In this document: positions 1 through 64,000 of the stretch, one piece after another | How positions within the stretch are numbered: the stretch's first letter is position 1 | Layout: every line of letters starts with the position of its first letter | Origin: Anaerobutyricum hallii | GTDB taxonomy: Bacteria > Bacillota > Clostridia > Lachnospirales > Lachnospiraceae | Assembly (NCBI RefSeq): GCF_900209925.1 | Contig: NZ_LT907978.1 | Location: 1,609,219-1,673,218, forward strand | Direction: 5' to 3' | DNA: 64,000 nt | The notes under the pieces: generated by a model | Told to the model about the DNA's origin: nothing | What the model saw: only the letters and a program-made list of their open reading frames with translations | Databases searched by the model: none | Position numbers and translations under genes: made by a program

Positions 1-3000
1 TGTTGTTACATCAGATTTCGTGATTTCTACTGTTGTCGGCTGGTTCTTTTTCACTGTTTTCAGTTTTACTGTCTTCACATCCTGTCCCTGGTAAGAAGCA
101 TCCAGATTCAGAATTTCATCAGAGGATACAAATCCCACCGGTGCTTTTAACTCTTTCACATAATACTGTCCAAGTGGCAGATCCAGCGTACATGCTGCAA
201 GACCATCATTATCAGAAGTCATTTTCTGTAAGAGTGTATCTGCTTTCACAATCACTTTTCCATCTGCCTTGATATCCTCTTTGTTATAGATACCAAAGAC
301 AGCCCCTGCTACGGTTGCACCATTCTCTGCATCCTGTTTTTCTACCTGGATTGCAACTTTCTGTCGGTCATCGCCAACAGTCACTTCCTGTTCGATCACA
401 GGTGTATCCTGATCTGCATAGACAAATGCGACATCTGATCTGTCATGGTTCAGGACAAATCCTTCCGGTGCAGTCTTTTCTACTACATAGTAAGAACCAA
501 GTGGCAGGTTATCAGCAACTGCTTTTCCGTCTTCTCCAGTCGTTACCGTTGTTACCAGTGCATCTTTTGCATAGATCAGCTGTCTGTTTCCGTTTTCATC
601 TTTCTGATAATCCGGTGTATAGATATTTTCAGCTGCATAGACATTAAATGATGCACCCTTCAGGTATCTTTCTTCATAAACAAAATCCTTCTTGTATCCG
701 GTCAGCATCTCACCTTTTTTATAGATCACCAACTTTCCTTTTACCGGATGGTTCTCGTAATCTACCGTAATAATGGCATCTCCGCTCTCAGAATCCATCT
801 GGTATGCTGTGTTTGCATCCACTGCAATCTCTACATAGTTCTTGTTGATTGTGTACCCTTCCGGTGCATTGACTTCCTCAATCCGGTAATGTCCGATCTT
901 TAGATTCTTCGGCATGATCAGATATCCCTGACTGTCCGTAAAATAGGACTTATGAGTAGTTGTCACAGGATACGTTGTTACCTGTTCCACATACTTTTTG
1001 TTGTCCAGGTCATATACCTTAAATTCTGTTCCGGCAATCAATACGGATTTCTTTGTTTCATCGTCTTTTTTCACGATTTTCAGTTTTGCCTTAAACTCTT
1101 CATCCAGAAGCACTCGCCAGATCTGCGGCTCATTTGGATGATGCTCTGTGATATTCACTTCAAAATCATCGACCGGCTTGTAATTGTGCGGTGTTGTAGT
1201 TTCACGCACGATATAGCTTCCAAATGGTAATGGAATACTGCAGGCATATCCTTTTTCATCTGTGAAAATCTCCGTTGCTCCATTTTCTCCACTCACTACT
1301 GGTTTGGCAGAATCAAAATCATAGCTTCCATCTGCTTTCTTTGTAAGGGAAGATTTCAGATAAACTGTAAATCCAGCTCCGGATAACAGATCTGCATCTG
1401 TCTTCCCATTGTTGGCTGCTTTGATGATCTGGAATGGCTGCTTGATGACCTGCTCACTGGAAGTGCACTCTCTTTTTACTTCTGCTGTCATATCTCCTTC
1501 ATAACCGCACGTAAGATCATGCTCTTCTGCATCTGCCAGGTATCCGGTTGGCGGAGTAATCTCTTTGACATAATATTTGCCAAGATATAAGCCATTTACA
1601 GAAGCCTGTCCTTTGTCATCTATTGTAAGAGAAGCTACCTGCTCTCCTGCTTTATAAATAGTTCCCGTTGCTCCATCCGGGTGCACGATATCTTCACGGG
1701 CATACAGTCCATAAACTGCACCTTTCAGTGTCGCATCTCCCTGCGGTACTGCTTTTCCTGTCTCTTTATCCACTTTATAAAGATTAATCTTTGCTGTCAC
1801 ACGGTCATTGCTGAAGGTATGGGCAAAAGATACGGTTGCTTCTTTATCATTGGTGTAAGAAAACTTGAACGTATACACATCTTCTGTATTTCTTACATAG
1901 CCTTCCGGTGCCTGATTTTCTTTTACAGAATAGGAATATCCGATTGGCAGGTCTACTGTGAATTTTGCAGTTCCGTCTGCGCCAGTAGTTACTTTCTCAA
2001 TCAGCGTTCCTTTTTTCACAACAACGCTTCCGTCTGCATTTCTGATATCATCGGATGCATACAGAGCAAAAATACCGCCTTTCAGTGGTTTCTTGGTGTC
2101 TTTATCCTGTTTTACTACGGAAACATCTGCTTTCTGTCTCTCGTTGTTAAAAGTCACATCTGCAAATACAACTTCTTTATTCTGACCAGCATAAGTTAGA
2201 GTCACTGACTTTTCTTCGCTGCCGTTATAGAAAGAGTCCGGTGCTTTTGTTTCTTTTACCACGTAGGTTCCAAGATGCAGGTTTTTCAGTGTGACAGAAC
2301 CATTCTCACCTGTTGTCAGGTTTTCTTTTACAAGGTCACCTTTGCTGTACACTTTTGTGCCATAAGCTGTTACGATATCTGCCCCGGCATACACGTTATA
2401 CACTGCATTTTTCTGTCTGCGGTTTTCATACTGAAATACCGTTCCATTTTCACTGACATCTGCTCCGGTCAGAACCTGTCCTTCTTTGTAAATGGTAAGC
2501 TCTGCCAGCTGTTCCTTATTTTCCACGGTTACAGCTGAGGTCTTACTTGCTACCAGTTTTACATTTGTTGCCGTTGCATTTACTACATATCCCTTTGGTG
2601 CTGTGATCTCTTTCAGATAAACAGTATCCTGTGTCTTGATGATCGTAACAGAAGATTTTCCATTCTTATCTGTTGCCGGCATCTGAGTGATCAGCTTTGT
2701 ACAAGCCTCATCGCTGTATACACCGAATACTGCACCTGCAAGATTAACATCCGCTGTATCGTCTTTCTTTACGATTTCGATCGTAGCCTGTTCAATCCAG
2801 GACACCTTTAAGCTTACATATTTTTCATCAGCAACACCTTCTCCAAATACAAATGCCAGATCCTGAACACTTGCATTCGTGGTCAGTTTATATGCTGAGT
2901 AATCTTTTGTAATACTTCCCTTCATTTTTGCAGAAAAAGTAGCATTTACATCTTTTGTCTGTGTCAGAGGCGCTGAAAGATAAAACGTAGTTCCTCCTCC

Positions 3001-4311
3001 AATTGTTACGCTTGCACCTGCCGCACTTACATTTCCAGTAGATACATTATGGAGCTTTACTCCCTTTGGTAAGTCCATTGTAATTTTCTGTTGGGAAGAT
3101 GCGTTGAACTTAATGTTCTCCGTTCTCTGAACATTTCCATCTACATAAGCTTTTACATTCGGTTTGGAAAATGACATCGCTACATCTGGTATTTCCGGCT
3201 TATTCACACAATAATTATAGAGTTCTTTTGCCAAAGCCTCGCCTGTAGTATTTGTTCCATAGAATGCATCACTGCTTCCATTGGCATAAGATGCAGCCAT
3301 GTGAATAATGATGAATCTTTTTCCTTCTGAGAAATCCGTGTGTTTATTCGCAAAAAAGCTTTCGCTCCCTGCGGCATCTGTACCGTAATAACACACTTTT
3401 GCTAACGCCTGATTGTCCCCAATCTTTGTGATTGTATAATTTCCAGATCCTGGTCCAGCTTTTGCTGGCTGTACACAATACGCAGTTGCTCTGACGCTTC
3501 CGTAGCTGATATAGTACGGCTCTGTCAGATAGGTTCCAAGATTATAATCTGCATATCTATACAGAGGTCCTTTTTCGATTGTTACCTGCTGTGTACTTCT
3601 TGCTGAATAAGCCGAAACTGCTTCAAATGTTGCAATCTCTCCTTCTTCCATAGCATCAAGATCCACACCTTCGTCTCCTGCCTGTTCCAAAACATCATGA
3701 AGCTCTAACCCTGATTCTTCATCATAGGTATCCTGATTCTGTGCCTGCTCTACCAAATCATCAAATTCATCAGCGTCAATATCGGTAACCTCCGAGTCTG
3801 CTTCTGAATCCTCCGCTTCCTCTGTCTGCTGTTCACTGCCAGCGGTTTCTGATTCGGTCACTGCTTCACTCCCTGCAGTTTCAGTCTGAGCTTCTGTTTC
3901 TTTCTCACGCACAATCAGTTTTCGGCTGATCTGGTACTTCGGATGCTCTTGATTTACCGGTTCCACATAATAGACCGCTTTGTAAGTGTCCGCATGATCT
4001 GTCGTAAAATCCTCATTCTTTTCGTTCTTTGCTTCCTCAAATGTGACTTTAACCTTGTTATCATCCTTGATTTCCAGTCCTGTGTAGTCTGATTTCACAT
4101 CAAATACACTGCCTATTTCGATTTCATAATCTTTGGCAGTCACCACCTCATCTTCATCCAGAAGTTCTTTCACTTCCTCATAAAGTGGCGGTTTTTCCTC
4201 TGGCTGGATCTCCGCTGCATATGCAGTCATCGGAGATAACACTGTACTAAGCATTGTCATGCCTGCCAGCAAGCCAGATACTACTTTTCTAAAATTACCT
4301 TTTTTCTTCAT
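1..4311 (-). CDS. SpaA/CnaB-repeat surface adhesin with thioester-like N-domain (partial)
   Basis: The frame is open from an ATG at 4311 to the window edge (1437 codons), so the C-terminus, including any LPXTG anchor, is missing. The start has a GAGAGGA ribosome site and a signal peptide (MKKKGNFRKVVSGLLAGMTM, cleavage after AYA). An acidic Glu/Ser linker follows. A domain around residue 277 contains AYCVQP, which resembles the Cys of adhesin thioester domains. After that come roughly ten CnaB/prealbumin-like repeats, each ending in a motif of the type YYVKEITPPTGYL. The repeats usually form Lys-Asn isopeptide bonds. This is known as a surface adhesin class of Gram-positive mobile elements; a role in mating contact or gut adhesion is inference. 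It is last in the transfer gene order visible here. Confidence 0.88.
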   Translation of the reverse strand, partial: MKKKGNFRKVVSGLLAGMTMLSTVLSPMTAYAAEIQPEEKPPLYEEVKELLDEDEVVTAKDYEIEIGSVFDVKSDYTGLEIKDDNKVKVTFEEAKNEKNEDFTTDHADTYKAVYYVEPVNQEHPKYQISRKLIVREKETEAQTETAGSEAVTESETAGSEQQTEEAEDSEADSEVTDIDADEFDDLVEQAQNQDTYDEESGLELHDVLEQAGDEGVDLDAMEEGEIATFEAVSAYSARSTQQVTIEKGPLYRYADYNLGTYLTEPYYISYGSVRATAYCVQPAKAGPGSGNYTITKIGDNQALAKVCYYGTDAAGSESFFANKHTDFSEGKRFIIIHMAASYANGSSDAFYGTNTTGEALAKELYNYCVNKPEIPDVAMSFSKPNVKAYVDGNVQRTENIKFNASSQQKITMDLPKGVKLHNVSTGNVSAAGASVTIGGGTTFYLSAPLTQTKDVNATFSAKMKGSITKDYSAYKLTTNASVQDLAFVFGEGVADEKYVSLKVSWIEQATIEIVKKDDTADVNLAGAVFGVYSDEACTKLITQMPATDKNGKSSVTIIKTQDTVYLKEITAPKGYVVNATATNVKLVASKTSAVTVENKEQLAELTIYKEGQVLTGADVSENGTVFQYENRRQKNAVYNVYAGADIVTAYGTKVYSKGDLVKENLTTGENGSVTLKNLHLGTYVVKETKAPDSFYNGSEEKSVTLTYAGQNKEVVFADVTFNNERQKADVSVVKQDKDTKKPLKGGIFALYASDDIRNADGSVVVKKGTLIEKVTTGADGTAKFTVDLPIGYSYSVKENQAPEGYVRNTEDVYTFKFSYTNDKEATVSFAHTFSNDRVTAKINLYKVDKETGKAVPQGDATLKGAVYGLYAREDIVHPDGATGTIYKAGEQVASLTIDDKGQASVNGLYLGKYYVKEITPPTGYLADAEEHDLTCGYEGDMTAEVKRECTSSEQVIKQPFQIIKAANNGKTDADLLSGAGFTVYLKSSLTKKADGSYDFDSAKPVVSGENGATEIFTDEKGYACSIPLPFGSYIVRETTTPHNYKPVDDFEVNITEHHPNEPQIWRVLLDEEFKAKLKIVKKDDETKKSVLIAGTEFKVYDLDNKKYVEQVTTYPVTTTHKSYFTDSQGYLIMPKNLKIGHYRIEEVNAPEGYTINKNYVEIAVDANTAYQMDSESGDAIITVDYENHPVKGKLVIYKKGEMLTGYKKDFVYEERYLKGASFNVYAAENIYTPDYQKDENGNRQLIYAKDALVTTVTTGEDGKAVADNLPLGSYYVVEKTAPEGFVLNHDRSDVAFVYADQDTPVIEQEVTVGDDRQKVAIQVEKQDAENGATVAGAVFGIYNKEDIKADGKVIVKADTLLQKMTSDNDGLAACTLDLPLGQYYVKELKAPVGFVSSDEILNLDASYQGQDVKTVKLKTVKKNQPTTVEITKSDVTT

Positions 4312-4342
4312 GCTAAGGTCCTCTCTTTCATATATTTGTATT

Positions 4343-4368
4343 AAAACAGACAGTCCTTAGACTGCCTG
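4343..4368 (-). terminator. Hairpin with short U-tract between topB and the surface protein
   Basis: On the minus strand CAGGCAGTC, a TAAG loop and GACTGTCTG form a 9-bp stem with one G-U pair, followed by TTTT. It lies after the topB stop and before the surface-protein ribosome site. It probably acts as a leaky terminator that lowers adhesin expression relative to the transfer genes. Confidence 0.5.
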
Positions 4369-4379
4369 CAATACACTAC

Positions 4380-6452
4380 TTATCGTTGTGGAAAAATAAG
4401 ATTGAACTGTACATTTCCCTCTCCGGGATCGACCATCTCCACAGTTGCTTCATACTGTCTCCCTGTTTTTCTTGATACCAGATCCTTATAATGGATTTTT
4501 CCTTTAGACAGAAATTTTTTTGCTGTCGTCTTATCCATCTTTTTCCCTTGGCTTGCAAGGAATTTATCATTCTTCCATAAGGTAAAAGCACAGTTCCGGT
4601 CAGAACAGTAAAAGTTTACTTTCCCTTCCCTGACATCTGCTCCACAGCGGGGACATTTGCCAATGATTTCTCCTTTTGCTTTTCCATGAAACTGGTCTTT
4701 CTTTTCTTCTGAAATACCCTGATATCTGGCAACCAGTTCCTGCATCAGCTCTGTAATCCCATTTAGGAATTCATCTGCTGTCTCTGTATTCTGGGCAATA
4801 TGATTTAAAGCCATTTCCCACTCTGCGGTCATCTTCGGAGATTTAATCTCATCCGGTAGAACCGTAATCAGCACATTTCCATCATCTGTCGGCACCAGAT
4901 TTTTCTTTTCCCTTTTCACAAAGCCAGACTGAATCAGTTTTTCAATAATTGCTGCCCTTGTTGCCGGTGTGCCAAGTCCTTTCTTTTCCGTATCTTCGGT
5001 CAGTTCTTCATTTCCTGCACGTTCCATTGCAGAAAGCAGGGTATCTTCTGTGTACTGTTTCGGTGGCTGTGTAAAATGCTCCGATACAAAAGAATCACAG
5101 GGACCATAATGCTTGCCTGCCCAGATATCCAACTCCGGCTCTTCTTTTTCTGCAATGATTCCAAAGAACTGTTTCAGTTTTTTCTCAATTGTCTTGAACC
5201 CTTCCTGTTTTGTTTTCTTTGCATTGAGATAAAACGTATGATAATTGCAGGTAATCTGACATTTATGACTCTCATAAATATAAGGATCTGCAGTTGCTGT
5301 CAGAACTCTGGCACTGATCAGATACAAAATCTTGCGGCTTCGTTCTTTCAGTTCACCAATATCCGCTTTGGCTACTTCCATGGTTGGGATAATCGCATGG
5401 TGATCGGATACTTTCTTTGAATTTAATACCTTACTCACGTCCGGTTGATATTCCAGACCTTCGGCATATGGCATTTTTCCAAGTAACATCTGAATCAGAG
5501 TTTCTGTGCTGTCTCCCACCTCATCTGTCAGATACTGGCTGTCTGTTCTCGGATAAGTGACAAGTTTCTGCTCATACATCTCCTGCACGGCATCCAATGT
5601 CTGTTGAGCGGTATAACCAAACATTCTGTTTGCTTCCCTCTGCAGAGTGGTCAAATCATAAAGCTTCGGAGGACGGACCGTTTTCTCTTTCACATCATCC
5701 TTCTCCACTTCGCACATACGCTCCATACAGTCCGCAGCCACTCTATCTGCATCTTCTTTTTTCTGAAAATGCTCTGTGACCGCATCCATATCGTCAAACT
5801 TGATATGAGCCATATAATATTTCTCTTTGGTAAATTCCTTGATCTTCTGATTTCGATCCACGATCATAGCAAGTGTTGGTGTCTGTACTCTTCCAACTTT
5901 CAGATTCTGGTTATACAGAACGGAAAAAAGACGGCTCGCATTGATTCCCACCAGCCAGTCTGCCTTTGCCCTGCAAAGTGCTGACTGATAGAGACTGTCA
6001 TAATACGAACCGTCTTTTAATGACGCAAATCCATCTTTAATTGCCTGTTCTTCCATGGAAGAGATCCAAAGCCGCTTCATCGGCTTTCTGCATCCTGCCT
6101 GCTCATACACCAAACGAAAGATTAACTCACCTTCACGTCCTGCATCAGTAGCACAGATCACCTCATCTACTTGGGAATCTCTCATCAGTTTCTTTAAGAT
6201 TCCAAACTGCTTCTTTGTACCCTCCAAAATCTTGTGTTTCCAACATTCCGGCACAATCGGCAGATCTTCATATCTCCATTTTTTATATTTTTCATCGTAT
6301 TCCGATGCATCGCATAATCCAACCAGATGTCCTACGCACCAGGAAACGATATAACCGTTTCCCTCCACGTAGCCATCTTTTCTTGTTCTGGCTCCAAGCA
6401 CGGAAGCCAGTGCCATCGCAACCGATGGCTTTTCTGCAATCACTAATTTCAT
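4380..6452 (-). CDS. topB: DNA topoisomerase III (type IA), mobile-element copy
   Basis: This 690-aa type IA topoisomerase relaxes or decatenates DNA during conjugative transfer or replication of the element. A TOPRIM domain is at the N-terminus (MKLVIAEKPSVA, then DAGREGEL near residue 100). The active-site region LVTYPRTDS is near residue 302 and supplies the catalytic Tyr. A C-terminal zinc-finger-like segment CPRCG...CSDRNC follows near residue 605. Length is typical of TopB proteins in ICEs. The start ATG directly follows the CD1107 stop (GGAGTAAATG), so translation is probably coupled. Confidence 0.96.
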   Translation of the reverse strand: MKLVIAEKPSVAMALASVLGARTRKDGYVEGNGYIVSWCVGHLVGLCDASEYDEKYKKWRYEDLPIVPECWKHKILEGTKKQFGILKKLMRDSQVDEVICATDAGREGELIFRLVYEQAGCRKPMKRLWISSMEEQAIKDGFASLKDGSYYDSLYQSALCRAKADWLVGINASRLFSVLYNQNLKVGRVQTPTLAMIVDRNQKIKEFTKEKYYMAHIKFDDMDAVTEHFQKKEDADRVAADCMERMCEVEKDDVKEKTVRPPKLYDLTTLQREANRMFGYTAQQTLDAVQEMYEQKLVTYPRTDSQYLTDEVGDSTETLIQMLLGKMPYAEGLEYQPDVSKVLNSKKVSDHHAIIPTMEVAKADIGELKERSRKILYLISARVLTATADPYIYESHKCQITCNYHTFYLNAKKTKQEGFKTIEKKLKQFFGIIAEKEEPELDIWAGKHYGPCDSFVSEHFTQPPKQYTEDTLLSAMERAGNEELTEDTEKKGLGTPATRAAIIEKLIQSGFVKREKKNLVPTDDGNVLITVLPDEIKSPKMTAEWEMALNHIAQNTETADEFLNGITELMQELVARYQGISEEKKDQFHGKAKGEIIGKCPRCGADVREGKVNFYCSDRNCAFTLWKNDKFLASQGKKMDKTTAKKFLSKGKIHYKDLVSRKTGRQYEATVEMVDPGEGNVQFNLIFPQR

Positions 6453-7883
6453 TTACTCCTGCTCCTCTTCTTCATCTTCCAGCACATTATCGTCAAAATC
6501 TTCATCTCTCAGGATTTCCGGTTCTGTACTTTCTTCCTGCTCATCTGCATCGTCTACTTCCCGTTTTTCTGACTCTGAATCTTCGAATTCATCTTCATCC
6601 TCTTCCATCTCATCCTCGTCATCATATTCATGTTTTGGTTTATAGACTTTGAAGTAATATCCTCCTGCCGCAGCTCCGACTGCAACCAGTGCAATCAAAA
6701 GATACGTTCCAAATGGACTTTTATCTTCTGGCATCTGGATGTCATCCTCTACCTTATCTTTCTCTGCTGACTCTGTCGTTTCCGGTTTTTCTTCCTCTGC
6801 TTTTTTCTCTGGTTCTGCATAAACCGTATCCACTTCCGGAAGTATCACCGAATCAGAAAGTGTGAAGTTCATCAGATCTTTTTCACTGACCTCTGTAAGG
6901 AAATACACATTATCCTGAGATTTTGAATTGTCAATAATCAGATAGAAAATCTTGCCACTCTTAGTCGAAATGGTATAAAACTCTTTTGTGCCTTCCGTAG
7001 CTGTTTTCGTAACAGAATCTGCTGTCTCGCCTTCTTTATTAAGCTGTTCCTCAATACCTGTCACTGTCCGATCATCCACGGTTCCTTTTGCATCTGTTGG
7101 CTCAGAAGCCTGTGCATCCTGCGGAAGTGGTGAAGTCGTTGTTTTCTCAGTCCCAGTTGCATCTGCACTGGTCGTGGTTGCCATCGCACCATTGCTGTCA
7201 CTTGAAGTTTTCTGTTTCTCTGCCTGCTTCTTTGCCCATTCATAATAAGGATTCTGCAACACATACTTTTCAGAAGTATTTCCGGCACCATCCGTTACCG
7301 TGATTTCAATCTGTTTTGTTGTAAAATCTTTCTGTGTCAGTTGCACTCTCAGCATTCCATCCTTCAGATCTGTATAAGTGGTGCCATTAACTGTCACAGA
7401 AGTAATGCCGGAAACGGTATCATTTCCCTGAATCGTCAGTACACCATCTGTCAGAGATGCAGAAAGCGTAGGCTTTTCTGTGTCATAACACTTAATAGAG
7501 CGATTCTGCTCATAGACCTTCCCCTCACCATCAGTCACACGCACGTACACTGTCTGGTTTCCAGTGATCGTGATACTTCCCCTTCCGGTTACATCCTGCC
7601 AGCTCCCATCTTTTCCTGCTTTTGCTTCAATTTTTGCTATTGAGAAACCTTCCGGCATATGGCTAGCATCTACCGTAACAGCAATGGTTGTTTCTCCCTG
7701 TTTCCAGCCATCCGGTTTCTCGATCGTAATTGCAGGTGTGGTATTCTCAGCTGCATAAGCAGTCTGTGTCTGGAGCAAAGGTGTTGTCAGGCAAAGAAAT
7801 GTCGTTGCTGCAAGCAAGCTCTTTTTTACCCTGCTTTTAGTAATTGTTCTCTTCTTCTGTTTCATTTTTTCCAGATTCATCAT
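6453..7883 (-). CDS. CD1107-family (DUF4366) mobile element protein
   Basis: This 476-aa cell-surface membrane protein is of the CD1107/DUF4366 type found in Firmicute ICEs. It has an N-terminal signal segment ending in AYA and bacterial Ig-like sequence up to about residue 230. A Ser/Thr-rich linker follows, then the family core (GKIFYLIIDNSKSQDNVYFL). One membrane segment lies near residues 395-415 (YLLIALVAVGAAAGGYYF), followed by a very acidic cytoplasmic tail. The exact transfer role is not known. Alternative Met starts lie at codons 2 and 7. The 5' end overlaps the DUF4315 gene by 47 bp. Confidence 0.9.
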   Translation of the reverse strand: MMNLEKMKQKKRTITKSRVKKSLLAATTFLCLTTPLLQTQTAYAAENTTPAITIEKPDGWKQGETTIAVTVDASHMPEGFSIAKIEAKAGKDGSWQDVTGRGSITITGNQTVYVRVTDGEGKVYEQNRSIKCYDTEKPTLSASLTDGVLTIQGNDTVSGITSVTVNGTTYTDLKDGMLRVQLTQKDFTTKQIEITVTDGAGNTSEKYVLQNPYYEWAKKQAEKQKTSSDSNGAMATTTSADATGTEKTTTSPLPQDAQASEPTDAKGTVDDRTVTGIEEQLNKEGETADSVTKTATEGTKEFYTISTKSGKIFYLIIDNSKSQDNVYFLTEVSEKDLMNFTLSDSVILPEVDTVYAEPEKKAEEEKPETTESAEKDKVEDDIQMPEDKSPFGTYLLIALVAVGAAAGGYYFKVYKPKHEYDDEDEMEEDEDEFEDSESEKREVDDADEQEESTEPEILRDEDFDDNVLEDEEEEQE

Positions 7884-8139
7884 CGGCTTTTGTTTCCTCC
7901 TTCTGTATTTCTACCCTGCCGGGCAGTTCATTTTTCATTCTCTTTTTGAAAGCTTCCAATTCTGGAATACTCATATCCATTGCACGGATAATTCTTACAA
8001 TTTCCAGATTTTCCGCTTCTGTTTTGGCAATCTCCGCAGCCTTGAACCGCTTTAAATCTGCTTCATATCTGGCTTTGGAGGCTTCCATTTTCTCTTTGGC
8101 TTTCTCATAATCTGCCGTAGCTTTTTCAAGACTTTTCAT
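7837..8139 (-). CDS. DUF4315 family protein
   Basis: This 100-aa protein is charged and mostly helical, and fits the DUF4315 family that sits between the CD1107 and CD1108 genes in Firmicute ICEs. The first 60 residues form a coiled coil rich in Lys, Glu and Ala. The motif IVRIIRAMDMSIPELEAFKK is the recognisable part, and the tail is acidic. The start is set by GGAAAGGAGA upstream of the ATG. Function is unknown; a scaffold or regulatory role in the transfer apparatus is only inference. Confidence 0.88.
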   Translation of the reverse strand: MKSLEKATADYEKAKEKMEASKARYEADLKRFKAAEIAKTEAENLEIVRIIRAMDMSIPELEAFKKRMKNELPGRVEIQKEETKADDESGKNETEEENNY

Positions 8140-8181
8140 CGGTTCTCCTTTCCGGACGGCTGATGCAGCCGCCCTTTTTTC

Positions 8182-10998
8182 TTACCATCGTCCAAATCCA
8201 TAGAAATGGCTCTGCCAGTATGGGGAATTGATGGACGTATACTGCACCGGATGTCCACAATGGATCATCTGACCATTGCCTACATAGATTCCGATATGCG
8301 TTACCGGCTCCCCTGCGTCGTAAGTTCCAGTAAAGAAAATCAGATCTCCCGGCTGCGCCTCCGACTGGGATACTGGTGTACAAATGTTGTACAGTCCCTG
8401 TGCTGTTAGTCTTCCTGTATTCCTTACACCAGAGTTTGTCAGACAGTAGCTTACAAATCCAGAACAATCGAATCCACTTGGGGAATATCCACCCCATACA
8501 TATGGTGTTCCAAGATATCTCGCTGCTTCATTTAACAAACGCTGTGCTGCTTCACTGGTATATTCATTGCCGCCAAAGCCTGCTCCTTCTCCAGTTTCCA
8601 GATAAAAGATCGGGTTTAACCGCTCTCCATTTTTCAGAAGTTCAATATGAAGATGGCTTCCTGTGGAATTACCAGTATTTCCTACAAGACCTATCTCATC
8701 ACCTTTCGTGACGGATGCTCCTGCAGATACACTCCGGCTGCTTAAATGTGCATACCGCAGTTCATAACCTTTTCTGTCTTTGATAATGACGTAATTTCCA
8801 TAGCTGTCGTTATAAGCAGAAGTTGTAACTGTTCCGGTCAGTCCTGCCATCACTTTTGTTCCCTCCGGTGCTCCGATATCCATACCATTATGAAGCTGAT
8901 TTGCTCCTGATATTGGATGAATCCTGTATCCATAATAGCTGGTCACACTGGAGTACCAGTTAAAATCAACCGGTGTTGCAAACATCTGCAAGTTGCCTTT
9001 TGTATCGTTGTAGGCACTGAACAGTTCTTTCTGGAAAAATCCCAGCCTGTCCTGACAGATTGACATCAGGTTTCCACTATTTAAGGTGACATTCAGCACA
9101 TCTACATCCCTTGTCCTAGTCACTTCCACTTCCTGACTTCCATTATCATCTGCCAGATAACATTCCCATGTCTGATGTCCATGTGCAGATGCCGCCGCAT
9201 GATTATCATAGTAGACGTCAAACTGTACCCCGTATCTTGCGAAAGCTCCGGTATCTTCTACCGTATATTCGACACCATTCATTACCACCTTTGTTCCCAT
9301 TGGAACAAACGGATTGGAAGCATCTACCGCTAAGGTGTGATTGGCTGTTGGATATGCTCCACTGGCAGTTGGTCCTCCGCTCCAAATACCACAGCAGATT
9401 GGACAATTACAATATCCGCTTGTTACAACCTGTCCCAAAGATTCTCCAACTCTTACTGTTGCTGTCTCTGTCACAGTCTCATTGACCGCTTCTGTAGTCA
9501 GATGATATTGCTCTGCAAACAAAGCATCCAGCTCCGGCTTGACCTGTTCAAACGTAAACTCTTCATACTTTGCTGACAGATAACTGATCAGGATAAACGG
9601 ATCATGCTCAATAGGTCCGATGTTATATCGGTATTCCTCATGTCCCGGTTCTTCAGATTCCATGTTGTTGATCCGCTCCTGCAGATTAGCTTCCAGCTGT
9701 GTATAATACAGTTCCGCTTCCCGGATTGCCTGATCCGATGACAGATAACTGGTTCCTGTGTAAGTGATCACATTTTGTAAAAACACTGCAGAGCATGACG
9801 TGACATTCGTTATGATCAGAAACATCAATCCGATCAGAACTGCTACACTGATATACACTTTCCGGTTTTCTTTAAAGAAGTTGGTCACTTTGCCGCCAAT
9901 CTTCTTGATATAATCAATCGTACCTTTTGCAGCTGTTCCTACTGTCTGTTCACTTCGCTTCGCTTTGGCATAATCCCGTTTGATCTGTTGCTTCTGAATC
10001 TGCTTTTTCAGCTTCTTCTGCTCCTGACGGGCTGCCGCCTGTGTCTGTTTCTCTACCTGTCTCTCCAGTCTGCTTCTCTTTCTGGAAGCCCTCTGTTTCC
10101 TTCGTCTGGCACTTCTCTGTTCCAGCCGGTAAATACCTTCGCCGCCTTCTTCCAACTTATGGGCACCTTCTACCGCCGCATTATCGTCTTCATTTTTGCT
10201 GATCTCACGGTGCAATGCTACGGAAGTTGCACTTCCTGCTTTCTTGACAACAGAAGCTTTTTCTGTTTTCACAGATTCCCCTTCACCAAACTTCAAACGG
10301 GATTTTTTCTTTCCAGGAGATTCTCCTTCATTTGCCTGATAGACCTGTGCTTTCTTGGAATGCTGCTTTGCTTCCTTTCTCTTTCTTGCTTCTTCATAAG
10401 AAAACTTTTTGGCTTTTTCTTTCTGTTTCTGATGGCGGAAATTGACTCCATCCGTATCCATCTGGTTCAATTTCTCCATATCTTTGTCATTTTTCACAGA
10501 AGCACCAGTTTCCTCATAAGCAAACTTCAAACGTTGTTTTTGTTTAGGCTTTTTGCTGCCACCGGTCTGATTTCTCCGGCTGTCTCCCCTGTTTTCTGAT
10601 AGATCAGCACGTTTATCTTTCAGTCTCCCTAACTGTCCGACTTCGGATTTTTCTGCAAGTCTGGATTCTTTTCCGACTTCAGCACGGATTCTTTTTCTAT
10701 TTTGCTGCTTACTACTCTGTCCAAAATCCCCACTTTGCTTCTCTGTCCGTATCAGTTCCGGTGCATCTCTGGATTTTTGCACAGAGGGACGAATATTTTT
10801 CCCACTCCGTTCAGACTGGCGGGGAGACTTATCCACAAGGTTTTCTTCTTTTTCCCCCTGTTTTCTTCCCATCTGCACATCACTGGCACGGTTACTGACA
10901 CGAACAGAAGATTTATCTGTCAGGTTTTCTTCCACCAGACCATCCTTGGTCATCTTTTGGACTTTCTTGTCCCTGACTTTCATTCTCTGTTCTGCCAC
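8182..10998 (-). CDS. CD1108-type cell-wall hydrolase: 3D, M23 and NlpC/P60 domains
   Basis: This 938-aa protein opens the peptidoglycan for the conjugation channel. A very basic cytoplasmic region occupies about 375 residues and is followed by one membrane segment near 380-400 (VAVLIGLMFLIITNV). A 3D/double-psi barrel domain lies near 530-620 (VDASNPFVPMGTKV and VEDTGAFARY). An M23 metallopeptidase near 695-790 carries HNGMDIGAPEG and HLHIEL. An NlpC/P60 domain near 825-938 carries FDCSGFVSYC (catalytic Cys) and THIGIYVGNGQMIHCGH. The start is GTG, placed 6 nt after GGAGGAG at the end of the DUF3789 gene; an ATG lies five codons later. It corresponds to the VirB1/CwlT-type hydrolase of Tn916-like systems but has an additional 3D domain. 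Confidence 0.94.
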   Translation of the reverse strand: MAEQRMKVRDKKVQKMTKDGLVEENLTDKSSVRVSNRASDVQMGRKQGEKEENLVDKSPRQSERSGKNIRPSVQKSRDAPELIRTEKQSGDFGQSSKQQNRKRIRAEVGKESRLAEKSEVGQLGRLKDKRADLSENRGDSRRNQTGGSKKPKQKQRLKFAYEETGASVKNDKDMEKLNQMDTDGVNFRHQKQKEKAKKFSYEEARKRKEAKQHSKKAQVYQANEGESPGKKKSRLKFGEGESVKTEKASVVKKAGSATSVALHREISKNEDDNAAVEGAHKLEEGGEGIYRLEQRSARRRKQRASRKRSRLERQVEKQTQAAARQEQKKLKKQIQKQQIKRDYAKAKRSEQTVGTAAKGTIDYIKKIGGKVTNFFKENRKVYISVAVLIGLMFLIITNVTSCSAVFLQNVITYTGTSYLSSDQAIREAELYYTQLEANLQERINNMESEEPGHEEYRYNIGPIEHDPFILISYLSAKYEEFTFEQVKPELDALFAEQYHLTTEAVNETVTETATVRVGESLGQVVTSGYCNCPICCGIWSGGPTASGAYPTANHTLAVDASNPFVPMGTKVVMNGVEYTVEDTGAFARYGVQFDVYYDNHAAASAHGHQTWECYLADDNGSQEVEVTRTRDVDVLNVTLNSGNLMSICQDRLGFFQKELFSAYNDTKGNLQMFATPVDFNWYSSVTSYYGYRIHPISGANQLHNGMDIGAPEGTKVMAGLTGTVTTSAYNDSYGNYVIIKDRKGYELRYAHLSSRSVSAGASVTKGDEIGLVGNTGNSTGSHLHIELLKNGERLNPIFYLETGEGAGFGGNEYTSEAAQRLLNEAARYLGTPYVWGGYSPSGFDCSGFVSYCLTNSGVRNTGRLTAQGLYNICTPVSQSEAQPGDLIFFTGTYDAGEPVTHIGIYVGNGQMIHCGHPVQYTSINSPYWQSHFYGFGRW

Positions 10999-11001
10999 TA
11001 C

Positions 11002-11112
11002 TTACTCCTCCTTCTTCGGATACCCTTTCCCTGCCTGTAATAAGCAGAGAAAAGCGATGCCGAAAACAGCACCGCCACTAAAAGTTAATACATATGAAAT
11101 TGCTCGTAACAT
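11002..11112 (-). CDS. DUF3789 family small membrane protein
   Basis: This 36-codon gene begins MLRAISYVLTFSGGAVFGIA and ends in CLLQAGKGYPKKEE. It has a single hydrophobic helix followed by a short charged tail, matching the DUF3789 proteins found at this spot in related ICEs. A good ribosome site (AAAGGAG) precedes the ATG. Its stop codon lies inside the ribosome-site spacer of the hydrolase gene, so the two are probably translationally coupled. Function is unknown. Confidence 0.8.
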   Translation of the reverse strand: MLRAISYVLTFSGGAVFGIAFLCLLQAGKGYPKKEE

Positions 11113-11128
11113 TGTTTTCTCCTTTGAT

Positions 11129-11496
11129 TTAACCTGCTTCGGAAGTCTCCTCTAAGCGGGTTGTCATGATTTTATAGAGGGAATTCTTCGGGAATCTGTC
11201 TACAAATGGGATAATGACATTTCCATAGAACAAAAGTCCTTCCCCCTCATTACTGTTGGTTACATAGGACAGCTGGGTTGGTGAGATATTCAGCTGCTTT
11301 GCCAGAATCTGCCTGTCTCCGGAAGCCTGGTTCAGCATATAAATAAAATCTGAATTTTCAAATATATTCTCTATCTCCCTGGAAGACAATAAATCTTTTA
11401 TATTCTGGGTGATTCCAGTTGGAATACCACCCCATTTACGAAATCTCTTCCATATCTCCACACTATAAGCTGCGGTCTGCTCTTCCTTCAAAAGAA
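11129..11496 (-). CDS. VirB4-like conjugation ATPase, 3' exon
   Basis: This is the C-terminal 121 residues of the VirB4/TraE ATPase, separated from its 5' exon (14274-16362) by a group II intron. The exon starts in LLLKEEQTAAYSVEIWKRFR and runs through GGIPTGITQNIKDLLSSREI, which is typical of sequence after Walker B in this family. Joining 14274 to 11496 keeps the frame and creates the sequence DEFHLLLKEEQ. The residues in front of this exon in the unspliced frame (MKVACTVWLGAKG...) are read from intron domains V and VI and are not part of the protein. Confidence 0.9.
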
Positions 11497-11538
11497 ATCT
11501 CGATAGGTCAGACGCTTTCACGCCTTTCGCCCCGAGCC

Positions 11539-11572
11539 ACACCGTGCAAGCAACTTTCATTGCACACGGCGT
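11539..11572 (-). other. Group II intron domain V
   Basis: This 34-nt hairpin reads ACGCCGTGTGCAATGAAAGT then TGCTTGCACGGTGT, with a CGC catalytic triad and a GAAA tetraloop. Its length and layout are those of group II domain V. It is the catalytic core, and it fixes the intron as group II independently of the protein. Confidence 0.88.
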
Positions 11573-11603
11573 TCCATGGGATAAGTCTTTATTGCTAATA
11601 CAG

Positions 11604-13532
11604 TCACTTCAAAGTCTGGTTAATTGTTATAAGGTTAATTGCTTCCAATCCTGCTTTAGCTCTCCATTTGTTGAGCTTTGCAATCTTGGCAGGTCCCCTA
11701 CAATCGAATAAATCGATGAGGGACTTGATGATTTTCACGTCATTAGAATAGATAAGGCTCTTTATATCTTTGTGTACGATTCTGAGGTTTGCATATTCAT
11801 CCGTACCACCTTGGCTTGGTGGATTAAGATATATGCATTCCACATCTTCAAACGCAAGAGACACCTTTGAGAGTTCACACTTACCCTTTGATGCCACAAA
11901 TCTTGATAGGCGGTTGTCACAGAATTCGATACTATGATTCGTGTCGTTATCTCTACTCAACTTCAACAGCGTTTCTCCATATTCAGATTTAGCAAGCATG
12001 CGGTGAATACGTTCACGTCCCTGTGGGGTGTAACGATTGGTGTCCACTCGGTAGAACATTGGATTTTGCGTCCTACAGTATGCTACAGGAACGACAATCA
12101 TACCATTGATATATCTAACCTGTTTGGACTCCCCATATTTCTGATAGAAATATTCGTCCATCGCACCTTTCAATGTCGGCGGTTTTTCCTTGGAGAGGTC
12201 AGCCCGACTATTCAGTCTCGTCTTCATGGTTATGTCAATCGACGGGAACAGTCTGTGAACATCTGAATTTATCATAGTAGCCATGTTATAGTACTGATGC
12301 ATACCTACGACTGCTTGGTTGTATCTGATGAGGTCATCGTGCTGTGATTGTTCACTCTCGTGAGATTTACAGGCCTGCGCCATGGCATTTTTCAGCTTCA
12401 CTCGTTGAGAATTGATGGCTTTGTCAGTCATATGAGACTTGATAGACCATTTCTTTCCCTTCTTGTAAAGTTTAAATTTTATGCCTAAGAAGTCGCTATA
12501 GCCTTTGGTAAGATTCGTAATTCGTGACTTATCTGGAGATGTTTCCAGCTTTAGTCTGTCCATTAGCCATTGCTCGACCGCATGCTTTAGCTTGGAAGCA
12601 TCAGAATACGACCTGCAAAATATCTTAAAATCATCCGCATATCTCACTATGTGGCACTCTTTCAATCTGGACTGTCGCAACTTCTTGTACAGATTCCCTT
12701 TATTCGGAGTACCATTTTTATTCATATAAATATCGCTTTTCAGAGGATGCTTTGCAGGCATTTCCTCCCATTGACTGGCTATCCACCAATCAAGCTCATT
12801 CAGCACAATATTTGCCAGTAAGGGACTAAGTACACCGCCCTGTGGCGTGCCTTTGTCGGGTACCGTTCTAACCCCATTTTCTTCAATTGGAGCTTTTAGC
12901 ATTTTTCCAATTAAGGAAATCAGCCTTTTATCACGTATTCCCATCGTCCATATCTGTTTTAGTAGCTTTCCATGGTCGACATTATCAAAAAATCCCTTGA
13001 TATCTACATCAACTACATAGTGGAATCCGTCCACCTGCGCCAGTTTGTAACACACGGCAACGGCATTCTTAGTGCTACGATTCGGTCTGAAACCATAACT
13101 GTGCCGATAAAACTTGGCTTCGCATATAGGCTCCATGACCTGCAACACGCTTTGTTGTACAATCCTATCTAATACCGTAGGGATTCCTAATGGTCGCATT
13201 TTCCCATTTGGCTTTGGGATATATACCCTTCTCACCGCTTTAGGCTGATAGTTAAGAATTTTGTCCCTAACACATTGAACCAATGCTTCCTCTGACATCT
13301 CAGCTAAGTCCTTAAAGGTCTTACCGTCGACACCAGGTGTGCTGCTTCCTTTGTTTGATTTGAGATTGCGGTATGCCATTTTGATATTGGCATCTGAACC
13401 GATAATACTTATCAGATTCGTGAAAATCTTTTCGCTCGCACTATCCGCATATAATGCGTCCTGTACTTCGACCATGCCGTAGTACTCAGCATATCGGATA
13501 GCACTTTTCTTTAACAATTCCTTTCTTTGCAT
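11604..13532 (-). CDS. Group II intron reverse transcriptase/maturase (LtrA-type)
   Basis: This intron-encoded protein copies intron RNA into target DNA and assists splicing. Reverse transcriptase blocks are clear: IPKPNGKMRPLGIPTVLDRI, HSYGFRPNRSTKNA, DIKGFFDNVDH, GTPQGGVLSPLLANIVLNEL and the catalytic HIVRYADDFKIFC. The maturase (X) region follows. The C-terminal part ends in an HNH-like segment (NPPSQGGTDEYANLRIVHKD), but the usual Cys pairs look incomplete. The start was set at MQRKELLKK, 11 nt after GAGG; an ATG at 13604 would add 24 residues. Overall layout resembles the intron protein of Tn5397 as I remember it. Confidence 0.93.
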   Translation of the reverse strand: MQRKELLKKSAIRYAEYYGMVEVQDALYADSASEKIFTNLISIIGSDANIKMAYRNLKSNKGSSTPGVDGKTFKDLAEMSEEALVQCVRDKILNYQPKAVRRVYIPKPNGKMRPLGIPTVLDRIVQQSVLQVMEPICEAKFYRHSYGFRPNRSTKNAVAVCYKLAQVDGFHYVVDVDIKGFFDNVDHGKLLKQIWTMGIRDKRLISLIGKMLKAPIEENGVRTVPDKGTPQGGVLSPLLANIVLNELDWWIASQWEEMPAKHPLKSDIYMNKNGTPNKGNLYKKLRQSRLKECHIVRYADDFKIFCRSYSDASKLKHAVEQWLMDRLKLETSPDKSRITNLTKGYSDFLGIKFKLYKKGKKWSIKSHMTDKAINSQRVKLKNAMAQACKSHESEQSQHDDLIRYNQAVVGMHQYYNMATMINSDVHRLFPSIDITMKTRLNSRADLSKEKPPTLKGAMDEYFYQKYGESKQVRYINGMIVVPVAYCRTQNPMFYRVDTNRYTPQGRERIHRMLAKSEYGETLLKLSRDNDTNHSIEFCDNRLSRFVASKGKCELSKVSLAFEDVECIYLNPPSQGGTDEYANLRIVHKDIKSLIYSNDVKIIKSLIDLFDCRGPAKIAKLNKWRAKAGLEAINLITINQTLK

Positions 13533-14273
13533 AGTCAACATCACCTCACTCTCGCAAGACTTGTTTCTCTTAGTCATACTCGAACCTATGAATGTTAACT
13601 GCATTACTTTATTACACTTGTTTTGTCGACTGGCAGACTGACCAGTCGTCCCACTAGAGGCTGTTGCTCCACTCCCATTACAGAAGCTTCATCGCTCGTG
13701 CCTCCGCTCTCACAACGATAAAGGTAAGTTATACAGTGTGTTTTCCTTACCAACAGGTCATAGCATGTGCAACTGCTCGCTGTTCGTTGCTTTCGACGTT
13801 CCAATATGATGCAATATACTGTACTTAGGTGCTTCCTTTGAGCCTGCTGATTTCCATTGCCTGTAACAATGCTCCGACTTTCACTTCCACCCAGTTACTT
13901 TTCGGTAATCAGCGCCAAACCGTTGGCATACGCTTTTCAACGCATTCGAATTTTAGACTCTTTAAATCGTCAGTTCGTCCCCACTTCCGTGGATACTCAC
14001 CATATACAGCTTCACTACATAATCACAGGCAACCCACACCTCTGTGAATCTTTCCTCAGCCTTACCTGTTAGGACCTGCTTTTTGCTCTTCACCCTAACT
14101 TTTGACAACCCGATAGTTCTTGCACAACTATCACGCTGTAGGGAGTTTGTGTGTGTCCCTTCCGGGCGTTACCCCTTCATTTGAACAACACCATATCAGT
14201 TGTATCAGTAGCTTTTCTTTTTATGGACGGCTACTGACCCCGCTGTCTATTCAACAAGCGGAACGTCTCGTCC

Positions 14274-16362
14274 GATGGAACTCATCCACATAGTATCTGG
14301 TGGACTTATGAGCAGAACGGTTCATTGTTACCCTGTTCCAGACCTGATCCTGAATGACAAGCATCCCAATCTTTTTCAACTGCTTACCAAGTTCCTTGAT
14401 ATCAAAGCAGACAATGCGGTTATTGATGTCCACGTTTGTCTGATGGTTAAACACATTCAAAGAACCTGTAACATAGATTTCCAACGAAGTGGCCAGTCGC
14501 TGTGCTTCTGGCTCTTCCTGTTTTCTCAGAAGGTTATATAAATCCTCCAAGATTGGCATCTTCTCCGGTACTGGATCGGCAAGATATTCCTGATATACTA
14601 ACCGCACACAACGGTCAATGATGGTCTTTTCTACCGGCTCCAGTCCATTCTTTCCTCCAACAATCAGCTCACACAAAGACAGAATAAAATCTGCTTTCAA
14701 TGACAGTGGATTATCTTCCTCGGAATAGTTCAGGTTCAGATCCATTGGATTGATATACTGGTCAGATACTGGCGAAACCCGAACTACCTGCCCATGCAGT
14801 GCCTGCACAAGTGCCGAATATTCGGCTTCTGGATCACAGATAATGATATCGTCTTCCGTGATCAAAAAGCAGTTTGTAATTTCCCTCTTTGCTGAGAAAG
14901 ACTTACCGGAACCTGGTGTACCAAGAATCAGTCCATTCGGGTTCTTCAAACGTTTCCGATCAACCATGATCATGTTGTTGGATAATGCATTCAATCCATA
15001 ATAAAGAGCTTCCCCTTCCTGAAACAGTTCCTGTGTCGTAAATGGCACGAAGATCGCTGTTGAAGATGTGGTAAGCCCTCTCTGAATTTCAATCCGATTG
15101 ACTCCCAGTGGAATACAGGACATGAGTGCTGCTTCCTGCTGATAATCCAGTTGTTTTAAAGAACAGTTATATTTCTGTGCAATTCCCTGCACCTGGAAAA
15201 TATTGTTATCCAGTTTCTGACGCTTCCTTGCGGTATTCATCACCAGAACCGTTACAAGAAACATTCGTTCATTTCTGGACTGCAGATCTTCCAACAGGTT
15301 CTTCGCCTCTTCTCCATAAGTCACAAGGTCCGATGGAAGCACGTCCATATCATAACCGGAACGTACTGCCCGCTTCTGCTCTTCAATCTTCATCTTATCC
15401 AGATCTGAAATCTTGCTCTTGATCATCTTGATCGCAGAACTCTGGTCAATGGACTGGATATGAATGTTAACATTGATGCTGTCATCCACATCCAAGAAAT
15501 CTGCAAGCATCCGGTCTGTAAGCTCCGGTGCCAGAATCTGCAGATAACTCACACTTCCCATCGTTCTTCCCATCAAAAATGTCTGATTCTTGGAAAAGTT
15601 AAAGGAAGTCGGTGCAATAAAATCTTTGGTCTTTAATCCTGTTTCCGGAAGCATCTTATACTGGAACTTAAATGGTTCAATCCGATCCTGGTTGAACACA
15701 TGATACAGAATCTCCAGCCTTTCCAGACCATTCAGGGAATGCGCCTGTGCTCCCAAAACCTTAAAGTTATTTAAGATATCTGTTTCGATTCTTTCAAGCC
15801 TTGGTCTTGCCACCTTCAGGTTTTCTGCTTCGATTCCAAAAGTGATATACTTTGTCTTTACCAGACCATTATTTCCTTTGGAAAGCTGATTTTTCAGCAT
15901 AGTACGGTACTCTTCACGAATGGCATTGAAGTCATCGTTCTGATCCGGAATATCAATACTTTTTTCAAATTCTGCCACATCCACCTGCTGATTGATAAAG
16001 GACAGCTGCACACTGATGGAAGAATCAAAGTAATTTAAGAAATCACAGTAATTTTCAAATATCGTGGTCTTATCCTCATTTAGAGCAAGCTGATAGTTGA
16101 TGTCATAAAACTGAATCGTCTTGGAGAAAAAGGTCTTTGTCACCTGGCAGATACCATCCTGCAGCATCCGAATATACGGAATACTCTGCTGTGCAGTTGT
16201 AGGAATGTTTTTCTGTTTCCTACGATCCCGTTCCTGCTTCTTTCTACGCTTTTCCTGTTCTCTTTCTTTTCTGCTTTTTTTGTTTCTTCTTTCCTGACGG
16301 TTTCTTTTTTCCGCCAGGGACAGACGCTCCTGCTGAGCCTCCTGCTTTGTCTTTTTTGCCAT
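14274..16362 (-). CDS. VirB4-like conjugation ATPase, 5' exon
   Basis: This exon encodes the first 696 codons of the type IV secretion ATPase, which powers assembly and DNA transfer at the membrane. After a lysine/arginine-rich N-terminus, the family region starts near SIPYIRMLQDGICQV. Walker A (GLILGTPGSGKSFSAKREI) is near residue 481. Walker B (YYVDEFH) is the very last element before the intron. The unspliced frame continues only about eight residues into the intron and stops, so a full protein of about 818 residues requires splicing. The ATG at 16362 (MAKKTKQ) overlaps the PrgI gene by 119 bp, an unusually long overlap. Confidence 0.92.
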
Positions 16363-16708
16363 CCGGCACACCCTCCTTTTTCACAAGGGTGGAAATCTCC
16401 TGATAAAAATTTTCTGTCTTATATGGTCTTACTGCCGGACAGATAAACTTCTGTCGAATGATATTTGCCACCACTTTTTCAAAGGGAAGACCGTCTTTTT
16501 CATACATTGCCATGAAGAAAAACGGAAGCATGATCGTTACCATCAGGATGGCTGCGATACTGGAACCGATTGGTTTTCTCATGACCAGATAAAACGGAAT
16601 TCCCACAACTGCGGCAAGTGAAAAGAAAATCAGCTGCCGCTTTGTCAGATTTAACGCTACTTTTGTTTTGACCTTGGTAAGGTCTTTTGGTACTGGTACA
16701 TACGCCAT
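16244..16708 (-). CDS. PrgI family conjugation membrane protein
   Basis: This 154-aa protein corresponds to the VirB3-like PrgI component of the type IV secretion system and acts with VirB4 at the membrane. It starts MAYVPVPKDLTKVKTKVALN, typical of PrgI. Two membrane helices follow (about residues 28-45 and 50-68), then the conserved FICPAVRPYKTENFY. The last 35 residues are almost entirely Lys, Gly and Arg, and this part overlaps the VirB4 start in another frame. Confidence 0.93.
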   Translation of the reverse strand: MAYVPVPKDLTKVKTKVALNLTKRQLIFFSLAAVVGIPFYLVMRKPIGSSIAAILMVTIMLPFFFMAMYEKDGLPFEKVVANIIRQKFICPAVRPYKTENFYQEISTLVKKEGVPDGKKDKAGGSAGASVPGGKKKPSGKKKQKKQKRKRTGKA

Positions 16709-16731
16709 GGTATGCGCTCCTTTCCTGGCCG

Positions 16732-17601
16732 TTAGTGGGCATTAAATATTGATTTGCTAAGGCTTCCGGTCTTGAATAATGAAAATGCAAGAATCACGGT
16801 ATAAGCCGCTACTGAAAACATTGCTGCATGAAGGTCACTGGATATGGTCATTGCATTTACTAAAACTGCATAAATTCCCACACAGACCATCATGAAGAAT
16901 CCCTGAAATGCCAGTGCGAACAAGCCTTTTAAATAGTTGTTTCCGATATTGCCCCATTCCTTATTGGTCATGGTGGCAAACGGAATTGGTGCTATGGAAG
17001 TATAAAGGTAAATTTCTATCATTCTTCCGAACAAGATTACCGTAATGATAATTGACAGAATGTGCATGGTAACACTGATCAACATCGTTTCCATGGATAG
17101 CAGGAACAAATCCCCTAACTCCATATCCTCCAGGGCATCCACAATCCGTGTAATTGCTTCTGTTGCATCCACCGCAGTGTTTCCTGATATCACCCCTGCG
17201 GCATTGTTGACCACATGCTGGCCAACATCAAAGACCGCCATCGTGATATTGAACGTATTTGTCACCAGATAAATGGCTACATACGCTTTGAAGATCCAGA
17301 GGAAAATGTTATAAGTCTCAAATTCATGGAAATTGTTTTTCTGTGTTACCATCGTGATCAATTCATAGCACAGGACAAAGGTGATGATCAGTCCCGCAAT
17401 GGGGACAATCACCGTTTGGGATATATTCTGAATCAGATTAAAAATCCCTGCATTCCATCCTTGCGGTGTCTGTCCCACCTGCCCGGCTATGGTTCCCACC
17501 TGCTCATTGACAGACGTGAACATGTTATCCAAACTTGACTTAATAAGCCCGATCAGGATATCCTTTATCGCTTCCGTAATTCTCTCAATGATGGTGTTCA
17601 T
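16732..17601 (-). CDS. VirB6/TrbL-like conjugation channel protein
   Basis: This 289-aa polytopic membrane protein has about six hydrophobic segments (for example VIVPIAGLIITFVLCYELI and ISVTMHILSIIITVILFG). It contains the family signature IYLYTSIAPIPFATMTNKEW. It lies between Maff2 and PrgI, the standard place for the VirB6-like inner channel of these ICEs. The amphipathic N-terminus (MNTIIERITEAIKDILIGLI) is typical. Confidence 0.9.
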   Translation of the reverse strand: MNTIIERITEAIKDILIGLIKSSLDNMFTSVNEQVGTIAGQVGQTPQGWNAGIFNLIQNISQTVIVPIAGLIITFVLCYELITMVTQKNNFHEFETYNIFLWIFKAYVAIYLVTNTFNITMAVFDVGQHVVNNAAGVISGNTAVDATEAITRIVDALEDMELGDLFLLSMETMLISVTMHILSIIITVILFGRMIEIYLYTSIAPIPFATMTNKEWGNIGNNYLKGLFALAFQGFFMMVCVGIYAVLVNAMTISSDLHAAMFSVAAYTVILAFSLFKTGSLSKSIFNAH

Positions 17602-17613
17602 CTACCACTCCTC

Positions 17614-17829
17614 TTAAGAGAACAATGTTGCCAGCTGTGGAATCAGGGTAGTTCCCAGCAGCATAATTCCAGCACCAGCCATCAGCTGTTTGATGCCCTG
17701 GCTCTTAGCACCGGGATTGTCATTTCCATATCCTTCCAGAAGGTTTACGACACCCCACACGCCAAGACCTGCGCCGATTGCGACTACAAGAGTTTTTAAA
17801 GTTGTAATTGCACTGCTAAAAAATGCCAT
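17614..17829 (-). CDS. Maff2 family mobile element membrane protein
   Basis: This 71-aa protein starts with the family hallmark MAFF and has two hydrophobic helices around a Gly/Asn-rich loop (GYGNDNPGAKSQGIKQLMAG). A start two codons upstream (MYMAFF) is possible. Small size, two helices and position next to VirB6 suggest a VirB2-like pilin subunit, but that role is inference. Confidence 0.9.
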   Translation of the reverse strand: MAFFSSAITTLKTLVVAIGAGLGVWGVVNLLEGYGNDNPGAKSQGIKQLMAGAGIMLLGTTLIPQLATLFS

Positions 17830-17873
17830 ATACATTCACCAAAACTGACTTCTTTCAGGTGTTTACGGGAATG

Positions 17874-17899
17874 AAAAAACACCGACTAAAAAGCCGGCG
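17874..17899 (-). terminator. Rho-independent terminator between virD4 and maff2
   Basis: On the minus strand CGCCGGC, a TTTTTA loop and GTCGGTG pair over 7 bp with two G-U pairs, followed directly by TTTTTT. It lies after the coupling-protein stop and before the Maff2 gene. It separates DNA-processing genes from channel genes and may be a leaky attenuator, because transcription must pass it unless a separate promoter exists. Confidence 0.7.
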
Positions 17900-17950
17900 C
17901 ACCTAATGTCAGTTATTCCTTTCCTCATTATTTTTCGTTCATTCCCAAGG

Positions 17951-19837
17951 TTACTCCGACAACTCCACCTGAATTACCTCCACTTCTTCTTCGGGTTTCG
18001 GTGTGTACTGCGGATTTAACTCTTTTTCTACTTTGTATCGGTTTTTCTCATTTTCATCTGCAAGAAACCGATAATTTTTGTGTTTCGTGATATCATATTT
18101 GTCTGAGAAAAATGGTCTGGCACCACGAATCTGCAGGATACATTTTCCTCCATCCATGACTGCAATCTCATCTTCTGTCATCAGCTGTTTGCCTGTTTTC
18201 TGGTAATTCAATCCAAAGGACTTCTGATTGCTCCTCGTTTCCGAAGTGTTATACAGATCAATGGTTTCCTTACCCAGAAGTTCACTCATTTCCTTTAAGG
18301 TAGTTTTCTCTTTTCCACCAAGAAATAGTGTAGTATCACAGTTACCCAGAATGGTATCTGCACTATCCTTATACATTGCCTTTAGCTGACTCTGTGACTG
18401 CAAAATAATAGAAGCAGAGATTTCCCTGCTTCGGATAGTTGCAATCAGCTTGTCAAACTGAGGAATCTGCCCGATGTTGGCAAACTCATCAGCGATGACA
18501 CGCACATGCACCGGAAGTCTTCCACCATATACATCGTCTGCCTTATCACAAAGCAAATTGAAAAGCTGTGACTGCAGCATCGCAATCACAAAGTTAAAGG
18601 TTGTATCTGTATCGGACATAATCAAGAACAAGGCTGTTTTCCTGTCCCCAATCTTATCCAGTTCCATTTCATCGTAAGACATGATCTCACGAAGTTCTGC
18701 GATATCAAATGGGGCAAGTCTGGCTCCACAGGATATCAAAATACTTTTCGCTGTCTTTCCAGCCGCCATTTTGTATTTTTTATATTGTCTGACCGCAAAA
18801 TGCTGAGGTTCTTTTGCCTCCAGCTCTTCAAACAACATATCCACCGGATTCTGGTAAGTTTCATCCTCTTCACGGGTTTCACTTTCATTCAGCAGATCCA
18901 GAAGGGTGTTGAGATTTTTTTCTTCCTCTTTCCCCTCGTACCAGATAAACGCAATCAATGCTGTGTACAGCAATTTCTCTGCTTTCACCCAAAAATCTTC
19001 GGAAGCTTTTTCCCCTTCGCCTTTGGTATTAACAATGATTGTTGTAACCAGCTTCAGGATATCTTTTTCAGACCGTATATAAGCAAATGGATTGTAATGA
19101 AGCGATTTGGAAAAATTGATGGTATTCAGAACCTTAATCACATATGGCTCATGTACCACTTTTCCAGATTTATCTTTCATGATATTTCCATTCTTATCTT
19201 TCTTAGGTGGTCCCTTTGCTAACATCTTCCCACACTCTTCAATCAAAGTGCCTTTCGGATCTGTAATGACCATGGAACAGTTCATCTGCATGACCGATGG
19301 TTTTACGAAAAAACGTGTCTTACCGGAACCACTGCCGCCGATGACCACTATATTTTTATTTCTTGCATACTTCGGCTGCTTCGGTCTGCTCTCCATGGTC
19401 AGTGCTTCTGTTGCTGTCAATGGAATGTTCATCCATGGATCTTCCGACATATAAGGCTTGATATCCTCTGCGGTTCCCCATCTGGCTGAACCATACTCGA
19501 TGCCTTTCCGTAATTTCTTTGCGTCTGCCTGTTTCTGCCAAACCAACACTTTCAGAACGACTGCAACAACAATACCTGCTAGCAGATCTTTCCAGTTATT
19601 GCTTAACACAAAACCAGCAAAAATCCGGTCTGCGTGTTCCATTGCATATAAAAATTTGTTCCCCATATCTTCTCCCGGACTGTTCCGGTAAAGAAAAAAT
19701 GCCCGGTCTGCATAGAAAGCAGCCAGAGCATAAGGGATATTTGTAAGAACCAGTTTCTTTTTATCCAGGGCGGACAGCTTACCCCCGATTTTATTCTTCC
19801 ACTTCTGCATCAGAGTTTTGCCGCTTTTCTTTTTCAT
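17951..19837 (-). CDS. VirD4-like type IV coupling protein
   Basis: This 628-aa TraG/VirD4 ATPase brings the relaxosome to the secretion channel. Two N-terminal hydrophobic stretches anchor it. Walker A (VVIGGSGSGKTRFFVKPS) is near residue 169, Walker B-like sequence VRVIADEFANIGQIPQFDK near 450, and SREISASIILQSQSQLKAMY follows as the arginine-finger/motif III region. Length and motifs are complete. It overlaps the PcfB gene by 4 bp, so the pair is translationally coupled. Confidence 0.95.
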   Translation of the reverse strand: MKKKSGKTLMQKWKNKIGGKLSALDKKKLVLTNIPYALAAFYADRAFFLYRNSPGEDMGNKFLYAMEHADRIFAGFVLSNNWKDLLAGIVVAVVLKVLVWQKQADAKKLRKGIEYGSARWGTAEDIKPYMSEDPWMNIPLTATEALTMESRPKQPKYARNKNIVVIGGSGSGKTRFFVKPSVMQMNCSMVITDPKGTLIEECGKMLAKGPPKKDKNGNIMKDKSGKVVHEPYVIKVLNTINFSKSLHYNPFAYIRSEKDILKLVTTIIVNTKGEGEKASEDFWVKAEKLLYTALIAFIWYEGKEEEKNLNTLLDLLNESETREEDETYQNPVDMLFEELEAKEPQHFAVRQYKKYKMAAGKTAKSILISCGARLAPFDIAELREIMSYDEMELDKIGDRKTALFLIMSDTDTTFNFVIAMLQSQLFNLLCDKADDVYGGRLPVHVRVIADEFANIGQIPQFDKLIATIRSREISASIILQSQSQLKAMYKDSADTILGNCDTTLFLGGKEKTTLKEMSELLGKETIDLYNTSETRSNQKSFGLNYQKTGKQLMTEDEIAVMDGGKCILQIRGARPFFSDKYDITKHKNYRFLADENEKNRYKVEKELNPQYTPKPEEEVEVIQVELSE

Positions 19838-20325
19838 CGACTCTGCTCCTGATGCCGGTTCTTTACTTTGTCCTTCGTCTTCTTTGGCATCATTGCCCGG
19901 TAAGCTGCAAGACGCTTATGAATGGAAGGCTTATTCGCTTTTTGAATCTGTTTCTGGGAAAACTCACGGAAAGCAGCATTGAGGGCATCCTGATCACGTC
20001 CCTTGAAAAATACCAGATAAACCGGAGGATCTTTGCTCTTGTCTTTTTTCAGAGCATAATTGATCCCGTATTTTCTGGCATACCGTTCAAAGGACTTGAT
20101 ATTTTTGTCCGTGATCTCGATATTGACCATCCCGGCATTCTGTTTTGCCAGCTCTTTTACCGTGACCTTTCCCTGTTTCGGCTGATTTTTCTGTGCTTTC
20201 TTCTCTACTGATTTCTGCTTCTGATGTCGCAGATACGCAACAAGAACCTTTTTCAACAGGTCTGCTGTAATCTTAGTTGCCCGAATACAGAACGTGACCG
20301 TTTTCTGAGTTACCTCTTCCTGCAT
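19834..20325 (-). CDS. PcfB family protein (DUF3801)
   Basis: This 163-aa protein of the PcfB/DUF3801 family is an accessory factor usually encoded just before the coupling protein. In the pCF10 system PcfB is known to work with the relaxase and coupling protein. The conserved block is VTVKELAKQNAGMVNIEITD followed by FERYARKYGINYALKKD and PPVYLVFFKGRDQDALNAAF. The C-terminus is basic. A strong AAAGGAGGGAAAA site precedes the start. Confidence 0.9.
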   Translation of the reverse strand: MQEEVTQKTVTFCIRATKITADLLKKVLVAYLRHQKQKSVEKKAQKNQPKQGKVTVKELAKQNAGMVNIEITDKNIKSFERYARKYGINYALKKDKSKDPPVYLVFFKGRDQDALNAAFREFSQKQIQKANKPSIHKRLAAYRAMMPKKTKDKVKNRHQEQSR

Positions 20326-20407
20326 GACTTTTCCCTCCTTTCAGCGATTCAACTGCTGTCCAGATCTGTAATCATGGCAATCACCCCCTTTAATGAAAAA
20401 AGACAGA

Positions 20408-21205
20408 TTAACCGGTAATCAGGTTCTGCACCTGTACGAGTTTTTCTGTCCCTTCTTCTTTTCTCTTATCGTCTCCACCACAATAGATGGGAACACACAT
20501 TTCAAGTATTCTACTGTAAATACGCTGATGGGCAGTATCCAAATCTGTGGATTTCATTTCATTCAGTCCCAGATTCGTTGTTACGATCAGCGGAAGCATT
20601 TTACAATAACGGCTGTCTATCACATTATAGACCTGCTCCAAAGCAAACTCGGAATTTCGTTCTATGCCTAAATCATCAATAATCAGCAGCGGATAATCCA
20701 CAAGATTTTGTATGATCTGATTCTTGTCTGCCTGATAGCTGGTCATTTCATTTAAGATCCTGGAAAAATTTGTCATCATGACACGTTCTCCCTGTTCCAA
20801 AAGTGCATTTGCAATACAGCCTGCAAAGAAACTTTTCCCAGTTCCAACTGGTCCCATCAGAAGCAATCCTACATTTTTTCTCTTCATATCTGTCCAGTTT
20901 TCTACATACTGCCTGGCAATTAGTATCTTCTGGTTGCTTCCATTGTCATTTTCAAATTTCCATTCCCAGAATCTTCTTTCCCGAAGTCCGACGGATTTTC
21001 TCTGATAAAGCTGCCTCTGTGTTTCTTCCCGCTGCATCTTCTCATCAAGTTCCTGCCTGGCTTTTACCTCGCATTCACACAAACAGGACACTACATGCTC
21101 AAATCCCATCAGACTAACTTTCATCTGTTTTCTTTTTCCACAGATACCACAATGAAGACATCCCTCTTCATCCAGATAATCTGCTGTTACTTTATTTTCC
21201 ATCAC
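20408..21205 (-). CDS. DnaC/IstB-like helicase loader ATPase
   Basis: This 265-aa AAA+ ATPase probably loads the replicative helicase onto element DNA. A four-Cys zinc-ribbon-like N-terminus (CLHCGICGKRKQM...CLCEC) is followed by Walker A (LLLMGPVGTGKSFFAGCIAN), Walker B (LLIIDDLGIERNSEFALEQV) and sensor 1 (LIVTTNLGLNEM). It follows a RepA-type gene with a 4-bp overlap, forming a replication module. Confidence 0.9.
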   Translation of the reverse strand: MMENKVTADYLDEEGCLHCGICGKRKQMKVSLMGFEHVVSCLCECEVKARQELDEKMQREETQRQLYQRKSVGLRERRFWEWKFENDNGSNQKILIARQYVENWTDMKRKNVGLLLMGPVGTGKSFFAGCIANALLEQGERVMMTNFSRILNEMTSYQADKNQIIQNLVDYPLLIIDDLGIERNSEFALEQVYNVIDSRYCKMLPLIVTTNLGLNEMKSTDLDTAHQRIYSRILEMCVPIYCGGDDKRKEEGTEKLVQVQNLITG

Positions 21206-22020
21206 AGGCTTTCTCCTTCCTGAAACTCATATTTATCCATTCCTGCCCTGGCGCCATCCCGTTCTGCCCAAAGACAGATTGTTGCAAAATGATTCTGATA
21301 CTCTTTTCCACTGGATTTCATATAAACAGAAAGATGATCAATCCGTTTCTGATAATCCCATGGAAATATTGTCATCAACTCCTGCAGTTCAGCTTCCGAC
21401 AGAACAACATTTTTAAATCTACCATACTGACTGAATTTTTCTTCCAGAGCGGGAGTATTGCCCTTACTCTTATCAGTATGATTCTTTTCAGTCTTATTTA
21501 TCTTAGTATTACTTCCATCCAGATTCTTGCAGTCCGGACTTCTATTTTTTTGTGTTCCGGACTTCCAGTTTCTTGCAATCCGGATTTCCAATTCCTTGCA
21601 GTCCGGATTTCCAGTTTCTGGCGTTCCAGAAGCAAAGTATCTTACGGGCTTTCCTCTAATCCGTTTCACAAAATTTTTCACGTATATGACAGAGGGACGA
21701 TTATTCCCCTGCCGATACCGTTCAATCAATCCAATCCCATGCACACTGTCAAGCTCATAAAGAAGCTTTGTTACTGTTGTATGCGACATTCGCAACAGCT
21801 CCTGCAATTCTGCAATCGTGTAAATGATATAGACATAACCATCACCGTCAATCCAGCCATTTTTCTTGGATAGGCTGATTCGATCAAGCAGAATTCCGTA
21901 AAGGAGTTTTGCGTCTGTGGACAGGCTTGCAAACTCTTTTTCTGTGAACAGAGCTTTTGGTATCCGAAAAAAAGAAAACTGGTCAGATTCTTCTGCTCTG
22001 AAATATTCAAAATCTGCCAT
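21202..22020 (-). CDS. Replication initiator protein A (RepA_N-type)
   Basis: This 272-aa protein has the N-terminal domain of RepA_N initiators: FFRIPKALFTEKEFASLSTD, LLYGILLDRISLSKKNGWID and a winged-helix stretch (YTIAELQELLRMSHTTVTKL). A middle region repeats a segment resembling PDCKELEIRIARNWKSG about three times, a low-complexity repeat. The C-terminal part resembles DnaD-like extensions. It probably initiates autonomous replication of the excised ICE. It lies directly upstream of the helicase loader. Confidence 0.85.
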   Translation of the reverse strand: MADFEYFRAEESDQFSFFRIPKALFTEKEFASLSTDAKLLYGILLDRISLSKKNGWIDGDGYVYIIYTIAELQELLRMSHTTVTKLLYELDSVHGIGLIERYRQGNNRPSVIYVKNFVKRIRGKPVRYFASGTPETGNPDCKELEIRIARNWKSGTQKNRSPDCKNLDGSNTKINKTEKNHTDKSKGNTPALEEKFSQYGRFKNVVLSEAELQELMTIFPWDYQKRIDHLSVYMKSSGKEYQNHFATICLWAERDGARAGMDKYEFQEGESL

Positions 22021-22029
22021 AATATTTTC

Positions 22030-22908
22030 CTACTCTTCTACATCGAAATCACAATTTGCCGCACTGCCTGTACCATGACACATCTCATTAAACACAAAGT
22101 TGAAACACATCATTAACTCACTCAGATAATAATTCCTTGCTTCTTTATTGCAGGCATACATATCCTCGATATAAACCTCCTCGTTTCCATTCATTCGTGC
22201 GATTGTTTCCAGAACTTTCATAAACTTCTTATTAGAGCAGCACTCATACTGCTCATTTACATATTTCTGAATTTCCAGCACACGTTCAGGCTTTCCTTCA
22301 TAAACAGATAACACGCCAAATGCCAGATCCATGCCAAACTCATAGCCATCGGCTTCTACGGCATCAATATCAAGATTACCTTTTTCATCGTAATAGCCAC
22401 GCTCTTCCATAGGAGTCAGTGGTGTCTCATATTCATTCAGATATCCCATATCTGCAATTGTTCCCAGAATATCTCTGGATGCTGCCACCATCTTGTCCAT
22501 GATAATTTCTCTTTCTTCCATCTGCATATTTGCCATAATTCTGTCTAATGTCATCATTGATTCTTCCTCCATCTCATTTTCATAAATATCATTGATATAA
22601 AAGTGGTTCGCCTTTCCATCGTTTTGAACAATACGCACCAGCTTTCCAATCTTAACAAGTTCCTGTACTGCCTGATCTACGCCATATCGAGTCGTATTCA
22701 GATCTTTCTTCATTTCGCTTTTTGGATAGATAACAAACAGATCTCCATTATGATCTACCCAGCCATTCTGCACCGCAAATTTCAAACGATCCAGAAATAA
22801 GCTGTATAAAATTTTTGCTGTATTTGATAGATTTTTGAATTCTTCCACCTGGAACAGCATCTTTGGCACCTGCAAACAATCTACCGGCATATACTCCATC
22901 TTACTCAT
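22030..22908 (-). CDS. Second RepA_N-like initiator/regulator
   Basis: This 292-aa protein shares the RepA_N fold of its downstream neighbour: VPKMLFQVEEFKNLSNTAKI, LYSLFLDRLKFAVQNGWVDH and a winged-helix region. Its C-terminal half is different, acidic and without recognisable motifs. Tandem RepA-like genes are common in this ICE group. Whether this copy initiates replication or regulates the other is unknown. It overlaps the preceding small gene by 8 bp. Confidence 0.8.
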   Translation of the reverse strand: MSKMEYMPVDCLQVPKMLFQVEEFKNLSNTAKILYSLFLDRLKFAVQNGWVDHNGDLFVIYPKSEMKKDLNTTRYGVDQAVQELVKIGKLVRIVQNDGKANHFYINDIYENEMEEESMMTLDRIMANMQMEEREIIMDKMVAASRDILGTIADMGYLNEYETPLTPMEERGYYDEKGNLDIDAVEADGYEFGMDLAFGVLSVYEGKPERVLEIQKYVNEQYECCSNKKFMKVLETIARMNGNEEVYIEDMYACNKEARNYYLSELMMCFNFVFNEMCHGTGSAANCDFDVEE

Positions 22909-23293
22909 TGATTATTTCCTCCTTCTGTTTGTACAGCACTTCGGCTGAATTAATATTGATTTCCAGCATCCCTACAAATACCTGATAGTACAGCAGGCAT
23001 ATCTGTTCATCCTCTCTTGCCAGATACAATCCTTCCAGTTCATCGGACGGATGTTTCATTCCATATACCGCCTGACAGATATCATGGATTTTCTCACATT
23101 CCACACTTCTAAGATGCATCTCCAAAGTGTGATTAAATCTCTGCCAGTCCTCTAGTTTCTAGTTTACTGACATCATGCACTGGAACAGTTCCGCTGCTTC
23201 ACATGCTGCTGACAGCACTACATTTTTGTTATTGATACTTCCATCGGCATTTTTCATATGCCCTACCATATACGCCTGATCTACTGAAACCAT
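22901..23293 (-). pseudogene. Small accessory gene split by an in-frame amber codon
   Basis: The frame from ATG 23293 (ribosome site GAGGAGGATAAAAG) to the stop at 22901 is 131 codons with one internal TAG at 23159-23161. The first part is 44 aa (MVSVDQAYMVGHMKNADGS...CMMSVN). It continues after the TAG as KLEDWQRFNHTLEMHLRSVE and on to EEIINE with no shift. A CAG-to-TAG change is the simplest explanation. Unless the codon is suppressed, only the 44-residue N-terminal part and possibly a restarted C-terminal part are made. Function is not recognised. Confidence 0.75.
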
Positions 23294-23306
23294 CTTTTAT
23301 CCTCCT

Positions 23307-23705
23307 CTATCTAAACGGCATTTCTTCTTCCATGCCCTCTGGGATCTCTAAGAACCCTTCCGCATCTTCTGGAAACGGTGGTCTGTCAACCATTTTTGCA
23401 CCTGCGAATTCAATCCGGTTAGCATACACTTCGGTGGTATAGATCTTTTTCCCGGTATCCTTATCTTCATAATTACCTGTGACAATCTCGCCTTCCACCA
23501 TGACCTTCGTTCCCTGCATCAGATAATCTCTGGCAAATTCTGCTTTCTTTGCAAAAGCCTTTACCGGAATGAAACTGACTTCATCGGAATAATTTCTTCT
23601 GACTGCAAGAACAAACTTGGCAATCTTATGAAGTCCTTTTTCATTCTCCACTTCGTTGTATCCGGGATTTCTTACCAATCGCCCGGAAATAACTGTTGTA
23701 TTCAT
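23307..23705 (-). CDS. ssb: Single-stranded DNA-binding protein
   Basis: This 132-aa OB-fold protein coats single-stranded DNA during element replication and transfer. Features seen are MNTTVISGRLVRNPGYNEVE at the start, FVLAVRRNYSDEVSFIPVKAF, and YLMQGTKVMVEGEIVTGNYE. The C-terminus ends in acidic residues plus MPFR, similar to but not identical with the usual DDDIPF tip. It is shorter than chromosomal SSB, as is common for ICE copies. Confidence 0.92.
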   Translation of the reverse strand: MNTTVISGRLVRNPGYNEVENEKGLHKIAKFVLAVRRNYSDEVSFIPVKAFAKKAEFARDYLMQGTKVMVEGEIVTGNYEDKDTGKKIYTTEVYANRIEFAGAKMVDRPPFPEDAEGFLEIPEGMEEEMPFR

Positions 23706-23718
23706 TGGCTTAACCCTC

Positions 23719-24117
23719 CTATGCTTTCATTGATTTGTAACAGATACCGATACATGGTCCACATTTTCCATAGGCACATCCGTAACATTCATCTTTTTCC
23801 AACTCTTCCTGCTTCATTTCATCGGCAAACATTCCTAACAGCGTTGTGTAAATCTTTTTCATTGCCAGGAACTTCTCTTCTGCTTTTTCCATCTTCTCTT
23901 TGTAAAATGGAATCAGTCCACGAAGAACTGGATGGAAACGTTCATTTTCATCATCCCAGGCACAGGTTTTCATCATACAGCGTGGCTGTTTCTCATAATT
24001 GCCCAGATAATACGGACAGAACGTACAGCCTCTTTCTTTAACAATTTCCACTGGAATCACTGGCATCTGACTTTTGATTTCTTTTGTTACATGCTTACTT
24101 TCAATTCGCTCTCTCAT
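23719..24117 (-). CDS. Cysteine-rich ICE protein, unknown function
   Basis: This 132-aa protein starts MRERIESKHV with GGAGG 9 nt upstream; longer in-frame starts lack a ribosome site. Two Cys groups stand out: GCTFCPYYLGNYEKQPRCMM...C near residues 33-57, and ECYGCAYGKCGPCIGICYK at the C-terminus. These suggest zinc or iron-sulfur binding, though no known family was recognised. It lies between the membrane gene cluster and ssb, behind a strong terminator. Confidence 0.7.
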   Translation of the reverse strand: MRERIESKHVTKEIKSQMPVIPVEIVKERGCTFCPYYLGNYEKQPRCMMKTCAWDDENERFHPVLRGLIPFYKEKMEKAEEKFLAMKKIYTTLLGMFADEMKQEELEKDECYGCAYGKCGPCIGICYKSMKA

Positions 24118-24183
24118 CTTAAAAATCCTCCGAGTATATATATTTGCAAAAGGGATTTCCCCTGAATTGCTTGATTTTTGGTA

Positions 24184-24230
24184 CAAAAAAAGAGGCAAGC
24201 TTACGATTTTATTTTCGCAAACCTGCCTCT
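24184..24230 (-). terminator. Strong rho-independent terminator after the DUF6050 gene
   Basis: On the minus strand AGAGGCAGGTTTGCG and CGTAAGCTTGCCTCT form a 15-bp stem with three G-U pairs, followed by TTTTTTT. It ends the parA-parB-DUF6050 transcript, so the Cys-rich protein/ssb genes need their own promoter or read-through. Confidence 0.88.
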
Positions 24231-24244
24231 TATCAAATATTCAA

Positions 24245-24556
24245 TTATTTTCCGATGATATATCGTAAGAAAACGTATACCGCACGGATTACATACACTG
24301 GAATCATGATACATCCAATCAAAGCTCCAATGATGACACTTAATGCAGCCATACCAAGCGTTGCTGTGGTATCCATTCCTCTAGGGATTAGAATCAGCCG
24401 CATTTTATGTATTCCAAATGGCAATCCGGCAATAAATATCCACCAGAACCAATCCGTCTGACCACTGACTTTCATAATTGTTTTTGTCATCCAAAACCAG
24501 AATACCATAAATGCCAGCGGCAGAATTGATTTTTTAATTACGTCTTCAATCGTCAC
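24245..24556 (-). CDS. DUF6050 family membrane protein
   Basis: This 103-aa hydrophobic protein has three membrane segments, starting near SILPLAFMVFWFWM. The segment WIFIAGLPFGIHKMRLILIP resembles the DUF6050 family of ICE membrane proteins. The start was chosen as GTG at 24556, 8 nt after GGAG. The longer open frame upstream (to 24700) is a shadow of the 55-aa gene at 24546-24713. Function is unknown. Confidence 0.7.
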   Translation of the reverse strand: MTIEDVIKKSILPLAFMVFWFWMTKTIMKVSGQTDWFWWIFIAGLPFGIHKMRLILIPRGMDTTATLGMAALSVIIGALIGCIMIPVYVIRAVYVFLRYIIGK

Positions 24557-24713
24557 CTTTTTTCTCCTTCTGTCTGATTCCTTCCGCCACCTCCCGATTA
24601 AGGTTTGCCAATATTTCTCTAACCACAGGAGAATCCAATCGAAAGGTTTCCAAATCTTTCTCCGTAAGCTCCCTTCCGTTCGCATCATATCTTCGTACAA
24701 TTTTTAAAGCCAT
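24546..24713 (-). CDS. Small charged protein, unknown (55 aa)
   Basis: The gene starts MALKIVRRYDANGRELTEKD and ends in EGIRQKEKKGDD. It is predicted to be mostly helical and hydrophilic. It lies 4 nt after the preceding 44-aa gene, has GGAAGAAAG upstream, and overlaps the DUF6050 start by 11 bp. Tight packing on both sides supports that it is real. No family was recognised. Confidence 0.65.
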   Translation of the reverse strand: MALKIVRRYDANGRELTEKDLETFRLDSPVVREILANLNREVAEGIRQKEKKGDD

Positions 24714-24717
24714 ACTT

Positions 24718-24852
24718 TCACTTTCTTCCTGCTGATAATCCTAATGTTTTCAACAAATGTTCAAACTTCTCTCTTTTCATCCGTTTAACACGTATCTTTT
24801 CTATCTTTTTCAGATAGGCTTGTATTCTACTTACCGTATCTTCATTGCTCAT
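24718..24852 (-). CDS. Small basic protein, unknown (44 aa)
   Basis: The gene starts MSNEDTVSRIQAYLKKIEKI and is rich in Lys and Arg. Its ATG overlaps the parB stop in an ATGA arrangement, the usual sign of translational coupling. It is one amphipathic helix plus a basic tail. It could be an auxiliary partition or DNA-binding factor, but nothing in the sequence proves that. Confidence 0.65.
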   Translation of the reverse strand: MSNEDTVSRIQAYLKKIEKIRVKRMKREKFEHLLKTLGLSAGRK

Positions 24853-25754
24853 TCTTTACCCTCTCTTTCTGCCCACGATGCCAGAAGCTTAAATATAATT
24901 TCTTCCATCTGAGTCTTTGTATATGTCTCTGGAAAATATTGTTTCAATTTCTTCGCCGGAATCTGCACCTGAACTTTTTCAGTACTTTCATTCATGCAAA
25001 TCTGATCAATCTCTGAATACGTCAACATCCGCTCTTTTGAAATCTGTTTCAATTCCTTTGCCTGCTTCATGGACGGTACCATATTGTGATTACTCATATA
25101 CTGAAGTAACACCTGTTGTTCTTCATTTCTCAAATATGAAATTTCAACAGCAGTGTTAAAGGGAAGCTTTTTCTCGTCTGCCAATTCTAATAGCTTTGCT
25201 ATTAACTCTGTCAGATGAATATATCGAAGAATCTGTCTGGAACTATCTCCTGTATTCTGACTGACTTCTTCTGCCGCCAACTTCTTGCCAACTTGGCAAG
25301 AAGTTAAATCAGAGCGTTTTCCCTGACGCTTTAACGCCTCATATTTCATTTTATAAGCAAATGCTTTTTCGCTGATCAGCAGCTCTTCTCGTTGAATGTT
25401 GGAATCTACCATAATTACCGTCGCTTCATCATCCGTAAGATCTTTGATGATAACCGGCATTTTCTCTAGTCCCGCAAGTTCACATGCTCGTTTTCGCCGA
25501 TGACCAGCTACCAGCTCATAACCACCGGACTCTCTCAAACGCACAATACCAGGAACCAACACGCCATATTGTGTAATACTTTCTGCTAATTCTTCCATTT
25601 TCTTATCATCTCTTACTTGAAACGGGTGATTCGTAAATGGATGAAGACTTCCTATTGCTATCTCACTAATTCCATTGGTTGTCTCTTCGTTTGTTCCAAA
25701 CAATGCATCAAGCGGCTGTAAGGAAACGGGAGTTGCTCTTTTTTTAGATGGCAT
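24849..25754 (-). CDS. parB: ParB/Spo0J family partition protein
   Basis: This 301-aa centromere-binding protein works with ParA to keep the excised element in daughter cells. The ParB N-domain shows YGVLVPGIVRLRESGGYELV followed by AGHRRKRACELAGLEKMPVI and DSNIQREELLISEKAFAYKM. The helix-turn-helix region follows (AEEVSQNTGDSSRQILRYIH). The C-terminal part is ICE-specific. It overlaps parA by 11 bp. Confidence 0.93.
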   Translation of the reverse strand: MPSKKRATPVSLQPLDALFGTNEETTNGISEIAIGSLHPFTNHPFQVRDDKKMEELAESITQYGVLVPGIVRLRESGGYELVAGHRRKRACELAGLEKMPVIIKDLTDDEATVIMVDSNIQREELLISEKAFAYKMKYEALKRQGKRSDLTSCQVGKKLAAEEVSQNTGDSSRQILRYIHLTELIAKLLELADEKKLPFNTAVEISYLRNEEQQVLLQYMSNHNMVPSMKQAKELKQISKERMLTYSEIDQICMNESTEKVQVQIPAKKLKQYFPETYTKTQMEEIIFKLLASWAEREGKE

Positions 25755-26529
25755 CTTTCAGCACCTCCTCCGTCACTCTCCGATAAGCTTCTGTAGCTTT
25801 GCCTTTCGGATCATAAGAGAAAATACTCTGTCCTTCTCTGACTGCTTCCTTCATTCTTACAGAAAATGGAATATAATTATCGAAAATATGAATTTGACTT
25901 CCATATACATTTCTGAGAAGTTCCATATTATTCCTGGCATCATTCGTATGAGCATCGACCATCGTAAACAGAATTCCACCGACTTGCAGCTTCGGATTGA
26001 TTTGCTTACGGACCTTACCGATTGTTTTTAATAACTGCTGCAATCCTTTGATTGGCAGGTAAGACGCTTCAACCGGAATTAGTACTTCATCTGATGCAGC
26101 CAGTGCATTGATTGTGATCATTCCCAATGATGGCATACAATCAATGATAATTGCATCATATTGATCCTTGATACCATATAAAATCTGTTTCAATACATAT
26201 TCCCTGCTCATTGCATTTACCAACTGTACTTCCGTACCTGCCAGTCCAATGTTAGAACAGATAATGTCTATTCCTTCTGCCTGATGCCTGATATAACAGT
26301 CTGAAGGAATATCTTCATCTTTCATTACTGTATCCATAAGAGCTGTAAGTGTTTCATTACTTTCATCACAATCACGATATCCAAATCCTGCAGATACATC
26401 AGACTGTGGATCGGCATCAACGATTAACACTTTCATATTCTTTTGTGCTAATCCTACTGCTAAATTAGCTGTACATGCGGACTTTCCAGTTCCCCCTTTT
26501 TGGTTTACAATAGAAATAATTCTAGCCAT
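25744..26529 (-). CDS. parA: ParA/Soj family partition ATPase
   Basis: This 261-aa Walker-type ATPase has the deviant Walker A KGGTGKSACTANLAVGLA near residue 10, DADPQSD, and Walker B-like IIDCMPSLGM. It is complete and typical in length. It is the first gene of the ICE block in transcription order, preceded by a leader with a 13-bp-stem hairpin. Confidence 0.95.
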   Translation of the reverse strand: MARIISIVNQKGGTGKSACTANLAVGLAQKNMKVLIVDADPQSDVSAGFGYRDCDESNETLTALMDTVMKDEDIPSDCYIRHQAEGIDIICSNIGLAGTEVQLVNAMSREYVLKQILYGIKDQYDAIIIDCMPSLGMITINALAASDEVLIPVEASYLPIKGLQQLLKTIGKVRKQINPKLQVGGILFTMVDAHTNDARNNMELLRNVYGSQIHIFDNYIPFSVRMKEAVREGQSIFSYDPKGKATEAYRRVTEEVLKDAI

Positions 26530-26557
26530 TTTTCATCACCTTTCATCGTCGTCAATC

Positions 26558-26616
26558 AAAAAGAGGACTGAATTAGACAACCGGAATCTATATTCCGTGC
26601 GAGCTAATTCAGTCCT
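26558..26616 (-). terminator. Attenuator-like hairpin in the parA leader
   Basis: AGGACTGAATTAG and its exact reverse complement (26564-26576 and 26604-26616) enclose an inner CGGAAT/ATTCCG stem. On the minus strand a TCTTTTT tract follows. It lies only about 30 nt before the parA start, so it may be an attenuator or a ParB/ParA-responsive leader rather than an ordinary gene-end terminator. Confidence 0.6.
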
Positions 26617-26712
26617 ATAATTACAATAATTCTGTTGTTTTTACTCTTGTCTTACACAAATCCATTTCCAGTCTGGATCTGTAATAATTCATATTCTGGA
26701 ATGACAGCGCTG

Positions 26713-26749
26713 TCTTATTTTTCCCTTTTTCAGGGAGTTAAAAATAAGG
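26713..26749. terminator. Bidirectional terminator-like hairpin between the int remnant and parA
   Basis: CTTATTTTTCCCT and AGGGAGTTAAAAATAAG pair around a short T-rich loop. Both sides are A/T rich, so it could act in either direction. Directly next to it (26703-26714) is the perfect 12-bp palindrome GACAGCGCTGTC. Confidence 0.5.
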
Positions 26750-26803
26750 ACTAAATTAGTGCAACCCCTTGTATTTACTGGAGTTTTCTAACTTGTCCTT
26801 ATT
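26743..26803. repeat. 22-nt motif framed by 9-bp inverted arms, copy 1
   Basis: The motif TGCAACCCCTTGTATTTACT then GGAG (26760-26783) lies between AATAAGGAC (26743-26751) and its exact inverse GTCCTTATT (26795-26803). It directly follows the truncated integrase. Almost the same motif, with other arms, is at 57871-57915. It could be a recombination core; this is inference. Confidence 0.55.
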
Positions 26804-27110
26804 ATAACTCGACCATGCGGTGTAATGACAGGCATCTGTACTTTGTAAGTATTATTATACTTCTGAATAATATGTTTAAAGTAGTGCTCCCAGTGCAATG
26901 AATAACAGATACTTCCATCCTTATCAAAGTATAAGAATCCACTTTTTCCATCTACCATAGGTTCTGCTTTGGGCGGATTTCGTTTTTCTATTATTTTCTG
27001 AAAGCATTCCTCTACATCTGCAGTCATAGGTATCTTTCTCGTTCCGCTGGTTGTCTTTGTTTCTTGAATATAATATCCGATTTTTGATTTTTTCTGCGAT
27101 ACGTCCATCC
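26788..27110 (-). pseudogene. Tyrosine integrase, internal fragment
   Basis: The readable piece GYYIQETKTTSGTRKIPMTA ... LHWEHYFKHIIQKYNNTYKV ... MPVITPH matches the catalytic domain of Tn916-like tyrosine integrases. The N-terminal half is replaced by the 3' end of an IS66 transposase at about 27110. The C-terminal part is lost right after ITPH, so the RHxxR motif and catalytic Tyr are absent. The enzyme cannot work; excision would need another integrase. Confidence 0.82.
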
Positions 27111-28339
27111 TTCTTTTTCTCTTTTACCCACGCAAAATAGGCTTCCACCAATGGCTTTACGCTGTCCTGCCGGCGCTTTTTCCGTTCTTCTGGTGTAAGC
27201 TCTTTTAAGGTATTGTCCACGTGATATATCATATTTATCTATTCGAGGGCCTGTCATGCAAGACTGCTCTTCCGGCTCTTTGCAGGCAGGGCTTTTACGG
27301 CTTCTTCATACCGGCGTCTTGCATGTGCCCAGCATCCAGCTACGGTCAGATTTCCCTTTTCTTTTGCCAGTTTATGATATACCTGATAACCATCTGTCAC
27401 ACAGACTCCTTCATAATCCTTCAGGAACTTTTCCGAATGGTCTGCTTTTCTTGTTTTCTGGTATTCATAGAGAATGACGGCTTTTTCTTCTCCCCCGCCG
27501 GTACAATACACCCACATAAAGCTTTTGCTCCCGGCATCTCTTCCGTCTTTTCTCACAAGGACTGACGTCTCATCTGCATGGATGACCATGCTTTGATAAA
27601 TATACCTGTGCAGATAATCATAGAATACGGCAAGATACCGTTCTGCACATTCGATTGTCCAGTTTGCCATGTTCTGTCGGGTAATGGCAAGCCCATATCT
27701 GGAAAACTCTTTTTCCAGTCTGGCAAATGGTACTCCGTTGATATATTTTCCATTGAGTACGGCTGCTTCAAGGGAAGGAGAAACAAGACTTCCTCTTAAA
27801 AGGCTTACCGGATGCGGTGCTTTTGTCATGCTGTCCCCATCTTTACTTGCATAAACACCAACATGATGTTCTTCCACTTCTACTTTTGCAGGGACAAAAC
27901 GATACCGTGTATATATCTCATCTGGAAGCTGCTTCCATCCGTTTTTTCCAAAACGTTCCTGCAGTTCTTCTTCTGCCAGATAATGTTCCACTTTTATGAC
28001 AGGGATCCCGGAAAGGTCTGTTTCCCGTTTCTCTTTTTTCTTTACGGGATGCTTCTTTGAAACAGTCTCTTCCTCATTTTCATCCAGAGAAGCCAGTGCC
28101 TCGGCTTCATTAAACATTACCAGCTCTCCGTTCACATCGGCAAATGCCATCTGCTGTGGCACTGGCATCTGTTCCGTCTTTCTCCCATAGCGGTTCTGGT
28201 TCATGACCGCAAGCTGTTCCAATACCAGCTGCAGTTTCTTATCAATCTCTGAAAGCTGCTCCTGTTGTGCGAGGAACAGCTGGATGAGTGTTTCTTTCGA
28301 AAACGTATTCAGTTTTTCTTCTGTATATCTCATCTGCAT
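27110..28339 (-). pseudogene. IS66 transposase TnpC (element 1), with two stop codons and truncated
   Basis: The N-terminal 361 residues are intact: an IS66 N-terminal coiled coil (LFLAQQEQLSEIDKKLQLVL), then MVIHADETSVLVRKDGR with a catalytic Asp and VTDGYQVYHKLA. At 27254 the frame meets TGA and four codons later TAG, then continues unshifted as MIYHVDNTLKELTPEERKKR and PLVEAYFAWVK. After that the usual C-terminus with the catalytic Glu (DNNAAER motif) is gone. The protein is therefore inactive. Confidence 0.85.
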
Positions 28340-28526
28340 AACAGAGACCTTCCTTTTCTAAAGATTATCTCTATTATATCAGAAAACAGGACAGCAGGCG
28401 AATCGCCCCTGTTATCCTTTTCGTCAGTATCACAATGCTTTTTCCGCTTATTTCTGTGCCTGCAGGCAAAGAAAACAGATGCCCTTCTTCCAAAAAGAAA
28501 TCTGCGTTATCTTGTAAAAAAAGAAG

Positions 28527-28577
28527 AACAGGCGGCTTATATATAAGAAAAAAATGTGAAAGCCCGCCTGTTTTTTT
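28527..28577. terminator. Bidirectional terminator between tnpB and tnpC of IS66 element 1
   Basis: AACAGGCGGCTT and AAGCCCGCCTGTT pair almost perfectly around an A/T-rich loop. T-runs follow on both strands (TTTTTTT on plus, CTTCTTTTTTT on minus). It lies in an unusually long 280-bp gap between tnpC and tnpB, which otherwise holds nothing recognisable. It would limit tnpC transcription. Confidence 0.7.
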
Positions 28578-28619
28578 CGTCCATAAAAAAGTTTAAAAAT
28601 TTCTACGTTATGCACAAAA

Positions 28620-28985
28620 CTATACAGTATAATCTGGTGCCTTTTTCAATCGTTTCACCTGCTTTTTAGGGAGTGTAGTAAGACCTTCCATAAGCCATCG
28701 GAACTGTTGGGATGTAATGGAACGTACTTCTGATTCTGTTCTTGGCCATTGAAACTTCCCTGCTTCTAATCTTTTATAAAGCAGAAGATAACCGTCATTT
28801 TCCCATACCAGACCTTTGATACGGTCTGTTCTCCGTCCACAGAAAAGATATAGGGTATCTGGTTCGATGGCATCTTCTCCAAGATAAGAGCGCACAGTAT
28901 CTGCCAGACGGTCAATCCCTGAACGGAGGTCTGTATATCCTGTTACAATAAATATCTTTTTAAAACAGGTCGCATCATTTAACAT
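28620..28985 (-). CDS. tnpB: IS66 accessory protein TnpB (element 1)
   Basis: This 121-aa protein is the Orf2/TnpB component of IS66. Seen motifs: IFIVTGYTDLRSGIDRLADT, LYLFCGRRTDRIKGLVWEND and FQWPRTESEVRSITSQQFRW. It is full length. TnpB is needed for IS66 transposition, but its biochemistry is poorly known. It overlaps tnpA by 11 bp. Confidence 0.93.
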   Translation of the reverse strand: MLNDATCFKKIFIVTGYTDLRSGIDRLADTVRSYLGEDAIEPDTLYLFCGRRTDRIKGLVWENDGYLLLYKRLEAGKFQWPRTESEVRSITSQQFRWLMEGLTTLPKKQVKRLKKAPDYTV

Positions 28986-29337
28986 GTGAGAGTACCCGGA
29001 CTGTCTTTTTCAGTAAAGCTTCCGAGATATCTCCATGAACCCGGACGATACATCCATTTATCTCGATAGAGATATCGGGAGTACTTTCTGGCAGATGCAT
29101 AATGTTTTCAGAAATCTCAACAACCTGCTGGCATGGAAGAGAATCTTCCGGGATATGCTCCAGACAGGCTTTGCGGATACATCGTAAACGATAATAGTAA
29201 TTCGATTTGGAGATGCCCCTGGTATCGCACCATTGTTCTACCGTCATATCGGAAGGACGGTTCTGGCATTCTTTGACCAACTGGGCCCATTGCTGCAAAC
29301 GATAGTCAGCAGCAACTGCTGTAGTAATAGAACTCAT
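28975..29337 (-). CDS. tnpA: IS66 accessory protein TnpA (element 1)
   Basis: This 120-aa helix-turn-helix protein has the Orf1/TnpA pattern: WAQLVKECQNRPSDMTVEQW, CDTRGISKSNYYYRLRCIRK and a C-terminal DISIEINGCIVRVHGDISEA. It is full length. The upstream leader folds into a hairpin (CCTCCTAACCAGT with a matching ACTGGTTGGAGG). Confidence 0.9.
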   Translation of the reverse strand: MSSITTAVAADYRLQQWAQLVKECQNRPSDMTVEQWCDTRGISKSNYYYRLRCIRKACLEHIPEDSLPCQQVVEISENIMHLPESTPDISIEINGCIVRVHGDISEALLKKTVRVLSHVK

Positions 29338-29494
29338 AGGAAATGCCTCCTAACCAGTCCTAAAAGTTGAGTACTGAACTTTTAAGACATTTAATAATCA
29401 TAGGACTATTATGGCACTGGTTGGAGGTAAAATCGTAAGCAGGTAATCATCCGTACCTTGACTAAAAAAGCCGTCCCTCTGGGCGGCTCAAAAT

Positions 29495-30645
29495 TTATTT
29501 TTTCGGTTTAGTTTTTGTCTTTATTTCTTCCGGCAGTTCTTCTGCCCATGGAAGTAAGCTATCCAGTTCCTCTGGCTTTGGGAATGGTCCAAGCTGGCGG
29601 AGTCTCTCTAATACATACGTTAAGTAAAGATATGGTTTTAATCCATTTAAAAGGGCTGTCTCTACTATGCTGTAAGTAATGGCACTGGCATCTGCTCCAC
29701 GTATACTTTTCGCAAATAACCAGTTCCGTCGTCCTACTGCAAAGTTCTTTATTGCACGTTCCGCACTGTTATTATCAATACTGAGATGTCCATCTTCCTT
29801 GTACTCCCTTCCTGCTCTGGTTCACCAAGTACCTGTATCCGGGATTCATCACAGTGGATGTAATGGCTTTTCAGGAATACTTCTTTCATACGTCCATAGA
29901 GCAGTTTCAGATACCGGTCTGCACAGCAGATGACCCAGTTCGCCATTGTCTTCGTCGAAAGGTTCAGGTTATATCTTGCGAATTCCCGTTCCTGTCTTGC
30001 CAGCGGCAGGCCATTTACATATTTCGCGTTCATGATTCCAGCCACTAAGGATGGGGTTGCTATACTTCCCTTGATCAATGGCGGTGTCTTTTCCGGGCGT
30101 TTCATCACTCCGCATTTTGAACAGCTGTATACGTAGGTGATCTCCTTTACTACTTCAAAGTGGGGCGGGACAAACTTCAGACGTTTTACAATCTCTTTTG
30201 CAGCAACTTTATATTTTGTACCGCACTCTGGACAATACTGTTCTTCTTCATCCAGTTTATATCTCTTTGTTTCTGTAACTTCGAAATTAGAAAGATCTGC
30301 TTCCTTCTTTCCTTTCCGTTTCTTTCTCTTATAAGAAGACGGCTGGATTTCTTCATAGGCAGCTGTATCCTCTACATCTGCATTCATCTCTGCTTCATTA
30401 AAAAGACAGAGCTGTTCATATCCGTCAGCATACTTCTCACTTGACTTTCCGAACCGTCTTCTTTGTTCCAGAGCGAGACGGTCAGAGAGCATAGCATTCA
30501 TGAATTCCAGTTCTTTTTGTTTATCCTTAAGAAGCTGGATCTCGTTTTCATTTTTACTTTTCTGTTCCTGCATGAGCAGCGTTACTTTAATGAGATCTTC
30601 ACGTTTCATGTTATTGAGTTGTTCTTTTGTAAACAATGGATCCAT
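29495..30645 (-). pseudogene. IS66 transposase TnpC (element 2), central deletion
   Basis: The N-terminal 270 residues are good: a coiled coil, the CPECGTKYKV...CSKCGVMKRP zinc finger, and [20 protein letters not shown]. The next readable part, in another frame, is [20 protein letters not shown] and the normal C-terminus to 29495. About 165 residues, including catalytic sequence, are missing at a short AAGATGGA overlap. The element is therefore not self-mobile. Confidence 0.85.
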
Positions 30646-30799
30646 CTATCTGCTCTCCTGCCTGTAATCTTATGGATAGATTATACCATATGGTATAGGG
30701 TTTTATCCAGAAAAAACAGCAGTCATAAATGTAGGAAATAGCAGAAAAAACCGCAGATATTTCGTGTTTTTGCGGATTGACAGGAAAAACCGAAGTCTT

Positions 30800-31153
30800 T
30801 CACACGATAATCTTGGGATGCCGTTCTTTAAAAGCCCCTTGCGGATTTAAAGACAGCCCGTCACATAACCAGTGCATCTCTTTTAATGTTACTTTCTGCA
30901 GCTCATCCGGCGTGTCTGGCCAGTGAAAAGAATTCTTGTCCAGCTTTTTCATAAGGATCCAGAAACCGGATCCGTCCCATTGAAGAATCTTGATAGAAGT
31001 GCGCCTGCGGTTGCAAAAAGCAAACATACAGCGGGAGTATGGGTCGAGGTGGAATTTCAGCTTGATGATTGCAGCCAGTCCATTGTAACTTTTCCTGAGG
31101 TCAGTAACTCCACATGCCAGATAAACGGTAGTGCCTCCAGCCAGGTCAAGCAT
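30800..31153 (-). CDS. tnpB: IS66 accessory protein TnpB (element 2)
   Basis: This 117-aa TnpB appears intact: VYLACGVTDLRKSYNGLAAI, MFAFCNRRRTSIKILQWDGS and FHWPDTPDELQKVTLKEMHW. It differs clearly from the element 1 copy, so the two IS66 elements are different IS species rather than a recent duplication. Confidence 0.92.
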   Translation of the reverse strand: MLDLAGGTTVYLACGVTDLRKSYNGLAAIIKLKFHLDPYSRCMFAFCNRRRTSIKILQWDGSGFWILMKKLDKNSFHWPDTPDELQKVTLKEMHWLCDGLSLNPQGAFKERHPKIIV

Positions 31154-31492
31154 GATATCTTAGCTCTTTTATAATAGCAGACAAAAGTTCTGATGGGCAG
31201 GAGGGACAGATCTCAATATGGATACTGTCATTAAGAAAGATATGGATAGAGGATGAAGGTTGTGAGGAAACAAGCTCTTTCCTGCGTAATTCCTGTTCTG
31301 TTGGCATTTTTGCAAAGACAGGGGCATCTTCTTTTACAGAAACCGTATCCAGATTTTTTAATTTGCGGATCCAGTAAGACATGGTAGAAACAGGAATCTG
31401 ATGTTCCTGGCACCATGTCCGGAGGTCTGTCCACTGGAATAAAATTTCTGTACACGTTCAGACCAGAATAAGATTTTCTCTTCTTTTTTCAT
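31146..31492 (-). pseudogene. IS66 accessory protein TnpA (element 2), frameshifted
   Basis: The start MKKEEKILFWSERVQKFYSS is in one frame. The rest (TDLRTWCQEHQIPVSTMSYW, then IRKLKNLDTVSVKE and the C-terminus) is in another. The shift lies near 31437, in CAGTGGACAGACCTCC. A programmed frameshift cannot be excluded, but a one-base indel is simpler. Confidence 0.7.
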
Positions 31493-31620
31493 AATGGTAT
31501 ACTTCCTCTCATATTTTGAGAAGATTGTATCAGAAAATTAATTGTGGTAACAGGTACGGATGATTACCTGCTTACGTAAAATCCAGATACGGACTATCTA
31601 CCACTTACATTTTTAGTGCA

Positions 31621-31653
31621 AAAGAAAAACACCCAACCGTTGAAGTTGGATGC
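31621..31653 (-). terminator. Terminator of the defence operon
   Basis: On the minus strand CATCCAAC, a 7-nt loop and GTTGGGTG form an 8-bp stem followed by TTTTTCTTTT. It is about 200 nt beyond the helicase stop and is the first terminator after the operon. The stretch 31654-31848 between them shows no gene or clear element. Confidence 0.82.
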
Positions 31654-31848
31654 TTCCTATCAATTACATTGAATTCTATTATTTTTCTGAAAACATACAG
31701 TTTTTATAAACGCCCAACCGAAACCGAACAGATAATGGCTACTTAGGAGATGATCGTTGTTTCTTTATAAGGCGCTGCGTGATATCTTTATGCACCGTAG
31801 AAAATCCATTGTATGATTGGCGAACCGCACATGCCTTGAACAATACCT

Positions 31849-34800
31849 TTATTTCATCAACACAGATAATCTATCCTTGAAATATTTCGGATACGAATCA
31901 AGACAACTAAAGATTTCTTCACTATGAGCTTTCAACATATTAAGTATCTTGTCCGTTCCAATATTCGCATCAGATAAAATTTGAGCTAATTCTATAGCTA
32001 ATAGACGATCATTAAAAATACTCTCACAAACAGAAATTGCTGTCATATTTGGAACGCCATATTTTACTTTCTTTTGTAACAATGTCAAGAGGTTCCTTTG
32101 ATCAACTTGCTCCTCATTTTCTTCGTCAACTTCTATCAGATCACAGATATTGCCGATAAGAAAATTCATTTCATATGAGATTCTTTTATTACATAATGAT
32201 TCTACTTCTGCAATTCCAATAGTTTCTTTGTTGTTAATTTCCATTGGAGTCTGGCCATCAATCCATTTTTTACAAACGCTTTGTATATGCTCTTGGTATC
32301 TAAAGTCTCCACAGATTTGCAGATACAATTCTGCAATAACAGATAACAGTTCTGTTTCTGTATATATCTTCTCTGTAAGTTCATTCTGAACAATCCATTC
32401 CTCTATTAGAGAAGACAAACCTATTCCTGACATTGCATTAGAATATCTGCTCAATTTTTCAACAGAATATTGTTGAATATTCTCTTCTATCTTCTGAAAA
32501 ACTTTAATCAGTAATTCTTTCTCTTTTTTTGTTGCCATAGCATACGCCAATGTATTTGTAGAAATATCCACAGCACTTTTCTTACTATCATTGACCAATG
32601 TTTCTGCGGAACGTACTAAACACAAATAATTTTCTATATTTGATATAATATCCTGACGCAATAATATTTCCTGCACAATCAGATTTTGTGTTCTTTTGGG
32701 ATTGGCTTTTAAGTATGCTTTTTCTAACTTCTTTGCGTAATCAAGCAAGAAATCTCTTTCGTCAAGGTGATCTATCACTATATCAATAAATTTCTCACCA
32801 CTTACGGTCACATCATAATCTATGTTAAAATCCTGGACTAACGAAAGAATAGAACTGCCACAAGGTTCTGTCAATTTTGTATCAAATAGCTTTACACAAT
32901 CATTCCATAAATATCCTCCACCATTTTTCCAGTTGGTACGGTTGTCGTATATTTTGCAATCCGTAATAATAATACTTCCTTCTGTGTATATACCTGCTCG
33001 TGCTGTTCGACCCATCAAGTTTTGAAAATCTCGAGCTTTTACTAATTGCAATCCATTTCGAATGCTGGTAACCAATAAATATTTTATCGGAATATTCACA
33101 CCCTGTGCAAGCGTCGATGTACATACTACGCAAGAAACATATTTATTCTTCAATGCATGTTCAACAACAAGCTTAACTCCATTTTGAAGATTAGATGAAT
33201 GAGGCAAAACACCCAATTCCGCTGCTTTCGTATAATAGTGCTCTGAACCATAATAGCTTTCTATAAATCCCTTGATTTTGGAAAGCTCTGCTTGATTTGT
33301 ATTATCTTTTAATGCTTTCAAATCATAGTTTCGCTTATCCAAATTTATAATTCTTTCAAATACCGTTTTCATTGAACGTTGCTGCCCAAGATAGATAGCA
33401 ACACCGCCGTTATGACACAACTTTATTGCATTATAAATGGCCACATCTGTAGATGATGATAAATCTGGAAAATATTTATTACTTCTTTCTCGGGGTAACT
33501 TCTTCAATTGTTCAACTCGAAGGATTCGGGGAATATAATAATCTTCATTTGATTTATCATCAGAAAAGAAATGAATATCCCTTTGTGTCGATGAAAATCC
33601 TATTGATTTAGGTGTTGATACAATACTATCATCTGTCGCCAAACAACCTCTATCCTCAAACAACCACTGTGCAATATCTCCTGAATTTGGCAATACCGCA
33701 GATAGCAAAACAAACTGCTGTTCGCTCGTTATGTTCTGACGTATATGTGTTACTAATAACTCATATGTTGCACCTCTACCTCCATCATCAAACATATGAC
33801 CTTCATCAAACATAAATAAATCTATAGCACTTAAGAAAAACGGATCATGATGTAATACATAACTCAGTTTCTCTGGCGTACATATTAGTATCTGCCGTTT
33901 AATATCTTCAGAAAAAAAATTCCAAAAATCATTTTGAAGTACATCAGAAAACTGATTTATCGTGACATCATTTCCAAAAGCTTTGTACATATCCATTGTT
34001 ATTTCGTTGCACAATGCTCTTAATGGTGCCACTATAATAGCAATATTCGCTCGTTCAGATAAAAAAGCTGCTCTAATAATTAGTTCAATACTTCTTGTCT
34101 TGCCTACCCCTGTCGGAAGTTGAACAATAGAGCTTTCTCCACGCAACAATCCCTTTTCGGCTATTAATCTTTGTGCTGGCCATAACATCTTTATTGACAT
34201 CTTACCTTGTAGATATGGCTCCCATTCTTCATCCGGGATACCTGAACTACTCGGCAAAAGACTCCATGGCGAATTTTCGCACGCCACAATAATAACTGCC
34301 ACTAATATATCTACATAAAATATACTATCCGGATCTCCATTCTCGTATATTTCATTTCTATATACCCATAAGTTTGACTTTAATGCTTCTAAAGACTTAC
34401 CCTTTCCAAAGTAATCCAAGAAAAAATTATTTATTCGCTCATAAGTATCTATAACTCTCAAATATGGCAAATACACTCCACCCAGAAGATAATTATAGAG
34501 ATTCGTCAACAATTTCTGCGGAGATCGCTCCTCATCAATTAAATCAACTACTCTTGCTGCCAACACTTTAGCACTACCAAAATCCTTTCTTAGGAAGTAG
34601 GCAGATGCTCCAGATAGCAAAAAATCCCAATCATATTCTGGTCTATCTTTGGACTTAAAAGCTGAATCATAATATTCTGCAGTTGTAATCAAAAGTAACT
34701 CCAGCTCTTTTAATTCGTCATGATTATTTTCTATAATGCATTCTGAATATCGTGACAGCACATAAGTTGTTGGATACGATAATTCATTAGAATTCAGCGG

Positions 34801-34899
34801 AAAATGTGGATACTCCTGCTTTGAAACATCGTATTCTACCATTTTGGCCTTTGCTTTTTGATATTTTAACATTAAGCCTGCATTTTTCCCAAAAATCAT
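31849..34899 (-). CDS. HamB-like superfamily 2 helicase (Hachiman-type defence)
   Basis: This 1016-aa protein is a DEAD/DEAH-like superfamily 2 helicase. Walker A (QLPTGVGKTRSIELIIRAAF) is near residue 264, the DEAH-type box FDEGHMFD near 366, VLLSAVLPNSGDIAQWLFED follows as motif III, VVCTSTLAQGVNIPIKYLLV as motif V, and LMGRTARAG near 633 as motif VI. The last third is helical and unassigned. It overlaps the DUF1837-like nuclease gene by 4 bp (ATGA). Helicase plus DUF1837 nuclease is the make-up of the Hachiman anti-phage system; assignment as HamB is by gene pairing, size and motifs. Confidence 0.8.
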   Translation of the reverse strand: MIFGKNAGLMLKYQKAKAKMVEYDVSKQEYPHFPLNSNELSYPTTYVLSRYSECIIENNHDELKELELLLITTAEYYDSAFKSKDRPEYDWDFLLSGASAYFLRKDFGSAKVLAARVVDLIDEERSPQKLLTNLYNYLLGGVYLPYLRVIDTYERINNFFLDYFGKGKSLEALKSNLWVYRNEIYENGDPDSIFYVDILVAVIIVACENSPWSLLPSSSGIPDEEWEPYLQGKMSIKMLWPAQRLIAEKGLLRGESSIVQLPTGVGKTRSIELIIRAAFLSERANIAIIVAPLRALCNEITMDMYKAFGNDVTINQFSDVLQNDFWNFFSEDIKRQILICTPEKLSYVLHHDPFFLSAIDLFMFDEGHMFDDGGRGATYELLVTHIRQNITSEQQFVLLSAVLPNSGDIAQWLFEDRGCLATDDSIVSTPKSIGFSSTQRDIHFFSDDKSNEDYYIPRILRVEQLKKLPRERSNKYFPDLSSSTDVAIYNAIKLCHNGGVAIYLGQQRSMKTVFERIINLDKRNYDLKALKDNTNQAELSKIKGFIESYYGSEHYYTKAAELGVLPHSSNLQNGVKLVVEHALKNKYVSCVVCTSTLAQGVNIPIKYLLVTSIRNGLQLVKARDFQNLMGRTARAGIYTEGSIIITDCKIYDNRTNWKNGGGYLWNDCVKLFDTKLTEPCGSSILSLVQDFNIDYDVTVSGEKFIDIVIDHLDERDFLLDYAKKLEKAYLKANPKRTQNLIVQEILLRQDIISNIENYLCLVRSAETLVNDSKKSAVDISTNTLAYAMATKKEKELLIKVFQKIEENIQQYSVEKLSRYSNAMSGIGLSSLIEEWIVQNELTEKIYTETELLSVIAELYLQICGDFRYQEHIQSVCKKWIDGQTPMEINNKETIGIAEVESLCNKRISYEMNFLIGNICDLIEVDEENEEQVDQRNLLTLLQKKVKYGVPNMTAISVCESIFNDRLLAIELAQILSDANIGTDKILNMLKAHSEEIFSCLDSYPKYFKDRLSVLMK

Positions 34900-35702
34900 T
34901 TACAACACCTCTGGTAAATGTTATGAGCCAATTCCATCAACTTTTTACCATGTACATAAAAAATCAGTTCATTTTTTCTAATTTCAAGTTCTTCACCAGA
35001 AAAATCTAATTCTATGGCATCATCTACGTTTTCACGACTACTAACTCCTGCAGCCACATATGTAATACGATAATTATTATCTGGTTTAAATAAGAATCTC
35101 TTTACCTCTTCTGCCTCTTCTATTTTGCCCAGTTCTTTTAATCGCTTTCTGCAGTAGTTTACTGATCTTGCTAATCGATGTTCATCTTTTCTGGAATCGA
35201 TAATTGCATTTTTGATTGGTGTGTACTCCGTATTAGAGAGGGTAGCTTTAACTTCTGCTGCTACCAATTCATCTTTATCATTTGAAGTTTTATCTTCATT
35301 TTTGTACTTATATGCAATGACATCAGTTCCTTGTTGTGAATTGTTTTTTCCGGATCTGTTCTTCAATTTATATCTCGGAACAGAATACTGATGAACAAAC
35401 TCTAATAAATCGGAAATTAAAATTTCTGTTATGTCTGCAGAACGTACCGTAGCTCCCAATTCTTCTCCTTTTTGTGGAATTACATAATCATACAAATACT
35501 GTTCAATAGTCATTGCATTGTCATCTGCGTCTTCTTTAAGTTCAGTATCTTCTATGTAATTTCTTCGAATGTGCAATGCCCAGTCATCAAGAATACTTTC
35601 ATCATCTTTATAATCAATTTTATAGCATTTTAGCGGTATGTCATCTTTAATTACAATACCAGTTTCTTCAACTATCCAATCGATGTATTGTGGCTTTTCC
35701 AT
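34896..35702 (-). CDS. HamA-like DUF1837 nuclease (Hachiman-type defence)
   Basis: This 268-aa protein fits the DUF1837/HamA effector of Hachiman. A PD-(D/E)XK-like set of residues is visible: Glu93 in ADITEILISDLLEF, Asp127 in QQGTDVIAYKYK and E150-V-K152 in LVAAEVKATLSN. HamA proteins are known as nucleases held in check by the HamB helicase and released on phage attack. The start has an AGGAAAGGA ribosome site and lies 14 nt after the DUF4062-like gene. Confidence 0.75.
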   Translation of the reverse strand: MEKPQYIDWIVEETGIVIKDDIPLKCYKIDYKDDESILDDWALHIRRNYIEDTELKEDADDNAMTIEQYLYDYVIPQKGEELGATVRSADITEILISDLLEFVHQYSVPRYKLKNRSGKNNSQQGTDVIAYKYKNEDKTSNDKDELVAAEVKATLSNTEYTPIKNAIIDSRKDEHRLARSVNYCRKRLKELGKIEEAEEVKRFLFKPDNNYRITYVAAGVSSRENVDDAIELDFSGEELEIRKNELIFYVHGKKLMELAHNIYQRCCK

Positions 35703-35716
35703 GTAGTATTCCTTTC

Positions 35717-37204
35717 CTAACTTTTAAACTTTATACAGCCTTCAACAACATCCGGATTATTCTTAGATGTGATTTTATATGGTATCTCATCAATCTCATT
35801 TTTCACAAAAAGGATTGTCGGGAAAGCAACAGTTGTATTATGTTTTATGTAATCTACTTTAAGCTTTACAATATACTTATCTTCACTTGAATAGAATCCA
35901 TAACAAAACACATCTTTTATCTCATCAGTGAAATCATCACTATAATTCGGAACATATCCTGACAAACCATATGGACGTGCTCCATACGGAGTTCTTCCAT
36001 TTTGCTTTGATTCTGAATATTCAATATATTCAGATGTGCCTTCAATTCCGAACAAAATACTCATATCACAATCTGTAAGCAAATATCCCATCTCTGCATT
36101 ATTAAACTTAGGGAATTCACCTAATGTAAGCAAGGATTCTTTTGGAACTTCAAACGTAATTTCAGCATCTTCGTCGATGGCCTTACCACAATTCTGAATT
36201 GCTAATTTAATACAATTCATTCCAGAAAACGCTTTCTCAACCGGAGCCCATTCCAAAGCTTTAGAAATAGTTTCATGCAATCTTTTGATTTTCCAATATT
36301 TCTGCTTTTCTTCGGACGTTCCATTCAACTTAGGACCACTGAGTGGATTTGATGTTAAAGTATCTTTGTTTAAATTTCCAAGTTCAAAAAAGGAATCGGA
36401 CAACTCACACTCCAACTGTTCAGCCGCAACAGTAATAAACTCTTTCTCATCTTCATCTATGTCAACAGGGCTTGTAAATCCAGCAAAAAAAGTATTAGTT
36501 GTAACAGATCTACCACCTACATTCATATTAGAAATCTCCTGATACATATTCTTAATCGAAGTAATGTATTCTTTCATGGTAATCTCTGCATTTAACACGA
36601 ATGGGCATACCACCGCTTCTTCAGTCAATCTTCCAGTTTCGTCAATACCTAATAACTTTAACTTAGAACGATATTCATTGGCTGTTTCACTTACCCTCTT
36701 TTCTGTCAAAAAATGCATGGAAAGATGGGCAAAAAACATCTTTTTAAATTCTTCGTCGGATGAATAAGTGAAATATATTCCTTTGTCTTTATATTTGTCA
36801 CGGAATGCTTGTATTTTCTCATAGCCGTCACCATTTATTTTTGATGGTGGGATAGGCTTATCCGAAAAATACATAAACACTTGTTTTCCAGACTGAAGCA
36901 TAATTTCAATTTCTTCTTCTGTTCCAGAACCATTCTCATCAGTAGGTGAGCCAAATCTTGTCCAGAAAATCGCAACTGCTGCATCACATTTATTTACAAA
37001 CTGCTCGTTAAGTAATGCCTGTGGTTTTCCTCCAGACCGAGCATAAGAACTCTTACTCCAATGGCGAGTTTTTATTGTGATTCCTAAAGTTTCAGCATAT
37101 AATTCATTAAACTCATCTACTGCAGATTCAATCAATGTAACTTCTTCCTTAATATCACCTGGACAAGAAATCAAAAGGTTATATAATGTCACATTTTGAG
37201 CCAT
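35717..37204 (-). CDS. DUF4062/TIR-like N-domain protein, probable defence effector or sensor
   Basis: This 495-aa protein begins with a Rossmann-like domain of DUF4062 or TIR type: YNLLISCPGDIKEEVTLIES, ARSGGKPQALLNEQFVNKCD then AAVAIFWTRFGSPTDENGSG, TEEEIEIMLQSGKQVFMYFS. Such domains mark sensors or nucleotide-cleaving effectors in bacterial immunity. The remaining 320 residues are soluble and unassigned. It starts 3 nt after the methyltransferase stop behind GGGAGGTG and is followed closely by the HamA-like gene, so it belongs to the same operon. Catalytic activity is unproven. Confidence 0.6.
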   Translation of the reverse strand: MAQNVTLYNLLISCPGDIKEEVTLIESAVDEFNELYAETLGITIKTRHWSKSSYARSGGKPQALLNEQFVNKCDAAVAIFWTRFGSPTDENGSGTEEEIEIMLQSGKQVFMYFSDKPIPPSKINGDGYEKIQAFRDKYKDKGIYFTYSSDEEFKKMFFAHLSMHFLTEKRVSETANEYRSKLKLLGIDETGRLTEEAVVCPFVLNAEITMKEYITSIKNMYQEISNMNVGGRSVTTNTFFAGFTSPVDIDEDEKEFITVAAEQLECELSDSFFELGNLNKDTLTSNPLSGPKLNGTSEEKQKYWKIKRLHETISKALEWAPVEKAFSGMNCIKLAIQNCGKAIDEDAEITFEVPKESLLTLGEFPKFNNAEMGYLLTDCDMSILFGIEGTSEYIEYSESKQNGRTPYGARPYGLSGYVPNYSDDFTDEIKDVFCYGFYSSEDKYIVKLKVDYIKHNTTVAFPTILFVKNEIDEIPYKITSKNNPDVVEGCIKFKS

Positions 37205-37207
37205 TGA

Positions 37208-39052
37208 TTACACCTCCCAAACAGTTTCATCCCCACAAATGTTACGAATTTTAAGTCGGAGAGGTTTCTTTGTGCTGCGTATGTAACCATCCCAGAACTC
37301 CTTGGTTTTATTGCCGTCTACGATAACATAGCCATTTTTATCAATCTTGATTTCACTATCAGAATGCCACTCACCACCGTTCGCAGTGCAATCCAGGCTA
37401 AGGAATTCAATAAGTTCCAAGCCTTCTTCACTGATTTCAATCGATTTATACGGTTTCTTCGTAGAAGAATTAAGGAATGCTTTCTGATTGAATTCTGCAA
37501 TTTTAAACAACACACGATCACTCATAAATTTATCAATAGCAACAGCATATCCGCCTGCAATTTCTTCTGCATGGAATTCTGCATAATCACCAATGACAAC
37601 ATCATCAAGAATTGATTTAAGATCACGCAATTCAATTTCTACAGTCGTACTGTCATCTTCTTTGATGAAATTCATAATCTCCACTTCATCAGTAATGTCG
37701 ATATAGTAAACAATAACCTTTTTAATGTCATTATCCAATTCTGGAATCGCCTGATGAATAATACGGTTCATGGTCACTTTATCAAGAAGTTTGGATGCGC
37801 TGTCCATTAAATTTGGCACGTAAACAGGAATTGTACCAAGCTTGCTATCAGAGATAGCACCTTCCCAGAAAGAATCCAGAGAATCTTCATTTTTCAAGCC
37901 AGGAATCAAAGCTTTAATTTTATCCATTGTCTGAACCGGATTACGATAAAGTTGAACTCCATCTTTAATTTCCAGCACATCGAATTCAGCCCCATCTGCG
38001 ACAAGACGATCACGGGTTGTCTGAACAGAATTCAATCCAATATCACAATGAATAAATTTTCTGCCAAGTTTATTTGCGCAGACTGCAGTTGTTCCGCTGC
38101 CTCCAAAAAAGTCTGCAACTATTAAATTTATATCCGAAGAAGCTTGAATTGCCCTTTCAATCAATGACTCTGGTTTTTGCGTAGCATATCCAACCGGTTC
38201 TTTTTTATCTGCAGGTTGAAGCATAGACATTCTCCAGACATCATCAATAGTCTTTTCTGATGATTCCTGGTAAATTACTCTACCATTTTCATCTTTTGCA
38301 TTCACAAGCTTTTGAGTTTCAGAATCCCAAACCCTTTTAATTTGTTTAATAGTTTCATCTCTCTTTTCCTTAATGGGCGAGAAAATATATATATCGCTTT
38401 TTGTATACAGAAAAATTACATCATGATTAGATGCAAATCTGTTTACATTCCCCTGCATTTTATTGTAGTAATGCCAAACAATTTCATTCAGAAAATGTGA
38501 TTCTCCAAATACTTCATCCAATAAGATTTTTACATAATGACCTATATGCCAATCAAGATGAACATAAATAGATGCCGTTTCGCTCATTATAGACTTAATC
38601 GCCATAAGGTTTTCATACATCCAGTTCAGATATTTTTCTTTATCCCATACATCACCATACATCTTTTCTTCAAAAGCTTTCAATTCATCTACATCCAGCT
38701 CTTGTTCAGCCTGTGCAATAACTTCTGCTACTTTCGGATTTCGACGAATATATACTTTCTTTGCGTAATCGGCACCACTTGCAAATGGTGGGTCAATGTA
38801 AACAAGGTCAACTTGAATGCCTTGCTCTTTAAGATAAGCACAGGCAGAAACACATTCTCCACGAATAACCATATTACCATCGGAGTTTTCGCCCACAGTT
38901 TCCTGTTTTTCCATTTCATATAAAGGCATGCCACGTTGCAATGTCATAGAAACATCGTCAGCGCCTTTGTATCTCAATATTCTGTTAAAATTACCAAGCA
39001 CAGCCTGTCCTTCCACCGGCTCCGGTATAAACGGTACATATTTAATTGGCAT
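37208..39052 (-). CDS. Type III DNA methyltransferase (Mod), N6-adenine
   Basis: This 614-aa beta-class amino-methyltransferase modifies adenine. Motif IV DLVYIDPPFASGADYAKKVY is near residue 87 and the SAM-binding motif I VADFFGGSGTTAVCANKLGR near 317, the order expected for type III Mod enzymes. The central part between them should hold target recognition. The last 200 residues are unassigned. Its start overlaps the stop of the 68-aa gene (TAATG). It protects host DNA from the upstream Res subunit. Confidence 0.9.
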   Translation of the reverse strand: MPIKYVPFIPEPVEGQAVLGNFNRILRYKGADDVSMTLQRGMPLYEMEKQETVGENSDGNMVIRGECVSACAYLKEQGIQVDLVYIDPPFASGADYAKKVYIRRNPKVAEVIAQAEQELDVDELKAFEEKMYGDVWDKEKYLNWMYENLMAIKSIMSETASIYVHLDWHIGHYVKILLDEVFGESHFLNEIVWHYYNKMQGNVNRFASNHDVIFLYTKSDIYIFSPIKEKRDETIKQIKRVWDSETQKLVNAKDENGRVIYQESSEKTIDDVWRMSMLQPADKKEPVGYATQKPESLIERAIQASSDINLIVADFFGGSGTTAVCANKLGRKFIHCDIGLNSVQTTRDRLVADGAEFDVLEIKDGVQLYRNPVQTMDKIKALIPGLKNEDSLDSFWEGAISDSKLGTIPVYVPNLMDSASKLLDKVTMNRIIHQAIPELDNDIKKVIVYYIDITDEVEIMNFIKEDDSTTVEIELRDLKSILDDVVIGDYAEFHAEEIAGGYAVAIDKFMSDRVLFKIAEFNQKAFLNSSTKKPYKSIEISEEGLELIEFLSLDCTANGGEWHSDSEIKIDKNGYVIVDGNKTKEFWDGYIRSTKKPLRLKIRNICGDETVWEV

Positions 39053-39258
39053 TATTTGATTCCTCCGTTTTTCATATAACTTACAAATTGTTCAAAAGAA
39101 TTTGCCATACTATATGATGTTATAAATTCTTGTGCCAATTTTGCTTTTTGTATGTCATCCAACTCGTCTAATGCCTTAATAAAATCAAGCAATTTATTTT
39201 TTGCATTAGTATATTTATCATCAAACTCTATGCCTACAGTAGGTCTAATTCCATTCAT
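39052..39258 (-). CDS. Small protein between Res and Mod, unknown (68 aa)
   Basis: The gene starts MNGIRPTVGIEFDDKYTNAK and is helical and mildly acidic. It is joined to both neighbours by TAATG overlaps, so the three genes form a translationally coupled block. Good ribosome sites (AAGGAGAAAG upstream) support expression. It is not a standard type III component; a fixed subunit or regulator of the Res/Mod complex is a reasonable guess. Confidence 0.75.
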   Translation of the reverse strand: MNGIRPTVGIEFDDKYTNAKNKLLDFIKALDELDDIQKAKLAQEFITSYSMANSFEQFVSYMKNGGIK

Positions 39259-42128
39259 TACGCTTTCTCCTTAAAAAACTCACAGATTTTTTGATGTGTC
39301 TGTGTCAATCTATCTTTCTCTGGCATCGTATCTTCCAAATACAGGTAATCAAAACGTTCATAACCATACGCAGCATTATTCTGTTTTGAAAACTCCGTTT
39401 CCATAAAATTCTTCTTATCTTTAAAGACTGGATCTTTGGCATAAATCAGCCCCTTGGTTTCCACTACAATAACCTTATGGATAACGCCATCTTTTCGTTT
39501 AATGATAAGGAAGTCCGGTGTGTAAATACCAATGTAATTCCATTTTCCACTGGTTTTCTTATAGCACTTGATCTTAAACTCCGTCATAGCACGGTCACCA
39601 TTGTAATACACTTCCAGACCTAATTCTTCGATAATATCGAAGGACAATACTTCTCTTAAAAATGTTTGTTCAAAACCACTGTCTGTACGATATGGCAAGT
39701 AGTGGAACGAACGATTCTTATTTGGGTGAGATGATACACGCTGTTGCAATTCCAAAACGATTCTATCGTTTCCAGTTTCTATAGCGAGATCAATTAACTG
39801 CTGTGTCTTTTTATCAACTTTCAATTTTCCCTTATCGTCAGCCATTATGTTTTCAACAACATTCTGTTTTGGATAGTAGTCATCCAGATTATCTGCATAT
39901 ATCTCAGAAGTAAAATTCGCAATGTTCAACAAATTAGCTTCTTCTGGTATCAGTTCTTCTGTTGTATTGAAATCCGTTTTGTCACAAAAAGCTTTGCGAA
40001 TATTGGCTTCTACCAACTTTTTATTGTACTTCGAACTGAAATATCGTGATCCACCTTTTTCGTATGTGATTTTTTCATATATTACTTTTAACTGCTCTGT
40101 ATATGCATTTAATTCTGCCATGGAAGGTGTTCCAAATCCACTTCTCATAATGCCATAAATCCAAGAATTAAAGGTTGCATATTCTGTACCATATTCAGCA
40201 TCATCCACCTGGATACTGATATTATTTACATTCATAGAAAGATCTGTTGTTTTGATAATATTACCTGCAATTTGCGCTGAATCAACAGATTTTTCAATAG
40301 AAACTTCAGGATTTGCCTTTTCAACAGTAAGTGTATCATAGCTGATTTTCAGCTGATAAAACTCTACTTTAGGCAACTTTAAATAAGCCGTACGATTATA
40401 ACGTTTCAAAGTAGTCTTAATGTTGTCTGCAGAAGAAAATTCTTTGAGCGAAATATGGTGCTGCCGCTCAAGCTGCATATTTAATTTTTCGGCATTGCTT
40501 TCATTCAAATATATCAGCGCCGTTTCCTGACCGTTTTTAATCACCTGACGCAAGCATCGACAAGATGTCTGTAATACCATCTTGGTTGGGCAATCTCCTT
40601 CTTGAGAAAGAATAATACCTGTAAGACTTCGACAGTCCCAACCTTCTTTACCAATCTGCACAAGCAAAACAATACGAACTTTAGAAATAGATTTATCCAA
40701 GATATCAAACTGCATCTGACTATCAGCCGACATCTTATACTGTTTATTTCCTTTGTGGAATTTAAGTATAACATCAGTACCAAGGCCATATTCAGCTACA
40801 ATACGGGATACCTGTGGATATACTGTTTCTTCTAATTTTTCGATAGTACCGCAATAAATACCCAATTTAGCTGTTAAACCATCTGCATAAACAGTGTCTT
40901 TATAAGTATCAAGAAATTCTCTGACACCCTTTTCAATAATAATGCTGCTATCTGCAATATCTGCAATTTTTACAACTGGACGTTTTAAGAAATTTCCTAC
41001 ACCGTCTATAAGTGGATAGTAATACACAATATTTGTGATTTCAGCTGTACCAATGGACAATGAATCTACAACTTTTATTTTTTCAACTTTGTCTAAATAT
41101 GGAGTACCAGAAAAACCAATTACAGAATTGACTGTATGATTCTGCGCCCATCTTGTAACTACAGCACGAAGCTTAATTTCATCACTTACTGCATGATGAA
41201 CTTCATCAATAAAGATAGACAATGATGGTAACTTACCAATTAAATTACGAAGTTCATTTGCCTGTCGGTCTTTATCGTCCTCGCTTTCTTCAAACATATT
41301 TATCTGTCCCTGTTTTTCCTGAATACGGTCAAGAATTACTTTTTCCGCATTAGTAACAGCAACAAGACCAAACAACTCAGAAAGCGGCTGATGATTAGCG
41401 ATTTTCTGAACATTTGGATTTTTTGTCTTATTTGATTTTTTTGCAGTTTTGCTTTGATCCAACACTTCAAAAGAAATCATCCTCTTGATGTCTGTTGCTG
41501 CCGGCTCCGGAAGAATCCATGATGGATTAAAGTTTTGTATTGTTTTAAGACTTGGAACCACTGATGATTTCAAACCTGATGGTGCAAATATGATAAAGTT
41601 ATGTGCAAATGACGGATTTGTTGGCTCGTTATAAGCAAAATATAAATCCAAGTAAATAAATGCCGCCATCAAATATGTTTTACCTGCACCCATAGGAAGA
41701 CTAAACAGATAATCCGTATAGGAAACACCATAAAACGCATTACGAAAGAATTCATTATAATCAATTCCCGCTGGATCTTTCTTTATCTGTTTTTCCAGTT
41801 TTTCAGATACCTGTTCACCTTTATCATTTGTCAAACATACATATTCAAACAATGCCGCAGCCGCTGGATTCTGAAACAAATATTCACGAGTGGATTTTGA
41901 CAATTCTATCTCATTCAAATCAATAGAATTAAAGAATCCCTGTCTAAACAGCTGTGTCAACGGCTTACATTCACAGGCAATTTTTAGAAACAGATATACC
42001 TTAATAGCCTCAATCTGAGCATCACGCATCTGCCCTGTTTTCTCTATATACTCAATTAAGTTTTTAACCGTACACCGTTCTGATTCATACCATTGTGTAC
42101 ACTTATTTTCTATCATTTTATAGAACAT
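39258..42128 (-). CDS. Type III restriction enzyme subunit (Res), helicase plus nuclease
   Basis: This protein of about 956 aa has Walker A LPMGAGKTYLMAAFIYLDLY near residue 146, DEAH-type LSIFIDEVHHAVSDE near 307, VIGFSGTPYLDKV near 342 and motif VI QTSCRCLRQVIKNGQE. A C-terminal PD-(D/E)XK nuclease follows near 870-890 (TPDFLIIKRKDG...VIVVETKG). This is the layout of type III Res proteins. The start MFYKMIENK was chosen because GGGAG lies 7 nt upstream; a TTG 15 codons earlier is less likely. Unusually, Res precedes Mod. Confidence 0.88.
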   Translation of the reverse strand: MFYKMIENKCTQWYESERCTVKNLIEYIEKTGQMRDAQIEAIKVYLFLKIACECKPLTQLFRQGFFNSIDLNEIELSKSTREYLFQNPAAAALFEYVCLTNDKGEQVSEKLEKQIKKDPAGIDYNEFFRNAFYGVSYTDYLFSLPMGAGKTYLMAAFIYLDLYFAYNEPTNPSFAHNFIIFAPSGLKSSVVPSLKTIQNFNPSWILPEPAATDIKRMISFEVLDQSKTAKKSNKTKNPNVQKIANHQPLSELFGLVAVTNAEKVILDRIQEKQGQINMFEESEDDKDRQANELRNLIGKLPSLSIFIDEVHHAVSDEIKLRAVVTRWAQNHTVNSVIGFSGTPYLDKVEKIKVVDSLSIGTAEITNIVYYYPLIDGVGNFLKRPVVKIADIADSSIIIEKGVREFLDTYKDTVYADGLTAKLGIYCGTIEKLEETVYPQVSRIVAEYGLGTDVILKFHKGNKQYKMSADSQMQFDILDKSISKVRIVLLVQIGKEGWDCRSLTGIILSQEGDCPTKMVLQTSCRCLRQVIKNGQETALIYLNESNAEKLNMQLERQHHISLKEFSSADNIKTTLKRYNRTAYLKLPKVEFYQLKISYDTLTVEKANPEVSIEKSVDSAQIAGNIIKTTDLSMNVNNISIQVDDAEYGTEYATFNSWIYGIMRSGFGTPSMAELNAYTEQLKVIYEKITYEKGGSRYFSSKYNKKLVEANIRKAFCDKTDFNTTEELIPEEANLLNIANFTSEIYADNLDDYYPKQNVVENIMADDKGKLKVDKKTQQLIDLAIETGNDRIVLELQQRVSSHPNKNRSFHYLPYRTDSGFEQTFLREVLSFDIIEELGLEVYYNGDRAMTEFKIKCYKKTSGKWNYIGIYTPDFLIIKRKDGVIHKVIVVETKGLIYAKDPVFKDKKNFMETEFSKQNNAAYGYERFDYLYLEDTMPEKDRLTQTHQKICEFFKEKA

Positions 42129-42201
42129 GTATTTACTCCCGTCTTTAAAATGTATATTATTATTTTTTCTCAAAGCGCAAATTTTTCACTTTGAATCACG
42201 T

Positions 42202-43092
42202 TTAATATGCAATTCTAAAATAATCCAAATACGCTTTATACTTGTCCTGTGCGCTCAGGCAGGTATCTGTCAGATATCCTTTTTCGTTGTCCCATTCCTT
42301 CAATCCACGATAATAGAACATCTTCAGATTGTCCTCAATAATGAACGGAACAATATTGTATTTCAGACACTCCTTAAACATAATCAATCTGCCCACACGA
42401 CCGTTGCCGTCCTGGAACGGATGAATCCGCTCAAATTTCACATGGAAGTCCAGAATATCTTCAAAGGTCTTTTCTTCCTTAGCGCTATATTCCGTCAGCA
42501 AGGCCTTCATTTTATCGGCAACTTCTTCTGGAAGGGCTGTATCCCTGCCACTGACTTCATTCGGAAGTTTCTTATAATTACCAACAGTAAACCAATTTTT
42601 TCTGGAATCGCTGGTGCCATTCTTCAAAACCAAATGAAGTTCTTTGATGAATTTCTCCGTCAAAGTTGCTTTCGCATGATCAATAATTATGTCGATACAA
42701 CGGAAGTGATTTGCCGTTTCAATCACATCATCCACATTCAGCACTTCTTTTTCTACACCAATAGTATTAGTTTCAAAGATATATCTGGTTTGAGCATGTG
42801 TCAGGCGGCTTCCCTCCATATGGTTAGAGTTATAGGTCAAATCAATCTGTGTCTTATGATAAATCCCACCGGAGTATTTACTTGCCTTCTGCTCTTTCAG
42901 AATATCCAACAGAGTAATCGGTTCTTCTTTTCTTTTGTTGGTGCGCTCTGGTTTCTCTGCGTTTTCTGGAATATTCCATGTCTTACCAGTAAGAAACGCA
43001 CCGTTCACACGTCCTTGGGCACAGTAATTTCTAACACTGCGCTCTGACATATTCCATTTTTTTGCTATATCAGCAACTAAAAGGTATCTCAT
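42202..43092 (-). CDS. Fic family protein with N-terminal helix-turn-helix
   Basis: This 296-aa protein carries the complete Fic motif HPFQDGNGRVGR near residue 224, which transfers AMP or related groups to proteins. An inhibitory (S/T)xxxE(G/N) helix precedes it (SNHMEG), so the enzyme is of the self-inhibited, N-terminal-helix class. The first 35 residues look like a DNA-binding helix-turn-helix (DIAKKWNMSERSVRNYC). It lies 73 bp upstream of the Res start in the same orientation and may belong to the same defence unit. Confidence 0.9.
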   Translation of the reverse strand: MRYLLVADIAKKWNMSERSVRNYCAQGRVNGAFLTGKTWNIPENAEKPERTNKRKEEPITLLDILKEQKASKYSGGIYHKTQIDLTYNSNHMEGSRLTHAQTRYIFETNTIGVEKEVLNVDDVIETANHFRCIDIIIDHAKATLTEKFIKELHLVLKNGTSDSRKNWFTVGNYKKLPNEVSGRDTALPEEVADKMKALLTEYSAKEEKTFEDILDFHVKFERIHPFQDGNGRVGRLIMFKECLKYNIVPFIIEDNLKMFYYRGLKEWDNEKGYLTDTCLSAQDKYKAYLDYFRIAY

Positions 43093-43317
43093 CTACAATC
43101 CTCCGTCATAAATCAAATCCCAAAAACGTACCAATCTACTAATTAGTATATCACACCATCGGCAAAAACGCCATTCTTTTTGGCCACTGTGCTATTTTTT
43201 AGCCGATATGGCAATTATATCATCTATTAAATTTTACTTTCATTTTCGTACATGATCATGAGGCTTTTTCCGTTCAAATTGTGCAATCAAATGTAAAAGG
43301 AGGATGTTCTTTATCAA

Positions 43318-43473
43318 AATAAAAATGGCGAAGTGCTTATCGTAACACTCCGCCGAAAGCCTAACCGGTTTGAGCAAAATGATTGGTTAGGTCTGCTTTA
43401 TTATTTTATGCAATTCCACTGCATTTATACACTTAAATGTTCTTTCCAATCCGCAGGAAAATTCATTACTGCG
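43318..43473 (-). ncRNA. Candidate structured small RNA
   Basis: Downstream of a TTGACA promoter, the minus strand has four hairpins in a row. They are CGCAG/CTGCG (43452-43473), ATGCA/TGCAT (43408-43424), CCTAACC/GGTTAGG (43360-43391) and GGCGGAGTG/CACTTCGCC (43327-43354). The last is followed by ATTTTTATTTT, a terminator. The only reading frame is 13 codons. The pattern fits an independent RNA of about 155 nt. I do not recognise its family. Confidence 0.5.
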
Positions 43474-43479
43474 AGACTG

Positions 43480-43509
43480 ACTACACCATGATTATGATGT
43501 TACTGTCAA
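43480..43509 (-). promoter_or_regulatory. Promoter of the candidate small RNA
   Basis: The -35 box TTGACA (43504-43509) is a consensus match. An 18-bp spacer leads to TGTAGT (43480-43485). Start of transcription would be near 43473. It points away from hcp and toward no full-length gene within 300 bp. Confidence 0.55.
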
Positions 43510-43713
43510 GATTTCTTTTGTAAAATGCTTTCAACATGTTCCTTAAACACTGCAGAATAGACAAATATTTTTTCAAAATCTTTTCTTCTGTTGGAAATCA
43601 AACATACAAGTTGTATTTATCATATTATACTTCTAACAGAAACAAAAGTTACATGCTATTAATGAAGGGTAAAAATGATAAGAAAGATTATAGAGTAAAA
43701 GGAGAATACGAGA

Positions 43714-45318
43714 ATGAATAAAAAAATGTTTTGTTACCAGTGCGAGCAGACCGTAAGTTGTGCCGGCTGTACAGGAAATGCCGGTGTCTGTGGAAAAAAG
43801 GCAGATACAGCAAAATTACAGGACGAACTAACAGGTGCATTGATCGGTCTTGCAAGATCTATGGATGACACAACAATGATATCCCAAAATACCTGGCGTA
43901 TCATCATAGAAGGATTGTTTACTACCGTTACAAATGTAAGTTTTGATAATACAGCCATCGAAAATATGATACAAAAAGTCAGAGCTGAGAAAGAAAGACT
44001 GGTTCCTAACTGCAGCAACTGTCAGGCTCCTTGTGGCAGAACAGAGGAATACGATATGCAAAAACTTTGGAATGACGATGAAGATATCCGCTCTTTGAAG
44101 TCGCTTATCCTCTTTGGTATTCGTGGAATGGCTGCCTATGCCTATCATGCAAATGTTCTAAATTATGAAGATACTGAAGTAAATCAGTTCTTCCGCGAAG
44201 CCCTGTTTAAGATTGGTTATGAAGAAAGTGTGGAAAGACTGCTTCCTACTGTACTGAAAGTAGGAGAAATTAATCTGAAGTGTATGGCACTTCTTGATAA
44301 GGCTAATACAGAAACCTATGGAACACCAGAACCGACCGATGTTACACTCACAGTAGAAAAGGGTCCTTTTATTGTCGTAACCGGACATGATCTGAAAGAC
44401 CTGCAGCTTTTGCTTGAACAGACAGAAGGAAAAGGAATCAACATCTATACTCATGGTGAAATGCTCCCTGCCCATGCCTATCCATTCTTAAAAAAATTCT
44501 CACACTTAAAAGGAAATTTTGGAACTGCATGGCAGAATCAGCAGAAAGAGTTTGATCATCTTCCGGCTCCGATTCTTTACACTACCAACTGTTTGATGCC
44601 GCCAAAAAGTAGTTATGCTGACAGAGTATTTACAACAGAAGTGGTTGCTTTCCCAGGAGCTGTTCATATCGATGAGAAAAAAGATTTCACGCCAGTTATT
44701 GAAAAAGCTCTGGAACTGGGTGGTTACAAAGAAAATCAGATATTTTCTGGTATCAACGGCGGAACAAAAGTGACAACCGGATTTGGTCATGCAGCTATCC
44801 TATCTCATGCAAATACTGTAGTAGATGCCGTAAAATCAGGTGCAATCCGCCATTTCTTCCTGGTTGCCGGCTGTGATGGGGCTAAGCCAGGTCGAAACTA
44901 TTACACAGAATTTGTGAAACAGACACCTTCTGATAGTATCGTCCTCACTCTTGCTTGTGGCAAGTTCCGATTCAATGATCTCAATCTGGGAGAAATCGGC
45001 GGGTTGCCACGACTGATGGACATGGGGCAATGTAACGATGCTTATGGTGCAATCCAAGTTGCCGTAGCACTTGCAGATGCATTTGGATGTTCTGTAAATG
45101 AGCTTCCGCTTTCCTTCGTTCTCTCCTGGTATGAACAAAAAGCAGTCTGTATCCTGTTAACACTTTTACATCTGGGTATCAAAAACATTCGTCTTGGTCC
45201 TTCTCTTCCAGCGTTTTTGTCTCCTAATATTCTGAACTTTCTGGTAGAAAATTATGGCATTTCACCTATTACCACACCAGAAGAAGACATCAAAACGCTA
45301 CTGAACCATAACAAATAA
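43714..45318 (+). CDS. hcp: Hydroxylamine reductase (hybrid cluster protein)
   Basis: This 534-aa Fe-S protein reduces hydroxylamine or nitric oxide and protects anaerobes from nitrosative stress. The N-terminal cluster ligands are in MFCYQCEQTVSCAGCTGNAG followed by VCGK. Hybrid-cluster ligands can be seen in VTGHDLKDL, THGEMLPAHAYP, TTNCLMPP, AGCDGAKPGRNYY and LACGKFRFN. GGAG lies 9 nt upstream of the ATG. It is the only long plus-strand gene in the first 59 kb and stands alone in its transcript. Confidence 0.97.
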   Translation: MNKKMFCYQCEQTVSCAGCTGNAGVCGKKADTAKLQDELTGALIGLARSMDDTTMISQNTWRIIIEGLFTTVTNVSFDNTAIENMIQKVRAEKERLVPNCSNCQAPCGRTEEYDMQKLWNDDEDIRSLKSLILFGIRGMAAYAYHANVLNYEDTEVNQFFREALFKIGYEESVERLLPTVLKVGEINLKCMALLDKANTETYGTPEPTDVTLTVEKGPFIVVTGHDLKDLQLLLEQTEGKGINIYTHGEMLPAHAYPFLKKFSHLKGNFGTAWQNQQKEFDHLPAPILYTTNCLMPPKSSYADRVFTTEVVAFPGAVHIDEKKDFTPVIEKALELGGYKENQIFSGINGGTKVTTGFGHAAILSHANTVVDAVKSGAIRHFFLVAGCDGAKPGRNYYTEFVKQTPSDSIVLTLACGKFRFNDLNLGEIGGLPRLMDMGQCNDAYGAIQVAVALADAFGCSVNELPLSFVLSWYEQKAVCILLTLLHLGIKNIRLGPSLPAFLSPNILNFLVENYGISPITTPEEDIKTLLNHNK

Positions 45319-45368
45319 TTTTTATTCTAAAATCCAAATGAATACAAACAATCAACTCAAAATGCCAG

Positions 45369-45396
45369 AAAAACCGAGGACTATTCCCCGGTTTTT
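45369..45396. terminator. Bidirectional terminator between hcp and the flavodoxin gene
   Basis: AAAAACCGAGG and CCCCGGTTTTT form a hairpin with A- and T-runs on either side, suitable for both convergent genes. It lies about 50 nt after hcp and 18 nt after the flavodoxin stop. Confidence 0.85.
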
Positions 45397-45413
45397 CTTC
45401 TTTGCTTAACTAT

Positions 45414-45845
45414 TTATAATCCTTTTACAAACTCAACTGCATTCTTTATATCTTCTTCATCCGGATGCCCTTTTGCAATTCCACCAACCAGTTTAAATGG
45501 ACCAAATGTATCATAGCCCTTACATCCGAATTTTCCTATCACTTTAGAATGTTTCTTATTTAAAATCTGCTCTATAGATCTGTAATTCGCACTTCCACCA
45601 TAAGTACAAATCAGAAATATCTTTTTGTTGTCTGGTAGATTCTTCTCTGCAAATTTCAACATTGACTGATGAAATTTTGAAAAATAGATCCCTGATGCAA
45701 ACCCAATCATATCATAACTACCCAGATCTGCATCTGACTGTTTTACAGCATCAATCAAGTCGACCTGACACTCTTCTGCTATGCTTTTTACTAATTTTTC
45801 TGTATTTCCATGATGTATAGATGCATATACGATTGCTTTTCTCAT
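45414..45845 (-). CDS. Flavodoxin-like protein
   Basis: This 143-aa FMN-type electron carrier or flavodoxin-family oxidoreductase has the phosphate loop IVYASIHHGNTEKLVKSIAE, the IGFASGIYFSKFHQSMLKF region and a ICTYGGSANY stretch. The start MRKAIVYAS was chosen for its AGGAAAAAA site; upstream in-frame codons lack one. It follows the TetR gene by 32 bp and is probably its co-transcribed target. Confidence 0.9.
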   Translation of the reverse strand: MRKAIVYASIHHGNTEKLVKSIAEECQVDLIDAVKQSDADLGSYDMIGFASGIYFSKFHQSMLKFAEKNLPDNKKIFLICTYGGSANYRSIEQILNKKHSKVIGKFGCKGYDTFGPFKLVGGIAKGHPDEEDIKNAVEFVKGL

Positions 45846-45877
45846 TTTTTTCCTTTCTGCCTGCTCCATCAATCAGG

Positions 45878-46480
45878 TCATAACTCATATTTTTTCATTT
45901 CTTCTACAATTCTATCCAGCATCTGCTCAAACTGACTTTTTGCTTTCGTCTTATTTGCTTCTCCATCATACAGGCTATAATAGAAAAACATATTTGCATA
46001 AAATTTAACTGCATTCTCTTCTGGATGATTCATTTTCATATTTTTGAACAGCTCCTTCACGTATTCTGCCGGTCCAGATACGAGATATTGCTGATACAAA
46101 TTCTGCATCTCTTCACTGCGAAACTGCTCTATTGTCAGCATCTTCCGAAATGATGATGCAAAATCATCCTCTGTCCAGTATTCAAACATAGACTTGCTGT
46201 ATTCTACAAAATCATCCAATGATACATCCTCATACTCTTCAGGCATACTCTCTTTTTCATCTTCCGGCATATCATAATCTGATGCCTGTTCGCCATCCTG
46301 TTGCTCCATGCGCTTAACAATACTGTCAAAAATATCTCTCTTACTTTTGTAGTGTCGGTATAATGCCCCTTTTGTCATGTCAAGCTCTCCTGCTATCTGA
46401 CTGACTGAGACAGCCTCATAACCATCTCTGGCGAACAGATGCAGTGCCACAATTAATATTTCCTCTTTCCTATTACCCAT
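45878..46480 (-). CDS. TetR/AcrR family transcriptional regulator
   Basis: This 200-aa repressor has the TetR DNA-binding domain (ILIVALHLFARDGYEAVSVS, then QIAGELDMTKGALYRHYKSK). The ligand domain contains an acidic insert (EDEKESMPEEYEDVSLDDFV). The start ATG GGT at 46480 is 8 nt after GGAGG. A perfect palindrome directly upstream is the likely autoregulatory operator. Confidence 0.92.
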   Translation of the reverse strand: MGNRKEEILIVALHLFARDGYEAVSVSQIAGELDMTKGALYRHYKSKRDIFDSIVKRMEQQDGEQASDYDMPEDEKESMPEEYEDVSLDDFVEYSKSMFEYWTEDDFASSFRKMLTIEQFRSEEMQNLYQQYLVSGPAEYVKELFKNMKMNHPEENAVKFYANMFFYYSLYDGEANKTKAKSQFEQMLDRIVEEMKKYEL

Positions 46481-46496
46481 GTACATTTCCTCCAAA

Positions 46497-46543
46497 AAAT
46501 AAACGACTGTTTACTTTTAATAATAGTAAACAGTCGTTTATTT
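46497..46543. promoter_or_regulatory. Perfect 18-bp inverted repeat, TetR operator
   Basis: AAATAAACGACTGTTTAC (46497-46514) and its exact inverse (46526-46543) are separated by 11 nt. They lie directly in front of the TetR start and overlap the end of a decayed gene. Position and symmetry fit TetR self-repression. Confidence 0.82.
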
Positions 46544-46777
46544 GTCAAGGCTTTTCTTTTTTCCCATCGTTTTCAATAACTGTATTGTTTTCGATTTACC
46601 AAATGGGACATATGGTGCAATTTCACTTATCGGTTTTAGCATTATTTTACTTAAGATTTTGTAAATTACTTTTTCATCTTCGGTTAAATTAGCATTGGTT
46701 TCAAATACCGGCAACACAATTTTTATAGTATTTTCTGACACTTCAAAATCTGATTTTACCAGACTCTCTGCATACAA
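46538..46777 (-). pseudogene. C-terminal remnant of an AlbA/Schlafen-type ATP-binding regulator
   Basis: Only about 79 codons remain. FEVSENTIKIVLPVFET followed by LTEDEKVIYKILSKIMLKPI is typical of the winged-helix C-terminus of AlbA_2/Schlafen-like regulators. No ribosome site or N-terminal domain is present. Its end is overlapped by the TetR operator. Confidence 0.6.
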
Positions 46778-46822
46778 ATGTGCAAAAAATCAATCATAAA
46801 AATTTACGATTGATTTTAATTC

Positions 46823-47164
46823 TTATTTCCATGTTTTCCAGATATCAGGATGATATCCAAGCGTAGATTGTTTTCCATTTCGAACCACCGGTGTTTTAAT
46901 TACCTGTGGATTATCAAGTATCTTTCTAAGTTTATCTTCGTCTGCAATATATTTAATGAGTGCAAGCAAATCCTTATCTTTCCCCTCCCAGTTAACCATA
47001 TTTTCCAATCCACCATTTACCTGGGCAACAGAATTAAATTCACCTTTGCTCATTCCTTTGTCCTTCATATCAACAAACTGATACTTAATACCACGTTCTT
47101 TGAAAAATCTTTCAGCTTTCTTTGTGTCATTGCACTTCTTCGTGCCAAAAATTTGTATATTCAA
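46823..47164 (-). CDS. Spx/ArsC-family protein
   Basis: This 113-aa thioredoxin-fold protein has IFGTKKCNDTKKAERFFKER at the N-terminus, a single Cys rather than Cys-x-x-Cys, and TPVVRNGKQSTLGYHPDIWK with the cis-Pro loop. This is the ArsC/Spx family; whether it binds RNA polymerase or reduces a substrate cannot be told. The start is TTG at 47164, 7 nt after GGAGG; a longer in-frame ATG start lacks a ribosome site. Confidence 0.85.
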   Translation of the reverse strand: MNIQIFGTKKCNDTKKAERFFKERGIKYQFVDMKDKGMSKGEFNSVAQVNGGLENMVNWEGKDKDLLALIKYIADEDKLRKILDNPQVIKTPVVRNGKQSTLGYHPDIWKTWK

Positions 47165-47234
47165 ATTACTTTCCTCCAAATTATATAATGCCAGCGCCAC
47201 TATTGGATAGTGAATCCTCTTTCATATTCTCATT

Positions 47235-48452
47235 TCACTTCTTCTTCATTTCCATCAGTGCAATTAATTTCTTAGCGGCAGATATTGCAAATGCTTCCTC
47301 ATTAATATGTGCATTCACATCAATTATCTCAACAAGAGGATTGTTTATCACTTTCTTTAATGTAATAAATAATGCCTGATCTTCCTTTGGACCATAATAT
47401 TTACTGCCTGCCTTATCATTCATTGAAATTCCTCGAATCGGAAGTAATAATGCTGCGTTACTCTTACACTGATTCAGTTTTTCACCAACTTTAATACCAA
47501 ATGCAATATTTTCCTCTATATTACTTTTTACAACCGTAATAGCCGGATTATGCATATAGACAACTCTATTCTTATATTTTTCCGGGAGACTGCTTCTTTC
47601 TCCAAATGTAATCATGTCAGCAGCACCTACGGATACCACCTGAGGAATCCCATTCAACGCCGCTGCATCTAAGCGTTCTGGACCAGCGGCCATAATACCT
47701 CCGGCAATTTCATCGATCCATTCTGTTGTTGTCAGATCTAATACACCATCCACAATTCCACTGTTGATTAAAGACTCCATCATCTTACCACCAGTTCCAG
47801 AAGCATGAAAAATAATCACTTCGTAGCCTTCCTGCTCCAGATATTCTTTTGCTCTCATAACACATGGAGTCGTTACCCCATACATCGTAGCTGCTATCAG
47901 TGGCTTTTTTACTGGAATATCCGTATTCTCATGTTCCACCATACCAACAATCGCATGAACAGCATGTGTTAATACCTGAGAAGAAATACGGTTAATTCCC
48001 GCAACATCGACAATAGAAGGCATCATTAAAATATCACTTGTCCCCACATATCTTGATACATCCCCGGATGCCATCGTAGATACCATAATTTTAGGAACGC
48101 CTAGAGGCAATAATCTCATACAGGGAGTCACAAGAGAAGTTCCGCCTGTGCCGCCTAACGCAAGAACCGCATCAAACAGCCTTTCTTCATATAACTTTGG
48201 AATTAATGTACAAAGTCCCTTAGCCATCACTTCCATAGCATGTCCCCGGTCTTTTTTCTCCTGTAATTCTGCAATACTTCCCTCTCCCAAAACAGCAACC
48301 GAATCATGATCAATATCCGGTGAAAAAGCAGCCTCAAAAATACCAGCATGAATCATTAATGTTTGTAATCCCAAATTCTCTATTTTATTTTTTACATAGA
48401 GATACTCTTCTCCCTTTGTATCAAAAGTACCAATTAAAGCTATCGTTTTCAT
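47235..48452 (-). CDS. Tm-1-like ATP-binding protein (UPF0261)
   Basis: This 405-aa protein of the UPF0261/Tm-1-like family starts MKTIALIGTFDTKGEEYLYV. It contains VLALGGTGGTSLVTPCMRLL, the VSTMASGDVSRYVGTSDILM motif and IIFHASGTGGKMMESLINSG. Members bind a nucleotide; the substrate in bacteria is mostly unknown. The start has GGAGAAGG 6 nt upstream. It is the second gene after the MBL-fold hydrolase in the same direction. Confidence 0.92.
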   Translation of the reverse strand: MKTIALIGTFDTKGEEYLYVKNKIENLGLQTLMIHAGIFEAAFSPDIDHDSVAVLGEGSIAELQEKKDRGHAMEVMAKGLCTLIPKLYEERLFDAVLALGGTGGTSLVTPCMRLLPLGVPKIMVSTMASGDVSRYVGTSDILMMPSIVDVAGINRISSQVLTHAVHAIVGMVEHENTDIPVKKPLIAATMYGVTTPCVMRAKEYLEQEGYEVIIFHASGTGGKMMESLINSGIVDGVLDLTTTEWIDEIAGGIMAAGPERLDAAALNGIPQVVSVGAADMITFGERSSLPEKYKNRVVYMHNPAITVVKSNIEENIAFGIKVGEKLNQCKSNAALLLPIRGISMNDKAGSKYYGPKEDQALFITLKKVINNPLVEIIDVNAHINEEAFAISAAKKLIALMEMKKK

Positions 48453-48521
48453 TTTTTCCTTCTCCAAGAAATCAACTTCTTTCTATAAAAATATCTTAAA
48501 TGATGTTTAAAAGCGAATGGA

Positions 48522-48648
48522 AAAGTATGCAAATTGCCTTTTGATTTTTCAAACATACTTTAAGTTCATTATATTATAATTTCTTTGCAATCACTGGGAA
48601 TAACTCATAGTAATATTAGGAGAAAAAACAGTTTGCATGACATACTTT
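48522..48648. promoter_or_regulatory. Three CATACTTT boxes between the MBL and UPF0261 genes
   Basis: AAAGTATG (48522-48529) and CATACTTT (48554-48561) form an inverted pair. A third CATACTTT (48641-48648) overlaps the MBL stop. The surroundings also share TTTGCAT-like sequence. They may bind a regulator of the UPF0261 gene. Confidence 0.35.
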
Positions 48649-49490
48649 TAATGCACATTCTGGTAATCCTGCCGAAGTCCTCTCATATCTGATATATCAA
48701 AAACTTCTCCATCCTCCGGAACCCACACATTTCCCTCATAAAATTGTTTGGCTTCTGCACTGTATCGTTCTTTTCGCTTTATCCCTGTCTGATCTTCTGT
48801 ATGCCAGATCAGTAGATTCTTTACTTTTAAATCTTGCGCAATCATACTTGCTTCTTTTACTGTCTGATGCTGATATTGATACGCATGAAATTTCGGTTCT
48901 TCATTAAATAAACAAAATGCTTCTGATAATAGCCAATCTACCTCTTTGCTATATTTTTTACCATTTTCCTTTAACGGTTCATCTCCGGCAAATACCAGCT
49001 TCTTCCCATTATCATATTCCATCAGAAAGCCATATTGTTTTGCTTTCGTAGAACCAATATCAAAAAATGTAAAATCATTATTTAAAATATGCCTCTTTTC
49101 ATGATCTTTTACCACAACAAACTTGATTCTTGTCTCCAAAAAAGCCTGACTTCGCTTCTTAAGAATCATGCGGCATACCTGCAATGCCTTCCCCAAGACT
49201 TCATCATTTCCATAAAGATAAAAATCCCCTTCATACTCCTCAAGTTCTAATAATTCTGCAATCGTGCGGATTACCCAAATCATCCCTAAAAAATGATCCG
49301 TATGTTCATGGGAAAGAAAGGCATGATGCAGATGTTTCCAGTCAAGATTCATAATATCAAATGCCCGCAAGATATCACTACCTCCTGTTCCATCCACAAG
49401 AAATAACTGATTGTCTTCTTCAAAGACACAGGATGTATTAATATATTTACTTACCGTTGCTGTTCCGGTACCGATGATGTGCATTTTCAT
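48648..49490 (-). CDS. MBL-fold metallo-hydrolase
   Basis: This 280-aa metallo-beta-lactamase-fold enzyme has the metal site LSHEHTDHFLGM near residue 60, a further His/Asp pair around VFAGDEPL, and IWHTEDQTG. It resembles RNase Z-like or phosphodiesterase members more than beta-lactamases. The substrate is unknown. It lies upstream of the UPF0261 gene and may share its pathway. Confidence 0.9.
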   Translation of the reverse strand: MKMHIIGTGTATVSKYINTSCVFEEDNQLFLVDGTGGSDILRAFDIMNLDWKHLHHAFLSHEHTDHFLGMIWVIRTIAELLELEEYEGDFYLYGNDEVLGKALQVCRMILKKRSQAFLETRIKFVVVKDHEKRHILNNDFTFFDIGSTKAKQYGFLMEYDNGKKLVFAGDEPLKENGKKYSKEVDWLLSEAFCLFNEEPKFHAYQYQHQTVKEASMIAQDLKVKNLLIWHTEDQTGIKRKERYSAEAKQFYEGNVWVPEDGEVFDISDMRGLRQDYQNVH

Positions 49491-49585
49491 TGAAAAATCT
49501 CCTTTTTTCGCAAGGTGTTTCCTAAATATCGCAATATTCCTACGTTTTTACATAAATAATTACTCAAATCGAAATTGAACCACTT

Positions 49586-49966
49586 TTATGGGAGTGTATA
49601 TTTTTCTCCATCAACTACTATATTTTCAGCATTTATAAACATTTTATCTGTATAAAGCTCAATAATTAAATTAAATTCTATATTATAACCTTTTAATAAT
49701 TTAATTTTTTTTAATGGAAATTCAATTTTGTCTGTCCCTATATATGACATTTCTACAAAAGGATTATACGATATATCTTCTTTTTCTTTTTTATTTGCAC
49801 TATGCACAAAGAAAATATTGTATATTTTTTCTATTGTCATTTCATGTCTTACCGCTGTATATGGATTAACTATTGATAAATATATTGTCCCTTCCATTAT
49901 ATTATAATTAAATGACCATATCTCGCTTTCCTCTATTTCGTATAATATATCGTCTAAATATAACAT
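49586..49966 (-). CDS. Hypothetical protein, AT-rich gene
   Basis: This 126-aa protein starts MLYLDDILYEIEESEIWSFN, 6 nt after GGAGG; the ATG two codons earlier is too close to the ribosome site. It looks beta-rich, with many Ile and Tyr. The gene is clearly richer in A/T than its neighbours, which suggests recent transfer. No family was recognised. Confidence 0.6.
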   Translation of the reverse strand: MLYLDDILYEIEESEIWSFNYNIMEGTIYLSIVNPYTAVRHEMTIEKIYNIFFVHSANKKEKEDISYNPFVEMSYIGTDKIEFPLKKIKLLKGYNIEFNLIIELYTDKMFINAENIVVDGEKYTLP

Positions 49967-50160
49967 TATCATCCTCCTCTATATTTTTAAACATACAATT
50001 TTCCACCAATCTTTACTGGCGATGGAATTCTTACATATGTACTATTTTTACTAGATTCTTTATACATTAGTTGACATTACATTATATAATTGCTATTATG
50101 CTATTAACAAACAACCAGCAGGTTGCTTTTAAGTTTCCCATTCTGGGGGTTATATCAGTT

Positions 50161-50214
50161 AATAAATAAGCTGCCTATTCCGCTAAGAACTAAGGGCAGC
50201 TTATTTATTTTTCA
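50161..50214. terminator. Bidirectional terminator with 15-bp stem
   Basis: AATAAATAAGCTGCC and its exact inverse (50195-50209) form a hairpin followed by a T-run on plus. On minus the preceding sequence is also T-rich. The rest of 49967-50257 contains nothing else I can name. Confidence 0.8.
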
Positions 50215-50257
50215 AATTCAGAATCGAACTATTAATCTATTTCCATTCGTTAATATT

Positions 50258-50346
50258 TCAGACTGCTACTCCTGCTTCTTTGGCAATTCTTTCTTCAAGT
50301 GCCCATAATCCATATTTTTTATTTCCTTTATCTGTGAGGGTTTTAT
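50258..50346 (-). pseudogene. Short C-terminal gene remnant
   Basis: After the end of the kinase remnant, another frame reads KTLTDKGNKKYGLWALEERI and ends AKEAGVAV. Its amino-acid make-up looks like real protein, but no start or ribosome site exists. It was probably left behind by a deletion. The family was not recognised. Confidence 0.35.
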
Positions 50347-51441
50347 GAAGTTCCAAGCACCTGATCTAAAACAGCAAGTATAATTTTTATATCAATTGGT
50401 TTCGTTATGTGTGCATTCATACCTGTTTTAAATGACTTTTCTTTATCTTCTTCAAAAGCATTTGCAGTCATGGCAACGATATTCCTGATAATAGCCATAC
50501 CAAGTCCTGTCCCTTTAATTCCACTTTGGGTAGATGTCCGTTCTCTTGAAAAGGAATCAAACACATGTGCCTGAAATTCTTCAGACATTCCGATTCCATT
50601 ATCCCGGATTCTGAATTCAAAGGCAGTAAATCCCTTTCTGTTACATGGTTTCTCGGATACGCGAATATTGACCAACCCACCTACCGGAGTAAATTTAATT
50701 GCATTACTTACTATATTTAAAAGAATCTGGTTCAGACGTAATCTGTCAGTGATAACATTCTCATGGACAACATCTTGTGTGTCAATATAAAGATCCTGCT
50801 GTTTTTGCCTTATTTGCATGTTCAGCAGAGGCGAGAGCAAGCCGAAGGGCATCTTCCTGCTGCAGTTCCCTTTCTCTCTGGTCTGTCACATCATGTGTCA
50901 GAAACAGAATATCTGTCACCCTGCCATCCTTATCACAATTCTGAACAATGGCACTTACTTCTATCCACTGTCTGTCCATGTTACGATAAATATACCGAAG
51001 AATCTTATGTTTTTCAAACCGTTCACTGATCGTGTCAAGATCTGTAAATTCAAGATAGTCATTCTGGCATTCCGGCAGCATATAATTATCATGGATCAGT
51101 TTCCTTATCCCACAGACATTCTGGCATTGTTTCAGGACATTTTCCTTATCCGCCTGGATTTTTAACCATTCTACTTTCTGATCTTCCAGATGAACTAAAA
51201 ATATATTGGTAAATACCATTCCAAGTGCCTTCAATGCTTTTGTAAGCTCCTCATCCCGTTTCTGGCTATAATGAAGTGCGTTTGACAATTCTTCATTCTT
51301 CTGCAAGGCACTGACATCCTGATAGGTCACATAGATATATTTTTTCTTTCCAACGATGAGATAGGAAAGGTCTGACTGTATATAAAACCATTTTCCCTGC
51401 GGATTTCTTTTTCTGTAAAAAATCCTCCTTGTTTTCTCATG
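50343..51441 (-). pseudogene. Hybrid sensor kinase remnant with several internal deletions
   Basis: The readable order is as follows. First is an incomplete PAS-like part (IFYRKRNPQGKWFYIQSDLS) with no start codon, then a second sensor domain up to AEHANKAKT. The HisKA domain with its phospho-His is missing. A HATPase part follows in another frame (LRLNQILLNIVSNAIKFTPV to GTGLGMAIIRN). It jumps directly to the end of a receiver domain (AMTANAFEEDKEKSFKTGMN). Without HisKA and the receiver Asp it cannot signal. The first break lies at the sequence GCAAAAACA. Confidence 0.85.
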
Positions 51442-51504
51442 TACTATTAATAATCCAAGTTTGTTTCAAAATAAAAACACTGTCAAAGAGGCAATGACTG
51501 CTTT

Positions 51505-51541
51505 TTCTGCAACTGGCTGCCATTTCACTCCACTAGTTTAT
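51505..51541 (-). pseudogene. Relic of a c-di-GMP-I riboswitch (3' half)
   Basis: ATGGCAGCCAGTTGCA, preceded by ACTAGTGGAGTGAA, matches the 3' half of the intact riboswitch at 57587-57666 almost base for base. The GGGACGCAAAGC part is missing and replaced by the end of a kinase gene. It probably once controlled the now broken kinase at 50343-51441. Confidence 0.75.
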
Positions 51542-53687
51542 GAATTACTTTTATCAGTAATTCCACATCAACAGGCTTAGCAACATGTTCATTCATTCCT
51601 GCTTCTTTTACTCTTATTCTGTCCTCCGCAAAAGCATTTGCTGTCATTGCAATAATCGGTACCTCCTTTGCATCCGCTCTGTCCAGAGACCTGATCATCT
51701 TTGTGGCTTTATAACCATTCATGACCGGCATCATAATGTCCATAAGAATGACATCAAATTCACCAGATCTGCTTTTTTCGAATATCTCAACAGCTTCCTG
51801 TCCATTCCATGCTTTGGTCACCTCAGCACCTTCATTCTGAATCGCAAATTCAGCAATTTCCATATTCAGCTCATTATCTTCTGCCAGAAGAATATGCAGT
51901 CCCTTTATAGATTTTTCTGATACGTCCTTCTGTTCTTCTCGTTTATCCGCATCCAGATCTATTTTGAATGGAACCCGGATCACAAATGTCGTCCCTACGC
52001 CTTTTTCACTTTCAAAAGTAATGGCTCCACCCATTTTTTCAACCAGTTTTTTGGTAATAGGCATTCCCAGGCCTGTTCCTGTAAATTTTGTGCGGCTTCC
52101 TGGCTGTTCCTGTGCAAATGGTTCAAAAATATGTTTCTGGAACTCCTCAGTCATTCCAATTCCTGTATCCCGGCAGACAAATTCCATTGTTGTCATTTCC
52201 GGCTGTTTGGATGGAATCTCCCTGTAGCTGATATAAATATATCCGTTTTCTCTGTTATATTTCACCGCATTTGACAGGATATTCATCATCACACGTTTCA
52301 CATACTCTGAGCTTCCAATAAAATCTCTGTGTATGATTTCTTTTTTCTCCCACACGATCTGGATATTCTCTTCTGCTGCCATCTGCTCGATTACAACAAA
52401 TACTTCCCTGAAAATACTGCTCAGATTAAACGGGATCTCTTCCAGAACGATTTCATCAGACTCCATCTTACTCATATCCAGAACATCATTTACCAGTTCC
52501 AGTAATAGATTAGATGCCTCTTTCACCTTTATCCTGTATTCTGTCTGCTTCTCCATATCATCTGCATAATGGTCTGCCATATTGACCATGCCGCAGATTC
52601 CATTGATCGGAGTCCGGATATCATGGCTCATCCGCTGGAGAAACTCTGTTTTTGCCTCATTGGCGGCTTCTGCCTTTTTTGCTGCTATCAGAAGTTCTGC
52701 TTTATATTTTTCATCTTTTTCCTGTTCCTGTTTCCGATGCGCCAGATTGGTTCTGTATGTCCAGAACCAGAATATACTGAACATCAGACAATAAAGAAAA
52801 ATAACGCTTGTCACACTTAATGGAAGGTTATGAAACACTTCTTTGTCTGGAAGATACGCATAGATATAATAATCCCTCTGCTTCAGCATGATTCCGTAAC
52901 ATCCGGTTCCTTCATTCTTCATATGAAAAATGTGCTGACTGTCTGTATGCTTTTTCATTGCCTGAACGACTTCGCTACCGGCTGTACTCTGCCCCAGCAG
53001 TTTCTCATCGTTGCTGGCAACAACGATTCCCTCGTCTGCAACAATAATCGTTCCATCTTTCTGAGTACTATAGCCATTTAAAAGCCCCTGTATCGTCAGA
53101 GTATAGTTTCTGGCAAATTCAGGAGATGTGTAATAATAGATTGCAACGATACCCGGTGCATCTTTTCTGGCACAGGCCGCAATGTCGATATGCGACCCGT
53201 CTTCCCTGGTAAACCGTTCCGAATAGCTTCTTTCTTCATATCCGGAAAAATCCATGATAATTTCTTTTTGCAGATACTCTGTAATCTCATTTGCCAGAGA
53301 TTCATCCGTACTGTATTCACAGTCCGTCTTTCCTCCTGTATCCAGTACAATGATGCCATCCACCCAGAGAGTCTGCAGATTTTCTTTCAGGAAATCCTCG
53401 CTTAGCTGTCCGCCGTTTTCTGTTTCTATAGCGATATTTGTACTCATCTGTCTGGCACTTTCAATCGCACGTAGGAGACTTTTGGATTCCGAAGATTCAT
53501 TATAATGGGTGTAGGTGGAACACTGCACTTTCACATAGTTTACAATCTCCACCATTCTTTTCTCTGCTTCCGTTTTTTCCACATGAAAAAAATAAAACAA
53601 AGAGACTACAGCCACACAGATTCCAATCAGACCTCCGATCAGCTGGATTCGTTTTTCTTTTTTCTTTCTCTTAATATCCAAGATCAT
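51525..53687 (-). CDS. Hybrid sensor histidine kinase with receiver domain
   Basis: This membrane kinase of about 720 aa has a first helix near residues 16-36, an extracellular sensor part and a second helix near 290-310. A HisKA domain with FLQRMSHDIRTPINGICGMV is near 356. The HATPase follows (MMNILSNAVKYNRENGYIYI, GTGLGMPITKKLVEKMGG). A C-terminal receiver has phospho-Asp VILMDIMMPVMNG near 650. The start ATG at 53687 overlaps the binding-protein gene by 17 bp; a TTG two codons later has better ribosome-site spacing. It is likely the partner of the preceding binding lipoprotein. Confidence 0.92.
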   Translation of the reverse strand: MILDIKRKKKEKRIQLIGGLIGICVAVVSLFYFFHVEKTEAEKRMVEIVNYVKVQCSTYTHYNESSESKSLLRAIESARQMSTNIAIETENGGQLSEDFLKENLQTLWVDGIIVLDTGGKTDCEYSTDESLANEITEYLQKEIIMDFSGYEERSYSERFTREDGSHIDIAACARKDAPGIVAIYYYTSPEFARNYTLTIQGLLNGYSTQKDGTIIVADEGIVVASNDEKLLGQSTAGSEVVQAMKKHTDSQHIFHMKNEGTGCYGIMLKQRDYYIYAYLPDKEVFHNLPLSVTSVIFLYCLMFSIFWFWTYRTNLAHRKQEQEKDEKYKAELLIAAKKAEAANEAKTEFLQRMSHDIRTPINGICGMVNMADHYADDMEKQTEYRIKVKEASNLLLELVNDVLDMSKMESDEIVLEEIPFNLSSIFREVFVVIEQMAAEENIQIVWEKKEIIHRDFIGSSEYVKRVMMNILSNAVKYNRENGYIYISYREIPSKQPEMTTMEFVCRDTGIGMTEEFQKHIFEPFAQEQPGSRTKFTGTGLGMPITKKLVEKMGGAITFESEKGVGTTFVIRVPFKIDLDADKREEQKDVSEKSIKGLHILLAEDNELNMEIAEFAIQNEGAEVTKAWNGQEAVEIFEKSRSGEFDVILMDIMMPVMNGYKATKMIRSLDRADAKEVPIIAMTANAFAEDRIRVKEAGMNEHVAKPVDVELLIKVIHKLVE

Positions 53688-54486
53688 CCACCTCCAGATA
53701 CTTTTCCGGATTATCCAGATATTTTTCAATGATTTTCAGAGATGTGCCATCCTGACGCATCTCTTCCAGCATCTGGTTCATCTGCTCGCAGATTCCTCTG
53801 TCATCATCTTTTGCAAAAGCAACTCCTATCCCCACGACCATCAGTGGTTCTTCCAGGATACGGAAACTTGTATCATAATCCTTCATGTACTGGATAACAG
53901 ATTCCTCATGTGCGCCAACCGCATCTACATAGCCTTTCCCCAGAAACGTATAGATTAGTTCCCGGTGTCCGAGACTGATCAGATTTCCCAGTTTGGGAAT
54001 TCTTTCATCTGTCCGTTTCAGAAAGATGCCTTCTGGTTTGGTTGTAGACTGGACAGCCAGGTTCTTTCCCTCCAGGTCACTCAGTTTATAAATATCACTA
54101 TTCTCATTTACAGCAACCACCTGACGGCTTGCTATATATGGTCCTGCCCAGCGGTAATCGTCAAGGCGTCCTTCCATGGAAAAACAACCCATGATACAGT
54201 CAATCTCTCCGCTCTCCACCAGTTCTTTTTTCTTCTCCCAGTTAATCTGGACAACCTCCACCTGATATCCCATTCTTTTAAATGCTTCTGTAGCCAGTTC
54301 TACATCTATGCCTGTCGGTACACCATCCTCATTCAGATAATTGTATGGTGGATAGTTGTCGCTGCCGAGGGTAATGACTGGCTTTTCTGTTTCTTTTTTA
54401 CCATTGTCTGTGTTTTTACACCCTGTAAGGGTGACTGCTAAAATTCCCGGAAGCAAAATGCCTGCAATCACTCTTTTTCCTTTCAT
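53671..54486 (-). CDS. Amino-acid-type solute-binding lipoprotein (SBP_bac_3)
   Basis: This 271-aa extracellular lipoprotein has signal peptide MKGKRVIAGILLPGILAVTL and lipobox LTGC. The family-3 binding domain follows (VITLGSDNYPPYNYLNEDGV, PTGIDVELATEAFKRMGYQV). There is no permease gene nearby. It lies between two sensor kinases and overlaps one, so it probably presents a ligand to a kinase rather than to a transporter. Confidence 0.9.
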   Translation of the reverse strand: MKGKRVIAGILLPGILAVTLTGCKNTDNGKKETEKPVITLGSDNYPPYNYLNEDGVPTGIDVELATEAFKRMGYQVEVVQINWEKKKELVESGEIDCIMGCFSMEGRLDDYRWAGPYIASRQVVAVNENSDIYKLSDLEGKNLAVQSTTKPEGIFLKRTDERIPKLGNLISLGHRELIYTFLGKGYVDAVGAHEESVIQYMKDYDTSFRILEEPLMVVGIGVAFAKDDDRGICEQMNQMLEEMRQDGTSLKIIEKYLDNPEKYLEVDDLGY

Positions 54487-54566
54487 TTTTCTTCCATCCC
54501 TGCACTTTTCTTGTACTTTCCTGTTTTCCATTTATTATAGTTAATTGCCCCGAAATTACATAACAA

Positions 54567-57419
54567 TTAGTGTACATATCTCAAAATTGTTTTTATAACT
54601 TCATCGATCACAATCGGTTTTGACAAATGTGCGTTCATTCCTGCTTCCATACATCTTTTTGCATCTTCCCTGAATGCATTTGCAGTCATAGCAATGATAG
54701 GGATTGTTTTTGCATCCTGCCGTTCCAGGGATCTTATTGTTTTTGTGGCAGTAAGCCCATCCATCACCGGCATCATGACATCCATTAAAATAACATCGTA
54801 TGTTCCTGATTCGCAGGCTTCAAAGTGCTGAACAGCTTCTAACCCATTTTTCACTGTTTCTACTTTAGCCCCATTTTCTGTCAGCATAAATTCTGCTATT
54901 TCCGCATTCAGCTCATTATCTTCAACCAATAATATCCGGACACCTGATATATCTGTATTGAAATCTTCTTTTTCTTCCGGTCGTGCATTCGTATCAATTT
55001 TAAATGGAAGTATTACAGTAAAACAGCTTCCTTCACCAAGCTTGCTTTCAACTGTTATGGTTCCACCCATCTTTTCTACAAGTTGTTTCACAATAGGCAT
55101 TCCCAAACCTGTCCCATTATAATCAGAACGTGGGGAATTATCTGCCTGCACAAATGGAGTAAATAATTTATTTTTTATAAATTCTTCTGACATTCCAATT
55201 CCATTATCTCTTATTTTAAATTCACATGTCATGTGATCTTCTGATCTTTCAATCGTTCTCATACTCATGTAAATAGAACCATTCACCTTATTGTACTTCA
55301 TACTGTTTGTAAACAGATTCATCAATACTTTTTTCAGATGAACTGCATTGCTCCAAACATATATACCACTGTAATCATCATGTTCTCCTATAACATGAAG
55401 TCCTTTTTCTTCTGCCTGAAAAGATAGTGACTCCGTGATTTCTTTACATACCTGATCCAGATTGATGGATTCATCACTAAAAACCACGGTATCCGATTCT
55501 AACTTTGCCATATCCAAAACATCATTTACCAATGATAATAGCAGTTTCGAAGACTCATTTATTTTATTCAGGCAATCTTTTGCCCGCTCACCATCATTTC
55601 CGCTTTTTTCAAGAATTGTAAGCATGCCAATAATGCCATTGATCGGTGTCCTGATGTCATGAGACATGTTATTTAAAAAGGAAGTCTTAGCCTTATTGGC
55701 ACTCTGTGCTTCTACAAGTGCATTATGTAATTCCTGCTGTTTTTCTTCAAGCTCCTGATTCAGCTTCAATGCCTGCTCAGCAGACTTCTTGGATTTTTCT
55801 TCCGCACGTTTTGATTTTTTCAAAGAATCAAGAATTATACACAGGACAACAAAAATAAAGATTCCAACTATGAGTGAAAACATCAGTAAATTATCTTGAA
55901 TAAAATCCTTCGCTGTAACTTTTCGTAAAGAAGCATTATACGAAACTACTGCACCTGAAAATTGAGCTGTAGGCATAGATGTCAGTGTTTTATTCAGAAT
56001 GGACAAAAGAACCGGTTCTCCCTGCTGAACAGCAAATGAAACATCAGCTTCTTTTGTCAGGAAAACACTATGAAGCTTATTATTTTTCAAATAGTCTGAA
56101 ACAGTACCTGAATCTCTTACAATACAATCCGTCTCCCCTTTCTGCATTGCTTTTACTGCTGCATCTGATGTCCCATATTCTATAATCTCCCATTGTGGAT
56201 AATTGTATGAAAGATATGCCTTCAATGCAAAATTATCTTTTTCAACGGCAACTATATTCTCTTTATTTTCATCAAAAGAATCCTTTGCCGTAATTGCTGC
56301 CATATTGAGAGTCAATAGAGTATCCGACAAAGCAAATCCATTTGTTTCTGCAAAGTATGGATTCTGGTTTGCATGAAAAATCAGGTCTATTTTTCCATCC
56401 TGCAATGCCTGAAGCAGTTCACTTCTTGTATCATATCCATTTAATTCAAATTCCAGAGTCTGACCTTGCAGACAATTTTCTGCAAGATCCACATAATCTG
56501 TGATAACACCTGTCAATTTGCCTGTTGATGGATCTACACTACTGATACCTCCATCATGATTCAGATACCCTATCCTGATTGCTCCATGCTGCCCGATCCA
56601 CTCCCTTTCTTCTTTTGAAAGAAACGAGCTGCTCTGTGCAGAAAGATAACGCCTGTAGAGATCATCAGTGTAAAATGGATTGTCATCCTTGATTCTGCGC
56701 ATAGCACTATCCAGTGCTTTTTTGATATCCGGACGTTTGGGATTTATGGCAAAATAGATTTCTGCCTCTCCAATACTTGTAACAGGCGAAATATCTGATT
56801 CTTCCCAACGGGATTCTTCTACTGAAACGAAGCAGTCAATTTCATGTTTCGACAGTTTGTCCATAACTTCTGCGGTATTAGAAGCATTGACATGCTGCGT
56901 ATGCAGACCATACTTTAACTCCCATTCGTTAAGCAGATCCTCCGGTATATGATCTTTCAACACATCAATATTTTTTCCCTCAAAAGAATCCAGATTTCCT
57001 GCTGTAAGATCCATATTGGATGCATCCGTATAGATGTAATATTTCTCTTCCCCCATAGGCATATCGGAAAAAAGCATATTTTCAGCACGTTCGTCTGTAT
57101 AGGAAATGCCACCAAGAATATCAATCTCTCCATTTTCCAACTGTGTAAAGCAATCTTCCCAATTACTTGTTATGTATTCATAGCTCCAACCTGCATAACC
57201 TGCTATATCTTGAAGATACTCATAACCATATCCTCTTCTTTCCCCCTTTTCATTGACGGTATTATAAGTTTCTTCAAAAGATCCTACCCGGATAACATTG
57301 TCAGAGTTTTCTTTGGCAAATGTAGGAACGGATAAAACAATAAAACATATAATTGTGCAAAATATAATGTAACAAAATTTGAAATTCATTATATTCTGTA
57401 CTAATTTGCACTTCTTCAT
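54567..57419 (-). CDS. BvgS-like hybrid kinase with two binding-protein domains
   Basis: This 950-aa protein has a signal-anchor, two tandem SBP_bac_3 sensor domains (first VIRVGSFEETYNTVNEKGER, second IRIGYLNHDGGISSVDPSTG) and a membrane helix near 515-540. A HisKA domain with FLNNMSHDIRTPINGIIGML is near 588. The HATPase follows (LMNLFTNSMKYNKVNGSIYM, GTGLGMPIVKQLVEKMGG). A receiver with VILMDVMMPVMDG is near 878. The layout resembles BvgS. It is directly downstream of a c-di-GMP-I riboswitch, so its level probably follows intracellular c-di-GMP. Confidence 0.95.
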   Translation of the reverse strand: MKKCKLVQNIMNFKFCYIIFCTIICFIVLSVPTFAKENSDNVIRVGSFEETYNTVNEKGERRGYGYEYLQDIAGYAGWSYEYITSNWEDCFTQLENGEIDILGGISYTDERAENMLFSDMPMGEEKYYIYTDASNMDLTAGNLDSFEGKNIDVLKDHIPEDLLNEWELKYGLHTQHVNASNTAEVMDKLSKHEIDCFVSVEESRWEESDISPVTSIGEAEIYFAINPKRPDIKKALDSAMRRIKDDNPFYTDDLYRRYLSAQSSSFLSKEEREWIGQHGAIRIGYLNHDGGISSVDPSTGKLTGVITDYVDLAENCLQGQTLEFELNGYDTRSELLQALQDGKIDLIFHANQNPYFAETNGFALSDTLLTLNMAAITAKDSFDENKENIVAVEKDNFALKAYLSYNYPQWEIIEYGTSDAAVKAMQKGETDCIVRDSGTVSDYLKNNKLHSVFLTKEADVSFAVQQGEPVLLSILNKTLTSMPTAQFSGAVVSYNASLRKVTAKDFIQDNLLMFSLIVGIFIFVVLCIILDSLKKSKRAEEKSKKSAEQALKLNQELEEKQQELHNALVEAQSANKAKTSFLNNMSHDIRTPINGIIGMLTILEKSGNDGERAKDCLNKINESSKLLLSLVNDVLDMAKLESDTVVFSDESINLDQVCKEITESLSFQAEEKGLHVIGEHDDYSGIYVWSNAVHLKKVLMNLFTNSMKYNKVNGSIYMSMRTIERSEDHMTCEFKIRDNGIGMSEEFIKNKLFTPFVQADNSPRSDYNGTGLGMPIVKQLVEKMGGTITVESKLGEGSCFTVILPFKIDTNARPEEKEDFNTDISGVRILLVEDNELNAEIAEFMLTENGAKVETVKNGLEAVQHFEACESGTYDVILMDVMMPVMDGLTATKTIRSLERQDAKTIPIIAMTANAFREDAKRCMEAGMNAHLSKPIVIDEVIKTILRYVH

Positions 57420-57558
57420 CTTTCTCCCATCCTCTAGGCTACAATTGCTTGCTTCCAGATTTTAATTTTACATTCATTAATTGTCAATAACCTCCCCGCT
57501 ATTTTTCACAATATTTTTCCAAACAGCTTCTGTATTACTTATTCAAGTGCTCTACCAT

Positions 57559-57585
57559 AAAAAAGCACTGCCAAACAGACAGTGC
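57559..57585 (-). terminator. Riboswitch expression-platform terminator
   Basis: GCACTG, a 9-nt loop and CAGTGC form a stem followed by TTTTTT on the minus strand. It comes directly after the c-di-GMP aptamer and 140 nt before the kinase start. Ligand binding would decide read-through; the direction of control cannot be read with certainty. Confidence 0.85.
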
Positions 57586-57586
57586 A

Positions 57587-57666
57587 CCTCATTTCATGCA
57601 ACTGGCTGCCATTTTACAGGCCCAGTAGCTTTGCGTCCCAGACTTTCATCTGGTTTGTCGATTTCC
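57587..57666 (-). promoter_or_regulatory. c-di-GMP-I (GEMM) riboswitch aptamer
   Basis: The minus strand shows the GEMM-I hallmarks in order: GACAAACC, a GAAA-loop hairpin (CCAGATGAAAGTCTGG), the invariant GGGACGCAAAGC, then CTGGGCC and ATGGCAGCCAGTTGC closing the second helix. Tetraloop and receptor are both present. It controls the hybrid kinase downstream. Confidence 0.93.
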
Positions 57667-57702
57667 TTATTATTTTTAAACTTTTGCAAAAAAACTGGTT
57701 TT

Positions 57703-57731
57703 ATTATACTATGGTTCTCTACTGTATACAA
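57703..57731 (-). promoter_or_regulatory. Promoter of the riboswitch-kinase transcript
   Basis: TTGTAT (57726-57731), a 17-bp spacer and TATAAT (57703-57708) are a near-consensus sigma-A promoter. Transcription would start near 57696 and enter the riboswitch about 30 nt later. Confidence 0.85.
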
Positions 57732-57763
57732 GAAAAACATTACCGTTTTAACACCCGAAAATC

Positions 57764-57799
57764 AAAAAAGAACAGCCGATACATATACTCGAACTGTTC
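57764..57799 (-). terminator. Terminator after a lost gene upstream of the riboswitch
   Basis: GAACAG and CTGTTC pair around a loop and are followed by TTTTTT on the minus strand. Just before it one frame ends with REQETVMSMLRGLRK and a stop (57813-57870). This looks like the C-terminus of a gene cut off at the IS1634 junction. The terminator insulates the riboswitch promoter. Confidence 0.65.
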
Positions 57800-57870
57800 T
57801 TCTACTTTCGAAGTCCACGAAGCATTGACATTACTGTTTCCTGCTCCCGTCTTTGACAGTTTGTAAAAGA

Positions 57871-57915
57871 AAAAATCGCTGCAACCCTTGTATTTACTGA
57901 GCTGTGGCGATTTTT
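57871..57915. repeat. 22-nt motif framed by 9-bp inverted arms, copy 2
   Basis: TGCAACCCTTGTATTTACTG then AG (57880-57901) lies between AAAAATCGC and its exact inverse GCGATTTTT. On the minus strand it would also work as the transposase terminator. The loop matches the copy at 26760-26783 with two single-base gaps, while the arms are different. Confidence 0.55.
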
Positions 57916-57939
57916 CTCATTGTCACAAAGTATGGTAAT

Positions 57940-59445
57940 TTATTCTTTTCTTTTACTTTTTTTCTGGATTGTTTTCATTCTGCTTTTCGTTATAAATTGA
58001 TAGTCCGTTCGAAAGCCGCAGGCTTCATGAAGATCATCAGTAATGGCTTCCCGTTTGTATAAAGCTATAAATCCTTGTTCCTGAATCTCTGCAAAATTCA
58101 TTGCTTTTAATGTATCTAATAATTCCTCACAAGTATATTTATAGTTCAATTTTCTCTCAAGGAAACGATAGATCATTAATGCCAGAAAACAGATCAGAAA
58201 ATGTGCTTTGATCCGGTTTTCATCCCGCAGATAAACAGGTCTTGCGGAAAAGTCTGTTTTCATGATCCGGAAACATTCTTCGATCTGCCATCTTCCTTCA
58301 CTTACTTTTAAAATATCGCTGACTTCATCGTCTAACAGGTCCGTGTATACTGCATAAAGTCCATCATACTGGCTTTCTTCAGAAATCTTATGTTCATCAA
58401 GATAATGCTGGATATTGGCAGTCTCACCTTCTTTTGTAACTGCTGTTGTTCCAATAAATCTGGCTGGATTGTTTGGGTTCCTGCGGTTCTTTTTTGTGTT
58501 CCCGGAATCCGGCACCGCTTGTGCACGTTCTATCTGTTTGCTACGGATGGATTTCTGGTAAAAGGCATATTTAGGGGAATAAGTAATGATCAAACACTGC
58601 TGTAACTTTTTAGTGGTATATGGTTCGTCTTTGTAATAAAGTCCTTTGTCGTCTTCGGGCAGTTTTGAGATATCAACAGGTTTGTCATCAGATACCCTTT
58701 TGAATCCCTGCGGGCTTAAAGCCCATTCTTTTTCTTCTTTTTTCAGCTTTTTAATAGACCGGGTCACAATATAGGCCCGTTCCCCCATATGGTTATATTC
58801 CCTGATAGATTCGGATCCCAGACCTGCATCGCTACAGTAAATAAATTTCTGACATTCAAAATCTTCAAGGATCTTTTGCTCTAATGGTTTCAGGGATGTC
58901 TGTTCGTTTGAATTCCCTGAAAAGAGGGAGAAAGCAAGGGGAATCCCATCCCCGTCCATAAACAGGCCCATCTGAATGATCGGGTTGGGTCTGTGTTCTT
59001 TGCTTTTTCCATACTTTTTAATTCCATCTTCCTGTTCGATCTCAAAGTAATAATTGGAACAGTCACAATAAAAGATCTTGTCATTCCTTTTTCCAAGAAA
59101 GTGGCTGTTTTTGTAAACGTCAGCCTGAATAAGGTCACATTCGCTGCCAAGAACATCTAATGCCCTGTATACATCATGAAGCTCATAAGAAGGCTTTTCT
59201 AAAAACTCATGTGCTATCCTGAATGAAGAACGCTTACTGCATGGATCCAGGATCCTTGTATAGATCAGATCAGAAAGGATCGCATTGATATCGTATTTAA
59301 ATTTATATTTTTGTTTTAATTTCCTACAGACTTTATTCATCTGCAGCTGATAATAAACAGACTGTGGAAAGAGATAACCTCCACGGAAAAAGACCTGTTT
59401 ATCATAGTCCAGCGGCCTGCGACTATTTTTTGCGATATGTAACTG
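57940..59445 (-). pseudogene. IS1634-type (IS4 superfamily) transposase, 5'-truncated
   Basis: From the first Met (59340) 466 residues remain. Homologous sequence starts earlier (QVFFRGGYLFPQSVYYQL) but has no start codon and meets a TGA at 59446-59448. About 100 N-terminal residues usual in IS1634 transposases are absent. DDE-type features remain: IFYCDCSNYYFEIEQEDGIK, QKFIYCSDAGLGSESIREYN and EGRWQIEECFRIMKTDFSAR. No clear terminal inverted repeat was found. It may be inactive, or could still be made from 59340. Confidence 0.8.
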
Positions 59446-59513
59446 TCAAACTCCCGATTGTATGTTATAATATTTTTGAAGTAGAAAAATTAGCAAAGTA
59501 ATAGGAGGCTACT

Positions 59514-59846
59514 ATGGTTATTGAGAATAATCCCAAAGAACTTGCTGCTATGAAGAAATTTCATGAAGGAAACAGAGCAGAAGGATTAAAACTGCAGGAG
59601 GAGTTTGCTTCAGAGTTTCGTGAAGAATATAAAGATAAAGATCATTGTCCCTGTAAGAAAGCCTGTCGTTATCATGGAAATTGTAAGGAATGCGTGGCGA
59701 TTCACAGGGCTCATCAGGAACATGTTCCAAACTGTATGCGGCCGATGTTGAATAGGAAGATTAAGATACTTTCTGAGTTAACGGAACATACTCTTGCTAA
59801 TGAGATAGAACCTCCTAAAGAACATTTGAGAAAAGAGTTTCTCTAG
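59514..59846 (+). CDS. Small cysteine-rich protein, probable metal binder
   Basis: This 110-aa protein has an amphipathic N-terminal half and a Cys/His cluster near residues 43-75 (HCPCKKACRYHGNCKECVAI, then HRAHQEHVPNC). The spacing resembles DUF6485-type zinc proteins, but the match is only by motif. TAGGAGG precedes the ATG by 5 nt, and a TATAAT -10 box is at 59466-59471 with a poor -35. Function is unknown. Confidence 0.75.
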   Translation: MVIENNPKELAAMKKFHEGNRAEGLKLQEEFASEFREEYKDKDHCPCKKACRYHGNCKECVAIHRAHQEHVPNCMRPMLNRKIKILSELTEHTLANEIEPPKEHLRKEFL

Positions 59847-59981
59847 AATGTGTTTGAAAAGTAATTAGAACTCCTTGGTGATTTAATTGTTAGGTGTTTT
59901 AAAAAGTATTTAAAGAGTAAAAGTTCATGGACATCAAACTTGCAGAATTGTCATAATTAGTTAGAAAAAGGAAATAAAGTT

Positions 59982-60458
59982 ATGTTTCGAAAGATGAGAA
60001 GATTTAAACAGCAGTTAGAACAAAAAGAGTGTATAGAGGTGTTAAAAAGTCAGCCAAGAGGTGTTCTTTCAATATTAGGTGAGGACGGTTATCCTTATGG
60101 TATTCCAATTGATTACTGGTACTGTGAGGAGGAGAATCGAATTTATTTTCATGGAGCGAAGGAAGGACATAAGATTGATGCAATAAAAGAATGTGATAAA
60201 GCATCTTTTTGCGTTTATGACGAGGGATACCGAGAAGAAGGGGAATGGGCATTAAATATAAAAAGTGTTATTATTTTTGGAAGAATTCGTTTGGTTGAAG
60301 AACAGGAAAAATCTCTGTCTATTTGTAGAGAACTTTGCTTTAAGTTTACAGATGATGAAGAATATATTCAAAAAGAAATAGAAAATGCTGGTAAAAGAGT
60401 ACAATGCTTAGAGTTAATACCAGAGCACATGACAGGAAAGCTGGTAAAAGAATCATAA
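59982..60458 (+). CDS. Pyridoxamine-phosphate-oxidase-like flavoprotein (NimA type)
   Basis: This 158-aa split-barrel FMN protein starts MFRKMRRFKQQLEQKECIEV and contains GVLSILGEDGYPYGIPIDYW, IYFHGAKEGHKIDAIKECDK and a C-terminal ELIPEHMTGK. This pattern fits the NimA/PPOX family. NimA-like proteins can reduce nitroimidazoles, but most members have unknown substrates, so no resistance is claimed. Confidence 0.88.
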   Translation: MFRKMRRFKQQLEQKECIEVLKSQPRGVLSILGEDGYPYGIPIDYWYCEEENRIYFHGAKEGHKIDAIKECDKASFCVYDEGYREEGEWALNIKSVIIFGRIRLVEEQEKSLSICRELCFKFTDDEEYIQKEIENAGKRVQCLELIPEHMTGKLVKES

Positions 60459-60887
60459 TTTTTTCTTTTGTTTAAAAAGTATTGTTTGCCAATCGCTTGA
60501 TAAAAAACTCAATTAGTGTATTTTAAAAGGAAAAGCAGTTGATGAAAGAGGGGGTTAAACAATGAAAGAGAAGAAATATGTTGCTGAGAAAATAGACAAT
60601 TTCTAGGCAGAAATTCCTGTAGAAGAATATATATTATCTCCCCTCCCTACAATAAAATTATACTGAATAATATTAATATAGTCAATAAAAATAAAAAAAT
60701 ATATATAATATATAATAATTTCTTATAATTTATTTTCAAAAAGAGATTTCAGAAAATATTTTGCATAAAATAAAAGGGAACTATCGTCATGCTCCCCCTT
60801 TGTAATACTGATTTATTCATTTTCATTTTTATCCACATAAAGTTGGCATTTGTTCGGATTAGAGTGTATTTGGAAAATATTCTGGCT
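60459..60887. other. AT-rich gene-free stretch with a gene-start remnant
   Basis: At 60562 a ribosome site (GAGGGGG) precedes MKEKKYVAEKIDNF, stopped by TAG and continuing AEIPVEEYI in the same frame. It looks like the start of a lost gene. The region 60660-60770 is nearly pure A and T. No other feature was seen. Confidence 0.4.
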
Positions 60888-61325
60888 TCATGTAATGTTT
60901 TCACTTTCCATAATTGAAAGAAAAAAATCACCCTGTATTTCTTTTATATGTTTAAATGCAATTTCATTTCCATCTATCATCATAAGCTTCTCATTTATTA
61001 CATCTATCTTTTTTACACATCCTGTTGTTTTATTATAATGTCCACCTTGTTTTCGGGCATCTGGTGCAAAATAATATATGAAAATTAGAGGATGTTTATA
61101 TCGGGTTTGCTGTAATATCTGTAATTTCTGATCTAGCTCTTCTTTTTCTCGTCCTGATACCTGATGAAATTCTTCCGTAGTTCTAGCAGTTTCTTTAATC
61201 TGTTCTCCATATCCAGTTAAAGCTGCAAATGGAGCAAACTGAGCTGCCCTGTCTGCAATAGGCATCTGGGGGTGTTTTTTTGATACATGATGCGGAAGGT
61301 TGATAATATCGTCATACTTTCCCAT
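60888..61325 (-). CDS. YolD-like protein
   Basis: This 145-aa YolD-family protein has MGKYDDIINLPHHVSKKHPQ at the start, DRAAQFAPFAALTGYGEQIK as family core and a C-terminal half with FKHIKEIQGDF. YolD proteins usually accompany Y-family polymerases in Firmicutes. It shares one base with the stop of the polymerase gene upstream, so the two form a unit. Confidence 0.9.
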   Translation of the reverse strand: MGKYDDIINLPHHVSKKHPQMPIADRAAQFAPFAALTGYGEQIKETARTTEEFHQVSGREKEELDQKLQILQQTRYKHPLIFIYYFAPDARKQGGHYNKTTGCVKKIDVINEKLMMIDGNEIAFKHIKEIQGDFFLSIMESENIT

Positions 61326-62797
61326 TATGCTTTATGCCCTCCTATCTGTCCATTTCTCGTTCTTGTTGTTGCACCTTCTTCGTAACTTAACCCTCGCAAA
61401 ACTGCATTTTTTCCGTATTTTTTCTTAATATCAAGAATAGATTTTTGTAATCTACGTTCCTTTTCCTGTTCTTTCTTTAATGCTTCATAATCAGTAAACA
61501 GATCTAACTGCTGATATACCTGTCCCTCTTTTGGCATAACTTTAGTAGCAGATAATGTGAGCCGCCGGATAAGGAGTTCCTTATCAATTATCCTGTCGTA
61601 AAGACTAGAAACAGCAATTGTAATTTCTTTTAGTGAAGAAGTTGGTATATCCAGATTAATCGTACCATGTGCGTGTTTGGGGATTTTTCTTCCATAACGG
61701 TCTGTTGCAACCTCCCCACTGTATTCCTGTCCTTGTAGATTATCCCTATCATAACCTATTGTAAGGACAAATTGCTTTGAAACAAGCTTCTGTTCAAAAA
61801 GATCAAATGCAATCTGTTCCGCCATTTCTAAAACTGCAATTTTTGCCTTTTCTGATGAATAAGCAGAAGATAATACCTGTCCGGAACCGATACTTTTTGC
61901 TTCTGGTTTATATACTTTTATATCTGCAATCGTACAAGATTCATATCCCCATGCATGGTCAATCAATAACTCGGCATTAATGCCAAATAGTTTATAAAGT
62001 AATTCCTCATTATGATATTCCTTTTCTTTTCCAACAGAGCATCTGGCAACGTCTCCCATCGTGTAAATCTGATATGCAGCAAGCTTTTTGGCATAGCCTT
62101 TCCCTACTCTCCAGAAATCTGTAATCGGCTGATGTTCCCATAATTTCTTTCGATATGTTATCTCATCAAGATAAGCAATTCTCACCCCATACTCGTCTGC
62201 CGACACATGCTTTGCCATAATGTCCATTGCGATCTTTGCAAGATATAGATTCGTACCAATCCCTGCAGTAGCTGTGATCCCTGTTTCTTTTAATACATCC
62301 TGTATCACTTTAGAAATTAATTCTTTTGCCCCCATCCGATAATTTGTCAAATATCCTGTCAAATCAATGAAAACCTCATCAATCGAATATACATGAATAT
62401 CTTCTGGAGCAAAATACCGAAGGTAGATCTGATATATTTGTGTACTATATTTCATATACAATGACATTCTCGGAGGTGCTGTAATATATGCCAGTGCAAC
62501 CGAAGGATCACTTAATTTATCTGAATGAAAGGATTGTCCTATAAATTTATGCCCCGGAGCAGATTCCTGTCTTTCCTTATTAATCCTCTTCACTTTCTGT
62601 ATTACTTCAAATAAGCGAGGACGTCCTGGAATACCATATTTTTTTAAAGAAGGAGAAACGGCAAGACATATGGTCTTTTCAGTACGGCTCTTATCGGCAA
62701 CAACAAGATTTGTTGTGAGAGGATCTAAGCCTCTTTCCACACATTCCACTGATGCATAAAATGATTTTAAGTCAATCGCAGCATATATCTTATCCAA
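61325..62797 (-). CDS. Y-family DNA polymerase (UvrX/UmuC-like)
   Basis: This 490-aa translesion polymerase contains YAAIDLKSFYASVECVERGL at the N-terminus with the first catalytic Asp, and VYSIDEVFIDLTGYL carrying the catalytic Asp-Glu pair near residue 140. A helix-hairpin-helix region and a little-finger domain follow. It probably copies damaged DNA. Pairing with YolD and a LexA-like box upstream suggest SOS control. Confidence 0.93.
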   Translation of the reverse strand: MDKIYAAIDLKSFYASVECVERGLDPLTTNLVVADKSRTEKTICLAVSPSLKKYGIPGRPRLFEVIQKVKRINKERQESAPGHKFIGQSFHSDKLSDPSVALAYITAPPRMSLYMKYSTQIYQIYLRYFAPEDIHVYSIDEVFIDLTGYLTNYRMGAKELISKVIQDVLKETGITATAGIGTNLYLAKIAMDIMAKHVSADEYGVRIAYLDEITYRKKLWEHQPITDFWRVGKGYAKKLAAYQIYTMGDVARCSVGKEKEYHNEELLYKLFGINAELLIDHAWGYESCTIADIKVYKPEAKSIGSGQVLSSAYSSEKAKIAVLEMAEQIAFDLFEQKLVSKQFVLTIGYDRDNLQGQEYSGEVATDRYGRKIPKHAHGTINLDIPTSSLKEITIAVSSLYDRIIDKELLIRRLTLSATKVMPKEGQVYQQLDLFTDYEALKKEQEKERRLQKSILDIKKKYGKNAVLRGLSYEEGATTRTRNGQIGGHKA

Positions 62798-62836
62798 ATC
62801 TATCCCCCTCCTTAAAATAACAATATTATTGATTTA

Positions 62837-62855
62837 GTATACCATACGTATGTTC
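62837..62855 (-). promoter_or_regulatory. Possible LexA/SOS box
   Basis: GAACATACGTATGGTATAC on the minus strand contains the GAACnnnnGTnn half of the Gram-positive SOS consensus and is about 40 nt upstream of the polymerase start. The second half-site is imperfect (GTAT in place of GTTC). Confidence 0.4.
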
Positions 62856-62940
62856 TTTTATCCACAAATATCCCATACTTCTTAACATATTCTAAATTAC
62901 AAAACATTGATAACTTTATTGATAATAAATATAGGGCATG

Positions 62941-62981
62941 AAAAAAGCCGGAAGCCACCTTTTATCTGTGACTTCCGGCAA
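62941..62981 (-). terminator. Rho-independent terminator
   Basis: GCCGGAAG and CTTCCGGC form a perfect 8-bp stem followed by TTTTTT on the minus strand. It would end a short transcript that includes the 28-codon frame at 62987-63073. Confidence 0.82.
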
Positions 62982-62986
62982 TAAAT

Positions 62987-63073
62987 CTATCCTTTCTTCT
63001 TCCTGGCAATCAAAACTCTCCGATACTGTCGCATTTTTTCTGCACCTACCAGTGTAAAGTATCGTTTTACCAA
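62987..63073 (-). CDS. Possible 28-aa basic peptide
   Basis: A TTG start gives MVKRYFTLVGAEKMRQYRRV and ends LIARKKKG. AAAGGAG lies upstream, though its 13-nt spacing suits an overlapping ATG frame better. The terminator directly behind it favours this frame, because the ATG frame would run through the hairpin. Very basic; no family recognised. Confidence 0.35.
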   Translation of the reverse strand: MVKRYFTLVGAEKMRQYRRVLIARKKKG

Positions 63074-63234
63074 TCATCTCTAGCTACTCCTTTCGTTTGA
63101 TAAAACTAGTATGCTGATTAGCCCTCAATACATCAAGCAACGCAAATTAACATTCATGCAACGCCCAATATTACAAGGATTCATTAAGTCCTCTACAAAC
63201 TGGAATTGTTCGAGTTTTTCAAATACTAACGTCC

Positions 63235-63555
63235 TTAATTTTGTTCAATAATTGATTTATAGTAGTTACCAAAGTCAGCAAGTGAATTAACAATTGGAAG
63301 CATTTTTGTTCCGAGTTCCGTTAAGCCGTATTCAACTCTCGGTGGCTGCTCATGGTAATCGTGGCGATATGCCAGCCCATCACTCATCATTTGTCTTAAA
63401 CTATCTATCAAAACCTTTTGTGAAATACCATCTATATCATTGAATCTCCATGGACGCTCTTTCAAGTTACGCAAAATCAGCAATTTCCATTTTCCTCCGA
63501 TGAGAGATACTGCTGTTGCAACTGGGCATTCCGGTAATTCTTCTTTTGCTCGCAT
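63235..63555 (-). CDS. HxlR family transcriptional regulator
   Basis: This 106-aa winged-helix regulator shows CPVATAVSLIGGKWKLLILR, RPWRFNDIDGISQKVLIDSL and YGLTELGTKMLPIVNSLADF. The Cys near the N-terminus is the residue that senses redox or aldehyde stress in some relatives. The ATG at 63555 is 8 nt after GGAGG; an upstream GTG is too close to that site. It is divergent from the cupin gene and likely regulates it. Confidence 0.93.
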   Translation of the reverse strand: MRAKEELPECPVATAVSLIGGKWKLLILRNLKERPWRFNDIDGISQKVLIDSLRQMMSDGLAYRHDYHEQPPRVEYGLTELGTKMLPIVNSLADFGNYYKSIIEQN

Positions 63556-63622
63556 AATTCTCACCTCCGAGTCTATTGTAACACATTCATTTTTGAGTGC
63601 ACAGTTACAAAAAGGTGCGTAC

Positions 63623-63651
63623 TTGTTTTTGTATGTGTCTCACACTATACT
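63623..63651 (+). promoter_or_regulatory. Promoter of the cupin gene
   Basis: TTGTTT (63623-63628), a 17-bp spacer and TATACT (63646-63651) form a good sigma-A promoter in the hxlR-cupin intergenic space. The HxlR-binding site is expected nearby. Confidence 0.7.
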
Positions 63652-63683
63652 AATACCAAGCAACCAGAAACTACAAATTAACT

Positions 63684-64000
63684 ATGGAGGTTATTATAGC
63701 AAATTACACAAAAACAACTATTGGAAAGGAAAACCGAATTGAGCTGCATGAAAAGTTGTCTTTAACAGGTGCAGAAATCAGTTTAAACGAACTACCTGCA
63801 GGAGCAAATGTCCCATTTGTTCATTCTCATAAAGAAAATGAAGAAATCTATGGAATTCTTTCAGGTAACGGCAAGGCCATAATTGATGGAGAAGAAATCA
63901 GCCTTTCAACTGGAGACTGGATAAAAATCGCACCTGCTGCAAAGCGTCAGTTTTTTGCATCCGATATTTCCGGAATTACTTATATCTGCATTCAGGTAAA
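63684..64000 (+). CDS. Cupin domain protein (partial)
   Basis: The frame runs off the right edge after about 105 codons. Cupin motifs are PFVHSHKENEEIYGILSGNG and AIIDGEEISLSTGDWIKIAP. The only ATG (63684) has no ribosome site. GGAGG instead lies 5 nt before an ATA that starts the sequence ATA-GCA-AAT-TAC, where relatives, as I recall, begin with Met-Ala-Asn-Tyr or Met-Ser-Asn-Tyr. Start choice is therefore uncertain. Confidence 0.85.
   Translation, partial: MEVIIANYTKTTIGKENRIELHEKLSLTGAEISLNELPAGANVPFVHSHKENEEIYGILSGNGKAIIDGEEISLSTGDWIKIAPAAKRQFFASDISGITYICIQV

Follow-up and report, generated by a model that had tools for sequence, protein, structure and literature searches.

The window analysed here is a 64,000-nucleotide stretch of the Anaerobutyricum hallii genome (contig NZ_LT907978.1), and all coordinates refer to positions within it. 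ORF calls on its minus strand exhibit six co-directional genes in the order Res, a 68-aa gene, Mod, DUF4062, HamA and HamB, with a Fic gene upstream. The features are as follows (L and G numbers denote loci and genomes used in the comparisons).

43093-43326, minus strand: probable operon promoter region, between a terminator and Fic
43092-42202, minus strand: Fic, 296 aa, HTH-like N-terminus (Pfam Fic, E-value = 9.1e-17; PADLOC PDC-S04, 5.5e-113)
42128-39258, minus strand: Res, 956 aa, SF2 helicase and C-terminal PD...ExK (ResIII, 1.9e-7)
39258-39052, minus strand: 68-aa protein (59% identical copy in L023, 90% in L093)
39052-37208, minus strand: Mod, beta-type amino-DNA methyltransferase, 614 aa (N6_N4_Mtase, 2.2e-43)
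37204-35717, minus strand: DUF4062 protein, 495 aa, TIR-like NADase-type N-terminus (residues 1-170) and auxiliary domain (PADLOC PDC-S60, 1.4e-24)
35702-34896, minus strand: HamA nuclease, 268 aa (PADLOC PDLC00161, 1.8e-86, 288 bits; Pfam HamA, 1.1e-6, above cut-off)
34899-31849, minus strand: HamB sensor helicase, 1016 aa (PADLOC PDLC00188, 1090 bits)
31621-31652, minus strand: intrinsic terminator of the operon, a hairpin of -10 to -14 kcal/mol by the stretch folded, then TTTTTCTT

Res and the 68-aa gene overlap by 1 bp, as do the 68-aa gene and Mod. Gaps of 3 bp and 14 bp separate Mod from DUF4062 and DUF4062 from HamA, respectively, and HamA and HamB overlap by 4 bp. This six-gene order and spacing had been given to the base by an earlier sequence-only reading of the same DNA. 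IS66-type genes and conjugation genes adjoin the block, as read by eye.

A hairpin/U-run scan of positions 31000-43500 places the strongest terminator upstream of Fic at 43354-43327 (ending at about 43326, to -18 kcal/mol). At the other end, a hairpin/U-run at 31652-31630 lies about 200 bp beyond HamB. The earlier claim that the first terminator comes only after HamB holds for this good terminator, but weaker hairpins do exist inside the genes: the scan found such sites within Fic (42383, -10) and Res (40440, -9), and a second scan, which missed the terminator after HamB, listed a 5-pair site within Mod (39007-38995). A promoter-like ATGAAA-18-TATAAT at 43243-43214 is a consensus match only, the total count of such sites being not above shuffles. 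Promoter-like sites number 54 against 57.2 in shuffles, and terminator-like sites 9 against 8.8 (one scan); such counts, no higher than in shuffles, give no indication of an internal promoter, although one may exist. From spacing and terminators, the genes from Res to HamB apparently form one operon read as a single transcript. Fic is probably its first gene. We count it as the seventh member because it ends 73 bp before the Res ATG, is present in the block of Hornefia butyriciproducens (L036) described below, adjoins Res on a phage record (L093), and persists together with Res as fragments in G115/L026. Read by eye, the Fic sequence contains the motif HPFQDGNGRVGR and also SNHMEG, an inhibitory motif of class II type. 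Its N-terminus matches the Pfam HTH_17 model at only 0.054.

The Res ORF (971 aa) opens at a TTG at 42173. Nucleotide homology to its relatives begins at 42139-42128, and we therefore place the start at the ATG at 42128. The residues P886 D887 ... E905 T906 K907 (numbering of the 971-aa ORF) and the helicase motifs are invariant in six aligned sequences, the assignment of PD...ETKG to a nuclease being made by eye. Res exhibits a ResIII domain only, with no match to the PADLOC REase_III model at E 0.1; its relative P0011 likewise has no PADLOC hit to a type III Res model, and P0013, a distant Mod-Res homologue, matches REase_III at 7.6e-7. Sequence searches revealed no significant solved relative for either Res or the DUF4062 protein. 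Mod is scored alike by the PADLOC models MTase_III (7.5e-44) and MTase_II (1.4e-45). Its DPPF near residue 87 and FGGSG near 316 flank a central recognition domain, a beta-type arrangement. Against the Mod proteins of L023 and L024, residues 194-288 (the recognition domain) exhibit 24% identity and the flanks 73-91%, which argues for a swapped recognition domain. No Mod match was found in viral contigs with single-copy patterns. Type III cleavage needs two inversely oriented sites. The earlier label of type III restriction-modification (RM) stands as far as a Res-Mod restriction system and a Mod with a central recognition domain go, but not for the Res model or the gene order, Res here preceding Mod. 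We call the pair type III-like because the helicase and PD...ETKG are present but Res has no PADLOC type III match, and the "type III" label is provisional.

The 68-aa gene is not a chance ORF, as indicated by the copies at the same place in L023 (59%) and L093 (90%). It is absent from L024, L073, L092 and L074, and its protein exhibits no match in plasmids. Weak similarities of this protein to LXG (E-value = 0.012) and Csn2 (0.0039) were given no weight.

The earlier assignment of a DUF4062/TIR-like gene is borne out by the PADLOC PDC-S60 match, the Pfam DUF4062 score (4e-4, 20.9 bits) lying under the gathering cut-off of 24.7. An AlphaFold2 model built with 10 sequences has a mean pLDDT of 77 and a pTM of 0.54, and its first 170 residues exhibit alternating strands and helices in five beta-alpha units. 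Foldseek returned generic alpha/beta folds, with SelB elongation factor in the top rows and nucleoside 2'-deoxyribosyltransferase (8pqs, E-value = 3.7e-4) at rank 3; no TIR structure was found among the best 50 rows. Residues E96-E98 are invariant in the 10 sequences and are candidates for the counterpart of E97, the catalytic glutamate of the DUF4062 NADase KpSwz, whose auxiliary domain senses the phage portal. According to the accessible part of a May 2026 preprint (PMC13174449), DUF4062 defines a TIR-like NADase family, "Swarozyc", related to TIR and NDT domains, which causes portal-triggered abortive infection and of which some genes sit in operons with characterised defence genes. By its domain match and the TIR-like fold of the model, the window protein is a predicted member of this family. 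Its nearest relative seen (L061, 50% identity) lies behind genes for a TIR protein and an N6 methylase instead of Ham genes. No Res or Ham gene is in view at the relatives L011 and L033 or at eight viral-contig loci (8 of 11 displayed), and in Aerococcus a DUF4062 gene sits at an equivalent cargo end, in an element whose conjugation genes are similar. A HamAB-specific partnership of DUF4062 is unsupported, no second case being present among the loci read.

The identification of HamA and HamB as Hachiman, already made in the sequence-only reading, is confirmed by the scores listed above, and on these profile matches the pair is genuine Hachiman. HamB also matches the solved HamB structure (8vx9, E-value = 1.7e-37), and a five-sequence profile reaches the solved HamA (8vx9) at no better than E 0.022. 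The aligned catalytic columns of the window HamA are intact (D127, E150, K152). Searches of viral contigs with single-copy or clade patterns yielded no confirmed HamA relative, and the window HamA has no match in phage records.

The whole seven-gene block is present in H. butyriciproducens with 97.6% nucleotide identity over 11.7 kb (window positions 43494 to 31844), and we interpret this shared block as a recent transfer. The exact six-gene order is known only from these two genomes. Its occurrence elsewhere, left as a check by the sequence-only reading, is thus affirmed in that the order is not unique, but only as a recent common block. The dN/dS ratios between the two copies, 0.05 for Fic and 0.08 for Mod, argue for purifying selection on these genes. 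Ratios of 0.30-0.60 for HamB, Res, HamA and DUF4062 are based on few changes and permit weak statements only; that of DUF4062 (0.60 on 27 changes) is little proof of constraint, and the 68-aa gene differs by one synonymous and one nonsynonymous change. Against L037, HamA and HamB exhibit ratios of 0.07 and 0.18. The differences between the window and Hornefia cluster in Fic, its upstream region and parts of Mod, and hence the operon is apparently also a recombination mosaic, in which Fic and parts of Mod were replaced separately.

In the loci read, this transfer aside, the modules are found separately. Among 397 family genomes, 5 contained HamA and 7 contained Res; DUF4062 turned up in 8 of 299, counting partial matches. 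No genome except the window's own appears on more than one of these lists, and in two draws of 397 family genomes Res and HamA matches came together only there, which argues that the modules do not need each other. Full-length Res relatives of 78-79% identity occur without Ham genes in G012 and G220, in the gene orders Res - 300 aa - 68 aa - Mod and Res - Abi_alpha - Mod, and G105 exhibits an 83% Res fragment at a contig end. Among the named loci, some of which may be of the same species as G-numbered genomes, Res-Mod operons without Ham genes are L023, L024 (with Abi_alpha, PF14337, 6.7e-45, between Res and Mod) and L074 (with a TIR gene, 1.4e-19, 175 bp after Mod). HamAB stands alone or behind other operons in L037-L042 and L047, and DUF4062 apart from both in L011 and L033. 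The earlier description of the two systems as "fused into one" does not survive these separate histories. On sequence grounds the six-gene set is a composite operon and not an ancient fusion, because its modules occur apart in other relatives; an ancient six-gene system is ruled out by the same loci, and artefacts or chance ORFs by the profile matches and homologues.

A contig search with the HamA alignment returned seven loci, one of them the Hornefia block. In an Erysipelotrichaceae MAG, HamAB (94/91% identity) lies 76 bp behind a type I RM operon of HsdM, HsdS, a KAP ATPase, HsdR and a 328-aa gene. One MAG exhibits HamAB 1 bp behind BREX PglX-PglZ-BrxL. In Lacrimispora (L039) and a Lachnospiraceae MAG (L040, the G086 contig), HamAB follows DruE-like and UvrD helicases, which in G086 follow genes for an IIG/DrmMI-type methyltransferase and a DrmD-like helicase; the view of L039 reaches just the end of a methyltransferase-like gene. 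L041 is a relic of this type, in which 28 bp separate HamA from an upstream UvrD remnant of 94 aa. HamAB stands alone in a Merdimonas MAG (L038), where HamB is not intact in one frame and the pair follows a 489-bp gap. Nucleotide homology between the window and L037/L038 starts 11-14 bp before the HamA ATG, which suggests that the cassette boundary is a ribosome-binding site and not a promoter.

A second meeting of the same two systems was found through Res-Mod. A viral contig (L073) and the record of a complete Anaerosphaera phage (L092) exhibit the order Res - Mod - HamA (314 aa) - HamB (889 aa), with 51% identity to the window in Res, 56 and 52% in Mod, and HamA beginning 7 and 14 bp after Mod. 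The L073 proteins match different PADLOC models than those of the window (HamA PDLC00162, 427 bits; HamB PDLC00190, 1160 bits), and the L092 pair is 92 and 93% identical to them. In a tree with long branches, used here for separateness only, the HamA proteins of both fall outside the window's clade. By these comparisons, type III-like Res-Mod was joined to Hachiman twice independently, with two Hachiman subfamilies. Mod is complete in seven loci of this Res-Mod family (the window, L036, L023, L024, L073, L092 and L074), and four of these, in two lineages, carry HamAB. With the L073 Mod as query, matches came up in 48 of 113 genomes, mostly generic methyltransferases to judge by score; a 64-residue piece in G475, at 73% identity, may be the remnant of a close relative. 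Another restriction system precedes Hachiman in L165, a locus reached by way of the phage HamA, where HamA-HamB lies 24 bp behind an LlaJI system (C5 methylase, 1.2e-70; AAA_5; LlaJI, 2e-49). L169, with a broken HamB region, is assigned to LlaJI by its resemblance to L165.

We sorted HamA loci by the closest ORF of 100 aa or more on their upstream side, counting as attached those with such an ORF co-directional and within 100 bp. HamA lies 1-76 bp behind a co-directional, methyltransferase-bearing operon in 10 of 27 loci, by six junctions: type III-like (twice independently), type I, BREX, DISARM/Druantia-like and LlaJI, those of L039 and L169 being placed by resemblance to L040 and L165. In the remaining 17, the closest such ORF is over 100 bp off or on the other strand; L041 is among the unattached, its UvrD remnant being below the 100-aa cut-off. 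The 27 loci include the window as index case and L073 and L092 as found through Res-Mod; leaving out these three, 7 of 24 loci found through HamA are attached. Same-contig duplicates (L028, L029, L094, L168) and short versions (L012-L015, L043-L046) are omitted. Of the plasmid records with HamA relatives 7 of 12 were read, H47, H48, H49, H53 and H56 being omitted as same-species copies; two of a further set of nine records were read, and 5 of 20 Res loci were displayed. This small and partly similarity-drawn sample is a lead for a survey and not a frequency estimate. The loci of related genomes and phages do show more than one attachment of Hachiman to the tail of unrelated restriction operons, which suggests a recurring design of layered defence.

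The D/E/K columns are intact in 21 of 23 aligned HamA sequences, the exceptions being L073 and L092, and in all six operon-attached copies of the window's clade. The E-x-K is lost in the attached copies of the phage-type subfamily, which read FGTSS (L073/L092), FGASH (L165) and FGASD (L169) at the nuclease motif; stand-alone relatives from Rhodococcus and Arthrobacter (L166/L167) read FGESK. Four attached copies in two lineages thus lack E and K and two stand-alone copies keep both, a correlation that sets some two RM-attached lineages against roughly one that is stand-alone. The L165 and L169 proteins also bear an N-terminal extension. A general rule that HamA is nuclease-dead when attached to RM fails, the window's own clade keeping D/E/K. 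In the accessible texts, AbpA is a dead HamA domain joined to another nuclease (PMC12278908), and dead HamA-protease fusions occur with a separate nuclease (PMC12799240). By analogy, a restriction enzyme could assume the nuclease role beside a dead HamA.

The sequence-only reading is partly supported overall. We favour, at a probability of roughly 0.6, the reading of the locus as a horizontally mobile composite operon of Fic, type III-like RM, a Swarozyc-like DUF4062 protein and HamAB, providing layered defence from one promoter. Its anatomy, protein families, catalytic residues, modular boundaries and recurrence are observed. The order of the layers and their triggers, like the single transcript, are proposed. 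In the first and non-suicidal layer, Mod would protect self DNA and Res would cut unmodified phage DNA. The DUF4062 protein would act abortively by NAD+ depletion once its C-terminal domain senses a phage protein. HamAB, a further abortive layer, would monitor the state of the DNA and degrade it once ends and single strands build up, as when a phage beats restriction. The pair may be seen as a 3' plug-in that brings its own ribosome-binding site but no promoter and joins operons in which expression and protection of self DNA are already in place; physical contact between the modules would not be required. Spacing is what points to co-regulation of RM and Hachiman. The layered arrangement is supported by the recurrence of abortive-type genes in or after Res-Mod operons, such as Abi_alpha in L024 and TIR in L074. 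Against it, the full order occurs in only two genomes, in common by recent transfer, same-family Res-Mod operons exist without Ham genes (L023, L024, L074), and Fic and parts of Mod were also replaced separately by recombination.

Defence genes cluster anyway, and the systems may simply have piled up, all facing the same way, at the cargo end of an integrative element, with common transcription by accident and no benefit beyond co-transfer. The separability of the modules, the IS66-type and conjugation genes beside the block and the comparable position of DUF4062 in Aerococcus are consistent with such neutral stacking. Loose stacking would, however, be expected to give mixed neighbours, but HamA attachment looks bimodal (10 loci at 1-76 bp and 17 without), and type III-like Res-Mod met two Hachiman subfamilies independently. 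We regard this explanation as rather unlikely.

Protein-level coupling of RM and Hachiman is plausible. In its mechanistic form, Res cuts, along with DNA processing at unmodified sites, would give HamB its ends, so that HamAB would be triggered by the products or the failure of restriction, or an RM protein would silence the effector until a phage inhibitor arrives; where the set is phage-borne, the dead HamA would have its place taken by the RM nuclease. The available part of PMC12278908 proposes that HamAB loads DNA ends, with ATP hydrolysis and cleavage set off by nicking, and describes AbpA, which pairs a dead HamA domain with another nuclease. PrrC is silenced by a linked type I RM system, and RloC, sometimes linked to type I or III RM, is proposed to answer DNA damage (PMC2610378, as far as accessible). 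The loss of E-x-K in attached L073/L092 and L165/L169, with FGESK kept in stand-alone L166/L167, points the same way. Yet all six attached HamA proteins of the window's clade retain D/E/K, and this clade occurs behind four unrelated operon kinds, which makes a specific contact with Res unlikely; the dead-HamA correlation is one of about two lineages against one, with the N-terminal extension of L165/L169 HamA in addition. We consider such a mechanism doubtful. Similarly speculative is a broader proposition, that Hachiman is RM-coupled in a sizeable share of its occurrences: HamAB would join self-methylating operons of diverse kinds since RM cuts or failures create the damage that HamB senses, and in phage-borne Res-Mod-HamA-HamB and in LlaJI-HamA-HamB, where HamA would have lost its nuclease, the restriction enzyme would be the effector. 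Two or more abutting transcription units (RM; DUF4062; HamAB) are very improbable: internal promoter-like sites exist and HamAB behind the 489-bp gap of L038 is separately expressible somewhere, but gaps of 3 and 14 bp and overlaps of 1-4 bp leave no promoter room outside coding sequence, the promoter-like sites are not above shuffles, and the internal hairpin/U-run sites are weak.

If the pattern of layered composite operons holds, RM, BREX, Hachiman and DUF4062, which annotation tools treat as separate units, would often be parts of one transcribed layered device, and the DNA-damage sensor of Hachiman would have a local signal source in its partner restriction enzyme. The natural pairs are testable, including the versions with an apparently nuclease-dead HamA. 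The idea behind PrrC-EcoprrI, a suicide backup tied to restriction, would be extended to DNA nucleases and NADases.

In the literature examined, of which the subscription part was thinly covered, Hachiman is not described at the 3' end of operons of type III-like, type I, BREX or LlaJI kind. The window pair resembles known Hachiman in its intact D-ExK HamA, Ski2-like helicase HamB, 4-bp overlap and profile matches. It differs in forming the 3' end of a larger RM operon instead of standing alone, and its HamA is only 27-36% identical to 12 plasmid-borne HamA proteins. The earlier statement that the two systems are normally separate needs qualifying: RM-Hachiman junctions such as the present one recur, and an RM-linked Hachiman has a precedent in Streptococcus thermophilus. 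There, according to the accessible text (PMC12322248), an island of Hachiman and a type II RM system, handled as one, gave strong joint protection, far better when integrated than Hachiman alone on a plasmid, although copy and context also differed. The physical link of Hachiman to RM is common to both cases; that island comprises two systems with type II RM, and the accessible text describes no type III-like RM, DUF4062 or common operon. As in type III RM systems, the window exhibits a Mod with a central swappable recognition domain and, in an adjacent gene, a Res with an SF2 helicase and C-terminal PD...ExK; unlike them, Res precedes Mod, lacks a PADLOC type III match and shares the operon with passengers. 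The DUF4062 protein resembles Swarozyc, as far as the preprint is available, in its N-terminal domain with a conserved Glu region and in its operon with other defence genes. In HamMAB and AbpAB (PMC12799240 and PMC12278908, as accessible), Hachiman cores likewise gain extra effectors, including another nuclease beside a dead HamA, but the added parts are proteases and nucleases of MBL or Cap4-like type rather than whole RM systems. PrrC in the EcoprrI locus and RloC, in the available part of their description, also provide an RM-linked suicide effector as a second line of defence; they are anticodon nucleases instead of DNA nucleases or NADases, and silencing by RM is shown there. Suicidal co-effectors have likewise been proposed as backup modules in BREX (PMC12839542, accessible part).

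A 72-bp stretch 5' of the Fic gene (window 43211-43282 and L036 14042-14113, L036 being the Hornefia locus carrying the whole block) has a copy with 82% identity immediately past HamB in Hornefia, and comparison of L036 with itself aligns 2407-2474 with 14033-14100. The Hornefia block is thus bounded by a direct repeat, which could be the scar of a recombination event or else a regulatory region present twice. At the other end, about 128 bp 3' of HamB (window 31721-31849) are common to the window and to the Erysipelotrichaceae locus L037, but not to Hornefia. This tail is possibly a remnant of an earlier neighbour of the HamAB cassette.

Other features of the window are as follows.

11129-16371, minus strand: group II intron (Rfam) within a VirB4-type ATPase gene (genes identified by eye)
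27254-31455: IS66-type transposase genes and fragments (identified by eye)
57594-57669, minus strand: c-di-GMP-I riboswitch, 5' of a sensor-kinase-like gene

The IS66-type genes and fragments separate the conjugation and partition genes from the defence operon. The gene 3' of the riboswitch (57419-54567) encodes a 950-aa protein, sensor-kinase-like by eye. The group II intron has Rfam matches at 14003-14204 and 11497-11574 and exhibits a reverse transcriptase-like ORF at 11604-13604. The gene that it splits seems, by eye, to encode the conjugative element's VirB4-type ATPase; on this gene arrangement, conjugative transfer of the element would therefore seem to require splicing.

Among the viral contigs seen, the closest relative of the DUF4062 protein (50%) is found at L061 (1476-6542), where an N6 DNA methylase gene is followed after 164 bp by an SpbK-like TIR gene and, after a further 58 bp, by the DUF4062 relative. 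An Aerococcus tenax plasmid (L011, 10885-15572) carries a full-length relative about 1 kb 3' of a DUF262 gene, with a conjugation module like that of the window 3' of the relative. In genome G027 (L034, 1-9735), genes resembling type I restriction-modification subunits by eye are immediately preceded, in the same direction, by a gene whose product begins with a DUF4062 domain.

In G220, an Abi_alpha gene (L024, 7906-8700) lies between Res and Mod, in place of the 68-aa gene of the window. Distant Mod-Res pairs (L027, L075 and L078), in which the gene order is reversed relative to the window, have directly 5' a gene of 955-973 aa, a UvrD-type helicase by eye. At L165 (3268-12536) and L169, a LlaJI-type restriction operon (assigned by resemblance at L169) is followed by HamA, bearing an N-terminal extension and lacking the E-x-K nuclease residues, and then by HamB.
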